NCBI GenBank assembly: GCA_963681505.1
Contig: OY811971.1
Location: 23,079,462-23,143,461, forward strand
DNA length: 64,000 bases
Source: Eunapius fragilis
Taxonomy: Eukaryota > Porifera > Demospongiae > Spongillida > Spongillidae
Direction: 5' to 3'
Every line of letters starts with the position of its first letter. Positions within the stretch are counted from its first letter, which is position 1. The notes beneath the pieces are model-generated. The model saw nothing but the letters and a program-made list of their open reading frames with translations, ran no database searches and was not told the DNA's origin. Below, piece by piece: positions 1 to 64,000 of this stretch. The position numbers and the translations under genes are program-made.

Positions 1-1586
1 TACATGCAAGTGGCAAACAATTAAACCGTTCATCTTTCAAGCTAACAGACAAGTTTTCTTAGGGGCTACATGCATGTCAAATTCCTGGGACTTGTTCCAG
101 GGCTTATGATCAAAGTCATGGTTTATCAATTGAGTGATGCAATCAAGAGCTTGTTCTGTTACACTACAAGCAGTTGTTGTGGCATTCACAAGAAAATTTG
201 CATATGTTTTATCATGTCCAATTGCATGCTCAAGCTGGGACCACTGCTTTACTATCACCCAATAAGGCATGGATGAACATTGCAAAACAGTTGATTAGGT
301 ACTTTCTCTGTACCAAGCCCTTTTGCAACTAACAATTCAACATCTATATTGTGTGCTGTTTGATCAGAAATGAAAAACTCAATTCTCTCAAAAAGAACGT
401 TTGCATCAACTCCACTAGCTGCTGATAGAATTTGCAAGGTTGATAGCTTTAACTCTGCAAGGTTAGTTTTAGACTCTGATGCGATGCTCATGGTAGGTAG
501 AGCTCTATGCTTACCATTAATTATAATACCTTGCACTGTGAATGAGCCGGCCTCCTGTTTTTTAGAACCATCTTTTGCATATGTCATTGTAGATTGTTCA
601 TCAGAGGATACAACCTCCTTCACTATTTCACTCAGTGCCATGGCTTCAATGCATTTTCCAACACCTCTAGCATTTTTCTTGTCAGGAAGAGTGTCTACAT
701 CAATTTCATCTCATCATGATACTTCCAATTTCATCCAAACATTTTGTTTGCTGTGTCAACTATTGCAGTTTCTGCTTGGCTTTGTGACATATGAAAGCAA
801 CTTTTCAGTTTGTCCACCACCTCATATTATTCTGGTCTCACCTTTTGAATACTGTATCTAACATGTTGAACTCGAAGTATTGCTACTCTTATCTTCCATC
901 ATTTCTTTTTCTTTCTTCAAATTCAAATCCTCTTCTGCAACAGGTGTGTACAGCTCATCTGCACTATCACTAGTGTCTTCAGTACTTTCTGTACTCTCTG
1001 GCACATTCATTGGCTGTTCAGCATTTACAGAGTGCCACATCCTCTCTAGAGCAAATAGATCATTATTTTGCCTTGTCATTGTTTTGGTCCATTGAGTGGT
1101 GACATGGTCTTGACAATACATTTTTTCTCATTTACAAAAACATCCACTCATTTTCTGTCATCCTAACATCATAGAAATTCTCAAACTTTCTTCTTGACAA
1201 GCCTCTTCACAAAAAATGTCAAACATAGTTGCACTATCTTTATTGAACGTTAAGACTTTGCGTAACTTTGATTTTTTCTACTGTCCCTAGTCTGAAGCAG
1301 TTTCAAAAAATCCTTATACAGTTTGATAATGTGCTTTTTAATGTTCTTTGTTGAAATTGTATAGAGATTACAAAAAATCCAATGCTCCTGACACCAACAT
1401 ATCAGTAGCATCGCTTCTTGACCGTTGAGATTGTCCCGCGCGAAGAAGATAAAGCATAACTTCAATTACAGCCTTTTTTGTTGGCAAAACACCAAGAGAT
1501 AGGTCAGCAGATTCAAAGTAGTCCACACCTCCAAGGCATTTTCTCCCTCTAGATCTTGTTTCTACACACGCCATCTTTAGTTTCAT
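1..1586 (-). pseudogene. Decayed member of an expanded sponge/cnidarian gene family
   Basis: Read from 1586 down, pieces of one protein appear in successive frames. The start has MACVETRSRGRKCLGG, then SLGVLPTKKAVIEVMLYLLRAG, then CQEHWIFCNLYTISTKNIKK. MYCQDHVTTQWTKTMTRQ follows at about 1121-1065. Near 640-255 come FISDQTAHNIDVELL and FCNVHP, and near 285-37 NFLVNATTTACSVTEQALD and INHDFDHKPWNK. At least two frameshifts (about 1390 and 280) and several stops separate the pieces, so this copy is not functional as it stands; it may run past base 1. I recognise the order of motifs as an uncharacterised family present in many copies in sponges and cnidarians. No catalytic function is known to me. 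Recognition is from memory; decay is visible directly. Confidence 0.6.
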
Positions 1587-2586
1587 TAATTCGCGGCAAA
1601 ACTATATACACGTGCAAACTTCAAGGGGTATGTGCACGGTTGTGAGGGGTTAAAATTCATTGAAATAAATCTTCACATTCAGTGTGACCCAGTACATATT
1701 TTCAGAGGGGTAGAAACTAAAAAATTAAAAAAGCAGACTCCCCCCCACTCCCCCCTCCCCGCAATCATCTAATCATCAACTGCCTCAATGCTAGACACGA
1801 GTTGCTTTGGGGAACTGAAGCAAGTAGCATTGGGCTCCAGGGGGGGGGGGGGGTTGAGGGAGGTCCTTAGCTTTACTTCTGACTGAGAGCTAATCTTGAC
1901 CAATTGGTGCCATAATGGGTGGTGCGATCCATAACACCATGATCTCCATGGTGACAATTCAGGGGAAGTTGTGCCACACATGCTAAGAAAACTTCCTGTC
2001 TGGATCCATATTACAGGTATTGTGCATGTCAACTCTGACGACCACGAAATCCTCATTCAGCCAGTTTCTTCAAGGTAATACTTTAAACCATGCACTATTT
2101 TTTCAGCCCCTGATTTTCAAGCTACCCCAAATTGCAATGGTTGAAAGAAATAAAAGATTTGGTTCTTCAGGATGGCACATATGCACTTTCATAACTATCA
2201 CATTTGAGCAGTGAAAATGCATGTCTAAATCTCCAAGCAGAAGGAAAACAATGACAAGCCGATGCAACTGTTCTCAGTAATGTTGCCTATACCATGCATT
2301 CATGATCACCACCTCCAATTCTTTACCTTTAGTTGAGCTGCGCGTGCTGTAAGTTATGACATCTAACCATAGGTTAGCCCACAACTACTGAAGCCAATAT
2401 CGTATGTATTCTGTTAATAAAATGCATTCACATTATCAAATTCTTTAATCAAAACATTTAACTTCAAATAATACATTACCAATGCAAGCAAAGTCAACAA
2501 ATTTATAATTGCATTCATTTCCTACTATTGTATGCAGTACACAATTGGTAAATCCCGTGTTATGTCTACAGTTCACATTTCTGGTG
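1587..2586. other. Intergenic, no gene supported
   Basis: The stretch holds C-tracts and a G-tract near 1741-1760 and 1841-1853. A 95-codon open frame at 1769-2056 (minus) has no domain I recognise and crosses the G-tract. No RNA gene or clear repeat was seen. Confidence 0.5.
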
Positions 2587-5500
2587 TCAGTTACTGAGTT
2601 CTGTATATGTTTTTGATTCAACAGATCTGTTTAACAGCATAACATCTTCATCATGACTTGGATGATTTCCATTGCCCCCATCTTTGCAATTATTAATGGA
2701 GCAATAAACTTTAACAACTTTCTTAACATGAAGGGGCAATAAGTTCCACACGCAGTATATGACCATGCAAAGAAACGGCAACATGATGAGGATGAATTGA
2801 ATGGCCAATGGCAGGTTGGATTTTCCATTCTCCGACATGTACATACTTAGTATGTTGATAATGGCTAAATCAAGAAAGACAAAGCAATCCCATAAGTTGG
2901 TACTTCTCTCCTTATATGGCTGCAGTGCTAGTGTTAATAATGACATTATTGTACATAGCAACTGTTGTATTATAAAATCAGTTATTTCGGTTATAGGCAA
3001 AATGTAACCTATTGCAACACCAATTCGAAACATGAAATAAAGACTGGCAAAGAAGCGCCTGTCATTTTTGAAAGACCCCTGGAAACAGTCAAGGAAGATA
3101 TTAACCTTGTCAGCTGGATACCACGTTTTTAAACAAGGCCAGTATCCTAAACACCATTCGAACATTCTTACTGGGTGACCTATTAATAAAACTGGCAATA
3201 TGGATGTTATTGTCAGAATTATAGCTGCTACTGATGCATACTTCCATCTGTAATTGGCATCATCACTGTAAGTGTAACCTTGAACATAAACATGAGGATT
3301 GTCCACATATGTGCCATTAGAAAGCATCAGTTTAACTTCTGATAGTATCAAACTAGCAGTTAGGATAAGCTTGTTGTATGAAAGAAGCAGAAAGCAGGTA
3401 ATGGCCATCATTGGCGAAATAGATATATTACACCTAGATGACTTACATGTGCAACATCCTATAATGGACTTGATTTTGAAGCAGGTTATAACACAAATTA
3501 TCATCAGAAGTGGGTAGAGAGCTACAAGATAGCTCAGTGTGATCACATCCAGTGTATCTATTCCATTAAGAATACAAAATGGATCTAACACGTTTGAGAC
3601 AAAATCTAAATTGGCAATCCCATAAATGAATGTGTACACTTTTGCCAAAATATTTGCATTCTGACCAGAGACATGGTCAAGGCTGACATCAAAGGTTGAT
3701 GAAATGACTTGGCTGAATACAATGAAGGCATTTGCAGGCCCCATGGTTAGCTTAATATTGAAAAGAATGATGAAAAGGAAAAATATATTGAGTGGAAGAA
3801 ATACAGTTCCAATGTATTTCATTACACCAAAAGCTGGATTCATATTGCACTGCACACATGGGTATTGGTCTGAATTAATTGCAGTGGCATAGCCTGGTTT
3901 GCAACGGCCACACAAGGTCCCCATCCGATTTCCTGAGCAAATACGATCATCTAGTTGGTCGTAAGACTGTGGTAGTTGAATGTACTGACCAACCAAATTG
4001 GAAAAATTTGAGCCATCACAATATCCAGAAGGACAGCTGCCAACAACAATGATGTCCTCTCCAATTTTGCCCATCCAGTAACCTTGCAGCAGAAGTGCAG
4101 GAGATGAACTCTCAGTCACCTGGGAACCCAAGCACACAACCGTAGACTTGAAGTCCCCAGATGGGTCACAACCACACGTTGACGCATAATTAACCATACC
4201 AGGAGGGCATTCAATAATTTTAATAACCATGTCCACGTGAAGCTGACCATTCTCAACCCCTTGCAGAGAAAGTGTGATATTACCACTACCACTTCCTGAT
4301 ATTAACATGTAACCACTGGATATGTATGTTAACTCTGTATTCACATGCAGGTTTGAATTGGTACTAGTACTGAATGTGCCCAAAAAAGTAGTTTGATTTA
4401 GAACATTGTGTCCAATATCATCTATAACATTCAGAGGTAATTGGGCCAGCTGGCCAGGGTAAATGGTTGCATTTGAAAAGAATGTTACGTTTGATGCATC
4501 ACTTGATATTTCGTCATAGCAACTCATGCCACCATAGTACCAATGTGCATTCCAGCAGAATACATGACCAGGATCATTTGATAGTACCCCACAAGGCAGG
4601 ACTGAGGTAGAATGAATTGAGTTGCTACCAAAACCATCAGAGTTGTTCATAAATAAAAAATTAGCTGTCCAGTTATTAGGAATCACCACGGGGTCAGCAT
4701 ATTTTATGAAACAGTTGGTGCTTGTTTGAAATGTTTCCTGTTCTAGGTACAGGTTAAATATAGCTCCTCCATAGCTGAGGGCCCTGTTACTAACAAATGA
4801 CATATTGGACCTGGCATCAATAAGTATCCAGGCTGCACCTAACAAGGCTATGGCCCCACCTCTCTGCCCTACGTTGTTTGTGAAATTGGCCTCACATGAT
4901 GACAGGTTCAAATATGTCCCCACTACAGCCAAAGCTGAGCCAGTGTTATTATTGAATGTAGTTTTAACGTTAAAGTTTACAGGAACTCTGTTAACATAAA
5001 AAGTTCCATAGCCTTTATATGAATCATCACAAATTGTATTATGGGTTACTTCAACTGCAGTAAAATGAATATTTGGAACCAAACCATTTATGATTAAAGG
5101 CGATAGAGCAGCATATACTGCAGAACCAAGGCAAGCAAAATTATCACTAAATACACATTTCACAAATGTGAACACAGCCACTTGCTTTTTTGTATCTTGC
5201 AGCGCAGGTTGGATAGACACCCCACCCCCATAGTAAGCTGTGTTGGAAGAAAATGTGCAAGCTTCAAATAGGACATTGTTTCCTGTATCATTACCACCAT
5301 TTGAGAGGACAAATTGGCCTATCTGAGCACCACCACCAGAACCAGTGGTGTTAGATGACAGGGCTGAGTTATTATCAAACACAGAGTGGTCAACTGTAAT
5401 GCTATTACCAGTGGCTGTGTCGTGAAACTCTATAAATAGCCCTCTCCAAATAGAGCTGTATTGGAATGAAATATGCAAGATGAAATTTGAACTTGATTTC

Positions 5501-6374
5501 CGGTAGAATTTCCATTGAAGAATAATGATAGGCCACCTCCTCTTCCAAATGCCACATGATTGGCCATGTTTGGTATGAAAAAAGGGACATTTGGTGATTC
5601 AGATGCAATATTATCATCGAACGCACATCTAGAAAACAAGTATGCGGCATTTGCATTTGTCTTGTACGCAGATATGTTGCTACTTGGGACACACACGGCT
5701 CCAGGAGCACAGTATGTGAATTCTACATAGAACCCTCCACCTCCCTGCACTGAGTTGGAAGCAACTGGAACACTATTTCTGAGGAAATTTGATTGGGATA
5801 CAGTGATGTGTCCTGTGGTGTCGTACATTACGACACCCATAGCATCTGGTGAATCCTGAACTGTAATACCTTCTATCCACACAGTGGTACATAAGTAAAA
5901 GTATACCCCCACACGAAAACTGCTCAAGGCATTTGGGTTGCTCTCGTCGCTGTAGTTTCTGCTCGTGCTGTTCCTGAAAGCTCCGCAGTTCTTAAAAATA
6001 ATATAGTATATATTAACATTGGTGACATTAACAAAGGCCACGCCCGCCCTCTCCCTACAGACGATGGTTGCCACGTATGACGTGTCTTCTGTCGTAATCC
6101 AGAGGGTGTTGCGATTGCTGAACGGAGGAACAGTCTCACTGAGAAAATACGGTTCGTTGCTCATCGTGAGTACGAACATGATCAAGTCATTACGACAATA
6201 GGTGAAAGCGAAATCAATACTCTTGCATCGTACTAAACCAAGACAGCAGGAAGTAGTTTCAGTTCCGTTCAGTGGGTCTATTGTGACCTGGATTAAAGTG
6301 TCTTGACATTTTGCCACAGATACTAAAGTCGCTAGCAATAGAACTGAAGCTACCAAGCTAAATTCCATCTTCAA
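2587..6374 (-). CDS. pmp-like beta-helix protein with multi-pass membrane tail, one frameshift
   Basis: The gene reads from ATG at 6374 to a stop at 2587 without visible introns, about 1,260 codons. It has a signal peptide (residues 1-23, ending VSVAKCQ) and then an extracellular half rich in beta-helix repeats of the type CxFxxNxAxxGGG (CAFDDN, CTFSSNTAYYGGG, FVSNRALSYGGA), which resemble chlamydial polymorphic membrane protein repeats. A Cys-rich neck follows (CPPGMVN, then RICSGNRMGTLCGRCKPGYA). About eight or nine hydrophobic segments lie between about 3935 and 2740, with a short hydrophilic cytoplasmic tail. Family knowledge: this beta-helix plus membrane-tail design is abundant in sponges and some protists; no ligand or function is known to me, and a cell-surface role is inferred. 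Oddity: the frame breaks once, near 5430-5478, where GGAGAGGG forces a stop at 5430 while the other frame continues without loss. This could be a real lesion or an assembly error, since the rest is intact. Confidence 0.8.
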
Positions 6375-6712
6375 CCTTCTATCCCTTTTTAAAAGGCATT
6401 GATCATGTGACTCTATCGTGCGATCGTGGGTGTAGAATAGTTATAACCTCAGTCCGGACAATGAATATCAAATTTAATTTCATAGCCTTACGACGAAAAG
6501 AGAAACAAAGGTTCTTAAAAGGGCTTTGCTTAGCTTCTCCAAGCGGGTGTTTCTTGTAAAGCGTTGGAGACGATAGCATAGATATTAGAATACTCTAATA
6601 TCTATGACAATAGTGACGCCATTTCGCGTACACCCGCAGCTGTTAGTTCCGTCGTTCCTTTTCAATTAAATACCAACACACCAGTCATAGCTTTATGCCC
6701 CTAAAGCTTCTT
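6375..6712 (-). repeat. 5' flank of the pmp-like gene, duplicated at 33215-33507
   Basis: The sequence just upstream of the ATG contains a TTTTAAAAAG box about 20-25 bases before the start and is repeated with about 85-90% identity by eye at 33215-33507. Shared landmarks are GATCATGTG, TTTCATAGCC, AGAGAAACAAAGG and GCAGCTGTTAGTTCC. This copy carries a 28-bp palindrome (ATAGATATTAGA, loop, TCTAATATCTAT) near 6579-6606 that the other copy lacks. The flank probably carries the promoter, by position only. Confidence 0.6.
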
Positions 6713-7314
6713 TGTGCACAATGTGATAACCATGCGTCACATAGTGGTTTTCTATTATGTGTGCACGCATACGTGCACTTGGCCATAGATAGATACTAAT
6801 ATCTAAGACTTGGCGAAGAGTTTTGTTAATTAGCGTACAATCAGTACCTGCGTGATTACCATTGCCAGTTGGTACCTCATTAAAATAACACAAAGTCGCC
6901 AGAATATGTTTTGTCTACCAGTGTTGTTTGATTCCAGCATTACATGTACCCAATTGGGGCACACCAAAACGCGTGGCCCATGCATTTTTGTCAGTTTGCA
7001 AATGAACGCATTAAAATTGTGACGCAAAATCGGTATTCATTTTCTGCAACGTTGTTGGCGTGATGATGGATTAACAGCCTAATCATTTCGACTAGGTCTG
7101 CATAAAAGTGGAAGTCTCTGCAGAAACGGATACGGCCCAGGGGAAATCCTCGCAGCGCATATGCTTGCAGTCCTAGCAGTTTCCTCCACGTGGGATTAAA
7201 GGATAAACGGTCTTGTTAAGCCGATAGCCACATTAAAATTCATGGTATTTACCACGTTAATTATCCACTGTAGAGTAGCAATATATGGATCGGAATTGCA
7301 TGAAAGTATTATAG
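6713..7314. other. Intergenic, nothing recognised
   Basis: Two short open frames (6693-6893 and 6830-7027, minus) have no recognisable content. I see no repeat or RNA gene. Confidence 0.4.
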
Positions 7315-7342
7315 ATGGGTCATTACATGCATGCCTATACTT

Positions 7343-7830
7343 ATATCCTGGTCACAATAGACCCACAGAACGGAACTGAAGATACGTCCTGCTGTCCTGC
7401 ATGGTTTAGTATACGATGCAAGAGTATCGATTTCGCTTTCACCTATTGTCGTAACGAATCCATTTCGTTCGTACTCACGATGAGCACCGAACCGTACGTT
7501 CCGGCTCAGTGAGTCAGTTCCACCGTTCAGCAATCGCAACACCCTCTGAATTACGGCAGCAGACACTGCACGTCATACGTGGCAACTGTAGGGAGAGGGC
7601 GGGCGTGGCCAACGTTAACACTTATAATATTATACAACTTGAATAGAACTGCGGAGCTTTCAGAAACAGCACGCGCAGAAACTCAAGTCACACGCCTTGA
7701 GCAGGTTTCGTACTTTTATTTGTGTGGATGTGGATGATGGTATTACAGTTCAGGATTCACCAGATGCTATGGGTGTCACGACATCACAGGACACATCACT
7801 GTACACAAATCAAATTTGTTGCGGTTATTG
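7343..7830 (+). pseudogene. Inverted, decayed copy of the pmp-like gene N-terminus
   Basis: On the plus strand, opposite to the intact gene, the translation VTIDPQNGTEDTSCC then CKSIDFAFTYCRN and FVLTMSTEPYV matches the intact protein after its signal peptide. Then the frame is lost but the DNA continues to match (CGTCATACGTGGCAAC, GGGAGAGGGCGGGCGTGGCC). GITVQDSPDAMGV at about 7738-7776 marks the last recognisable part. The signal peptide exon end and everything after the first beta-helix turns are missing. It is a truncated inverted duplicate about 1 kb beyond the gene start. Confidence 0.75.
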
Positions 7831-8413
7831 TTATTACGTCATTGAAGAGAAAGTGCATGGGGTTTCAGTTACAGCGATGTTATCCTGCATGCAAGACCTG
7901 TGGGTCCTGATCAGTTGATGGTGTTCGTCCTATGTCCTGTGTTGGCCTTACTGTGACTGGCATGGTGGAAAATTTTATGTCCCGTATAAACAACGTTGTC
8001 TCATTGGCGGCTCCCTGCTCGACCCAAACGTACGAGACTAGCTCTCTGCACGCGGTTATCGATTGAAGTTCTGAGAATTAGACTGATCGTATATGCTGCA
8101 AGCGCCACAACAAGCAGCTGTTCCGTGAGAGTCAGAGTCGATGCTTCGTTTATGGCACCGCCTTCGGTGACATCAGCATTAAAAATCGACAATGTTTGAA
8201 TCGGAAGTTTCGTTAGAAACATATAGGATTTGACCCCGACTATGAATGTCATTAAAAAACGCGACCCGTCTGTAACAACACTCCCGACGATCGGATCGTG
8301 TAGCTTGTTTTAGCAATCGATCTAGAAGTCAAAAATGAGTAGTTTCGTTTTTGTTTCATGTCGCTGAACCGCGTGGTTGTTGAGAACAAGAGTGTACTGC
8401 CCGTCCTCCTCCT
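7831..8413. other. Non-coding, nothing firm
   Basis: Short open frames on both strands (7996-8199 plus, 8001-8252 minus) show no domain. A short match (ATGGCACCGCC then TGACATCAGCA) recurs near 53965, suggesting a dispersed repeat fragment. Confidence 0.3.
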
Positions 8414-8422
8414 ATGTCTTGT

Positions 8423-8555
8423 TAGTCTCGTACCCAGACCGTCTATGACGTAAGCGATTATCGCTGTAAACAGTATAATCACTACGTCCATACGTATGGA
8501 CGTAGTGTTTACAGCGATAATCGCTTACGTCATAGACGGTCTGGGTACGAGACTA
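8423..8555. mobile_element. 133-bp palindromic MITE with 9-bp target-site duplication
   Basis: Two arms starting TAGTCTCGTACCCAGACCG are inverted and nearly perfect over the whole element. The element is flanked on both sides by ATGTCTTGT (8414-8422 and 8556-8564). A 9-bp duplication with long terminal inverted repeats fits Mutator-type non-autonomous elements; the superfamily is inferred from duplication length only. No coding capacity. A half copy lies at 19918-19967. Confidence 0.8.
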
Positions 8556-8595
8556 ATGTCTTGTATAATTAAATGGTATGAAAAAAAATAAAGAA

Positions 8596-8883
8596 AACAA
8601 GTAAATAAAAACATTCTCTACGAGAAAGTTGGTGGGATATAGGATTTGATTATGACATTGGTGGTGTAAAAAGCAAGGAAACAAGGTCTTATCAGAAGGG
8701 AAAATGTCATAGTCCTATAGTTAGCACACAAACAACACATGCCCTAGAAATGTGCTAAATATAGGACTATGACATTTTCCCTTCTGATAAGACCTTGTTT
8801 CCTTGCTTTTTACACCACCAATGTCATAATCAAATCCTATATCCCACCAACTTTCTCGTAGAGAATGTTTTTATTTACTTGTT
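8596..8883. mobile_element. 288-bp palindromic MITE (AACAAGTAA ends)
   Basis: The left half (AACAAGTAAATAAAAACATT, then CTCTACGAGAAAGTTGGTGGG) is the reverse complement of the right half, with arms of about 125 bp and a short centre near 8735-8750. Related copies are at 27981-28230 (diverged) and 33508-33553 (one end only). No coding capacity; the mobilising transposase is not in the window. Confidence 0.75.
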
Positions 8884-9238
8884 ATCAATTAATGGCTTTC
8901 CAGTCTTGCGCGCATGACTCGTAGTCTTGAATTGCCCAATGGAGATCTGATGCCACTCATTGGTGGAGCAGTAATTGATTGCGCGTCGTCCAATTTCGAT
9001 CGAGTGCTCCAGTAGCGTCGAAGATCGTGGCTAGGAATGGATAAACGCACGTGCCGACAGCAAGCATTCTGCTCTTGTAGTCGTCACGCCTGAAATGTAA
9101 GGTATATATGAGTGTGTGTGCATGCATGCGTAAAGGTACGAGGGTTAATAACTGTGCACATGTAACTAACAGAACACTTCCTGGCTTTCCAAGGCTGGGC
9201 CGGTAGACCCAGCTTTGTAAGGGCCTTTTAATATAATA
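8884..9238. other. Intergenic, nothing recognised
   Basis: A 94-codon minus-strand frame (8957-9241) lacks any recognisable motif. No other signal was seen before the dispersed module begins. Confidence 0.3.
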
Positions 9239-9720
9239 CACGAGCCTCTCTTACTTTCCCCTCCCCTCCTCCCCTTCTCCAGATGGCCTTGCAATTACAC
9301 ATCCATTACCATATATGGGGATATTCAATCCCTCCTGCCAATCCCATGAAGGGTGTACACACAATGTCTGATTCATCAGTGACATTTGTTAAGTTACCAA
9401 CATGGTCCCCTTTGGTAGCATACCTGAAATCTTCAGTATTAAGGGGCATGTCTCCATTCCATTCCAGGCCATGGATGATCCAACAGTGTTCATAAAACTG
9501 CTTTTTATACATGGCTGTATAGTGAGTGTTCTCGTTTTACATGCACACCATATACATGTGCCTGTGTGTTCATCTAAACTGCAAAATGACTACATACTAT
9601 TTGTGTAATTTGACTATTTGCAATGTTAACAAATACATACAGTAAGTAAATAAAACCCATATAATCATGAACATGGCTTCCCAAAATCCCTTCCATCTCT
9701 CTTCCTCACCCTCCCACCAC
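9239..9720 (-). repeat. Dispersed module A, copy 1 (TDESDIVC open frame)
   Basis: This is the fullest copy of a module repeated at 10013-10225, 10475-10612, 11008-11250 and 54530-54790. Landmarks on the plus strand are CTTCTCCAGATGGCCTTGCA, CATGAAGGGTGTACACACAA, TGTCTGATTCATCAGTGACA and TCTCCATTCCATTCCAGGCC. On the minus strand 9512-9306 stays open and contains HGLEWNGDM, ATKGDHVGNLTNV and TDESDIVC; the same peptide is visible in other copies, so the module may derive from a protein-coding exon. I do not recognise the protein. The module ends in CATGGCTTCCCAA and a CT-rich tail. Confidence 0.6.
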
Positions 9721-10012
9721 ACCACACCTAAAATGCCTTCCTTAGAAGGTAATTACAACTTCTTTTGCTTGTTGATTAGTTGGCCCACGTAAGATAGTCG
9801 AGAGAGATTTTGCCACTTGCCATATAAACATATAGCCAACTATAAATTCAGTACTCAGTTGTGCTATAGAATGAATGTGGAGTTGTAAAATACAAAGCAC
9901 AAAAAAGTTGAATATATCCTCAACAGGTATGATGGAGAAGGTCTCACTACCTCCTACCCTGGGCCTGTAGACCCACCTTCCATGTAAGGCTTTTCGTGTA
10001 TTACACAAACCT

Positions 10013-10225
10013 CTCTTACTTTCCCCTCCTCTCCTCTCCTTCTCCAGATGGCCTTGCAGTTGGCATACTACCCTCTCCACGAGGTACACCCCTTACTATA
10101 TATGGGGATACTTACTCTCTCCTCCCTATCCCATGAAGGGTGTACACACACAATGTCTGATTCATTAGTGACATGTGCTATGGTATACAATACCAGGCCA
10201 GATATCTTCAGTAAGAGACATGTCT
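10013..10225 (-). repeat. Dispersed module A, copy 2
   Basis: It repeats the CTTCTCCAGATGGCCTTGCA to TGTCTCCATTC order of copy 1 with indels. The minus frame has METCLLLKISG and AHVTNESDIVC. Confidence 0.6.
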
Positions 10226-10474
10226 CCATTCTATCCGACCTTTGTTTAATTATGATGCTACTGACCTCTAGATGTGCATCACCTTGTTTTAGCATATGGA
10301 GAACTGAGCTGTCAACAAAGTCATGAATTAATTGGACTGTTTGCAGGACTACTACATATCTTTCCATAGACAAGTACAGGGTTGCCCAGTACCAAGTACA
10401 CCACATGGGTGGTCAGATGAGACTGGTGAGTCTTCCACTATTAATTCATTCAGGGTCTGGTATTCTTTACCACT

Positions 10475-10612
10475 TGCAGTTGGCATACTACCATCTCCAT
10501 GAAGTACACACACCTTACCATATATGGTTGTATTCACTCCCTCTTCCCCATCCCATGAAGGGTGTATGCACACAATGTCTGATTCATCAGTTACATGTGC
10601 TATGGTCATACA
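10475..10612 (-). repeat. Dispersed module A, copy 3 (partial)
   Basis: It contains TTGCAGTTGGCATACTACC and the CATGAAGGGTGTATGCACAC segment. The minus frame has AHVTDESDIVCIHPSWDG. It is followed by a TG microsatellite at 10629-10661. Confidence 0.55.
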
Positions 10613-10623
10613 AATTACCAATT

Positions 10624-10628
<5 letters not shown>

Positions 10629-10661
<33 letters not shown>
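10629..10661. repeat. TG microsatellite
   Basis: About 16 TG units in a row. Confidence 0.9.
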
Positions 10662-10665
<4 letters not shown>

Positions 10666-10714
10666 TTTGAATTATGTACCCATTAGCCCACAGCACTCAG
10701 TACTCTGAAGTCAG

Positions 10715-11010
10715 CCCCTTCATATACTCTCTCTGCTAAAGCTCGCCTCGACGAGGTGGACTGTTTTGACCAACCAAGCCCACATGGCCATTAAAACATG
10801 GCAAGCTATACCCAAAGTCAAAGAGCTATTGCATTGCCTTCTCCCAGCCAAACTGGTCCATGATGACAGGAAAGATATTGCCATCACTAACTCTATGACT
10901 GCATCCTTCCAGCTGCTCAACATGGTCCCTACTCACCCTAGACATTGTCAGGACCTAGACATGTTACAGACATACATGTACAATCTCTGGGAAAAGCTGT
11001 TGGGGGGTAT
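10715..11010. repeat. Dispersed module B, copy 1
   Basis: The stretch GCCTTCTCCCAGCCAAACTG, GTCCATGATGACAGGA, TTGCCATCACTAACTC and CTAGACATTGTCAGGAC to ATTACAGACATACA-like sequence recurs at 13265-14060. In that second copy a 23-bp minisatellite is inserted in the middle. A minus-strand frame of the second copy (13464-13261) reads VSDGNISPVIMDQFGWEKA, which may be old coding sequence; I do not recognise it. Confidence 0.6.
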
Positions 11011-11250
11011 TCACTCCTTCCTCAACATCCCATAAAGGGTGCACACACAATGTCTGATTCATCAGTGACATTTGTTAAGGTACCAACATGGTCCCCTTTG
11101 GTAGCATACCAGACATCTTCAGTACTATGTGGCAATGTCTCCATTCCATTCCAGGCTGTGTATGGTCTCTAACTTCTTTGAAGATGTTAGAGACCATACA
11201 TGGCCTGGAAGTGAGTGTTCACATCTGCACATCCACACACATACAGATGT
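11008..11250 (-). repeat. Dispersed module A, copy 4
   Basis: It repeats TGTCTGATTCATCAGTGACA, ACCAACATGGTCCCCTTTGG and TCTCCATTCCATTCCAGGC, and contains a small local hairpin near 11160-11200 (TGTATGGTCTCTAACTTC with its inverted partner). It leads into the first CT-rich array. Confidence 0.6.
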
Positions 11251-11310
11251 ACACAACTTGAGAGAAGTAAATATTATTTTCAATTTAAATGTAGCCTGTA
11301 AAGTAAAAAC

Positions 11311-11765
11311 ACACCACCCTCCCATCTCGCTTCCCCACCCTCCCACCTCACTCTCCACTCTCCCACCTCACCTTCACACCCTCCCACCTCACCCTCACAC
11401 CCTCCCACCTCACATCCCACCTCCCCTCTCCACCCTCACACCTCCCCAACCTCCAACCTCACCTCCCACCTCACCTCCCACCCTCCCACCTCACCTCCCA
11501 CCATCCCACCTCACCTCCCACCTCACCTCCCACCTCACCTCCCACCTCCCCACCTCCCACCTCACCTCCCACCTCACCTCCCACCTCATCTCCCCACCTT
11601 CCACCTCACCTCCTCACCCTCCCACCTCACCTCCCCACCCTCCCACCTTACCTCCCCACTCTCCCACCTCATCTCACCTCACCTCCCCACCCTCACACCT
11701 CACCTCCCCACCCTCCCACCTCACCTCCCCACCCTCCCACCTCACCTCCCACCTCACTTCGCACC
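11311..11765. repeat. CT-rich minisatellite, 21-bp type, array 1
   Basis: Imperfect tandem units of CCTCCCCACCCTCCCACCTC plus A. Because 21 is a multiple of three, all frames stay open and give meaningless PPHPPTS peptides. Confidence 0.9.
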
Positions 11766-11825
11766 TCTTGATAGGGAGAGGGGGGAAAGTCAGAGAGGTT
11801 TGCATTTTACACCAAAAGCCTTAGG

Positions 11826-12011
11826 TGGGTCTACATGGAAGTCATGTGCCCCAGGATAGGAGGTAGTGGGACCTTTTCCATCACAAATGATGAGGGTATA
11901 TTCTGACCTTCCACCTACCAGGTGCCTGATGGTGGGCATTAAATAGGCAATCTTTGTCACACTCACACCATTACATGTGGCCCAAGCATGGTAGCTCTTG
12001 TCAAACCACAA
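11826..12011 (-). repeat. Dispersed module C with kelch-like peptide
   Basis: The minus frame 12011-11790 reads WATCNGVSVTKIAYLMPT, then LVGGRSEYTLIICDGKG and SYPGAHDFHVDPPKAF. The AAGTCATGT and AGGATAGGAGG part recurs at 51700-51790, and the YLMPT..L.GG part at 58738-58976 and near 56655. The MPTxxLxGG pattern is reminiscent of a kelch blade, a weak resemblance only. Confidence 0.35.
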
Positions 12012-12148
12012 GAATGTTTAGGGGGTGGACATAGAGGAAGGAACAGCCATGTTTTTACAGTGTGGCTTGATAAGAGTTGTTCAACCAACAGTGTTCAAAT
12101 TCATTCTTAGCAATGATAGCTCCATCATATACCACAAGTATGTTCATG

Positions 12149-12372
12149 CCCACCCTCCCAGATCACCTCCCCACCCTCCCACCTCACCTCCCCACCCTCC
12201 TACCTCACCTCCCCACCCTCCCACCTCACCTCCCACCCTTCCATCTCACCTCCGCACCCTCCCACTTCACCTCCCCACCCTCCCATGTCACCTCCCCACC
12301 CTCCCACGTCACCTCCCCACCCTCCCACGTCACCTCCCCACCCTCCCACGTCACCTACCCACCCTCCCACTT
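12149..12372. repeat. CT-rich minisatellite, 21-bp type, array 2
   Basis: Same unit as the array at 11311-11765, about ten copies, with the variant CCCACGTCACCT in the last ones. Confidence 0.9.
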
Positions 12373-13264
12373 CACTATGTACTGGTAGTATAAAAAGCCT
12401 TTCATGGAAGGTAAGACAACTTCTTTTGCTTGTAGATTAGTTGGTCCACATAAGGTAGTCAGGACAAATATACATTTCTGACGTTTGAACACGGGAAATT
12501 TAGCTCCCTCTCAAATGGGATTGGTAGTACAGCACGTGATGGGCCATGTGGTGGGGGTTTAAACAGCTGGTACTTTAGTACAATTGTTCATTCTAAGCTT
12601 GTGTGCACATGCTGCAAATTTTTTCGGCGTACGTCAGAATGACAGAAGAAGCAGTTTCCCTCATCCTCCTCGATGGCATGAAGAAAATGAGGAGCTTAAA
12701 ATAGTGCACTTCTAATTGGTTGTGGTGCGCTTGTGTTGGTGGCAGCTTGCCCAATAAAGCTAAACCAATACTCGATTTTGGTCACTTGGAGGGGGGGGGG
12801 GAAGGTGCTATACAGGGGGCACGTGGGAGGGAGGAGAGACTTCACATAGAATTGTACAGTTACACCACCCAGTTGTGCTGCTACACTGGTATGTGCTATG
12901 GGTACCATGCCCTCTCTTCACACAATGTACTGTATATCCGGCTTGGGAGACTATACTTATGTCCATGTATGCATATTATCATAGGATTTTTGCATAAAAA
13001 CTCTAAGGTGCATCAAATTGATGCAAGCAATTTAAATTTTAGCGTTCAAGCCATTATGGATTTCCCGAGTGACAGGAAATTATATGCATGTAGTACTTGA
13101 GTGTCTGTCAGAGGTACTACATTATCTTTGCACCAGGTGTCCCTTAGGGAGGGGAGAGGGAAGAGAGGTGGCACTGAGGTAAATGTACTATCTCTTGCCT
13201 TCACATCTATGTTCCCGATGTGTACGTGTGTCGTATGTGTGAAGTGCACATGAGGTGGTATTAC
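12373..13264. other. Non-coding spacer between repeats
   Basis: It includes a G-tract at 12789-12801. Open frames at 12696-12908 (minus) and 12720-13100 (plus) show no domain. No RNA gene was seen. Confidence 0.35.
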
Positions 13265-14060
13265 TTTTGAATATACCCTTTAAAGGCTGGAGCACATAAC
13301 TTCAGTGTCCCGAAGTCATCCCCTTCAAACACGACAAGCTGCTCAAAATCAAAGAGCAATTGAATTGCCTTCTCCCAGCCAAACTGGTCCATGATGACAG
13401 GAGAGATGTTGCCATCACTAACTCCATGACTGCTCCCTTCCAACTGCTCAGCACATCCTCCCAATACCCCTACTCCATACAGCAGTCCTACAGCAGGTGA
13501 CCCATACCTCCTCCCCTACGCAACATGACCTCCTCCCCCTACCCAACATGACCTCCTCCCCCTACCCAACATGACCTCCTCCCCCTACCCAGCATGACCT
13601 CCTCCCTCTACCCAACATGACCTCCTCCCCCTACCCAACATGACCTCCTCCCCCTACCCAACATGACCTCCTCCCCCTACTTTACATGACCTCCTCCCCC
13701 TACCCAACATGACCTCCTCCCCCTACCCAACATGACCTCCTCCCCCTACCCAACATGACCTCCTCCCCCTACTTTACATGACCTCCTCCCCCTACCCAAC
13801 ATGACCTCCTCCCCCTACCCAACATGACCTCCTCCCCCTACCCAACATGACCTCCTCCCCCTACCCAACATGACCTCCTCCCCCCTACCCAACATTACCT
13901 CCTCCCCCTACTTTACATGACCTCCTCCCCCTACCCAACATTACCTCCTCCCCCTACCCAACATTACCTCCTCCCCCCTACATTACATGACCTACACTCC
14001 CTAGACATTGTCAGGACTTAGACAATATTACAGACATACAATCCCTGGGGCTGCTGTTGG
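13265..14060. repeat. Dispersed module B, copy 2, interrupted by a minisatellite
   Basis: The left part (13265-13460) and right part (13985-14060, CTAGACATTGTCAGGACTTAGAC) match the two contiguous halves of the copy at 10715-11010. The DNA between them is the 23-bp array. Confidence 0.65.
13495..13990. repeat. 23-bp minisatellite (CCCAACATGACCTCCTCCCC type)
   Basis: About 21 tandem copies of a 23-bp unit containing CCCAACATGACCTCCTCCCC, with a recurrent variant having TTTACATGA. It sits inside the second copy of module B. Confidence 0.9.
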
Positions 14061-14198
14061 AGTGCCAACAGTCTGCATTGATCAAGATTTCTGCATTGCT
14101 GAGTTTAGTACACCCCCATGCCCCCCTCCCCCCCCCTCCTCCACCCCCCCTCCCCTCAATGCTGGCTGCAGATTACATCCCACAGGAGAATAACCATA

Positions 14199-17100
14199 GG
14201 GCAGTGGGGAGGTGAGGTACATTGGGCAGTGGGGAGGTGAGGTACATTGGGCAGTGGGGAGGTGAGGTACATAGGCAGTGGGGAGGTGAGGTACATTGGG
14301 CAGTGGGGAGGTGAGGTACATTGGGCAGTGGGGAGGTGAGGTACATTGGGCAGTGGGGAGGTGAGGTACATCAGGCAGTGGGGAGGTGAGATACATTGGG
14401 CAGTGAGGAGGTGAGGTACATTGGGCAGTGGGGAGGTGAGGTACATTGGGCAGTGGGGAGGTGAGGTACAGCAGGCAGTGGGGAGGTGAGGTACATTGGG
14501 CAGTGGGGAGGTGAGGTACAGCAGGCAGTGGGGAGGTGAGGTACATTGGGCAGTGGGGAGGTGAGGTACAGCAGGCAGTGGGGAGGTGAGGTACATTGGG
14601 CAGTGGGGAGGTGAGGTACAATGGGCAGTGGGGAGGTGAGGTACATCAGGCAGTGGGGAGGTGAGGTACATTGGGCAGTGGGGAGGTGAGGTACAGCAGG
14701 CAGTGGGGAGGTGAGGTACATTGGGCAGTGGGGAGGTGAGGTACAATGGGCAGTGGGGAGGTGAGGTACATTGGGCAGTGGGGAGGTGAGGTACATCGGG
14801 CAGTGGAGAGGTGAGGTACATCAGGCAGTGGGGAGGTGAGGTACATCAGGCAGTGGGGAGGTGAGGTACATCGGGCAGTGGGGAGGTGAGGTACATTGGG
14901 CAATGGGGAGGTAAGGTACATCATGCAGTGGGGAGGTGAGGTACATTGGGCAGTGGGGAGGTGAGGTACATTGGGCAGTGGGGAGGTGAGGTACATTGGC
15001 AGTGGGGAGGTGAGGTACATTGGGCAGTGAAGAGGTGAGGTACATTGGGCAGTGGGGAGGTGAGGTACATTGGGCAGTGAAGAGGTGAGGTACATTGGGC
15101 AGTGGGGAGGTGAGGGACATTGGGCAGTGGGGAGGTGAGGTACATCAGGCAGTGGGGAGGTGAGGTACATTGGGCAGTGGGGAGGTGAGGTACATTGGGC
15201 AGTGGGGAGGTGAGGTACATCAGGCAGTGGGGAGGTGAGGTACATTGGCAGTGGGGAGGTGAGGTACATTGGGCAGTGGGGAGGTGAGGTACATCGGACA
15301 GTGGGGAGGTGAGGTACATCGGGCAGTGGGGAGGTGAGGTACATTGGGCAGTGGGGAGGTGAGGTATATTAGGCAGTGGGGAGGTGAGGTACATTGGGCA
15401 GTGAGGAGGTGAGGTACATTGGGCAGTGGGGAGGTGAGGTACATTGGGCAGTGGGGAGGTGAGGTACATTGGGCAGTGGGGAGGTGAGGTACATCGGGCA
15501 GTGGGGAGGTGAGGTACATCAGGCAGTGGGGAGGTGAGATACATTGGGCAGTGAGGAGGTGAGGTACATTGGGCAGTGGGGAGGTGAGGTTCATTGGGCA
15601 GTGGGGAGGTGAGGTACATTGGGCAGTGGGGAGGTGAGGTACAGCAGGCAGTGGGGAGGTGAGGTACATTGGGCAGTGGGGAGGTGAGGTACATTTGGCA
15701 GTGGGGAGGTGAGGTACGTTGGGCAGTGGGGAGGTGAGGTATATTAGGCAGTGGGGAGGTGAGGTACATCAGGCAGTGAGGTACATTGGGCAGTGGGGAG
15801 GTGAGGTACATCAGGCAGTGGGGAGGTGAGGTACATTGGGCAGTGAGGAGGTGAGGTACATTGGGCAGTGGGGAGTTGAGATACATTGGGCAGTGGGGAG
15901 GTGAGGTACATCAGGCAGTGGGGAGGTGAGGTACATTGGGCAGTGGGGAGGTGAGGTACATTGGGCAGTGAAGAGGTGAGGTACATTGGGCAGTGGGGAG
16001 GTGAGGTACATTGGGCAGTGGGGAGGTGAGGTACATTGGGCAGTGGGGAAGTGAGGTACATTGGGCAGTGGGGAGGTGAGGTACATTGGGCAGTGGGGAG
16101 GTGAGGTACATTGGGCAGTGGGGAGGTGAGGTACATCAGGCAGTGGGGAGGTGAGGTACATTGAGCAGTGGGGAGGTGAGGTACATTGGGCAGTGGGGAG
16201 GTGAGGTACATTGGGCAGTGGGGAGGTGAGGAACATCAGGCAGTGGGGAGGTGAGGTACATTGGGCAGTGGGGAGGTGAGGTACATTGGGCAGTGGGGAG
16301 GTGAGGTACATCAGGCAGTGGGGAGGTGAGGTACATTGAGCAGTGGGGAGGTGAGGTACATTGGGCAGTGGGGAGGTGAGGTACATCAGGCAGTGGGGAG
16401 GTGAGGTACATTGAGCAGTGGGGAGGTGAGGTTCATTGGGCAGTGGGGAGGTGAGGTACATTGAGCAGTGGGGAGGTGAGGTACATTGGGCAGTGGGGAG
16501 GTGAGGTACATTGGGCAGTGAGGAGGTGAGGTACATTGGGCAGTGGGGAGTTGAGATACATTGGGCAGTGGGGAGGTGAGGTACATTGGGCAGTGGGGAG
16601 GTGAGGTACATTGGGCAGTGGGGAGGTGAGGTACATTGGGCAGTGAAGAGGTGAGGTACATTGGGTAGTGGGGAGGGGAGGTACATTGGGCAGTGGGGAG
16701 GTGAGGTACATTGGGCAGTGGGGAGGTGAGGTACATTGGGCAGTGAAGAGGTGAGGTACATTGGGCAGTGGGGAGGTGAGGTACATTGGGCAGTGGGGAG
16801 GTGAGGTATATTAGGCAGTGGAGAGGTGAGGTACATTGGGCAGTGGGGAGGTGAGGTACATTGGGCAGTGGGGAGGTGAGGTACATTGGGCAGTGGGGAG
16901 GTGAGGTACATCAGGCAGTGGGGAGGTGAGGTACATTGGGCAGTGAGGAGGTGAGGTACATTGGGCAGTGGGGAGGTGAGATACATTGGGCAGTGGGGAG
17001 GTGAGGTACATTTGGCAGTGGGGAGGTGAGGTACATCAGGCAGTGGGGAGGTGAGGTACATTGGGCAGTGGGGAGGTGAGGTACATTGGGCAGTGGGGAG

Positions 17101-19816
17101 GTGAGGTACATTGGGCAGTGAAGAGGTGAGGTACATTGGGCAGTGGGGAGGTGAGGTACATTGGGCAGTGGGGAGGTGAGGTACATTTGGCAGTGGGGAG
17201 GTGAGATACATCAGGCAGTGGGGAGGTGAGGTACATTGGGCAGTGGGGAGGTGAGGTACATTGGGCAGTGGGGAGGTGAGGTACATTGGGCAGTGGGGAG
17301 GTGAGGTACATCAGGCAGTGGGGAGGTGAGGTACATTGGGCAGTGGGGAGGTGAGGTACATTGGGCAGTGGGGAGGTGAGGTACATTGGGCAGTGGGGAG
17401 GTGAGGTACATCAGGCAGTGGGGAGGTGAGGTACATTGGGCAGTGGGGAGGTGAGGTACATTGGGCAGTGGGGAGGTGAGGTACATTGGGCAGTGAAGAG
17501 GTGAGGTACATTGGGCAGTGGGGAGGTGAGGTACATTGGGCAGTGGGGAGGTGAGGTACATCAGGCAGTGGGGAGGTGAGGTACATTGGGCAGTGGGGAG
17601 GTGAGGTACATTGGGCAGTGGGGAGGTGAGATACATTGGGCAGTGGGGAGGTGAGGTATATTAGGCAGTGGGGAGGTGAGGTACATTGGGCAGTGGGGAG
17701 GTGAGGTACATTGGGCAGTGGGGAGGTGAGGTACATTGGGCAGTGGGGAGGTGAGGTACATCAGGCAGTGGGGAGGTGAGGTACATTGGGCAGTGGGGAG
17801 GTGAGGTACATTGGGCAGTGGGGAGGTGAGGTACATTGGGCAGTGGGGAGGTGAGGTACATCAGGCAGTGGGGAGGTGAGGTACATTGGGCAGTGAAGAG
17901 GTGAGGTACATTGGGCAGTGGGGAGGTGAGGTACATTGGGCAGTGGGGAGGTGAGGTACATTGGGCAGTGGGGAGGTGAGGTACATCAGGCAGTGGGGAG
18001 GTGAGGTACATTGGGCAGTGAGGAGGTGAGGTACATTGGGCAATGGGGAGGTGAGATACATTGGGCAGTGGGGAGGTGAGGTACATTTGGCAGTGGGGAG
18101 GTGAGGTACATCAGGCAGTGGGGAGGTGAGGTACATTGGGCAGTGGGGAGGTGAGGTACATTGGGCAGTGGGGAGGTGAGGTACATTGGGCAGTGAAGAG
18201 GTGAGGTACATTGGGCAGTGGGGAGGTGAGGTACATTGGGCAGTGGGGAGGTGAGGTACATTTGGCAGTGGGGAGGTGAGATACATCAGGCAGTGGGGAG
18301 GTGAGGTACATTGGGCAGTGGGGAGGTGAGGTACATTGGGCAGTGGGGAGGTGAGGTACATTGGGCAGTGGGGAGGTGAGGTACATCAGGCAGTGGGGAG
18401 GTGAGGTACATTGGGCAGTGGGGAGGTGAGGTACATTGGGCAGTGGGGAGGTGAGGTACATTGGGCAGTGGGGAGGTGAGGTACATCAGGCAGTGGGGAG
18501 GTGAGGTACATTGGGCAGTGGGGAGGTGAGGTACATTGGGCAGTGGGGAGGTGAGGTACATTGGGCAGTGGGGAGGTGAGGTACATTGGGCAGTGGGGAG
18601 GTGAGATACATTGGGCAGTGGGGAGGTGAGGTATATTAGGCAGTGGGGAGGTGAGGTACATTGGGCAGTGGGGAGGTGAGGTACATTGGGCAGTGGGGAG
18701 GTGAGGTACATTGGGCAGTGGGGAGGTGAGGTACATCAGGCAGTGGGGAGGTGAGGTACATTGGGCAGTGGGGAGGTGAGGTACATTGGGCAGTGGGGAG
18801 GTGAGGTACATTGGGCAGTGGGGAGGTGAGGTACATCAGGCAGTGGGGAGGTGAGGTACATTGGGCAGTGAAGAGGTGAGGTACATTGGGCAGTGGGGAG
18901 GTGAGGTACATTGGGCAGTGAAGAGGTGAGGTACATTGGGCAGTGGGGAGGTGAGGTACATTGGGCAGTGGGGAGGTGAGGTATATTAGGCAGTGGGGAG
19001 GTGAGGTACATTGGGCAGTGGGGAGGTGAGGTACTTTGGGCAGTGGGGAGGTGAGGTACATTGGGCAGTGGGGAGGTGAGGTACATTGGGCAGTGGGGAG
19101 GTGAGGTACATTGGGCAGTGGGGAGGTGAGGTACATTGGGCATTGGGGAGGTGAGGTACATTGGGCAGTGGGGAGGTGAGGTACATTGGGCAGTGGGGTA
19201 GGGGTGGTACATCAGGCAGTGGGGAGGTGAGGTACATTGGGCAGTGGGGAGGTGAGGCACATCAGGCAGTGGGGAGGTGAGGTACATTGGGCAGTGGGAA
19301 GGTGAGGTACATTAGGCAGTGGGGAGGTGAGGTACATTGGGCAGTGGGGAGGTGAGGTACATTGGGCAGTAGGGAGGTGAGGTACATTGGGCAGTGGGGA
19401 GGTGAGGTACATTGAGCAGTGGGGAGGTGAGGTACATTGGGCAGTGGGGGGGTGAGGTACATCAGGCAGTGGGGAGGTGAGGTACATTGGGCAGTGGGGA
19501 GGTGAGGTACATCAGACAGTGGGGAAGTGAGGTACATTGGGCAGTGGGGAGGTGAGGTACATTGGGCAGTGGGGAGGTGAGGTACATTGGGCAGTGGGGA
19601 GGTGAGGTACATTGGGCATTGGGGAGGTGAGGTACATTGGGCAGTGGGGAGGTGAGGTACATTGGGCAGTGGAGTAGGGGTGGTACATCAGGCAGTGGGG
19701 AGGTGAGGTACATTGGGCAGTGGGGAGGTGAGGCACATTGGGCAGTGGGGAGGTGAGGTACATTGGGCAGTGGGGAGGTGAGGTACATTGGGCATTGGGA
19801 AGGGTTGGTACATCGG
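14199..19816. repeat. 25-bp minisatellite, about 224 copies, with higher-order repeats
   Basis: The unit contains GGCAGTGGGGAGGTGAGGTA followed by CATTG; period 25 bp over 5.6 kb. Variant units (TCAGG, TTTGG, GAAGAGG, GAGATAC, TATATTAGG) recur in fixed order: 16911-17386 matches 17986-18461 at an offset of 1,075 bp (43 units), and the GAGATAC/TATATTAGG group at 17628 recurs at 18603 at an offset of 975 bp (39 units). The plus strand has four G-runs per unit. The unit lacks stops in all minus frames, producing long MYLTSPLPNVPHLPTA frames that I do not regard as genes. Confidence 0.95.
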
Positions 19817-20330
19817 ACACAAATGAGGACGGTGCAACGGACGTGCAGAGGGTCTGGTACGCCATGGAGGCGGGGCTACACTCTAAATGACTCAGGACGC
19901 CTTAAGGATTATTCTGTTTACAGCGATAATTGCTTACGTCATAGACGGTCTGGGTACAAGACTACTCTAGCATGTGGTCACACTGTGATACCTATTGTCT
20001 GTCACATATGACCTTTAATACTGGATCTGTGATAATTGATTTTGGTCTATTTTGGTCGAACTCCTGTTTTGGAAAATTAGTCGGAAAGGTTCTAATTGTA
20101 AATAATACAGGTGCAACATGGAGTTCAATTCTCTAGACGCTGTTTAAACTCTTCCCAGTCTTGCAAAATTTCATCCTAGGATAATATTTTGCTGTCAAAA
20201 ATTATCCCATATTGCAAGTCGGCATTATTATATGACAAATATGAGCAGAAAATTTTTATTATTGATGTGATTTTTGATATACAGTAAGTAATACAAGTCG
20301 CGACGACTTGTATATTTGTATGCAAAGACG
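19817..20330. other. Spacer with half of a palindromic MITE
   Basis: At 19918-19967 lies GTTTACAGCGATAATTGCTT to GGTCTGGGTACAAGACTA, the right half of the element at 8423-8555. The rest is AT-rich and shows nothing recognisable. Confidence 0.6.
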
Positions 20331-20947
20331 ACAACACTCAACAAGGAGCTTAGAGCTTATCAGCAATGAAGACAGGCGGTTTTGCGTTTGTTGCATGAAG
20401 GACATCCAGGAGTGTCTAGAATGAAAGCGCTGGCTAGAGGAGTTATTTTGTGGTCAAGGATCGACTCAGGTTTGGAAAGTATGGTTAAGTCGTGCAACAC
20501 ATGTTAAGTGAATAGAAAAGAGGAACCAAAAGTTCCCTTGCACCAGTGGGAGTGGCCACCTTGGTCACGCCTTCATATAGACTTTGCTGGACCATTACAA
20601 GATATACAGTTATTTTATCCTAGTGTATACGCGTTCAAATGGCTTGAAGTCATTCCAGTTTCTTCACAGACATCACAGCAAACGATTCCAGTTCTAAGGT
20701 TGGAACCTAACTCATGGTATACCTGATGTGGTTGTATCGGACAATGGACTAGCCTTTATCAGTGAAGAATTTGAGACCTTTCTGAAAGAAAATGATTGCA
20801 AGCACATCAGTGTGCTCCTTATCATCCTGCAAGTAATGGATTAGTACCCAATGTTACAGCAGAGCACCCTGTTCCAAGAAGATCAAATCAAACTCGCCAT
20901 CCACCCGACCAATATGGATGGAAGATCACAAGCTAAATGGGGAGAAG
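20331..20947 (+). pseudogene. Ty3/gypsy retrotransposon pol fragment (integrase)
   Basis: The plus strand encodes a zinc-binding HHCC region (LHEGHPGVSRMKALARG, then CNTC followed by a TAA). It continues with integrase core motifs: WPPWSRLHIDFAGP (first Asp), KWLEVIPVSSQTSQQT, and after a frameshift DVVVSDNGLAF (second Asp) and EEFETFLKEND. After YHPASNGL a deletion removes the catalytic Glu region and joins to VTAEHPVPRRSNQTRHPP. Stop at about 20503, frameshifts near 20700 and 20815, and the internal deletion make it non-functional. Gag, protease and reverse transcriptase are absent. Confidence 0.8.
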
Positions 20948-21189
20948 TGTGAGAACCTAGACAATGGACATTGCATGTACAACTTGTTGGTTAGGCCTGG
21001 TTCCTGGCAAACCAGTTTGGTTACTAGCAAACCTGGTCTGACTGGTTTTAGGTTATAACTATTTAAGCAGATGTTATTGTACATGGAGTGATTTTTGTGT
21101 ATACCTTGGAATTGTGGAGCGATTTGATTCAGTAGTTGAAACTCCGCACTGTGCGTGCGACTGACTACTTACACTACGAGGATTCTACA
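20948..21189 (+). mobile_element. Candidate 3' LTR of the gypsy fragment
   Basis: It begins with TGTGAGAACC directly after a purine-rich AAATGGGGAGAAG tract of the polypurine-tract type and may end at TTCTACA (TGT...ACA). There is no second LTR in the window to fix the borders, and the right border abuts the next repeat module, so the end is uncertain. Confidence 0.5.
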
Positions 21190-22090
21190 ATGTCTGCTTT
21201 CTGTGATCGCATCAAAGTTCTTTAAACACTTATTCAGATTCCTACCTGTCCTTGGCTTTTTTATGCACACACACACACACACACACATGCTGTTAAGTTC
21301 ACACACACCACACAATCTGTTCACCCCACACTCCCACGCACTGTTTAAGTCCACACACACTCTATTCAATCCACACACACCACAGCATACAATTTTTAGT
21401 CCACACATCCTCACCACACACCATCCACAAGCACACTTCACTACATGATGCACCCATCCACATACGGTTCAGTCCCACATGCACTATCCACACATATACA
21501 CACACTACATCACACATGCAAATTGTAGTCCACACGCAAACACACACACTGTTAGTCCTCATCACACACACACACATACACCCATCCACACAGTAGTGTT
21601 TGGTCCACACACTATACATGACACTGTGCAGTTCACACCACACACTTATAGTCCACACACAATACACCACACATTTTTCTATACACACACACGGCACAAT
21701 TTTTATCCACACACCCATACACACAATTTTTAATACATCAAACACACACTGCTACTCTCCTCATAGATACACACATGCACCCATCTACACACTACACACA
21801 CTGTTCAGTTCATTAAATATAGTGTTTATGTGTGTGCACTAAACAGTGTGAGGGTGGGTGTGGGTGAACAGATTGTGTGGTGTGTGTGTAGGGTGGGGTG
21901 TGAACTGAACAGTGTGTGTGTGTGGGCATGTGTGTGAGTGAACTTAACAGCATGTGTGTATCACTGTATGGAAAGGGCAAATAGGAACCTTAACAAATGC
22001 TATCCTTGTTGTAGTTCTAAAGAACTTTTGATGTGACCATGGAAACAAGCATAGCCAGTTCTTAGAAAATTGGAACTTTTTAAAGATCCA
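21190..22090. repeat. Inverted-repeat CA-rich module 1
   Basis: The left arm starts ATGTCTGCTTTCTGTGAT and runs through TCCTTGGCTTTTTTA; the right arm at about 21965-22060 is its reverse complement (CTTAACAA, TTGTAGTTCTAAAGAACTTT). Between them lie CACACA-rich and then GTGTGT-rich blocks, so the interior is also foldback in character. Confidence 0.7.
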
Positions 22091-23420
22091 ATTCTATGTC
22101 TGCTTTCTGTGATTGCATCAAAAGTTGTTTAGAACTACAACAAAGTTTAATACTTATTAAGATTCCTACATGTCCTTGGCTTTTTTACACACACACAGTT
22201 TAGTCCACACACACATAATTCAATCCACATACACCACACCATACAATTCTACACATCTTCCTACATGCACACTTCACTACACACATACAAACATCCACAC
22301 ACTGTTCAGTGCACACACACACACATGCACCACCATCCACACACTACACACATACTGTTCAGTCCACACACATGCATATCTACACGCTACACACACATAC
22401 CACAAGACACATCCAATTTTTAGTCCACTCAAACACACACTGTTCAGCCCTCATCGCACACATATGTACCCATCCACACACTAATGTTTAGTCCACACAC
22501 CATACATGACGCACACTTTTAGTCCCACACAATACACCACACATTTTTCAATACACACACATACCATAATTTTATCCACAAACACTCACAAGCACAAATT
22601 AACACTCACACATACACATGTACACACTGCTACTGTCCTTTATCAGATACACACATGTACCCATCCATGCACTATACACATACTGTTTGTTACACGCATT
22701 GTCTTTGTAGGTGTGTCCTTGATATGTCCCTGATGTGTAGGTGTGTCCCTGATGCCTGATGTGTAAGTGTGTCCCTGGTATGTAGCTGTGTCCCTGGTGT
22801 GTAGATGTGTCCCTGGTGTGTAGATGTGTCCCTGGTGTGTAGATGTGTCCCTGGTGTGTAGATGTGTCCCTGGTGGGTAGGTGTGTCCTTGATATGTCCC
22901 TGGTGTGTAGGTGTGTTATTGGAGAATGTCTATCTTCGTCTTGATGGTACCGGGTTGACCAGCAGACATGGTAGTGTGGTAAACTGTCAGCTGGGCACAC
23001 CGGTTAAGAACATGAATTTTATGCCGAGGGCAGTTTTCCCAGGGTGTGTTAGTCCACACATCCACACATCCAAAACCACACAATATAGACACAGAATTTT
23101 TAGTCCAGCAAACGCACACTGTTACTGCCCTACACATGCACCCATCTACATACTGTTCAGTTCATTGAATGTAGTGTCTGGATTAAACAGTGTGTGTGTG
23201 TATGTGGGGTGAACAGATTGTGTGGTTTGTTTGTGTGGGGTGTGTGCAGGGCGGGGCGTGAACCTAACAGTGTAAGTGTGTGTGCGATGTGTGGAAAAAA
23301 AAAGCCAAGGACTAGTAGGAATCTTAACAAGCACTAACCTTTGTTGTAGTTCTAAAGAACTTTCGATGCAATCATGGAAAGCAGACATACAAATTGGTTT
23401 TTTTTTAATGGTAAAGAACC
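22091..23420. repeat. Inverted-repeat CA-rich module 2
   Basis: Left arm 22091-22190 (ATTCTATGTCTGCTTTCTGT to CCTTGGCTTTTTTAC), right arm about 23290-23395. The interior includes a 19-bp minisatellite at 22700-22915. Confidence 0.7.
22700..22915. repeat. 19-bp minisatellite (GTGTAGATGTGTCCCTG type)
   Basis: Roughly ten imperfect copies of a unit built on GTGTGTAGATGTGTCCCTG inside module 2. Confidence 0.8.
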
Positions 23421-23890
23421 AATTCTATGTCTGCTTTCCGTGATCGTATCGAAAGTAAAGGTTAGAACTTATTAAGATTCTTACTTGTCCTTGGCTTATT
23501 TACACACACTGCACACACACACACGCTGTTAAGTACACACACATAAACACACACTCACACACACACACTCACACACACACCAGATCACATATGCAATTTT
23601 TAGTCCACACAAACACTTACTGTTCAGTCCTCATCACACACACACACACACATGCACCCATCCACACACTAATGGTCAGTCTAAACACACCTGTATCCCT
23701 GGTGTATGGGTGGGGTGTGTGAATTGAACAGTGTGTGTGGGCATGTGTGTGAGTTAATTTAATGCATGTGTGTGTGCGTGTGCACTGTGTAAAAAAAGGT
23801 AGGAATCTTAACAAGTACTAACCTTTGTTGTAAACTTTTGATGCGATCACATAAAGCAGACGTATAGCTACTAGTTCTTTAAAAAATGGA
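23421..23890. repeat. Inverted-repeat CA-rich module 3
   Basis: Left arm 23421-23505 (ATTCTATGTCTGCTTTCCGT), right arm about 23785-23875 (AGGAATCTTAACAAGTACTA, then TTTTGATGCGATCACA). CA-rich interior. Confidence 0.7.
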
Positions 23891-24001
23891 ACTTCTAAGA
23901 ACCAATTCTGTCTTCACATCAAAAGTCCTTTAGAACTGCAATAAAGGTTAGTACTTGTTAGAATGCTTACCTGTCCTTGGCTTTTTCACACACGCGCACG
24001 C

Positions 24002-24057
<56 letters not shown>

Positions 24058-24080
24058 AAACACACACATACACACATGCA
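23891..24080. repeat. CA-rich module 4 (left half only) with CA microsatellite
   Basis: The left arm (ACCAATTCTGTCTTC to CCTTGGCTTTTTCAC) is present. A CA run covers about 24007-24050. The expected right arm is missing: sequence changes to a different foldback element at 24086. Confidence 0.65.
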
Positions 24081-24085
24081 GTTTG

Positions 24086-24541
24086 TGTCTATTGTCCGGC
24101 ATGAATGTTCACCCGGGGTACTCTTGTACACCCGGGTGCACAGCTAAAATAGTTTTGCCGTTCGATCTACGAAGGGACCTAATAACACTGAATGCTACAG
24201 ACACATAGTGCAGGCTTGGGTTAAGATATCTACGCCTTTAATCCTTATGATACTTGTACACCAAACCGTGAAAGTGGACCTATTATATTATTACCTTCCG
24301 CGAGGTACATTGAGCGTGCCACAAAAGGTTCCGAAGGTTTAAATTAGCTAAGGTAACGGCAAATAGACTTAGCACTAACTTGTGAAGGTTAACTTGAGAG
24401 CCTTCAGCCGACTTAGCTCAGATGACGTACTTTTACCTTCCGTGGCTCGTTCGATTTTAATACCGCGCGGAAGGTATAATAGATACGTCCACTTTCACAC
24501 ATTGGTGTACAAGTATCATAAGGATTTAAGGCATAGATATG
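24086..24541. mobile_element. Foldback element 1 (TGTCTATTGTCCGGCATGA head)
   Basis: It starts with TGTCTATTGTCCGGCATGA and a small CACCCGGG hairpin, then TTTTGCCGTTCG. A long imperfect inverted repeat follows: about 24225-24320 pairs with 24450-24541 (TTAATCCTTATGATACTTGT against ACAAGTATCATAAGGATTTA). It is homologous at its head to the element at 27644. Confidence 0.7.
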
Positions 24542-24834
24542 TGGAATAGTATCATACCAAAGTACAGATGGAGGTATCAACATACGTTCCTAGGGACCAG
24601 TAGTGCACACCGCCGGTGAAACCACTCCTTGCATTTTGTGCTTTGAATCATTCTTCCCTCTTCTGGCATTCGACAGCTACGTACATGTGTATTACAAAAC
24701 ACTTAAATTGTCTCCTTTTGAAATGACAGAATTTATCGACTGTTTGATGATAGACGGGAAGGGAGTATATGGCTCTTTCTAGAAAAGTTACTAGGTGTTT
24801 TCTTAACGTTTGTTCACAGTACTGTATAGAGCAG

Positions 24835-25245
24835 CGGTCCTGACCACAGCATATAGGCTTGTAGCATAAGGTATAGCATAAAGGCCACCGTCAGAGGTAT
24901 TTGCCTGTTTATCAGCATCAATAAACCTAACATCTATATTGCTGTTCATTGTGGTTGAAGTAGACAGTGATGTGTAGAGACTGTCATAGACATTGATAAT
25001 TGCAGTAGATTCTTACAGTCCAACTGTAGAGAGTGTCAACCAATGGTTTTCCCCATTGTGCACTATTTGAACGAATTCTCTCCTCATGACATCATACTGC
25101 AAGTGGTACCCCAGTTTGCATGGTTTTCTGTAATGCTGCCATTACCATGCTGCATGATCTTTAAGTAGACTCTGCATGAGTTGCATTGATCACATTATCA
25201 TCACTGAAGCCATCCTCTATCAGACAAAATTGTCCTTTGCAACTC
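24835..25245 (-). pseudogene. Ulp1/C48-like cysteine protease fragment, decayed
   Basis: The minus strand reads FSDDNVINATHAEST, then after a frameshift HLQYDVMRREFVQIVH and NGENHWLTLSTVGL, then a TAA, then NVYDSLYTSLSTSTTMN and DKQANTSDGGLYAIPYATSL. In Ulp1-like (C48) domains NHW carries the catalytic His, YDS the Asp, the Q before the last motif forms the oxyanion site, and SDCGLFA the Cys. Here the Cys position is Gly. The missing Cys, the stop at about 25010 and frameshifts indicate decay. In invertebrates such domains often belong to transposons; that origin is inferred. Confidence 0.65.
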
Positions 25246-26983
25246 ATAGTAAAGCTCAAGTCCAGCAATAGCAATCAAAATTTCTGGTTTATTGTTGACA
25301 TAGTCTTCATGTTCAATCTGATGATGTTTTCTTCTTCAGTAGCTCTAACCATGTCAGCACACCTTATCCTGCAAGAGGCAGCTTGATTGTTGCTGGGATT
25401 ATGATTTATTTGTTCAGTGGTGGATGACTGTCCTGAAAAGAAGCAAAACCAGTTCAACCAGTTCTTTATAGTCCATTTACTTGTTGAAAGACAACAGCTT
25501 ACACCTTTCGCATGTACCCCACAGCTTTCTTCTGTCATAGACCCACTGGCATAGTGAATCTATATCAGATGAGGACATCAGTAAATATTCCTTATCCATA
25601 AGGGTTACATGTTTCATGGACGAGATGTTAAATGACTGTTGCCAATTACTAAAATAAAGTTAAATCACAATAACAGTATAATGTACTTATAGCGTACATC
25701 AAAGGCGTCATCTTCATTTGGTGATTAACCAACAGGACCAGTTCTCCATAAACGGAGGATGTGCGGAGAGTGAAGTTGTTCAAAGATCACAGGTGGAGAT
25801 AGTTGAGGCTCAAGCTGCCGTCGACGAGCTCCTTCGATCTAGACGCCTCGCTATTTATATGCCACGTCCTTAATTCCTTTTCATCTTTCCCAGCACGTTA
25901 GTCACATACAGGAGGCTTGTGCGCAATAAGTTCTCATAGACCAGTGGGGGGACTACTAGGACGCCGAGTCCGGGGGTAGGATACGTGGTCCGGGCGGACA
26001 ATAGTTGGGGGGCCGGGGGGAGGGGATATCATACTGCTAAAGCCAGGCACCTAATATTCTTATCATGATCATGCACTGTTTGGACTTCGTTAGGTCATCA
26101 CACAACATCTCATCGAGTTGGATTGTTTTATTGTTTATATAACTATATCCGTTGTCTTATTATATACAGCTTATGTGCCTATTGTTGTCCTCGCAGATAC
26201 CACCCTCAAAGGGGACTTATTCATTGTCCAAAGCTAAGATGTAAATCTCATCATTGCACTGAGGGCATGTACGTCGCTGCACTGATGGCATGCATGCATC
26301 AGTCAGTTAGAACACTACCTCGGAGATGCAGGGTTAAGAAAAAACATCTAATTTAAAAGTAAAGATTTGGGGACACAGCTTCTTCATTTGGTTAGTTATG
26401 AATAAGTGACTAATGGTTGCGCCATGATATTGAATTGTTTTATGCACTGCAGCCCTAGCGAACGGCGAATCGTACCAGCGGTTATCCAGTGTTATGGAAA
26501 GTATATATTATATATAAGGTACCACTAGCTTCTAAGCTTCCCTCCCTCCGCCCTCAACGAAATGAAATGGCTCGAGTGTTTAAATTGCGCCGGCAACTTC
26601 GAATGTCTCTGCGAATTTGTTTAAGGTTGTGGCTCTTTATGCTCGTTGTTGGCCACAGCCTTATTTTAGAACCGGAATATTTTGGTCAGGTACACATTTC
26701 CGCCGTGCACCATTGGGGAAAAGGGATTAGAAGACTATAAAGTTAAGCTTGCTGTAAGATGAATTCCAAGGCGTCTCTCGGCGTAGAGGTTTTTCATGCA
26801 TTGTATATTGACCACAGCTTCGTTTTTGGAACCAAAATATTGATTGTGGTCAGGCACACGTTACCGCCATGCACCAGGATTGATGGTTTCACAATGTAAT
26901 AGTTGACCAATCGTTTTTAACCGGAAGGCGTGGGATATATGCGCGTACTGTGGCTGCTATAAATATCTTTCACAGCAACTAAC
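25246..26983. other. Spacer upstream of the thiaminase-like gene
   Basis: Near 25960-26030 lies a G-rich stretch with CCGGGCGGACAATAG, the inverse of a CTATTGTCCG head like those at 24086 and 27644. A short duplication occurs at 26645-26720 and 26800-26880 (CACAGC..TTATTTTAGAACC..AATATTTTGGTCAGG type). A frame at 26567-26740 begins MARVFKLRRQL and could be a signal-peptide-like start, but no partner exon was found. Confidence 0.4.
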
Positions 26984-27269
26984 ATGCGTCAACTGCTCCG
27001 TCTGCTGCTCTATTCCATCTCTATGGACTTGCTACCTGCTCTGATGTTGCTGGCTGCCGCGACAACCCTTGCTGTCAGCAATCATGTGCAGGTACCTGCA
27101 TGATAGAACTACATTCATGCATGTACATAGATATACCGCTGTTGGATACTGCATGACTTTTTAAAAAGATATACAACATTTCTCTGTGGCACATTTTAAT
27201 TCTGTCCCTTGAATATCCTAACGCGGAAGAGTCTCAATCGCTTCAAGATTGGTATACACTTACACTTAG

Positions 27270-27525
27270 AAGAGCCTGACGCTGCTCGTTAATTTTTACT
27301 CTATATCTGTTGCGATGATAAAGCTGCTCAAAGCGCGCGCGCATTTTCCCGCTTGATTCCCGCCATGATTTAGGCAAACCACGTCCCATCAAATTTATCG
27401 GTTGCAGATGTATATGTAATTGGCGCAAATCGATCGGAATAAATTATTAAGGTGCATGCACTTTGCACAGCTATATCTTCGAAACGGGTAGAGTCAAAAA
27501 TAACGAACAGGACAAATCAATAGCA
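27270..27525. mobile_element. MITE of the TATATCTCCG family, copy 1
   Basis: It contains GCTCGTTAATTTTTACTC, TATATCTGTTGCGATGATAA, GCGCGCGCATTTTCCCGCTT and ends TTGCACAGCTATATCTTCG to CAGGACAAATCAATAG. Related copies are at 53211-53380 and 57283-57476. It lies inside the thiaminase-like intron. Confidence 0.6.
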
Positions 27526-27643
27526 CCATGCTAGACTCTTCTACGGCTCTCCTGCAGAAGGATACATATGGTTTTAACCCTGAACGACCAAATTAAGGGA
27601 CAGAAATAACATGTATATAATATATAGGGAAATGGTACCTTAA

Positions 27644-27980
27644 TGTCTATTGTCCGGCATGAGTCCACCCGCCGGGTGGACAGCAAAAAACGTTTTTGTC
27701 GTTCGGACCTATAGTTGCATTTAACGGTACTGGCTTATAGAACAAGTCTTTTTAGGATCGGGCCGAGATAAGTAAGGCTTAAATCCTTTTGATACCAGTA
27801 AAACGAGATATAGCCGTGCTAGCGGGCCCACCCATTACGCTCCGTGCGGTACATCGTATGCGAGCTACGGCCAAATGGATAGGTCCGCTAGCATGGCTCA
27901 TTTTGTTATCAAGCCTTAATTACTTATCTCGGCCCGATCCTAAAAAGACTTGTTCTATAAGCCAGTACCGTTAAATGCAA
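27644..27980. mobile_element. Foldback element 2 (TGTCTATTGTCCGGCATGA head)
   Basis: The head (27644-27700) matches that at 24086: the 19-bp start, a CCACCC/GGGTGG hairpin, and TTTTTGTCGTTCG. The rest (27715-27980) is one long inverted repeat: TTGCATTTAACGGTACTGGC pairs with GCCAGTACCGTTAAATGCAA, and the arms continue to a centre near 27850. No coding capacity. Confidence 0.75.
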
Positions 27981-28232
27981 TAACAAGTCATTAAAACATT
28001 CTCTATACGGGAAGGTTGGTGGGGAATCAAGGGCGATGGTGGTGTATAAAGCAAGGGAACAAGGCTATCTTAGCAGGATGTTGTCATATTTAACTGTGTG
28101 TGCTAATAAAAAGGTCTATTTAATTTTTCCTTTTCAATCGGAAGGCCCGTTCCATTGCTTGTTACATTACCATACCAGTAATCACCAACCTTCTCGCGAT
28201 CGTGTAGAGAATGTTTTTATTACTTGTTTCTT
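27981..28232. mobile_element. Diverged copy of the AACAAGTAA palindromic MITE
   Basis: It begins AACAAGTCATTAAAACATT then CTCTATACGGGAAGGTTGG and ends CCAACCTTCTCGCG to GAATGTTTTTATTACTTGTT. The arms are less perfect than those of the element at 8596-8883. Confidence 0.7.
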
Positions 28233-28617
28233 TATTTTATTTTACTCATGCTTCAGTACATTTTAATTCATGCCATGAAAATCAAGGATGGAATAGTATC
28301 ACAAAAGTATAATTACTGTGGTTAGAACGTTATCGTGCCCATAAAGCAGTAGTGATGATAGTGAGTTGGGCATACACGTATCATTTCGATCAGACAGTAC
28401 ATGCGATAGTGTCGGGTATACTATTGTGTACGGTCGTTTTGTCGATGGCCTAATTTAAATTACCTGCCAAATATTAATTAATATGGAGGCCGTTAACTGG
28501 CTTTCATTTCAAGCTGCGTAACGAATGATACAGTTGAGATTAGCGCACAGGCGTCATGCTTAAAATGATATCTTGATTTTCGTCTTTAACGTTATCGCAT
28601 ATCACTGCCTCCATTCT

Positions 28618-28618
<1 letters not shown>

Positions 28619-28653
<35 letters not shown>
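28619..28653. repeat. Poly(T) tract
   Basis: 35 consecutive T. The 16-mer TTTCATTTCAAGCTGC occurs just after it and again at 28502-28517. Confidence 0.9.
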
Positions 28654-28918
28654 CATTTCAAGCTGCAACGTACAATCGTCACGCTATGAATGATGCCTTC
28701 AATTCGCGCCGTGCGTTGATATGGTAACAATAGCTCGCGTATGGTGGGAATTTCCTGCTGCTGTGAATGTATGAACGCGAAGTGTACGAAAAGAGTTTGG
28801 AAGCTAGTCCGCATTGTTTCGGACCTTTTTTTGTCCTCTATTCAGAATCCAGCGGACGTTGCAATTGTCCAGGTGCATTGTAATTGTGCTATATGCATTT
28901 AATTGCAAATGCATATTT

Positions 28919-29195
28919 ATAAACAACACAAGTTGTTTGTTGACAGTCTGAGTGCTTTCTGAAAATACAAATACGATAGGAAAGAAAGTGTGCAGGAGGA
29001 AAATAGAACTAATGAAGAGAGCAAACTGCTGGTTCCAGACTGTTTTTCCTCATATTCATAAACAACACATACATGTCGCCACAATCAATAAGTTGTTTGT
29101 TTGACAGTCTGAGAACTTTCTGAAACTACAGACACGGTAGAAAAGAAATTGTGCAGTAGGAAAATGAAGAGAGCAAACAGGTTCCAGTCCGTTTA
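28919..29195. repeat. Tandem duplication of about 170 bp
   Basis: ACAACACAAGTTGTTTGTT, GACAGTCTGAG.., TTTCTGAAA, GAAGAGAGCAAAC and GGTTCCAG.. occur in the same order starting near 28922 and again near 29089. Confidence 0.65.
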
Positions 29196-29340
29196 GATTT
29201 TGCTGCATCAACACAAAAAAATAAACAGATCTCCAGGTATCAAAATGGGTCACCCAACAAAACAGTGTTGCAAGACAAGCACTAACTTTTAATGACTCAA
29301 ACTGCACATACATAAATACGTACACATACAATAACATATA

Positions 29341-29419
29341 CACCTGGAGCTTATGGTAGGTATTAGAACATTACTGTTTATGACAGTAATGTTCTAATAC
29401 CTACCATAAGCTCCAGGTG
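29341..29419. repeat. Perfect 37-bp hairpin
   Basis: CACCTGGAGCTTATGGTAGG and its continuation at 29341-29377 are the exact reverse complement of 29383-29419, with a 5-base loop TTATG. It may be a small MITE; no target duplication is obvious. Confidence 0.85.
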
Positions 29420-29599
29420 ACATTTCCCAGCATTTCTTATACAAAGACACATGAAGACTGCAGAAGACTTACCTGGAATATGCAAAACACAAGGGTTCAA
29501 TCGAGGCTATTGTAAGACAATGTCTTGTTGCAGTACCTTTGAGGCTCCAGCACAGGCCATTCTCACTCACTTACCAAACCGACCTACTTAGAGGCAGAG

Positions 29600-29880
29600 T
29601 TCATTAACTCCACAGCTTCATTCACTAACCTCACCCATGGACCTTCATAGTTCAGAGTCCATTAACCCCACAGCTTCTCACTTACTGACCACCCTCATAG
29701 CGCAGATTCCATTAAACCCACAACTTCTCACTCACTAACCACACCCATGGACCTTCATAATGGCATTTTTTATTAACCCCACAACTTCTCACTCACTAAC
29801 CACACCCATGGACTTTCATAGCGGCAGAATCCATTAACCCCTCAACTTTTCGGTCACTGACCACACCCATGGACCCTCAG
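29600..29880. repeat. Minisatellite, about 60-bp unit
   Basis: About five imperfect copies containing CATTAACCCCACAACTTCTC, ACTCACTAACCACACCCATG and GACCTTCATAG. Confidence 0.75.
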
Positions 29881-29904
29881 CTGTGGAGTACACTAAAAGC
29901 CCAC

Positions 29905-29977
29905 GGAATGAGCGTTATTACGTGCGAGGTCATTAACGTACAGAATGACCTCGCACGTAATAATTAACGCTCATTCT
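29905..29977. repeat. Imperfect hairpin
   Basis: AATGAGCGTTATTACGTGCG AGG.. at the left pairs with AATGACCTCGCACGTAATAA to GCTCATT on the right; the right arm has a 4-base insertion. Confidence 0.8.
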
Positions 29978-31772
29978 GGTCCATTCTTAAGGAATATCGC
30001 AGGCTGCGCGACTGTTCAATTGTACAGTTAGTTCAGTACGATCAGCAGGCTACCTTTTACTTCCACATCAGCGTGTCAAAAGCGGCCATTACATAATTGG
30101 CATCCTGCAATAACGTAATTAATAGCACTTGAACAATCATCTTACTTACTCCCATGATGGACGATTCTACATGCACTGTCTGGATGTATTCGTCCTCCTG
30201 CCGTCTCTAATAGGAACGGTAGTGGTTCTAGAGAAAGGAAACCAGCAATGAAAATTTTACTAAACATCAACTACAATTACTGCCCGCTTGTTTTAGCACT
30301 ACCGATACACCGGCCATGCACAGATCATATCTGGTTACCGGTAGACTACTATACACAAACCAAACAATAGCAATCTGTTGTGGTAGGGACAATACAGTAG
30401 CACATACAAGGGCTATTCCCTAGTTTAGAGAATAGCACTTTCCTGTTGCGGATAGTCACAGTAGGAATGGGTATACGAGCCTTTGTTTTGTTGGTCTTCT
30501 CACTAGTGATGAAAAAAAGAGCGTCAAATCGTGTCAATTAATGTATTTTTAGAAATGAATGTCATTATTTCATCCGGTCCCCAAGGAGGTTACATTGTTC
30601 GCGGGTTTTTTTAATTGATGTCATTAATTTTATTCCTTGTTCAAATCAATTGCAGGTGCAAACGACTGAAATACGCGTGCTAATTTATCCTTACATCCCT
30701 GATCTCAACCGAGATGGGTTGAAACAGTTGAGGAATTATATCAAAAAAGAATTCGAAGCACAATTCCCAAACGTAAAAGTTCAAGTCGATGGCGACCCTA
30801 ACACGACTGATCCATACTTACTCGATAATCTGAAGGCATATCTTGGTACGGCCAGCGATGCGTATGATTTGGTGGAGGTGAACACAATTATGTTAGGAGA
30901 AATGGTGAAAACAACCTAGTGCAGCCTAATCCAATTCCTGAACTCCCAGTTAACGTTGGTTCATTTCTACCTTTTGCGGTAGATGCAGTTACCTATGATG
31001 GACAGGTCTGTGGTATACCGACGTTGGTTTGTTCAAACTTCCTGGCACAAATGACCTCATCCAGTGGAAAAGGGGCAGATATTCTGACTGGTAATTTTCG
31101 AGGAAGTTGGACTCTTCCAGAGTATTTTCTGAGTGCGTACATTAGTAAGTACGGATCCTGCTCAATGGACGATGCATGGAGTCCTCTCTAACCCTCCCGA
31201 GCAAAAAGATATTCTAAATACCTTGAAATAGTTCACGGACAAATGCAAACGAAGCAGTGGAATGAATGAACCCTTGTACTGACAATACATACGACGATAC
31301 CAATGCTATGATTAAAGATGTGATTGCCTCAAAGCAATCTCAATTTTTATCATATTCAGAAGTATAATGGGACAGGTTCTGTACACAGACCCCGGAGTAG
31401 CTATCACGAAAATTACAGCCCCACCTCTAGGTGGTGCTGGATACCTGCCAATGTACACGGACGCCCTGGTGGCTAATAGAAACTCGTATAACACCAAGAC
31501 AAATGGTATAAAAGATTTTATCCAATTTTACACATCCTTACGGTTTCGACATAAGTACGCTTTTTGCGGTGACATGAACTCCAATTGTATTCGTTACGTC
31601 CTTCCCGCCAACTCACAATTCTATTATCTTCCAACTGTACTAGTTAACCGCATCTACACCATGCTACACAAAGTAATTACTACATCTGCCACACCTGGAC
31701 CTAACCATGAATTCTAGCTACTACAAGAAAGATTATCTGGACGCAAGTGTTTCAAAGGAGTTAAAGTTTTAG

Positions 31773-32580
31773 AAGCGGCAACTTTTTACAGTACGGGGGG
31801 GGGGGGGGGGGGGGGGGGGCGTGGAGAAGGTTGGTCTCTATATTTTGTACATTGTGTGTATTGCATAGAGAGTAATTATACTCATGTCAAGAATGTCCTG
31901 GACCAGGCTGTAGGATCAGATTCTCTTTATACCATAAGCACCAAGCACCAGTGACGACCTATAACAAAAGATGTTGTATATGATAGTGGTACAAGCACAA
32001 TATACTTACCACCTTGCACCAGAGATGCCATATATTCGGCCCAGGAACTCATATTCCTTTTCTCTCGCTTGTTAATCTAGGATTTTATACTATTGATCCA
32101 AAATAGAGCTTAGAAGTTATTTACTCATGCTTACCTCCATATGTGGGGATGGCAGATCACTGCTGATACTTATTCCGAAGACAATGAATAGGTCCGAAGC
32201 ATATGAGGTACAACTGCAGATAGGTGCCTTACATCTTGTAGATGTGCAAAACTTTGCACAAATCCTGCATAACCTTGGCACAAATCCTGCATAACCTTGT
32301 TAAATGGTCTGCACGCATGTTCCTCAATTATGTGACTTGCGCAAGCGCCGGCTCACCTAAATCTACGTGAGAGTCAATATTTTCCTTTGAACATGTTGTA
32401 TAATGACACAGGAATGCAGATACATGTATGTAGGCAGAATCGCTGGGAAAACCGCAGGAAGCTGAAAAAGCGACCTTCCATGCACACCGATCTAACCGCT
32501 CGTTTTAAACGTAACTCAACTAAAACGTGCGCAGTAGGCAGGAACCAAAAACTGAAGTTGCGTGCTTGGGACAAGAAATC
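31773..32580. other. Spacer with a G-tract
   Basis: A run of about 25 G lies at 31795-31819. The short duplicate TTGGCACAAATCCTGCATAA occurs near 32255-32295. No gene was recognised. Confidence 0.4.
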
Positions 32581-32719
32581 CATCTAGGACTGCCCCACAA
32601 GATGGTAAGTGCCAAACCTTGTACACAGCCACCCGATATCAGACATATCGAGCTTTTCGAAGCATACTTGGTTGCTAGGCTGGTTGCTAAAAGGATGTAA
32701 ACTAATAGCGTAAGTTTCC

Positions 32720-33507
32720 AACCGCAAACAGCCGTGACAGACGATGGTTGCAACGTTTGACGTGTCTGCTGCCGTAATCCAGAGGCCGGGTGTTGTGATT
32801 GCTGAACGGTGAAACAGTCTCATTGAGAACGTACGGTTCGTTGCTCATCGTGAATACGAACTTAATCGCGTCATTACGACAATAGGTGAAAGCGAAACCG
32901 ATAGTCCTGCAATGCAACATTGTACTGATATATCACAGCAAAAAAAAGGACCGCGAATCAATTTTTGATTTCATTAATGATTTTTAAATCATGCACTTGG
33001 AAAATCATCGCATGATTGAACAATACTATTACGCAGGTGTGCTAAATCACCTGTAAAATCAAAAATTGATTTGACACGTTTTTTCCCTGTGGATAAACCA
33101 AGACAGCAGCTGCAGGAAGTATTTTCCGTTCCGTTCTGTGGGTGTATTGTGACCATGATATAAGTATCTTGACATTTCGCCACATATATACTAGCAAGCT
33201 AAATTCCATCTTCAACCTTCGATCAATTTTTAAAGGCATTGATCATGTGATTCTATCGTGCGATCCTGGGTGTAGAATAGTTGTAACCTCAGCCTGGAAC
33301 ATGAAAATCAAATTCAATTTCATAGCCTTATAGGACGAAAAGAGAAACAAAGGTCCTAAAAAGGCTTCGCTCTCCCATGTTTCAGTAGAACAAGCGCCGG
33401 TGCTTCTTTTAAAGCGTTGGAGACGATAGAGATGCCATTGCGCGTACACCAGCAGCTGTTAGTTCCCGCGTTCCTTTCAATTACCAGTCAGAGCTTTATG
33501 CCCCTAA
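32720..33507 (-). pseudogene. Second decayed copy of the pmp-like gene start, with its 5' flank
   Basis: On the minus strand the flank (33507-33215) matches that of the intact gene, followed by MEFSLLVYMW.., the VTIHPQNGTENTSC segment (frameshifted), then FAFTYCRNDAIKFVF, TMSNEPYVLNETVSPFSN and VCH at about 32900-32740. Homology to the intact gene stops there. A 158-bp element (32934-33091) interrupts it. The upstream homology ends exactly where a MITE fragment begins (33508). Confidence 0.75.
32934..33091. mobile_element. 158-bp MITE inserted in the pmp-like pseudogene
   Basis: It is absent from the intact gene at the equivalent place. The ends are CACAGCAAAAAAA and TTTTTTCCCTGTG (inverted), and inside AATCAATTTTTGATTT pairs with AAATCAAAAATTGATT. 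Confidence 0.65.
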
Positions 33508-33553
33508 ATACCACCAACCTTCTCGTATAGAGAATGTTTTTATTACTTGTTTC
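33508..33553. mobile_element. Terminal fragment of the AACAAGTAA MITE
   Basis: CCACCAACCTTCTCGTATAG then AGAATGTTTTTATTACTTGT is one end of the element found whole at 8596-8883. Confidence 0.75.
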
Positions 33554-35176
33554 CTATATACTTTTCTGGTGGATTTGGTATTGTAATTAGTTCTTGAAAC
33601 TTATAAACCCAGGAGCAAGAACGTCAACCTTCCATTTTAGCGATATACTATGCATGCTCATAATTTATGGATCCAACATTTTCCATGCTTTGCATGGGTG
33701 GTCGTTTTGTTGGGTAACGCGCTTGACACATGTGCTCGTTTGGCAGATCTGGCAGCATCTGCATGGATCTTTCCACATTTAGATGCTCGAAAGGAATCAG
33801 AATTGTCCTTGCTAATTTGATAACGCTGGTTATGTTATACCGGTTGCATCATGAACATAGTGCATGATAGCTGATGTAATGTGCTATTTGTAGATCAACA
33901 CCAAATAAGGTACAACTAGCTTCAGCTAATTGCCCGATTGGTTAGGCGTCCAGAAGATAACCTGCGAACACGTCCTGAAGCGATTGGTACACTTGGCGTT
34001 CTTTACAAACGTTCCTGTCATGGTAATTAGACTTAAAGGGATGCAACAAAACTATATATGACTGCATATCATGTTAACCAGCAATTGAAGCAATTGAAGT
34101 TATTAGAAGATGAAAGCTTTGCGGGTGGCTGAGTGATCAAATTTTAGATGCTGGTCAGAAACTATGCTGAAAGCATTGACTGCATGGGTATGGTCTTGAC
34201 ATATAGCATTGCTAGGAGTGATTTCATTCAGATCATGAATGCTGTAAATAGCCTATGGGTGACAGTTCTAACATTGGCTGCCAGCATGAAGAAATATTTT
34301 TCTATGGGTGGTCCAACTAGTTCGATAATAGCAAAGCATTATTTGCACTCCCAAAGACATTATCAAACTACGTACATTGATGTGCAAATGCAGCAAGGTT
34401 GTGATGACTGTGAGTATCTAGGTTGCCATGTATCTTCAGATTCCCATCACAGAACCACATTCAACCACATGGGCTTGTGTGGAGTGCAAAAGTCAGAATT
34501 AGTGTCATTTCGTTCCTTTAATTGTCACGATTTAATGTGCTTGATTCTATTCATATACTGGCCAATTTATTATGTTCTCATGTTCAAAAATGCTTCTCAT
34601 GTTTAAAATGCATTTACCGAACAGAATATGGACCGAATATGGCAGTCAACTGTAGGACCAATTATGCTGCCATATTTGGTCCCGGACCAAATGTGGCTGC
34701 CATAATCGGTCCGCCGGACAATTTTTAGGCAGGATATTTTGTGCATGACAGGCTCGGACCAGACAAAATGGTCCAGGCCCGGAATAAAGAGTCCATCTAT
34801 TGCCTGCATTCATTATGCTACGTGATTAGGGTTTTGTCGAAACGGGAAAGACCGTAAACTTATAAAATCCACAAAGTATTTCAGTATCTTTAACATGGTC
34901 ATGGTTCACAATAGAAATTAACAAACTTCAAAAGGCAAGGGTGATCGGACCACCTAGGCAATCAAATATGGTCCGAACTATGGCAGTGCCGAATGGTCCG
35001 CCAGGGCCAAGTTTTGGCTGGACCAATTTCGCTTGACAATTCCCTGCGTGTAAATACTTTAATCATCCGCGCGGCAGAGCTGGATGCCACGCCCTTAAAA
35101 TAAAACGCACCAATTTTTGACACTGTTCGCCGGGCCTGCCCTTGAGTTATTCCTATAAATAAACCTACTGGATGCG
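33554..35176. other. Spacer with a possible inverted repeat element
   Basis: A 152-codon plus frame (34148-34606) has no domain I recognise. From about 34610 to 35040 the motifs GGACCGAATATGGCAG, TTTGGTCCCGGACCAAAT, CGGTCCGCCGGACAAT and TATGGTCCGAACTATGGCAG recur in both orientations, which suggests a decayed foldback repeat. Confidence 0.4.
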
Positions 35177-38100
35177 ATGAGTAACGAGCTAAAAGCGTTC
35201 GTCAGCCTTTACGATGTCTTGCAGAGCACCCTAACTCCTGAAGACGTAGCAGGCGGGTGCTTTGCAAGGAGCATCATATCGAGCGTCGACCTCGAAGAAG
35301 TACAAGCTCCTGGTTCGAGGCATAACAAGATGGCTGTCCTCTTGGGTGCGGTCCAAAGAGCCATTCAATTGGACCAAGCAGCTTTTTACACTTTCCTCGA
35401 ACTGCTTTCTAAAGAAGCAAAATACACTGGTCTTGTTGCTCAGCTACGTAAGTACATGATTATTAACTGACGCGTGTTAAACCATTTAATCCCCAACGTA
35501 GGAGGCAAAGTTCCTGGGAAGGCAACAACAGAAGCAGTCAGTGCACCAGGAGGTAAATAAACCAGTCTCGCAGTAGTGCACTTCTCACGGGAGGGAAGTA
35601 TTATATAAATATATAAATAGAAATAAAAAAATAAAAAATACCTCTTTTCTTCATAATCACTAACATATATCCCGTTTTTGTTGACTTAAAAAGCTAATAT
35701 ATCGCTGCTATTTTGGCGCCCTCACAGCATTTTGGCGCCCTGTTTTTGGACCACTGGGGAGGGGGGCGGGGGGGGGGCGGCAACCGGCCACACCGTCTCG
35801 CAGAATCCATATTCCTCACTGCATGAGTACTGATTTCTTGATGGGGAGGGCCGTGGTCTCTAGCGTCCCGTACACAAAAACCATTTGAAAGCTACGAAGC
35901 AATCGCTTCAAAGTCGCTTGTGCAACAGTGATGGAATCAGTCAGAGTGGGTTTAATGCCAAATCACTCATTAAGTGCCATTGCCACTTTCGGTTATAGAA
36001 CGAACCGGCACCGCAGTATCGACAGCATTCGCTAGCCAGTCCAGGCTGGGTGAAAATACAATACAATACATCCAAAACGAGTATGCATCGTGTCCATGCC
36101 TTTAATTGGCCACTGTCTCTGAGCCCTTCTATAATATTATTCATATGTGTGAATAACGTTTCCCTCCCCTGCCACGCCCCTCACACGTCCACCCCTGCCC
36201 GCCCGCCAGTCTGCTGTCCTTTCTACACGAAAGGACAGCGGATAGCGTTCTTCCAGCAAACTGGCTAAGTTGGTGAAAGGAAACCGTGACGCTATAGTTG
36301 AGTACCCTGTTCTTCAGTGTTCGGAATTTTAACAATTCTATTGGTGCAGTTTTATTAGCAAAGATAGCTTTCAATAAAACATTGGTATCGAAACATGACA
36401 CGTAATTCTTGATATCTATTTGTATCCCTCGTTCAGAAAAAAAAATCTAACTATTTCGTTAAATGGCTGTTTCAAATACAACTACCTGTCTTCTACCAAT
36501 AGTATCCCAAGCTGAACGTAATAAGAGATATTTTTTCAAACGAACAAGATTGGTACTGCCTGAAAGAGCAATTAAATGAATTAAAATGATATGTGAAAGG
36601 TGTCATTTGCGACAAAGTTATAGCGATCCAAACATGGCATGGATTTTGCGGCAATGGTAATCCATGCGGTAGCGCATACAAAATCGTGACGGTTTTTGTT
36701 CTGTTCGCTATAGCAACCACAATCAATAATATAAAATCACACCAAATTTTTTTACAAGTCTTGCACACACATAAGAAGCATAGAATAGTCAATTTCATTA
36801 ATGTACAAAAATATAGTCAACTAAGAATTCATAAGAGTCATTGAAACATAATCTCCATCTTCTTGACTGCTTCCTCGTTTTCAATAAGAAGCAGTTACCT
36901 TGTACGCTTTACAATTTTTAGATAACTTTACTGCTACATTTTTACCTTGGTATAATATATTATCTTCGTTAATAAAACCATAAATGTTCAATGTTGAGTC
37001 CTCTGGATTGGCAAGAATTGCTTTTGTAATATTTATTTGGGATTCATCCATCTCTGGAAACTCTATACAAAATTCTGCATTGCTTTCTGCAACACTCTAT
37101 ATTTTCTTCTGTTCTTCGATAACTACTATCTTTTTTCCGGGTTCTTTCCAATAGCAGTTTATCTCCTTAGCAACATTTAGTTCATGGGTGTGAATAAGCT
37201 ACTTCATCTTTTGAGCCTGTCCTATGCAAAATTTAATAATTTTTTCCTGCTCATTGTGAGGTTTTGAACAAAGCCATGGTAACGATTTATTTATTTTAGA
37301 CTTAACCTTTCATCAACAAACCTAATTTTCACATTATGTGCATTTCTAAAATGATAATCAGCTAATCCAAGAGTTTTCTCAGCAAACATATTATGTGTAG
37401 GGGCAGTGAGCGTTTCGATTGCCAAAGGTGTTGGAAAGTTGGATATATTACCCTCAATGTAATTATATATGTGTCGTTCAATTACTTCTATAATGCCAGT
37501 TATAAGTCGGAACAAAATTTCATTCAAGCTTGCTTTCTCCAGTGCATTCATTAAATTAAAATTACTTTGTAAACACTGCAGTATAACATCTGCATGTCTT
37601 TTTGTCCAAACCTATATCTGTACATGTTGTTAAGACAAGTAACGGGCAATCCTTTAATAAATTTAGGTACTGTAAACATGTCTTAATGTACGAAATAGTA
37701 TCAAGGTTAGTGATGCCTGGATTTCCATACAGCTAAATTTTTTATTCGCTTCGTATTGATGTCTTTAAAGCATTAATATTCCCACATACTCCTTCATGAA
37801 TAAAAGCCACCATTTTGGCAGTATTAAAAATGCTTTGCTGCACTAAGTTTGTATATATGTGCACTACCAAACCATTTCTTATTACTCAAACCTGTAGTGC
37901 ATTGTCTGCACTGATATCACCACTAAAACCTTCAATCAACTTCTTAAAATCTTCTGCAGTCTTCATCCTAATTTGGAAAGATCACACCAATAAATCATTG
38001 CAGCATGGTAACATCTTAAAAGGGTTACATGTAGGGTTGTAAGCACACTGGAAAGTTGCACAAACATGCGTTCGCGGCAACGTACAATATGATATCTGGG

Positions 38101-41100
38101 ACGAGTCACAACCTGAGAAAATCTGGGGTATGCCTTGGGCATCGGCAAAAATTATGGTATTTTCATAGTATGTAGATTTATAGCAAAACTGCGTTTACAA
38201 GTACTTCCTTTTACAGTACCTCGAAAATAATGGTAGTCTTCATTTAGAGTACATATTTTTTCTACGCGCCAGAAAATTTGGACAAAACGTTTCAAATAAA
38301 CCAGAGCTGTATCATAGCATAGACAATGTATCGACATACCGATAAATCCAGAAACAGTCCACAACAGCGATCAAACGAACACAAAAATTGTATTATCTCT
38401 TTCCAATTAAAAACGCCTTCAGTTGAAAACGCATCGTCTCTATTACCATCCATTGTTAAACGATGCTTTTCTCACCTACCATGCAGTAGTAGCAAAATAC
38501 TTTATCCAAGCTCTCTTCGTAATGTTAGAGAGAGATTGAAAGCCATTGCGCCTTTTGGCCTATACGCGGACCAGCCGGTGATAGCGCTAATCACACCTTT
38601 CAAGTGGTAAATTATCAGAACGTGGTCCCAATAACGTTTTTAAAGGCACTTCTCATCCTCATTTTGGAAGGTATAGTGTAATGGTTTTAACAATAGCCTT
38701 GCTTTGCACTGTAGACGCGTTGGAATTTTATATCATCGTTTTCTGAGCTCGCGCATGCTTGTTAACCTGTTTTGAAAAACTGACGATCGATTCTCCAAAC
38801 GTTAACTACATGTAAGCTTTCTCTGTAGAAAGTGTTTGCAAGGATGGTTTTTTGTAGTTTTTCTTATCGCAGCAGCTATCGGATCATGAATGAGTTAGGA
38901 AACTTGAGTGGTAGTGTTGGTCTTAAGAGGGACTTTTTTGTTTTCCAACATGAGTTCTTGGTTTTCTAAAATCGTTACCGCAAAAAGAGATAATTTTCAT
39001 GTGTGTCTTCGCGCCTTACACTCGTGTAGCACTCGCGAGCATTTATGTTGAACTCAGCGAATAAGAGACCAGGATTTAGAAAGAAGTAGGTTTGATATTT
39101 TGATTTCGTGGATTAGCCATATAGCAATTAGATGGATAGCTCGCACAAGCCGTAGGCTGATAGAAAGCGCCCCGCCCACTTTGAATGCCAGAAAGCTGTG
39201 TAGGTTATAATTAACTGCGCTTCTAAAGTATCATGGTTACACCGCACAGCAAAATTACTATTTCCACTCTGCCAGCCATCTCTCATGCGATCAGCTGGAA
39301 AAAAAAAACCCTTTCAGATGGAGCACTGGACGCCAAAATGGCTAAATACTTGCGGGTTAGAGTGAGGGAAGTTAGTTAGCTTCGTGGTCGCTCCCCCATT
39401 CCGTGACGCCATTAACGAGCCAGTTGGTTTGCGGTTCCAGCATATATTAAAATGCTTGAACTCGTCTAAGGTACGAGTTCAGGCGTTATAAGCTTCCGGG
39501 AACAACAACCTACTTACGCATTATGACATCACAAGAAAGTAACATGCAATTGTACTGACTTGTACTGCATGCCTCCACCCCTTTTATTTAACACTGCCTC
39601 AGTATTAAATTACTGCGTACATATGCATGAGGGAGCTGAATGTACATGTAGTAAGTCAAAGCGGCAGAGGCAACAGCACGTCGACATACTTTGTCCACCA
39701 CCTCCCTTAGCCCACATCGAATTTTCACGTTCCTACTTCCAATTCAAACTGCGTGCACGTGCATAGCATTTGTGTGTTTCTTATTCCAGACATACGTCAT
39801 AGTGACATCATTTTTACTGAAAAGGACAGGATAGGAGACGGAGGCCAGGGAGCTGTGTATAAAGCATTTTGGAATCCTAAGAATTTTAATGTTGCAATAA
39901 AAGTATTACTTGCAATTTCAAATGCTGGAAAAAGAGAGGTAAGCCATTTCACCGTGAACCTATATTGCAATTGCTGACAAACATTATTCTTAAATCAGAT
40001 TGAAACACTGAGAACAGTGAGGCATAGAAACATTGTACAGTTATATGGTGTATATGAAAATACGGAAGGAAAGGTTTGCTTAGTATTAGGTGGGTAATAA
40101 TGCACTCAGTTTGCAGAAATATAACATTAGTTGATTGGAAAATAAGAAATATTATGCATCACACTCCTTACTGCTGGTCAATTGTGTACAAAAGGCCCAT
40201 ACTGGATGTCTACATGCTCCATACTTAGAGTAATGTCTTCCTTCTCACGATACCATATGGGCTTTCCTCTTTGAATTTAGATCCGAACATGTACTAAATT
40301 TTTATAACCAGATATATTGTTGATGTCTCAAAAGCATTCAGGCCATTGTGCTGGAATTCTATGCTGAGAAAGATACACAAAAGGCCCATACGATATTTTA
40401 CATCCTCAGCAGACATAGTGTTACAAAGCACATGTACTATGCATCTCAAAAAGGGATTTGCGTGACAGGAAATGACATAACCACTACCGAATAGTTGGCA
40501 ACTACCACTCCTAGCTGAGGCATTCAGTAAAGCCGACTAATAATTCAATTCATCTCGTTCAACATTACACGCAAACAAAGACTGCATGGCTGTTATGCAT
40601 GGGCATTGAGTTTATAACTAGAAAGCATACGGGACAACATAGCTTGAAAAACTCATAATTTTGAAAAACTCATAATTTTGCCAAAACAATTAATATACCT
40701 ACAGCCACTGTATTGCAAATGCATTTTTTAAATGGACTGAATATTGCTGAGATTGCAGTTGAGTTCTACACACGTGCTGTAGCATCTTAGCGAGTTCTAT
40801 TTCATTACACGAATGTAAATTTCCCACATTGGTACGAAGCAATCCGTTCAGTTTCAGCTTGGCCTTTGTAACATTTCCCCCCTCCTGTAATCATGCATTC
40901 AAAAGGTAAGTAGCAAAGTAAGTACACATCTTTATTCTCATCCAATGGTATAAATCCTACCGAAATCATTGATAATGACATAGGAATATAATGTGTTATG
41001 TGGAGGGGATAAGATCAAAGCTCTAGAGCATGTATAAACTGCTACTGGTCGTTCTGGTTAATTTTTGGCATTAGCGTGTGTCGCCATTTCAGTTTTTTTT

Positions 41101-44100
41101 TATTATTAACACGCGGTCCATGAAATTTTGATACCAAAATCATCAAAAAGTATGCAACTGCCTCAAGTAAGCCATTTCCTTCCTTCTTCCATATTACTAA
41201 GAAAATCTGGATGTAAGGCTAGCTCTATGCGACCCCCAGGCATGATTTTAGCTTGTACAGGCCTGTGATTTTTAATTCTGTTTCCTGTGACAATTTTTGT
41301 GCATTATACATATGTAATATGCGCAGAATACTCCCTCTTGAACTTGCATGTTTAATAATAGCAATTTTCAGCGAACAGTATTACCATTCGATCGATGTAT
41401 TGATCATAGTATAGCTCCCAAATCTCAGCGATTTGAAACAGCACGAGTCTGTATATACATGTAGAAGCAACACTTAGCCTGTAATATGTCCCTAAAGTTT
41501 TATCCTTGTCAAGGCGTAATAACCAAGTGTACAGCATACGCTAGTTACATCCGGTTGCTAACTGCTTGATGCATCGCGATAGTCAACACCTTTTCCGATT
41601 GAAAGTGTTCACTAGAAAATATGTATGTGCTCTACGATCTGTAAACTGTCAGGTATAAGAAAAAAGCTTTTTTATGACAAGAATAAGTGTCTGACTTAAA
41701 AGCGTAGCAAAAAAAATGACTCGAAGTATATCCGCAATGGTTAAAAAGTAACAGACAATCATCAATCACTTGTCTGTTGTTGCTGAAAAATTAGTCACAC
41801 ACTGGAATGCATCTACCACCTGTGGGGAATTCTACGATCTATAAACTGTCAGGTGTAAGAAAAAAGCTTTTTTATGACAAGAATAAGTGTCTGACTTAAA
41901 AGCGTAGCAAAAAAAAGAGTACCGTTTGCGTCATTACCGCGAAAATGCTAGGATGTCCTCGTGTCTGCCCGCATCTGTATGGCGCGCTGATCACTTGTAA
42001 GGAAATTTGAAAACAGATACAGCACCAGCGATCAATGAGCTTTAAGAGCCCATGCATTATAGAAATAAGGCGCGACCACAGTATGGTGCGCACTTTTTGG
42101 TATCAAAATTTCATGGACCCAGTGTTAACCAGAAGTTGGTGACACAGGTGCATGTTCTATTTATACATTAGATAAACGCAAATAATTGCATCAAGTACAA
42201 CCCGAAGTATATCCGCAATGGTTAAAAGTAACAGACAATCATCAATCACTTCTCTGTTGTTGCTGAAAAATTAGTCACACACTGGAATGCATCTACCACC
42301 TGTGATGAATTCTAAGATATCAAAGAAGATATGTTCACCCATGAAAATTTAATTCAATATCTTCCACTTCACCCATATCTTAAGTATGTATGGCATGCAG
42401 AAAAAGGATTTAGATATAGTATTTCAAACGAGAGTAATAAATGAGAAGCTATATATTTATAAATTATCAGAAACGTCCAAAATTTCAAAAGACTGTTGTC
42501 ATCAAGACATGCTGTTGTAAAATTTATATTAGGTTTCAAAAGACTGTTGTCATCAAGACATGCTGTTGTAGGTGAAAAAAATCAACACAAAACGTAGTTA
42601 CTTGAAGAAGGTAGTTCAACTGCCACATGTTATTTGTCAGAACATAGACATTATAATTTTTAAATTGAATGGAACCAAATAATTAAGTTTTTTTTTTACA
42701 TGTCTTCATATCGATCTTCTCATGCTACAAACTTAGAACTTGCCCAGACATCCTTGGATAAGCATTTGAAGCAGTGCGCTCCCAACCCTGTGACAAGTTT
42801 GGACTGGTCAATGCAGATAGGAGAAGGTATATTTGTAATATTCTTACCAGAGGAAATGAGGATTTATGGAATTCTCTTTTATAGGTATGAAATACCTTCA
42901 TTATGGTGCACCAGCTGCTATAGTACATGGAGATTTGAAGTCCTTAAATGGTATGTAATGGACAAAAAATAATAGCCATCACCAATTGTCATCACATGCG
43001 AACGTGTAGTTCTTGTTCATCCTGGTAATGTGCTTAAGGTTAGTGGAATTGTACATCTGCAATAATATTATAATGTATGGCATTCTTAAGATTACAGATT
43101 TTGGATGTGCAAAGTTTCAAATTGGTAACATGTCTACAGTGACTAGACACACTTTGCAATGGTGTGCACCTGAGGTTAATTTTTCATGTTTCTAAATTAA
43201 TATTTTTAATCCTCGTATTTTGCTCCTCGTATTTTGCCATTTACAGCTATTTAAAAATGGGAAGCATTCCATGGAGTCAGATGTTTATGCTTATGGTGTG
43301 TTATTGTGGGAAATAGCAACGCACGATGAACCATACAAAGGCCTGAGTGATATGCAAATTATGGGCAAAATCTTTCAGAATGAGGTATACGTATGCACAA
43401 CTGAATTTAAACTGTTCTGACATTGCATCTGCTATGGATCTGAACAGCACCTAGAAATTCCATCGAAGTGTCATGAAGTGATCAAAAGGCTCATGCTACA
43501 ATGCTGGGATGTGGATCCAAAGGTACTTAATCGTAGATTGTAAGAAGACGTGCGTTAATCATAGATTGATCAAGATTTGATAACTCCAGTTATCAAACTT
43601 CAGCACTACTTTTTGAGCCTTCAGAACTAGATTTAATAATTACAATTGCACTAAAAGGTGCCTCCATGATCGTAAGATTGTGTGATAAATAAGTAGTCAT
43701 TAATTGTAATTACCTGATTGATGCATGCACATTCACAACGACCTTATAGTGGTTACCTCTTAGGTAAAATAATTTAATAACACACATCGTAAAATACAAA
43801 ATAAAATAATAATTAAAAACGAGGCCAAATCAAAAATGTTCAGCGGACCTTTGCCTTTGTACAGGCCAAAGCTATAGATTGGTGTTGTGAAAGATGCAAT
43901 TTTGTTAACAATTATCCGCAACGTAGTAATAACCGTACGGTTTTTTTAAAAATACGATTGACAGTATAAACCATTTAAGGAATAAACACTTTAGAATAAT
44001 ATAATACGTTGACTACTCGAGGCCAGGCGCCAATAGGCTGTAAGGTGAGGAGAAAGAATATATGGGTCCCACAATACACTCTTGACGGACATCTGATTGC

Positions 44101-47100
44101 TTGGTGGAGACATGGAAGAATAGAGATACCACGAATGCTGATCACCTGGGAGATTGAAGCTTGTTACTAAGAGAATCCATTAATGTGGCTAACTAATTGT
44201 GATTTACGTACTACATGTAATATGGAACTCAGGGTGCATTAAAATTAAAGCCATATGAAATATTAAAATAAACCAAGTGGAAAAATTTTCACCAAAACAA
44301 TACCCAAAATTCTGACTTAATGCTATAAACATTTACACTAACACAAAAATGGCACATTTTTGCAGCAAAAATTTATATCAATGATGTATAGTCTCATATA
44401 TACCCACATTAACTGTTCACAAGTTCTGGTCTAACCGTGTAACTCTCATTGATTGATTTATTGCCGCTGAGTGGTTGTATAATCTGTGACCTCAAATAAT
44501 GCCAGCCAAGGCTCCGTACTGCGCTTGAAGAAGGAGGTCAAGAATGTTCATATTTAATTAAATAAAGTAGCTGGGGCATTGGGAGAACTAGTAACAGATG
44601 TAAAGTGTATGATCATTGCCAACAATATTAATTTCTGTCAAACTGGGTAGTACATCCTCAATGTTTAAGGTATCCATAGAAGTTATATTTAACTTAAAAT
44701 CCATGTTGCTCATCTAACACTTGCGATTATGCAACTGCTGTAATGTGAGAGTGTAACTAAACCTATATATTTTATGCAGAAACGACCAACATTCAAAATC
44801 ATTATGAATGAATTGGAATTTAAAGGTGAGTTTCAAAAGGAATTTAGCCATAACCAGATTGTGAAATTATAGCAATATTATTATTTTTCTTACTTGAATC
44901 CATCTTCACACATATAGTGGTAAGTAAGAACCACATATTTGTCACTCAAAGCATGTTGAAAACATTTTAACTTCACTCTCTAGCAGCTTTATCACATTGG
45001 TACTTTAATACTTTTCTTATCAAACTACCTGGCAATGTGAATCAAAACCATTTCTACAAGCCTAATACTTTTTCCCACAAATATCTATTTAGTACAACTG
45101 TGCTTGTTATTGGCCAGTTATAATTAAATGTCTGATCTCTTCGCCCCCTCTCTCTCTCCCACTCCCTCTTCCCTTTCTCCCTCCCTGTCTTACTCTCTTG
45201 CTCTCACTTGCATCTCCACGCACACCACCAAGTTGTGTATTATGAGCGTGATTTAGTAACGGCTTTGAATGTAATACTGCTTTGAATCTAATACTGTTAC
45301 GGTACTGTAAACGACTATTGCTTAGCCACACCACATTTTCTTAGCTCCAGTACTTGCTGTTATGCTCATATCATGTGACATTCAAAACAAATGCTACAGA
45401 ATTACATTCTTGAGGGAATTGGTATTGAGCTATTGTACAATAATTTATTCTTTTTCTTTTGTGGAGGCAAAAGTATTTTTCATGTGCCTAAAGTTTATAT
45501 TCAGTATGCAGACTGATAGACATTCATATCCTTTTGATCCTATCAGATACTTGGCCAAGTCCTACTCCAACTCCTTTAGGTAAGAATATTATAATGCCAA
45601 AAATACTGGCCAACACAGTGAAGGTGCATAAATAGTAACAAACAAACTTCTTATAGACTGCTAACGAGCATGTACTACTAATTAAGATAATGTTACTAGT
45701 GGAAAGCATGAACCATGTCCTCACTAAAGCTTACTGTTAAATCAGAAATATGTTCTTTCATCATGTCCGGTGCATTTTATTATTAATTCAAAAGCTATCA
45801 ACCTATACTAAATGAATTTCAACAATCCCAATGTCAGGTGACAGATTCCTGTTTACACTGCAACACCAAATGTGTGCCCCAGTTGTAAGCCAATTGACAG
45901 ATAGCACTTTCACCTTTCATATGACTACATTGTGTGTGCTACAAGAATAGGGGCACCAAGGATGGAAAGGTGTGGCTCAAGAGAGACATTCATCCCTGAT
46001 GGGAACATGTCGATGTCATTTTGGCTGAAAGCTCAAATTTGGATACGTTAATGTACAAGTAGGGGACTAAGCATTTTAATGAAAATAAAGAAGGGGTTAT
46101 CGCTGATTTAATACATTAACGGAGTGGACGGGGTTGAAATGATTTCTTCACAACTATCAATGTGGTCTGGACGGACTGAGAGGGAGGGGGATTAACTCCC
46201 CCTCCACCCCCATCCACTATGGCCTCGATAGATCATAGCCAGGCCTTGTATGAATAGTCTAGACTATCCCAACATGCTATTGGAGCCTAGCACCAAAATT
46301 TAGAAATTTGTAATAGCCACAGCATTGATGATTTTGAACCTTCGGAATCCGTTGTACAGCTGATAAATAGAACAGGTGATGAACTCATCAACTTGCTATT
46401 GTTGAAGATAGATTTGTACTGTACAATGTACCAAACATCTTTCGAAAGTAAGTCTCTCATTCCAATGCAAGATTACAGGCCCAGGGAATCACCTTGCTGA
46501 ACTCTTGATTATCATGATAGATGGCCCACAGGGCCATAGCACCAAGACCCACATTACAAAGGAATTTGAAAGCATTGCACACATCCACATTCCCCACAGA
46601 ATCCAAGTGTTCCCACATGTATGTTCTTAGGCCATAAATTAAATTCTCATTGATCAGTTTCCAAGGGACTGGCAACTCCAAACAGAAGAGGTTGGAAGAA
46701 CCCAGTGGCCCTGCGTTTAGTAGCTCAAGCACACCTTTCCCTGTCAGCCTCTGGACTTCTTCAACCATATGTAATTTCTTCAGCCACTAGACACTATAAT
46801 AACAGGGGGGGAAGGGGTTGGTAGCTATGCATTTTAAAAGTCATATGGTTGGGGATGAGATGATGAGATAGTAGGCTGCTGGTGGTATAGACCTAAGATG
46901 GTAATATCACATTCTGAAGCAGTACCACACGCCGCTGCTACTTTGTTGTATGTTGTAAATTGCTTGCCATATTGTCCACTACTCCATACCTCATTGCTCT
47001 CATTCCTGTGCATTTGAATGAACTCTACTATTGCAGACAATAGTACAAATGGTAGACCAAAACATAAGGATACATATTTGCATGTATTAAATGTCTCTAA

Positions 47101-47598
47101 AAAGACATAGATGTATTAATTATACTCTCCAAGGGGAGGGGATAACTGAGCCTGCATGTTGTAGATGCTTTATTGAATTTGCATCATCCATTAGGTGCTC
47201 AATCATATGGTCAGGCGGCATCCTCAAGTACACCGCGATATGGTAAGGGTTTAGATTACTTGTTAATAGAGAAAGTTTGATATGCAAATGAATTGATATA
47301 TGAGTAATCCTCTATTTGTTTAGTTCCCTTGACATCTAACGATTTAAATGAAGTGAATACAAGATTACAAGCTGTTACAAACTGGCATTACTTGGGTGAG
47401 AATTTATTTGTACCTGACTATATTCTGACAAGTATTGAGAGTAACACGACATTGGAAGATTACAGCCAACGCAGAAATGCTATGTTGAAGTGGTGGCTGG
47501 ACAATGATCATGAAGCATCTTGGAATAAACTGGCACAATCACTAGGGGGCAGTTATGTACGCCTTGGACAGGCAATTCTTTCAGAAAAATGCAAGTAG
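35177..47598 (+). CDS. CARD-like / protein kinase / Death-domain fusion protein
   Basis: I assembled 14 exons with GT-AG borders and matching phases: 35177-35447, 35502-35552, 39790-39938, 39999-40089, 42737-42826, 42885-42950, 43010-43038, 43091-43174, 43247-43384, 43448-43522, 44780-44825, 45547-45579, 47195-47242, 47324-47598. They give 481 residues without a stop. Residues 1-90 look like a CARD (RHNKMAVLLGAVQRAIQLDQ). The kinase spans about 110-365: glycine loop IGDGGQGAVYK (122-132), VAIK Lys145, helix C Glu157, HGDLKSLN (Asp234, Asn239), DFG Asp252, APE 275-277, SDVYAYGVLLWEIATHDEPY, CWDVDPKKRPTF. Residues about 402-470 form a Death domain (NWHYLGENLFVP, MLKWWLDNDHEASWNKLAQS). HGD in place of HRD marks a non-RD kinase, as in IRAK1 and Pelle. 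No signal peptide or membrane segment, so cytoplasmic. Likely role, inferred: Death-fold adaptor-driven kinase in immune or stress signalling. Extra exons in the long introns cannot be excluded. Confidence 0.88.
36880..38010 (-). pseudogene. Decayed transposon-like gene within intron 2 of the kinase gene
   Basis: On the minus strand, reading downward: DFKKLIEGFSGDISADNALQ near 37975-37915, IFNTAKMVAFIHEGVCGNIN near 37830, GNPGITNLDTISYIKTCLQY and LLKDCPLLVLTTCTDIGLDK near 37725-37600, PTPLAIETLTAPTHNMFAEK and HFRNAHNVKIRFVDERLSLK (37551-37291). NKSLPWLCSKPHNEQEKIIK and LNVAKEINCYWKEPGKK follow to about 36900. Several stops and frameshifts separate them. I take it for a member of a multi-copy sponge/cnidarian family, probably transposon-derived; the catalytic type is not recognised. 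Confidence 0.5.
41060..42140. repeat. Intronic element with inverted ends and internal duplications
   Basis: TCCATGAAATTTTGATACCA near 41115 is inverted as TTGGTATCAAAATTTCATGG near 42098, with GTTCTGGTTAA and TTAACCAGAAG outside. Inside, ATAAACTGTCAGGTGTAAGA with AAAAAGCTTTTTTATGACAA occurs at about 41640 and 41842. ATTAGTCACACACTGGAATG with its neighbours recurs at about 41790 and at 42270 just outside. Confidence 0.6.
42480..42575. repeat. Two-copy tandem duplication of about 48 bp
   Basis: TTTCAAAAGACTGTTGTCAT then CAAGACATGCTGTTGTA occurs at 42486 and again at 42534. Confidence 0.85.
46304..46447 (+). CDS. Candidate optional exon of the CARD-kinase-Death gene
   Basis: Between exons 12 and 13 a 144-base stretch lies between TTTAG and GTAAGT. 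It starts and ends in phase 1, exactly as needed to insert 48 codons in frame between the linker exons. It reads SHSIDDFEPSESVVQLINRT then GDELINLLLLKIDLYCTMYQ with no stop. The acceptor has a weak pyrimidine tract. It may be an alternatively used linker exon (529-residue form) or chance. I recognise no domain in it. Confidence 0.4.
46457..47040 (-). other. Antisense open frames in a kinase-gene intron, not recognised
   Basis: Frames of 103 codons (46768-46457, EEVQRLTGKGVLELLNAGPL) and 68 codons (47040-46834, VEFIQMHRNESNEVWSSGQY) lie close together on the minus strand. Their composition looks protein-like, but I know no family match and cannot tell whether they are a nested gene or remnants. 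Confidence 0.3.
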
Positions 47599-47848
47599 AA
47601 ATGTAACCTAGTTTCTGCTCATTGACATTTATATTGTAACTGATAGAATACAAGCTGTAGCAATTTTGATCCCCTTTGTAAAACTATCTAAGCTTTCTTG
47701 GTATATTCCTTTGTATATAATGCACTTCTTGATCCTTGCAGCAAATAACCAGAACTATGTACATTGCATTGAGCTGTAAACAGTTACATTTGATGAATTC
47801 AAAGGACATTAGCATTGAAGACAACCTTATTAAAATGATTGTGGCATA

Positions 47849-47876
47849 AATAAATGTTGCATTTGCAAAGAATAAA
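47849..47876 (+). promoter_or_regulatory. Candidate polyadenylation signals of the kinase gene
   Basis: AATAAA occurs at 47849-47854 and 47871-47876, about 250-275 bases after the stop codon. Confidence 0.5.
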
Positions 47877-48381
47877 ATCCAGGTTCCCCAGGCCATAATA
47901 ATCTTTCAATCGAGATAAATAAGAATGAACAATTCAACAATGCCAAACTAAATTATTTGCATCCATCATTCAATCACACACATGCCATTTCTGGCTTCGT
48001 GACACCACCCCACCCCCCCCCCCTCCCCGCCCTGCCCCTAGTGGATCCGCTACGGGACCAGAAGCACAAGAAGCACTGAGGTCTTGGAGTCTTGGCCTGG
48101 CCAATAGGGCACACATGTACACATGAGGGCACACAGGAAGTTCCCACATAGAAGAATAGGAGCACATACCCACAGCCAATGCAAACACATGCACAAGCAC
48201 ACTATTAAAATCCTAATTGGAGCACACCCACAGATGTCAATAACTCTAAACAGCACTACAAATGTACAGTGTGGATAGACATTTTTTTTACCTTAGATGT
48301 TCAGCTTGGTCAAGCCTATATGTTGCAACCCAATCATTTGGTCTACCGGGCACCCCCTCGCAACAAGCCCTACCCCCTTAC

Positions 48382-48829
48382 TTCCGAACAGTCCCTGTGC
48401 CACCAAGGACTGAAGCCCTAGTGTGACAAGGTCACCCAAGCTGGTTGCAATGGGTGTGGCCACATTGTCAGGGTTGACCCTGAGGAGCTGGGAGGTGAGT
48501 ATGATGAGGATCATGAGAGTACCCAGGAGGGCACTGGCCACAGAGGCACTACAGAGGGAGGAGGAGGCCAGGAGGAGGATGTGGGAGGGGCTAAAGTCTT
48601 GTTCCACCACCAGAGCTATGAGCGTGGCCAGTAGAGCCACCACCATGGCCTGGGCCTAAGGGATGGGATGGGGAGGAGGATGATGTGAAAGAATACACAC
48701 CTGTGGATTAATAATTACCCATCCCCTTCCCTCCCCTCTCGTAACCTCCTCCCTCACCTGAATAAGGACCAGGTTGCCCCATGTACACTTCCACCATGAG
48801 CTCCATGTGTCTAGGGCTCCAGTGTTGGC
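48382..48829 (-). CDS. SLC41/MgtE-type Mg2+ transporter, two exons (partial)
   Basis: Exon 48829-48758 (24 codons) reads ANTGALDTWSSWWKCTWGNL then VLIQ and ends CAG|GTGAGG. Exon 48655-48382 follows CCCTTAG and begins AQAMVVALLATLIALVVEQD; both join in phase 0. The second contains the family hallmark VNPDNVATPIATSLGDLVTL and hydrophobic helices. These align with the end of the first linker and most of the first MgtE half of animal SLC41 proteins (ANIGKMDTPKEQW..GNLALKQ; NPDNVATPIAASFGDLITL). SLC41 proteins are plasma- or organelle-membrane Mg2+ carriers with two such halves. The exon ends in phase 1 at a GTAAGG donor, but I found neither the N-terminal exons nor the second half in the neighbourhood. 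It is thus either a gene with distant exons, an assembly break, or a remnant. It lies tail-to-tail with the kinase gene. Confidence 0.7.
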
Positions 48830-49204
48830 CTAGCTGGGTTATCACCAAGACTCACTACTGATCTCCTCCCACACATGTACTCTAACAATACAGCAGTAGA
48901 CAGAAGTACCACTTCACATGACTATCATAGCACAGTGGTAGCTATCAAAAGTGGGTGGGGACCCTTCTGAGGTGCTACATGTATATGAACTGGAAATCCT
49001 GTGATGGTGTTGTCAAGGTGATGAAGAGACCCTTGGTCTTCTGCATGGTGGCCACAAAGCCAAAAGTCACTACTCATCTCCTCATGCACACATGCTCTCC
49101 AACAGTACAGAAGTATCACTTCACATACAAACCATAGCAAACAACAGTGGTACCTATCGATGTGGTCTGGGATCACATGAACTAGAAGTCCTGTGAGGGT
49201 GTTA

Positions 49205-49310
49205 CCTCATCCCCATGCCTTCACATACCTCTACCCCATACCTTCATATACCTCCACCCCATGCCTTTGCATACCTCCTCTCCATCACTTCACATACCTC
49301 CTCCCCTTCA
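49205..49310. repeat. Small minisatellite (CCCCATGCCTTCACATACCT type)
   Basis: Four imperfect copies of a roughly 23-bp unit. Confidence 0.75.
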
Positions 49311-49344
49311 GATAACCTCCAAATAATTACCACGATGCTCGTAA

Positions 49345-49740
49345 GGCCCACCCCTCCCTCCCCCAACCTCTGCACCTAAGTGTCACCTTTGTGGACCATG
49401 ACAATGTGACCACATTACTGAGACTAGAGCAGGTGTGTGTGTGTGTGCGTGTGTACATGTATGTCAGTGCACACATATATCTGTTCAGTAGAATCATTTA
49501 TATCATTGCAATGACTATATGTTGGCTGTGTTGGTACAGTGGGTGGAGCTCTGAAAGAGCACATGTGCCACATCGGACCACACTAATGGGGTTGTGGCCT
49601 CACCATACTAAAGGGGTGGGGCCTCACCATACTAAAGGGGGTGTGGCCTCTCTTGTTGTACTAACTTGGCCAACACGAGTATGTCATTTGATTGTATGGT
49701 GTTCCACTTTCAATAGAAGATGATCTTCCCTATTAATAAT
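49345..49740. repeat. Duplicated block, copy 1
   Basis: It matches 51800-52225: CCATGACAATGTGACCACAT, TGAGACTAGAGCAG, a TG run, TCTGTTCAGTAGAATCATTT, GTTGGCTGTGTTGGTACAGT and the triple CACTAAAGGGGTGTGGCCTC-like motif occur in the same order and orientation. Confidence 0.85.
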
Positions 49741-50555
49741 GTTTAGCTTAAGGAAAAATAATTTCAGTATTGCCGTTTCTCAGAGATAACTACTTTCACT
49801 GTCTGTATAATGTAACTGGAATACCAAACATTTCTTATGCTTGCTCTCTGTACTGAGAAAAAATGTAAGTCTTTATATCACAACACCTTTATTATTTGAG
49901 AGGGCATTTTTGGGCACAATGTATCCCACATGTGCCCCACACCCACTCATAATAAATGTCAAAAGGGTAGTAGGTATTATGAAGCATAGTAGTAATGGGG
50001 AAGAGGAGGTAGGGGGGTAGGGGGAGGGGGTAGGGGGAGGGGGTAGGGGGGTGGATACAACTGTATATATTGCAACCCCAAGCACTGTGCACTTGTGTGG
50101 GCAGTGCTATTGTGTCCCCAGCTACATGTAAGTCTTAACACACCTTTGACCACTGGGTTGCAGGTATCAGTATGCACAATTGTTCTCTATACTGCTCTGT
50201 GTGTCACTAAGGAGTCAAACAACTAATTATATAATCTTGAAACTCTTCACCCTCCTATGATGTCGTCCTTAGTGATGTCAGTACAACTAGTATTACAAAG
50301 CAGCCATAGTTTGATATGTTTTGGTGACTACATTGAGCTCTGCACGTTAGGTATTGATGTATGTTTGCTGAGGTAAACTGTTTTTATACATTATGTGTGC
50401 ATATTTGTGTGTATTAACATCCTATGGTGTATGTTTGTGAAATACACATACATATGCACATGTACATGTCACTGTTGTGTGGGGGAGCATGTACATGTAT
50501 GCATGTGTAGAGCTGCATATCACCATCACCAGTGTCACCATTTGTGCACGTGAGA
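49741..50555. other. Spacer, no gene supported
   Basis: It contains a GGGGGTAGGGGGAGG-rich patch at about 50000-50055. Open frames here come from low-complexity DNA. No RNA gene was seen. Confidence 0.4.
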
Positions 50556-50557
50556 TG

Positions 50558-51180
50558 CAAGGGTGGGGAGGTGAGGTGGGTGGATGGGGAGGTGAGGTGG
50601 GAGAGTGGGGAGGTGAGGTGGGAGGGTGGGGAGGGGAGGTGGGAGGGTGAGGAGGTGAGGTGGGAAGGTGAGGTGAGAGGGGGTGGGAGGTGAGGCAGTG
50701 GGGAGGTGAGAAGGTCGGAATGTGAGGTGGGTGGGTGGGGAGGTGAGGTGGGAGGGTGGGGAGGTGAGATGGGAGGTGGGAGAGTGGGGAGGTGAGGTGG
50801 GAGGGTGAGGACATGTGAGGTGAGAGGGGTGGGAGGCGAGGTGGTGGGGAGGTGAGAAGGTAGGAAAGTGAGGTGGGTGGGTGGGGAGATGAGGTGGGAG
50901 GGTGGAGAGGTGAGATGGGAAGATGGGGAGGGGAGGTGGGAGGGTGGGGAGGTGGGGGGTGGAGAGGTGAGGTGGGGGGAGGTGCGATGGGGGGAGGTGA
51001 GGTGGGAGGTGGGGAGGTGTGGTGGGAGGGTGAGGAGGTAAGGTGGGAAGGTGAGGTGAGAGGGGGTGGGAGGTGAGGTGGTGGGGAGGTGAGAAGGTGG
51101 GAAAGTGAGGTGGGTGGGTGGGGAGATGAGGTGGGAGGGTGGAGAGGTGAGATAGGAGGGTGGGGAGGTGAGATGGAGGT
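50558..51180. repeat. GA-rich minisatellite, 21-bp type (inverse orientation), array 3
   Basis: It is the reverse complement of the CT-rich arrays: GGTGGGGAGGTGAGGTGGGA units. An internal higher-order repeat is visible: the group with GAGAAGGT and GTGAGGTGGGTGGGTGGGGA recurs at about 50708, 50850 and 51090. Confidence 0.9.
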
Positions 51181-51274
51181 TGAAGATGTAATCCCCACCG
51201 TCCTGCTAGGAGGTAGGTCTGAAATTGGAGTATAAAAATTGATATAAGATGTTCATATTGGCAACAGCCAATAT

Positions 51275-51475
<201 letters not shown>

Positions 51476-51799
51476 TTTAGATTTTCCCTTTTATGGCAAT
51501 CCTGATGTCTGCCATACTTAAACTTAACTGACCAATCAGAAAACATTTACTTACCACATTGCTACAAGCTGGTTACCTGTCACCATCTGTTGTGTCCAAC
51601 ATCCTGCTCTTATTTAACTCCCACACACCAATAAGTATGTTACCATGCATGTGGCTTGGCTGTTGTAGCTGTAGGTGTAAAACCAGTGTGGACCTGTCCT
51701 CTTGGATATGCCTCACCTCCATACCCTCCCACCTCACAGAGAAGGTCATGTCCTTTCTACTGCCTCCTATCCTGGGACACATGACTTCCCCTATAGACC

Positions 51800-51901
51800 C
51801 ACCCGTGAGGCCCTCCCCTCCCTCCCCTTCCTTCCCCAACCTCTTCACCTAAGGGTTACTTTTGTAGGCCATGACAATGTGACCACATCATTGAGACTAG
51901 A

Positions 51902-51958
<57 letters not shown>

Positions 51959-52225
51959 ATGTATGTTTGTGCACAAATATATCTGTTCAGTAGAATCATT
52001 TATATTATTGCAATGTCTATATGTTGGCTGTGTTGGTACAGTGGGCGGAGCTCTGAAACAATGCATGTGCCACATGTGACCATTCTAAAGGGTGTGGCCT
52101 CACCACACTAAAGGGGTGTGGCCTCACCATACTAAAGGGGTGTGGCCTCTATTGTTGTACTAACTTGGTCAACCATTTGAGCGTATGACATGAAAGTGTT
52201 ACACTTTCAATAGAAGGTGGTCTCC
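51800..52225. repeat. Duplicated block, copy 2, with expanded TG run
   Basis: Same block as at 49345-49740. Its TG run (51905-51956) is 26 uninterrupted units, against about a third of that length, with an interruption, in copy 1. Confidence 0.85.
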
Positions 52226-52537
52226 ACTATTATTATTATTGAAAAAGATACAACACACTAATATCCAACAACAATAAACTAGATACACTAAATAATAACA
52301 CAAAACTTATAATTAAGCAGAAAGTTTGTACACAATAATTTATCTGATATGGTTACATATCAATAAACTTTAAGATGGGAGCCACCTGGAAAGGATTGCT
52401 GTTGCATTATTATTATTAACGAAGAAACTCCACATCGGAATATCGGTATGATTATCATCAAAGGAGTGGCAGACTATGGGGATGATATTTAAAAAAAAAG
52501 TGGCAGTTTACTGCAGCAAAAGCTGCTGTATTTTATG

Positions 52538-53172
52538 CTAAGTATCAACTGGAAAAACTGGGAGGTAATGAAGATGAATTGAAATGAATGGTGAGTATCT
52601 CCAAGCTATTATCATATTTGCATATCTTATCTAAAGTATGCTGATTTACATTTACCCTTTCCATTCAGGGACATCAAGAACAAACTGATTCAATATTTAC
52701 TACATAACATAATACTTAGCTGCTAGCTTAGATACGTGTGACATAACTATGATACGTAAGACATAACTATGAGATTTTCAAGTTGTCATTAATTGACAAA
52801 GAAAGTTATCATGAACATGAGATATTTTTAGAAGATGTTTGCATGGGTTAGGTATGATGCGGGAATATGTTATGCTAAGTATCAACTGGAACAACTGCGA
52901 GGAGATGGAGATGAATTGAAATGAGTGGTGAGTGGCTCCAAGATATTTGCATTTCTTATCTAACGGCTGATTTACTTTAACCTTTCTACTCAGGGACATC
53001 AAGGAACAAGTATTTACAACATGTACATTGAGGCTCTGTAATAGAGTAGGAACTGATAGGTGTACTGTATAGCAAAAAAAAATGATGTAGATTTAGTAAG
53101 TTCTACGTTATAATTGACTAAGAACGTTGTCATGAACATGATATATTTCTAGAAAATGTTGTTATATATGAT
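52538..53172. repeat. Tandem duplication of a 0.3 kb segment (third copy at 61262-61493)
   Basis: TGCTAAGTATCAACTGGAA, GATGAATTGAAATGA, GGTGAGT, ..ACTCAGGGACATCAAGAA.. and GTTATCATGAACATGAGATA occur in order in 52538-52868 and 52872-53172. The later part recurs at 61262-61493. GTGAGT and TTCAGGGACATC look like a splice donor and acceptor, so the segment may come from the 3' end of a gene; the frames carry stops and I do not recognise a product. Confidence 0.65.
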
Positions 53173-53210
53173 GTCGGGATATTGTCTGGCAGCGTATATA
53201 TTCAATCCTG

Positions 53211-53385
53211 TACCTATTGATTTGTCCTGTTCGTTAATTTTACTTTATCCGTTACGGAGATATAGCTCTGCAAAGTGCGCGCACGGTTTCCCGCTCGTTT
53301 CGCGCCAATGATTTATGCACTCACCTCCCATACATTGAATGTCTAATTCACAAGCGTGAATCAATCGAGTGGGAAACCTCAAGGG
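53211..53385. mobile_element. MITE of the TATATCTCCG family, copy 2 (right end missing)
   Basis: TTGATTTGTCCTGTTCGTTA, TCCGTTACGGAGATATAGCT and CTCACCTCCCATACATTGAA match the other copies. The right arm is replaced by GGGGCGGATCCAGGATTTC and a G-rich stretch that resembles another repeat end (compare 62385-62398). Confidence 0.65.
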
Positions 53386-54529
53386 GCGGATCCAGGATTT
53401 CGAAGCGGTGGGGGAAGGGGGGGAGGGGTGGGTGCAAAATGCATAGATAGCAGATAGGTGATGACGATCTCGAGCGACGGATAAATACGGCACATTTTTA
53501 ACAACATCATCCGTTCCCTCGCACTTCCATATCATGCATGCACAGCCCATAAACGATTGCAACGAAGCTAGCTATGCCTATGGTACAAATTGTATGCTGC
53601 ATTATTAAAAGAATCATAATTGGCGAGTGCGGGGATTGGTACATGTACATGTACTACTCTCATAGCAGTACCTACATGATATACAGCTGCCTGATCTTTT
53701 AAAAAGTGGGCGGGGATCCCTGTAACTGTAAGGTGATGGAGTTGTCATGGTGATAAAGAGATCCTGTGCACGTTGGCCACAAATTAAACCACGTATGTCT
53801 GTCACAGTGAAGTCAGTTATAGTAGTGAGATTATGATCAAAGACTGCAGGTCCACAAGAAAAGGTGAACCATCATCGTTGGCTGTTCTCTGCATGTTGTT
53901 GATATTAAAGTTGCAGGCGATTAGACAGATCACGTGCTGAAACTGCCAGCTGCATTTAGTGTAAATGGCACCGCCTACAATGACATCAGCAATATTGATT
54001 TTCTATTGCCGTTTCTATGGCTTCCCTAAAGCAACCTTATACGCATGTGCTCGGGCAGCTTGCCAATGGAGATGGGTAGACCGGTTACGATCGCGAATTA
54101 ACGGACAAGTAATTGTGTCCGGAATCGCCTGGGGCACTAGTGCAGGCCGACAGATTTAATGATACATGTAACTTCCAGTACTACCGCATAGCTGGAACGG
54201 ACTAAGGTATGTGTGATATGACCGGGTCACAGGGCTATGACTAGGATACTTGCCTCAATTAACTTTGCACAATAGAGCTTGAGGACACGATCCCTGCTAT
54301 TTCATGTATCATAAATGTGCCCACATACTTAAGATGGAGGCCTTGACATGGTGCCTTCACTGCCTTGTACACCTCACACCTCAATGGCCTCTGTTCATAT
54401 TCCAGAAATGCAGGGACATATTCTAATGCAGTTGTCATGGCTAGACCATGTAACCCACTGCATCAATACACCAACAGACCTGGACAGCTACAAGTGTGGA
54501 CCTCTCCCCTTGGATATGCCAACTGCTGA
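53386..54529. other. Spacer, no gene supported
   Basis: At 53680-53800 the minus strand has LFITMTTPSP next to RDP, resembling LFITLTTPSQ at about 49040; this is a short dispersed repeat. Otherwise nothing recognised. Confidence 0.35.
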
Positions 54530-54790
54530 CTGATCCATGTGTTGCTAAGCAATAACAGATATCTTCGCTAAGGGCCATGTCTCCATTCCATTCCAGGCCA
54601 TGGATGATCATAAAGTGCTGTTTAATAAGTGAGTGTTCACATCTGCTCAGGCACACACATATATACATACTTTTTTTTTTCATATACATGTACTTGTTCA
54701 GTTAAATTATAACTTTTATTTCAAATAAGTGCATAATTTGATTATTCACAAAATTAATGTGGCATATCTCAAAACATGGCTTCCCAATCG
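54530..54790 (-). repeat. Dispersed module A, copy 5
   Basis: It carries ATCTTCGCTAAGGGCCATGT, CTCCATTCCATTCCAGGCCA, GTGAGTGTTCACATCTGC and CATGGCTTCCCAATC, then a CT-rich array, the same order as at 9430-9720 and 11110-11340. Confidence 0.65.
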
Positions 54791-55585
54791 CCCACCTCAC
54801 CCTCTCACCTACCCAACCACCCATCTCTCACCTCCCACCTCCCCACTCCCACCTCTTCTTCCCACCCTCCCACTTCAACTCCCACACTCCCACCTCACCT
54901 CCCCACCCTCCCACCTCACCTCCCCAAGCTCCCACCTCACCTCCGGCTCCCCACCCTCCCACCTCACCTCCCCACCCTCCCACCTCCCCACCCTCCCACC
55001 TCCCCTCCCCATGCTCCCACCTCCCCTCCCCACCCTCCCACCTCCCCTCCCCACCCTCCCACCTCACCTCCCCACCCTCCCATCTCACCTCCCCCCTCCT
55101 ACCTCACCTCCCCACCCTCCCACCTCACCTCCTCACCCTCTCACCTCCCCACCCTCTCACCTCCCCTCCCACCTCACCTCCCCACCCTCCCACCTCACCT
55201 CCCCACCCTCCCGCCTCACCTCCCCACCCTCCCACCTCACCTCCCCACCCTCCCACCTCCCCTCCCCATGCTCCCACCTCACCTCCCCACCCTCTCACCT
55301 CCCCACCCTCTCACCTCCCCTCCCACCTCACCTCCCCACCCTCCCACCTCACCTCCTCACCCTCCCACCTCACCTCCCCACCCTCCCACCTCCCCTCCAC
55401 ACCCTCCCACCTCACCTCCCCACTCTCCCACCTCACCTCCCCACCCTCCCACCTCACCTCCCCACCTTCCTACCTCACCTCCCCACCCTCCTACCTCACC
55501 TCCCCACCCTCCCACCTCACCTCCCCACCTTCCTACCTCACCTCCCCACCCTCCCACCTCACCTCTCCACCCTCCCACCTTACCT
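54785..55585. repeat. CT-rich minisatellite, 21-bp type, array 4
   Basis: About 38 imperfect units of CCTCCCCACCCTCCCACCTC plus A, with deletions that shift the frame. The long proline-rich open frames in all three plus frames are a by-product. Confidence 0.92.
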
Positions 55586-56375
55586 CCTAACCCTTGTCCA
55601 TGCCTTGTGTTGTGTTGTCGACTTTCAGCTTTCCTCTGTGTGTGCTTGTTCCCCCTGTTCCGTTGTGTGTGATTGGTCATATGCATATGGTCGGGCGTCT
55701 AGTCGTTTTCCATGGTGTTAGCTCTGGGGGAGCGTTCCCCTATCCTAATCCTAACCTTAATCCATATGGGGAAACCCCAGGGTACAGACCCAGCTCCGTC
55801 ATTTTCCTTGACCGGGTGAGACTATACACAGGCTTAAAGCCGTGTCAAACAGTATGCTTTGCCAAGTCGCCCCTCCGTTTGGAATATAGTTAGTCACCAC
55901 ACACGATAAGTGTAAGCGCATTACTCACTCACATTTGACGTTGGTTCAACTTTTGATAACTCGTTCATCTGTTGGGCACCATTGTACTTGTTCTAATCCC
56001 TTGCCTTGACCTAAACCTAACCTAACCTAAGTCCGAATGGCTGCCGTATTTGAAGGTCCCGTTTGGTGTTAGCTCAGCTCGGGAGCCTCAAGTTTGACTC
56101 ACGTCCCCAGACCTAAGATGGAGGTGTTTGTTACAGGCTCTTTGGTAACTCATGTTTTCCTGAATAATGCAAAAGTTTCTAAGTCATGATGCATATATCA
56201 TCCCTGGTATCTGTGCAGTGTTTCCCCTATATACTGTAGGAGAGGGTTCTCTTCGATGACTAAAACAATGGTGCAATACTGATGAGATGGGCCAGTATAA
56301 AGATAACCATTGAAATGCGTCTATTGCTTGGCAATTTTCCATTTGTGGCCTTATTGCAAGTGAAGTGGTGAAACC
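55586..56375. other. Spacer, nothing recognised
   Basis: It includes short runs CCTAATCCTAACC and CCTAAACCTAACCTAACCTAA-like sequence near 55745 and 56011. No gene was recognised. Confidence 0.4.
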
Positions 56376-56532
56376 TCCCCATCTTCCACCTCTCCTTCCA
56401 CCTCACCTCATGACCCTCCACCTCATCTCCCCACCCTCCCATCACACCTCACCACCCACCCTCCCACTTCACCTCCCACCCTCCCACCTCCCCACCCTCC
56501 CACCTCACCTCCCCACCCTCACACATCACCTC
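56376..56532. repeat. CT-rich minisatellite, 21-bp type, array 5
   Basis: A short, degenerate array of the same unit. Confidence 0.85.
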
Positions 56533-57282
56533 CAGTACCAGTGATGTAAACTATGTCCACCTCCTGAGAATCCTTGTGGTTTGATAAGATCTGTCCAGAA
56601 AAAAAATGGCTGAGCAAGTGTAACAGTGTGATTGTGGCAAAGATTACCTATTTAATGCCCACCATCCTGCTAGGCACTTACATTGATGTTAATAAGGTCC
56701 ATTAAGTAATGCATTCAATATGGTTTGGATATGGACCAAATAATGTACATGCATTTAATTTGTTATGCACTTGTGATGTGCATGTGCTTGCATTGAATTT
56801 GGATATGAATACAAATACAATTTAATGTCAGCTATTCCTATTGTACACCATAATAATTATAAGAGCAACAGTTCCAATTCAAATATATGTGTCATTTACT
56901 CGGAAGGGGGAGTATACATGTAAACGTTCAGGTGTTGCTCCTGTTACTTTCTTTTTCTCTTTCGCTTGCTTTTTTCCAGTAGCATCATCTGGTGACATTT
57001 TGTTGCACCTTCTTCTATTGGTGCTGCCTTTTCTGAAACTTGCTGTTTACAACCCTTCAGAGCCTGCAGCATTTGTTTTCCGAAATGGTACGCTCTTTTC
57101 AATTTATTTCCACATAAACTCACAGCAGCAGCTGTTCTACTTCAAACTAATTTTCCAAAATCAATTCACAAGTTATGTCTGCATTTTTATCTTTCTTTTT
57201 AAAAATGAAATCAATACATGGTTGAGACATATGTACCCACTCTGTGTGAACAGGAAGGTGCACCTTTTCCCCCAAGGCCTTT

Positions 57283-57476
57283 ACGGAGATATACATGTAG
57301 CTGTGCAAAATGCATGCATGGTTCCCTGCTCCATTTGCGCCTATGATTTAGGCACTCACCTCCATAACATTGAATGTCTAGCTCACTGGTGCGAATCGAG
57401 CTGGAATCCATGCATGCCCTTTGCACAGCTATATCTCCGTAACAGATGAATTAATGAACGGAACAAATCAATAGCA
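57283..57476. mobile_element. MITE of the TATATCTCCG family, copy 3
   Basis: The left arm TACGGAGATATACATGTAGC then TGTGCAAAATGCATGCATGG is the inverse of the right arm CCATGCATGCCCTTTGCACA then GCTATATCTCCGTA. It ends ACGGAACAAATCAATAG. The centre (CTCACCTCCATAACATTGAA) is shared with copy 2. Confidence 0.7.
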
Positions 57477-58737
57477 ATAGGACCCTTCTACGTATATACC
57501 GAATTTGGATGGTCCTACCTGAAGATGTGTTTGAACCATATGGAGGAAGTATCAGACTTTTAACGTCGGTCCTCTGCATGAGTAAGACACCAAAATGATT
57601 TTCGCATGTAGTAAGGGTGGGGTATGTTGAGTTTAAAATAGGAACCCGGTAGCGTTAATATTTCAGAAGATATTTCGATTTAATGCATTTAAATCTACAA
57701 GACCCATTTTCCCATAAAATGTTCCATAATTGTATTTATGCAGAGACCTGAAGATGTTGAAGTGGCAAATAGCATATAGGGCCGTTCATATATTATGGCC
57801 CCCACCCCCCCCACCCCCCTTCATCACACATTACCCCATGCTTATGTCTGCTTAATGTATACATCGTCACACTGGCTAATACCCCCCCCCCCCCCCCCCC
57901 CTCAGCGTGACGTAATTTATGAATGGCCCCTAATGCTTACGTAGACCGCCATTTCATAAGCATGTATCTCTGTCTTTAGTACCCGTTGCCATGGTTCCAT
58001 TCAACCTCCTGCAGAGTGCCCAGTGATGTCCACAATGCCTCCATCCCAATAGTGAGGACAGTAGCCTGAAATTCATCTTGTGCAAGCATTTAATGGGACC
58101 AGAGAGGAAGTCTAAGGCCAAGATAGGGGACTTGTAGTGCGCTGAGCAAGGTAATGGTGCATCAGTGTTTGTCTAGGGTGAGGGGTGAGGAATCCTATAC
58201 TCAATTGACTGCATAAGGATACCAGGACTTGATGTGAGGTGGATAGTACTGTATGGGTGTGTCTGTGTACATGTATGCATGTATGTATGTGTAAGCTTTT
58301 GGTGTGCATTTAGAGGGTTGCTATACAAGGTCATCATCACCTTGTATAGTATAGTATACATGGCCACATATTTGATCAAGATTGTACCATAATGCTAAGT
58401 AACTATGTACCCCATCACCACCTTAGATTCTGTGCACTCAGTGATAGCTTCACCAAAGGTATGGGGACAAGCTTGTTTGTTCCAATATGTCTACCCCTTG
58501 AATATACTTGTGGCATAAGAGCTGTCATTGCTCAGAATGAATGTTGAACACTATAAGGTTGTCATCTAACCACAAAGTTGTTTGTTCCAGTTGTCCACCC
58601 CTGAACATTCTAGTGGTTTGACATGTGATGTGAGGGCCACATGTGTCAGCTGACCATTATGAGCTGACTACATGTACTTCTACCCAAGAAAGGTTCACAG
58701 AGGTTTTCTTCATACAAATTAGCTTACATATTCCGAT
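57477..58737. other. Spacer, no gene supported
   Basis: Two C-tracts (about 57799-57826 and 57881-57901) lie in a region with CATATATTATGGCCCC and GGGGCC.. ends that look like another MITE (TAGGGCCGTTCATATATTAT and TAATTTATGAATGGCCCCTA are inverted, 57777-57932). A small hairpin (CTATACAAGGT..ACCTTGTATAG) is at 58321-58347. Confidence 0.5.
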
Positions 58738-58976
58738 TCCTGCCCTGCCACCTAACAGGATAGTGGGCATTAAATAGGTTTTCTTTGTCCTGCCCAGGAT
58801 AGTGGGCATTAAATAGGTATTCTTTGTCCTGCCCTGCCACCTAACAGGATAGTGAGCATTAAATAGGTATTCTTTGTCCTGCCCTGCCACCTAACAGGAT
58901 AGTGGGCATTAAATAGGTATTCTTTGTCCTGCCCTGCCACCTAACAGGATAGTGGGCATTAAATAGGTATTCTTTG
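58738..58976. repeat. 50-bp minisatellite from module C
   Basis: Almost five copies of a 50-bp unit (CCTGCCACCTAACAGGATAG, TGGGCATTAAATAGGTATTC). The unit is found once near 11930-11955 in the module C copy there, so it appears to be a local expansion of it. Confidence 0.85.
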
Positions 58977-60064
58977 CCACTTTCACACCATTACAGTGTT
59001 ATACCAAAGCTTTATAACACTCAACAAGCCAATATGAATATGCAGATATTAGTTGGCTGCAGACCACCATCCTATTTGATCTATTGATTGGTCAAATAAT
59101 TTTAACTATTAATCCAATTTGCCAATGTTTGGATTATATTTGTTATCCAAGACATTGAATGACTTCTGTAAGTGCACTGCTTAGATTGGACACTTAATTA
59201 TGAATATGCATTGTGTGATTGATAATACTGCATAGTATCCTAACAGCTCTATAGTGCTATTTGCATTGACCATGCAATTAATTATCATCCCAGTCAACCT
59301 CTAATTATTTTTAGGTGGATTATTTTCAACATGCCATTGGTGTGAAGTGATAAATGTGTCACATCTTTTATTCTGAATTAACACACAGTGCTCCATTCAA
59401 GACAACAAAGAAGAAAATATGCACAAAAAATATGCACAAAACAAAGTTCTTCAAACAACTTGAATAAACTTGTCTTGCCAAACCAGTTATTTCAGTACTG
59501 GCTTGATCAAATCGAGGAAATTCGCAGCTTCATCAGTTTCATATCAACATCTATGAAAACTAATAGTTGGCTTAGTCCCAATGTTTATTTCTCTATGATC
59601 CAGCTGCGAAATTTATCTATGACCATAGATATAGTATAATATCTATGCTATGACCAAGCTGGTACTGTGTATCCAAGGGAACAGGTCCACACTGCCAGGT
59701 TGTAAATTCATATGTCTATGAATTAATACATATACTAAAGCTACCTTACCATAGATAATTAATAGATCAGTATAAATGACACTTCACTCTATAATCTGTT
59801 ATACTACCTTGGTTAGTTTTATCACAGCACAAAGCAGTTCTTACTGCCTTCTGCCTGGTCTTACAAGACACAGGTGCATGGTACATACCCTGTGGTAAAG
59901 AGGGACATAACATGGAGGCTTGTGGTAAAGATGTTGCTGTGTAAACGTTTTTGGATTGGTCACTTTGGGAGTTGGTTTAGAACCATATCAACCATCCATT
60001 TTGCCATAAAAGGGAAAGTCTAAATCACAAACATATCATACCTGTAGATTTTTGTGTGTAATGC
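58977..60064. other. Spacer, nothing recognised
   Basis: AT-rich sequence with short open frames only (59388-59639 plus). No repeat or RNA gene stood out. Confidence 0.4.
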
Positions 60065-60212
60065 ACCCTCCCCACCTCACCTTCCCACCCTCCCTCCTTA
60101 CCTTCCCACCCTCTCACCTCACCTTCCCACCCTCCCACTTCACCTCCCCACCCTCCCACCTCACCTCCCCACCCTCCCACCTCACCTCCCCACCCTCCCA
60201 CCTCAGCTCCCC
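60065..60212. repeat. CT-rich minisatellite, 21-bp type, array 6
   Basis: About seven units, ending directly before the Death-domain exon. Confidence 0.85.
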
Positions 60213-60235
60213 ACAACCACAGCCTACACATCTTA

Positions 60236-60660
60236 AGCTTGTATCACCACATTCATCTCCCCAGTCTACTGGACTTCTTGGTAGGATCAGCCCCACCTTC
60301 CCTGTTATGGCCACTTTTTCACCATCTTCCTCCACCATTTCCACATCTGCAGGTCCACCTTCCCTCCCCCTGTTGTTGGATTTCCCTGCTCGTGGTGCCT
60401 CCATCAACATCATTCAGAAGATAGGTACCAACTACTACAACTTTGGTACACTCCTCCTAAATGATAACACTGGGGAAGTGGTGAAAGCAATTAGACAAGA
60501 ATACTTAGCAAATGCTGAAAACATCACCTACCAAATATGTGCGAAGTGGATTGATGGGAAAAGCACTGTTCCAGTTACATGGAGTTCACTGGTGCAGGTT
60601 CTCAGAAGTTGCCAACTCCGTGTATTAGCAGACCAGATAGAAGCTGTAACAGCTAGTTGA
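60236..60660 (+). CDS. Terminal exon with Death domain (partial gene)
   Basis: The open frame ends at TAG 60660. Its last about 100 residues read ARGASINIIQKIGTNYYNFG, TLLLNDNTGEVVKAI, ENITYQICAKWIDGKSTVPV and TWSSLVQVLRSCQLRVLADQ, then IEA. The pattern (LGxxLLxD..G..V..I, ILxxWLxG.G..PVTW..L...L....L..LA..IE) is a C-terminal Death-fold domain that I know as very common in sponge signalling proteins. Death domains bind other Death-fold proteins in immune and cell-death complexes. The frame is open upstream through the CT array, so the exon start is uncertain; AG sites at about 60230, 60268 and 60291 are candidates. No upstream exon was identified, so the rest of the protein is unknown. Confidence 0.65.
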
Positions 60661-61966
60661 CATTGTGGAAGGTTAGTCAATTTGTTAAGGTATTCAAACC
60701 TGCATAAGTATATTTATCATGCCAAGCCTAATTAAAGCAGGTGCAAGGTGTTGTTTTATTAACTGCTCAACTAAGTGTATTGATTAATTAAAATTGTGTG
60801 CAAAGTTATATTCATGGGCAGGTATACACTGTACCTAAGGTGCCATAGAAGTCACATTTTTCTATCAGCATTGATTTTTGATTGAGGACCTGAACTGTCA
60901 CATCATCACAGTCAGTCATTTAAATAATAATTCCATTGGACATTGGCATAAAATGAGTGATCAGCTGAAATGACCCACCTTGGCAATAGACCTTCCCAAC
61001 AAGTTCAATGGTCAACTGTAATTAATAGATGTACATGTCATATTAGTTTCATGCTAGAAATTCATGTATGTGTACTATGGGAGTGAAGGGTAATTACATG
61101 TTGTGTAGTACCCAAGTTTGGTGCTATGCTTTAGATTTTAGTGCAATTACTCATATTTGTATGACCTAATATGAATGTTAGTTTGGCTCAAAACTTGAAT
61201 GCTTTACATAGTACAATAAGCTATTTCTGGGGTTTAACAGCAAGATGCATGGCATTTAAAAAATCTGATTTACATTTACCCTTTCCATTCAGGGACATCA
61301 AGAACAAGCTGATTCAATATTAATATGAAGGAATAAAATGCATAGCTGCTAGCTTAGATACGTTTGCTGTATAGTAAGACATAACTATGTGAGATATTTG
61401 AGTAGTTTTGCTATTAATTGACAAAGAAAGTTATCATGAACATGAGATATTTTTAGATGGACGTTGCATGGGTTAGGTACGATGTGGGAATATTAATTGA
61501 TTGGCTACGTATTTGAAGACGTGATTAGCTTACAAGAATCAGCCATCATATTTGATCATCAATGGCATAAGTGCAGAGAGGAGGCAGGTGGTATGCAGGC
61601 CAAGAAGACATGTAGTTATGCAAGATATTTCCTTCCTAACTCTGACCTAAGCTCAGATAGCGTGCCTGCAGCAGCTTCCTCTCTGAACATAGGTTAGCTG
61701 GAATAAGATGAGGTTTAGGAAGGTCCGAAAGATTATTTAAAATATTGTCTCCATCACGGGTGTTAAGTAGGATCCATTGGATTGCATGAAAAAGAAGTCC
61801 TATGCCAAAGTTTTTGAAATTGCCTATCAACGTTGTTAACGATTTGTAACTTATGGAATTCATGGTGACGAATTTGTTGTCTGGAATAAGGTACGTTGTG
61901 TTGGTTCAAAAGCTTATTTTAATTGGCTATTCAAACGATTGTGAATAGTAGTACTGCAACATGATT
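60661..61966. other. Spacer with third copy of the 52.5 kb repeat
   Basis: 61262-61493 repeats part of the 52538-53172 segment. A plus frame follows at 61497-61697 (DVISLQESAIIFDHQWHKCR) that ends at a possible donor (ACATAG|GTTAGC); it is not recognised. Confidence 0.4.
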
Positions 61967-62166
61967 NNNNNNNNNNNNNNNNNNNNNNNNNNNNNNNNNN
62001 NNNNNNNNNNNNNNNNNNNNNNNNNNNNNNNNNNNNNNNNNNNNNNNNNNNNNNNNNNNNNNNNNNNNNNNNNNNNNNNNNNNNNNNNNNNNNNNNNNNN
62101 NNNNNNNNNNNNNNNNNNNNNNNNNNNNNNNNNNNNNNNNNNNNNNNNNNNNNNNNNNNNNNNNNN
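61967..62166. other. Assembly gap, 200 N
   Basis: Exactly 200 unknown bases; the size is probably a convention rather than measured. Frames crossing it are meaningless. Confidence 0.99.
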
Positions 62167-62269
62167 CCTTTGCCAGCATACTTACATGATAATCGAGTTA
62201 TATCAATTTTTGGATTAAAAAAAAAACCTGTACACATGTTCGTGTATACGAAAAGTAGTTAATGTTGCC

Positions 62270-62400
62270 AGCCCGTCTAATCTATGATTTCATAAGCTTC
62301 CACGCTTCGCGCGGGAGGGGGCACATCCCCCTCCCGCACCCACCCCCTGTAGTGACCCCCCCCCCCCCCCCCCTTCGAAAATTCCTGCATCCGCCCCTGC
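62270..62400. mobile_element. Probable repeat end with C-tract
   Basis: CGCGGGAGGGGGCACATCCC, a C-tract at 62356-62374 and TTCCTGCATCCGCCCCTGC. The last is the inverse of GGGGCGGATCCAGGATTTC at 53385, so both may be ends of one MITE family. Confidence 0.45.
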
Positions 62401-63085
62401 ACTCGCACGTGTGTGTTACATACTGTTGCTTCTGGTTGCGAAGCTCCATCATTAAATGGCCATAGGTTCCAATGTAAGATCAAAGTGGGACAAATTTGCG
62501 ATCATGCAATATCTACTCCCACAATGTGCGTGTAATGGCTACAGTATAAGCTCATGAAAATTCCACGGCGTATCACTACAGTTTGTTAATGACTCAAAGC
62601 CGTGAGCCAAACATTTCTCTAGCTATAGCTTTCAGACAATCTTATTTGAAGTGCCTAACTATTGCTATTCCTACACCTGTATTCCCCCCCCCCCCCCCCC
62701 CTCCCAGCCAATAGACATGTCGTATTATACCCCCCTCCCCCCCCCCCCCCCCCCCCCCCCCCCACCTCCACCTTCCTTCTTACACGTAAGATAACTGAAA
62801 TACTTCTACCAGTTCACAACAGAACGTATTCTTAAAAATCACGCATAATTCCTGGCCGGTAACACTGACAGTGTATATAAGTACATGTGTTCGGCACCTG
62901 TGGCTACATAAAGAGGGTGCCTAGAAAAAATTCTTGTCACGTACTGTCAAGTCTTAACGTGTTCTTGTAAGATCTTGTCAAGATTTTGCGCATCTTGCCA
63001 AGACTTTATTAATCCTGCCAAGGTTACGTGTGTATGAATTTGATGTACGTACATGTACGCGTCATTTTAAAGGCCTGCATAAAGC
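62401..63085. other. Spacer with long C-tracts
   Basis: C-runs lie at 62685-62701 and about 62739-62763. At 62935-63025 the motif CTTGTCAAGA/CTTGCCAAGA recurs at short intervals. No gene was recognised. Confidence 0.5.
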
Positions 63086-63320
63086 ATGCCGACTTGTTGT
63101 CGAATAAATATGGGTAAAAGTTCCGTATTAGTTTACTGATGGTTTACAGAACTTCTACCTCTAAATCTATTCATTTCAGTTGCATGCAACAAGTCGGCTG
63201 GAGTCTCCCCGTGATAACCGGCCTGGCCGGCTGCCGACTTGTTGCATGCAACTCGAATAAATATGGCTAAAAGTTCACTAAACCATGCATCAGAATTATG
63301 ACAAGTCGGCAGGAAATCGC
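63086..63320. repeat. Repeats built on GCCGACTTGTTG
   Basis: TTGCATGCAACAAGTCGGC at 63180 pairs with GCCGACTTGTTGCATGCAA at 63232-63250 as a hairpin. GCCGACTTGTTG..AATAAATATGG.TAAAAGTTC occurs at 63088 and 63232 as direct copies, and ACAAGTCGGCAGG again at 63301. Confidence 0.7.
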
Positions 63321-63688
63321 CGCATGCATATTGCATGTATGCCGGCGCGGCCTTGAGGCGTGCATGAGGGCGGGGCAATTTAATCACTCACCTCTGTACA
63401 GTTATTCCATGTTCCCTCCATGAAATTCATGCGTGACGTCAAAGGCAAAAGGTCCATTGATTGTGCAGTAACCTGCATTCGGAGATTTTACTTGTGTTAA
63501 ATCAGCAGGATGATGATCGACATGCAATTAACCATCCAAAAACTGAAACGTCACACATAGTCATGCACATGATGAAGAATACACAGAAACCTTCTAGAAT
63601 CTAGTTATGATCAAACTTATTGGGCTGTCTGATGACATACAATTCGTTGCTATGACCTTTAACTAATACAGCCTTTGATACTATTTGA

Positions 63689-63979
63689 TCATACTAATGA
63701 ACTCGCTGCACAGTCTCTAACTTTTACAATAAGATTTAGCTTGGTTAAAAGATCTATTTCTTTGTATAGTTGTAGATTGTCTCTGCAACAAGGACCTGCA
63801 TCTTTATACCATGAGTTGCTGTGCAAAGCAAATGGCTTTAACACTGCTTTGGGTGATGTTGAAGAGAGGACAAAAAATTGGATGCAACCAAACTGAAGTT
63901 TGTTGTCACCTGTACTGTATGCACAAACAGAACTGTTCCGCTTTCCCTTAGCTGATTTCTTTGCTGAACAATAGATCAT
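63689..63979 (-). other. Open frame, possible transposon-derived coding fragment
   Basis: The 96-codon minus frame reads KLQFGCIQFFVLSSTSPKAV, then SWYKDAGPCCRDNLQLYKEI and DLLTKLNLIV. Composition and the AGPxCR..L..Y...DLL pattern look like the C-terminal part of a protein of the multi-copy transposon-like kind, but I cannot name the family. Confidence 0.3.
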
Positions 63980-64000
63980 GCCATCCTTCAGGAACTTAGA

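Follow-up and report, generated by a model that had tools for sequence, protein, structure and literature searches.

A predicted gene joining CARD, kinase and Death modules in the sponge Eunapius fragilis

The window analysed here is a stretch of 64,000 nt from Eunapius fragilis (assembly GCA_963681505.1, contig OY811971.1, positions 23,079,462-23,143,461, forward strand). We rebuilt a gene model in which 14 exons at 35177-47598 (+) join in phase into one open frame of 481 codons (Table 1). All 13 introns have GT...AG borders, with phases 1,1,0,1,1,1,0,0,0,0,1,1,1 in order. An in-frame TAA at 35156 lies just 5′ of the ATG, the stop codon TAG occupies 47596-47598, and across the 14 exons the frame is uninterrupted and every splice site is kept. 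The sequence-only reading, which had proposed one frame of 14 exons in phase, was reproduced in these respects. Its description of the gene as intact holds for the DNA; the CARD exons, however, are a copy related to nearby CARD-Death genes, and their fusion to the kinase is only predicted.

Table 1. Exons of the predicted gene and its second intron (positions in the window)
Feature	Position	Strand	Basis
Exon 1: ATG and CARD (residues 1-90), phase-1 end	35177..35447	+	Model; CARD E 0.0068; 5 paralogs
Exon 2: linker, phase-1 end; donor position common with CARD paralogs	35502..35552	+	Model, paralog alignment
Intron 2: 4237 bp, between CARD module and kinase module	35553..39789	+	BLAST homology limits
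Exon 3: kinase N-lobe, glycine loop, K145, E157; no Met encoded	39790..39938	+	Model, Pfam scan
Exon 4: kinase N-lobe	39999..40089	+	Model
Exon 5: hinge and helix D	42737..42826	+	Model
Exon 6: catalytic loop HGD (D234), N239	42885..42950	+	Model
Exon 7: 29-nt micro-exon 5′ of DFG	43010..43038	+	Model; paralogs A, B
Exon 8: DFG, activation loop, APE	43091..43174	+	Model
Exon 9: kinase C-lobe	43247..43384	+	Model
Exon 10: kinase C-lobe	43448..43522	+	Model
Exon 11: kinase domain end, phase-1 end	44780..44825	+	Model, Pfam scan
Exon 12: proline-rich linker, phase-1 end; last exon common with kinase paralog A	45547..45579	+	Model, paralog comparison
Exon 13: linker, phase-1 end	47195..47242	+	Model
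Exon 14: Death domain (type named beta) and stop TAG	47324..47598	+	Model, Pfam, relatives

The kinase has the full set of active-kinase residues: glycine loop, Lys (K145, in VAIK 142-145), helix-C Glu, Asp (D234), Asn (N239), DFG (252-254) and APE. E157 is the final residue of exon 3 and aligns with the helix-C Glu of MLK4. The catalytic loop reads HGD (232-234) in place of HRD. Every residue named in the earlier reading (the HGD loop with Lys145, Glu157, Asp234, Asn239 and DFG) was thus found in the rebuilt model. Judged from its sequence, the window gene encodes an intact HGD-type kinase with its catalytic residues kept, and activity is predicted.

Exon 1 scanned alone against Pfam matched CARD with 16.8 bits (E = 0.0068), below the cut-off of 23.9; exon 14 scanned alone matched Death with 18.2 bits (E = 0.0028), below the cut-off of 22.6. 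When the whole 481-residue protein was scanned, a procedure in which HMMER filters remove most weak matches, CARD was matched at E 0.11, and neither Death nor TRADD-N was among the six families listed up to E 10. The window's own exons 1 and 14 were also not among the matches listed in the genome-wide Pfam searches. Relatives in the same genome exceed the cut-offs: three of the five CARD paralogs of exon 1 scored 25.3, 25.1 and 24.4 bits, and Death-domain relatives scored 25.5 and 42.5 bits. Relatives of exon 14 lie at C5:4052736 (52% identity) and C8:9452117 (48%). Of the 15 members of the CARD alignment, 11 matched Pfam CARD at E<=0.01, and CARD was the sole family matched. When family profiles were compared with PDB, the best match was the MDA5 CARD (0.015) for the CARD family and the FADD Death domain (E 0.003) for the Death family (3 sequences), with unrelated chains further down in both cases. 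Single-sequence structure models (pLDDT 54 for exon 1 and 51 for exon 14) were too poor for use. By homology, both ends of the predicted protein appear to be death-fold domains, a CARD in exon 1 and a Death domain in exon 14. The earlier proposal of death folds at both ends agrees with these sub-cut-off matches, whose same-genome relatives pass.

The five CARD paralogs of exon 1 are 75-85% identical to it; four of them are located at C1:22.99-23.18 Mb, and the window CARD sits among them. BLAST homology to these paralogs extends from the ATG to 35536, near the exon-2 donor, and the DNA 5′ of the ATG showed no homology to them. The phase-1 donor position of exon 2 is kept in all five, and the sole indel in this exon is a 24-nt in-frame deletion. 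Matches to kinase paralogs start at 39468. Paralog A (C1:24.82 Mb) has counterparts of kinase exons 3-12 that are 85-97% identical in DNA and have AG/GT borders in 10/10 cases, and 27/29 nt of the exon 7 micro-exon were aligned in both paralogs A and B. In paralog A the kinase is followed by a Death-alpha domain, which is 62-64% identical to the Death-alpha of two CARD-Death genes, L011+L071 (open CARD frame and open Death-alpha frame) and L007 (open CARD frame and the beginning of Death-alpha). Within the window, Death-alpha had no match at E<=0.01. Comparison of exon 13 with three loci, A, L037 and L038, gave no match.

No CARD was found upstream of the kinase in the 6.5 and 7.5 kb read at paralogs A and B, where the best CARD-profile match (E 0.66) lies inside B; as far as read, the CARD is therefore outside the shared kinase gene. 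With 76 CARD and 79 kinase places in the genome, the window is the sole site where a CARD lies up to 20 kb 5′ of a kinase on the same strand, and about 0.07 such pairs within 5 kb are expected by chance. The CARD, kinase and Death modules of the window gene join at phase 1. These comparisons show a mosaic origin for the predicted gene: exons 1-2 are as in CARD-Death genes, exons 3-12 as in a kinase-Death-alpha gene, and exon 14 is Death-beta. The suggestion that such an architecture could link two adaptor systems fits these paralogs.

Other members of these families occur in varied settings. A related CARD (43% identical) on C15 lies 5′ of a NACHT domain (1.7e-23; L012). A second candidate CARD-NACHT receptor, L034 on C14, was rejected because its NACHT match, although on the strand of the CARD, lies 5′ of it, whereas the opposite order is usual. 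At L010, a CARD copy lies 5′ of a dsRNA-binding frame that has a possible ATG of its own; the best phase-1 AG, after a T run, leads to a stop, but the frame contains weaker AGs of suitable phase, and it may be a third partner of the CARD module. L008 has an open exon 1, an exon 2 with a stop and a broken Death exon. The kinase copy on C7 has a stop within its Death-like stretch, and retroelement sequence is close by. On C14, a Death-like frame with a weak Pfam Death match (0.0048) was observed 3.2 kb 5′ of the kinase, and on C5 a Death-like frame without a Pfam Death match about 1.7 kb 5′ of the kinase. The two frames are suggestive only of an N-terminal death-fold domain being general to this kinase family.

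Exon 3 encodes no Met and requires a phase-1 exon 5′ of it. The exon 3 acceptor is a pyrimidine-rich AG whose phase matches the GT donor of exon 2, and we infer that these two exons are spliced together, although the length of intron 2 (4.2 kb) counts against it. A short kinase first exon near 39.52 kb (ATG and phase-1 GT, found by eye) was rejected, since paralogs A and B lack the GT. For exons 1-2, omega was 0.58 on the window branch and 0.93 in the background; the former did not differ significantly from 1 (p = 0.28) or from the background (p = 0.39), and purifying selection was rejected as proof of exon 1 use. At codons invariant in the five paralogs, the private changes of exon 1 comprised 4 silent and 0 amino-acid changes.

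It is rather unlikely, though to be taken seriously, that the locus holds two neighbours, with exons 1-2 a stray partial copy of a CARD-Death gene and the kinase-Death gene (exons 3-14) starting from another first exon. The clustering of the window CARD with its paralogs and the end of CARD homology near the exon-2 donor would agree with this arrangement, as would the kinase paralogs read without an upstream CARD, the CARD copies before an unrelated frame (L010) or in a broken gene (L008), and the non-significant selection test. However, the exon 2 donor and exon 3 acceptor match in phase, Death-alpha has no match in the window at the above threshold, and the candidate first exon lacks its donor in both paralogs. 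Neutral simulation also argues against a stray copy: across nine settings, the share of runs that left exons 1-2 and their splice sites intact was 0.8-40%, and it was 1.6-7% for 22 substitutions when indels were also allowed. If the CARD is merely a neighbour, the locus still documents fast-shuffling CARD, kinase and Death modules meeting at phase 1.

A decaying gene, that is, an exon-shuffled product whose expression has been lost, is improbable. Broken family members (L008 and the C7 copy) and the fast evolution of the CARD exons seen in the background omega point in this direction; however, the 14 exons are free of lesions, the catalytic residues are kept, and exons 3-12 closely match paralog A.

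The sequence-only reading had set the kinase beside IRAK1 and Pelle, which have an HGD catalytic loop. In blastp, the window kinase scored 120 bits with ZAK, 117 with MLK4 and 111 with TAK1, against 74 with IRAK4 (the one IRAK/Pelle member compared), 74 with RIPK1 and 61 with RIPK2. In a PDB search, ZAK was the best natural single-domain match (163 bits), followed by MLK4 (142 bits), and TAK1 (125 bits) scored about the same as ABL1 (124 bits). An 11-sequence tree grouped the window kinase with ZAK/MLK4/TAK1 at a support of 82/87, which is below the strong mark and carries a long-branch warning; RIPK1 and RIPK2 paired apart from it. RIPK kinship was rejected on the scores, the tree and the non-N-terminal position of the kinase in the model. 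The HGD loop is common to the four own-genome kinase paralogs inspected (A, C14, C7 and C5) and says nothing about IRAK ancestry. The window kinase appears closest to the MAP3Ks (ZAK, MLK, TAK1), not to IRAK or RIPK, so its resemblance to IRAK would be convergence. It is highly improbable that the gene encodes a kinase of IRAK/Pelle type to which a second death-fold domain was added, since its HGD loop and Death-domain linkage are outweighed by the MAP3K scores, the C-terminal rather than N-terminal Death domain and the CARD-like N-terminus.

Taken together, one gene produced by exon shuffling of phase-1 modules probably encodes a CARD - MAP3K-type kinase - Death protein, and exon shuffling is its most likely source. 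The product appears to be an immune-signalling protein, with partners and outputs that we infer throughout. The CARD-Death genes and the kinase-Death gene both have Death-alpha and could meet through it; the window gene would place the CARD directly on the kinase, and its own Death domain is of another type (beta). Recruitment of the protein would occur by CARD-CARD contact with an oligomerising receptor that has a related CARD; the C15 gene with CARD and NACHT is one such candidate. Once crowded, the kinase domains might activate one another and phosphorylate MAP2Ks, as ZAK, MLK and TAK1 do, and the Death domain would recruit a second set of partners. Such a one-piece relay would act like RIPK2 plus RIPK1, though MAP3K-based and outside the RIPK family. 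It is possible, and we propose it tentatively, that exon shuffling gave an early animal lineage an NLR-to-kinase relay of its own, in which a CARD akin to that of a NACHT receptor was fused onto a Death-carrying MAP3K, bypassing a CARD-Death adaptor and a kinase-Death partner still in the genome; CARD-kinase signalling would thus have arisen independently on another kinase.

If expressed as predicted, the gene represents an innate-immune adaptor and a kinase fused while unfused relatives persist in the same genome, and the wiring logic of death folds is therefore directly testable as a fused versus a two-part relay. If this is true, the protein is a CARD-wired MAP3K outside the RIPK and IRAK families. 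No description of a CARD-kinase-Death protein was found in the mostly open-access literature searched, and a pattern search of GTDB genomes matched six stretches, of which none was confirmed.

ZAK/MAP3K20, MLK4 and TAK1 have the closest kinase domains in direct comparison, but their loop is HRD, and their accessory parts are a leucine zipper, SAM or SH3; they are not known to have a CARD or a Death domain. IRAK1/Pelle (Death-kinase) likewise link a death-fold domain to an HGD kinase, but their Death domain is on the opposite side and the kinase scores differ (IRAK4 compared). The CARD-Death adaptor CRADD/RAIDD combines CARD and Death in one protein, as do the nearby paralogs of the window gene; in the window gene itself, a kinase separates these domains. 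Amphimedon has Death-like/TRADD-N proteins whose variable C-terminal part is sometimes a kinase (PMC8195603). These sponge proteins resemble the window protein in having N-terminal death-like domains and a possible C-terminal kinase, but they carry TRADD-N, which had no match here, and section 10 of that paper does not describe a Death domain after the kinase. RIPK1 (kinase-RHIM-Death) also has a Death domain C-terminal to its kinase, whereas the window protein has an N-terminal CARD and a kinase that is not RIPK-like. Among RIP kinases, CARD is reported only in vertebrate RIPK2 in PMC9573974, a paper with 0 mentions of sponges. Like RIPK2 (kinase-CARD), the window protein joins a kinase with a CARD, and its genome has a gene with a related CARD and NACHT (L012), as NOD1/2 lie upstream of RIPK2; it differs in its N-terminal CARD, additional Death domain and MAP3K-like kinase.

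The gene was rebuilt from the sequence of the window (C1:23079462-23143461) with 14 exons and 13 GT-AG introns (phases 1,1,0,1,1,1,0,0,0,0,1,1,1), encoding 481 residues. The exon coordinates and catalytic residues named in the sequence-only reading were correct; E157 aligned with the helix-C Glu of MLK4. The observation of CARD-like, kinase and Death exons in one frame is real and well described, while the CARD-kinase junction is a prediction.

Pfam located the kinase at residues 119-360 (3.9e-56). The death-fold domains proposed for the two ends were recovered as separate exons, CARD with exon 1 scanned alone (E 0.0068) and Death with exon 14 scanned alone (E 0.0028), both below the curated cut-offs. 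In the whole-protein scan, CARD had an E of 0.11 and Death was not among the matches listed. Both exons were absent from the matches listed in Pfam searches of the E. fragilis genome (218.9 Mb, 24 contigs), in which the 150 candidates scored for Death, out of 380, were all Death-domain matches. Relatives are better evidence for domain identity than these sub-cut-off matches. The close exon 1 domain occurred at six genome places (the window's own and five others at 75-85% identity to it), and three of the five paralogs exceeded the CARD cut-off of 23.9 (25.3, 25.1 and 24.4). CARD was matched at E<=0.01 by 11 of the 15 relatives aligned, with no second family. Against the PDB, the CARD-family profile scored best with MDA5 (0.015), with APAF1 further down (0.28) and unrelated chains between. 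Two relatives of exon 14, on contigs C5 (52% identical; 25.5 bits) and C8 (48%; 42.5 bits), exceeded the Death cut-off; a profile built from three sequences found FADD first (0.0028), then THOC1 (0.017) and unrelated chains from 0.021. AlphaFold models made without an alignment had pLDDT of 54 (exon 1) and 51 (exon 14) and were set aside.

Kinase scores and a small tree replaced the earlier comparison with IRAK by one with MAP3Ks. The top PDB row was an EGFR tandem construct, its 169 bits being two matches of 84, followed by ZAK (163 bits), MLK4 (142), a designed Src-Abl ancestor (139), MLK1 (137), DLK (135), TAK1 (125) and ABL1 (124). No IRAK or RIPK chain was among the best 60 rows (lowest, 113 bits). 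Direct comparison gave 120 bits for ZAK, 117 for MLK4 and 111 for TAK1; IRAK4, RIPK1 and EGFR each gave 74, and RIPK2 61. In an 11-row tree the window kinase grouped with ZAK/MLK4/TAK1 (support 82/87, with a long-branch warning). These results indicate that the kinase is, by sequence, most like a MAP3K. The HGD loop was common to the four paralogs of this genome in which the loop was read (paralog A, at C1:24.82 Mb, and copies on C14, C7 and C5). Two kinase paralogs, L073 and L069, have a Death-like frame on each side and could be Death-kinase-Death genes; ankyrin-like repeats lie further upstream of L073. What is apparently a large kinase expansion on C3 comprises at least 25 kinase places, which are 36-39% identical over approximately residues 105-307 and lie in open frames of 309-845 codons.

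BLAST homology to the CARD paralogs extended from the ATG as far as 35536. The exon 2 donor lay at the same position in these paralogs in a multiple alignment, and exon 2 carried an in-frame deletion of 24 nt relative to them. At least two continue into Death-alpha, the Death type of CARD-Death genes and paralog A: its frame is open in L011+L071, and its start is present in L007. In L009 a Pfam Death match lay just past the stretch read, and in L008 the Death domain is broken. Homology to paralog A was piecewise, from inside intron 2 to just beyond exon 12; all ten of exons 3-12 were matched, with AG/GT borders kept. Downstream in paralog A is a Death-alpha frame that shares 62-64% identity with its L011 and L007 counterparts and probably belongs to A's kinase gene; the window has another type, Death-beta. 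Phase 1 was found at the CARD module end and at both ends of the kinase module, and, as read from the sequence, Death exons start compatibly with it in L011, A and L037. Given these homology breaks and phase-1 module borders, the window gene bears marks of exon shuffling.

Coordinates of features in the window and at related loci
Feature	Location	Strand
CARD module homology	window ATG to 35536	+
Kinase module homology	window 39468 to 45701	+
Stop codon	window 47596-47598	+
Weak Death frame	window 60010-60660	+
TIGR04541-like frames	window 30542-31191	+
Cys/Pro/Leu-rich frames	window 14082-19901	-
Pro/Thr/Ser/His-rich frames	window 11.1-12.4 kb; 50.4-55.7 kb	
1003- and 336-residue frames	window 2587-6440	-
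Exon 14 relatives	C5:4052736; C8:9452117	
L009 Death match	C1:23023012	
L010	C1:23180839	-
L034	C14:4602908	-
L073	C5:386500-393500	
L069	C14:6446500-6454500	
Kinase places	C3:4.7-8.1 Mb	

Elsewhere in the window, a frame ~12 kb downstream of exon 14 had a weak Death match (Pfam 0.022) and by eye resembled the Death-like frames that follow the kinase in the paralogs on C5 and C14. Two adjacent frames matched successive parts of TIGR04541, a bacterial thiaminase I model, weakly and far under cut-off (0.06 and 0.001), with no Pfam match; they possibly represent an intron-containing animal gene resembling thiamine pyridinylase. Long repetitive Cys/Pro/Leu-rich frames were open in several overlapping minus-strand frames, as a tandem repeat would give, and similar Pro/Thr/Ser/His-rich frames occurred at two other places. 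A 1003-residue frame had sub-threshold matches only (DUF7630 0.0016), and its 336-residue neighbour had no Pfam match.

The fusion of CARD exons 1-2 to the kinase exons is predicted with moderate confidence, the alternative being two neighbouring genes. Exon 3 encodes no Met and must therefore be preceded by a phase-1 exon, which exon 2 could supply; no other partner was recognised, and the window gave no Death-alpha match, all of which favour fusion. Among 76 CARD places (51 from the exon-1 homology search plus 25 of 42 Pfam CARD matches, those not already listed) and at least 79 kinase places, CARD preceded a kinase on one strand within 20 kb in the window only. The kinase places came from 105 rows, 26 being dropped as CARD/Death matches or further exons of listed loci; with the best 89 of 484 candidates scored, 79 is a lower bound. 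CARD lay downstream of a kinase once among these places, on C7, at a locus with retroelement sequence and a stop in a Death-like stretch. On the side of neighbouring genes, exon 1 is still open inside the broken gene L008, no CARD was found in the DNA read upstream of kinase paralogs A and B, and the L010 CARD copy, 82% identical to exon 1, stands just before a frame with two double-stranded-RNA-binding motifs (dsrm 1.5e-12), to which it may be joined. In the codon test, omega on the window branch was 0.58; neither the comparison with 1 (p = 0.28) nor that with the background value of 0.93 (p = 0.39) showed a difference. Pairwise dN/dS of exon 1 against the five paralogs was 0.31-0.83, and its private changes at codons invariant in them were four silent and no amino-acid changes. 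In neutral simulations (16, 22 or 28 assumed substitutions; indel share 0, 8 or 15%), between 0.8 and 40% of runs kept exons 1-2 open with their splice sites, the share varying with the setting.

If the fusion holds, the protein might work by analogy with NOD1/2-RIPK2, the basis of which is stated in the accessible text of PMC9573974 and PMC6321704. In this model it would be drawn to receptor oligomers through CARD-CARD contact, and the kinase, activated by crowding, would feed MAP2K pathways, the Death domain serving as a second docking face. CARD-Death and kinase-Death genes would meet via a shared Death-alpha contact; the window gene would hold CARD and kinase in one chain. A CARD ahead of a NACHT domain on C15 was 43% identical to the window CARD. 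At L034, NACHT and CARD are both present; the CARD (28.3 bits, above the Pfam cut-off) follows the NACHT match on the same strand. L034 may be one NACHT-CARD gene or, NACHT being upstream, two neighbouring genes.

No description of a CARD-kinase-Death architecture was found in the accessible text of the literature searched. In such text, a survey that does not mention sponges found RHIM and CARD in vertebrate RIPK1-3 only and also reports unusual amphioxus domain orders such as DEATH-kinase (PMC9573974); shuffled amphioxus immune genes are likewise described (PMC2575513). In Trichoplax no RIPK1/2 orthologue was found, a situation likened to that of cnidarians, and one kinase with a death-like domain was; for sponges, the same paper states that there are reasonable orthologues of IRAK that include a Death domain (PMC6321704). 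Dysidea avara has 39 CARD, 128 DEATH and 20 CARD-NACHT-LRR genes (PMC12909245), and LPS-responsive genes of Halichondria include kinase genes with DEATH domains (PMC8242945). Amphimedon proteins are reported to combine a TRADD-N domain with one to three death-like domains, and their C-terminal parts can include kinases (PMC8195603); on that account, death-fold/kinase fusions in sponges are already known. The window gene is best filed as a variant of death-fold kinase fusions.
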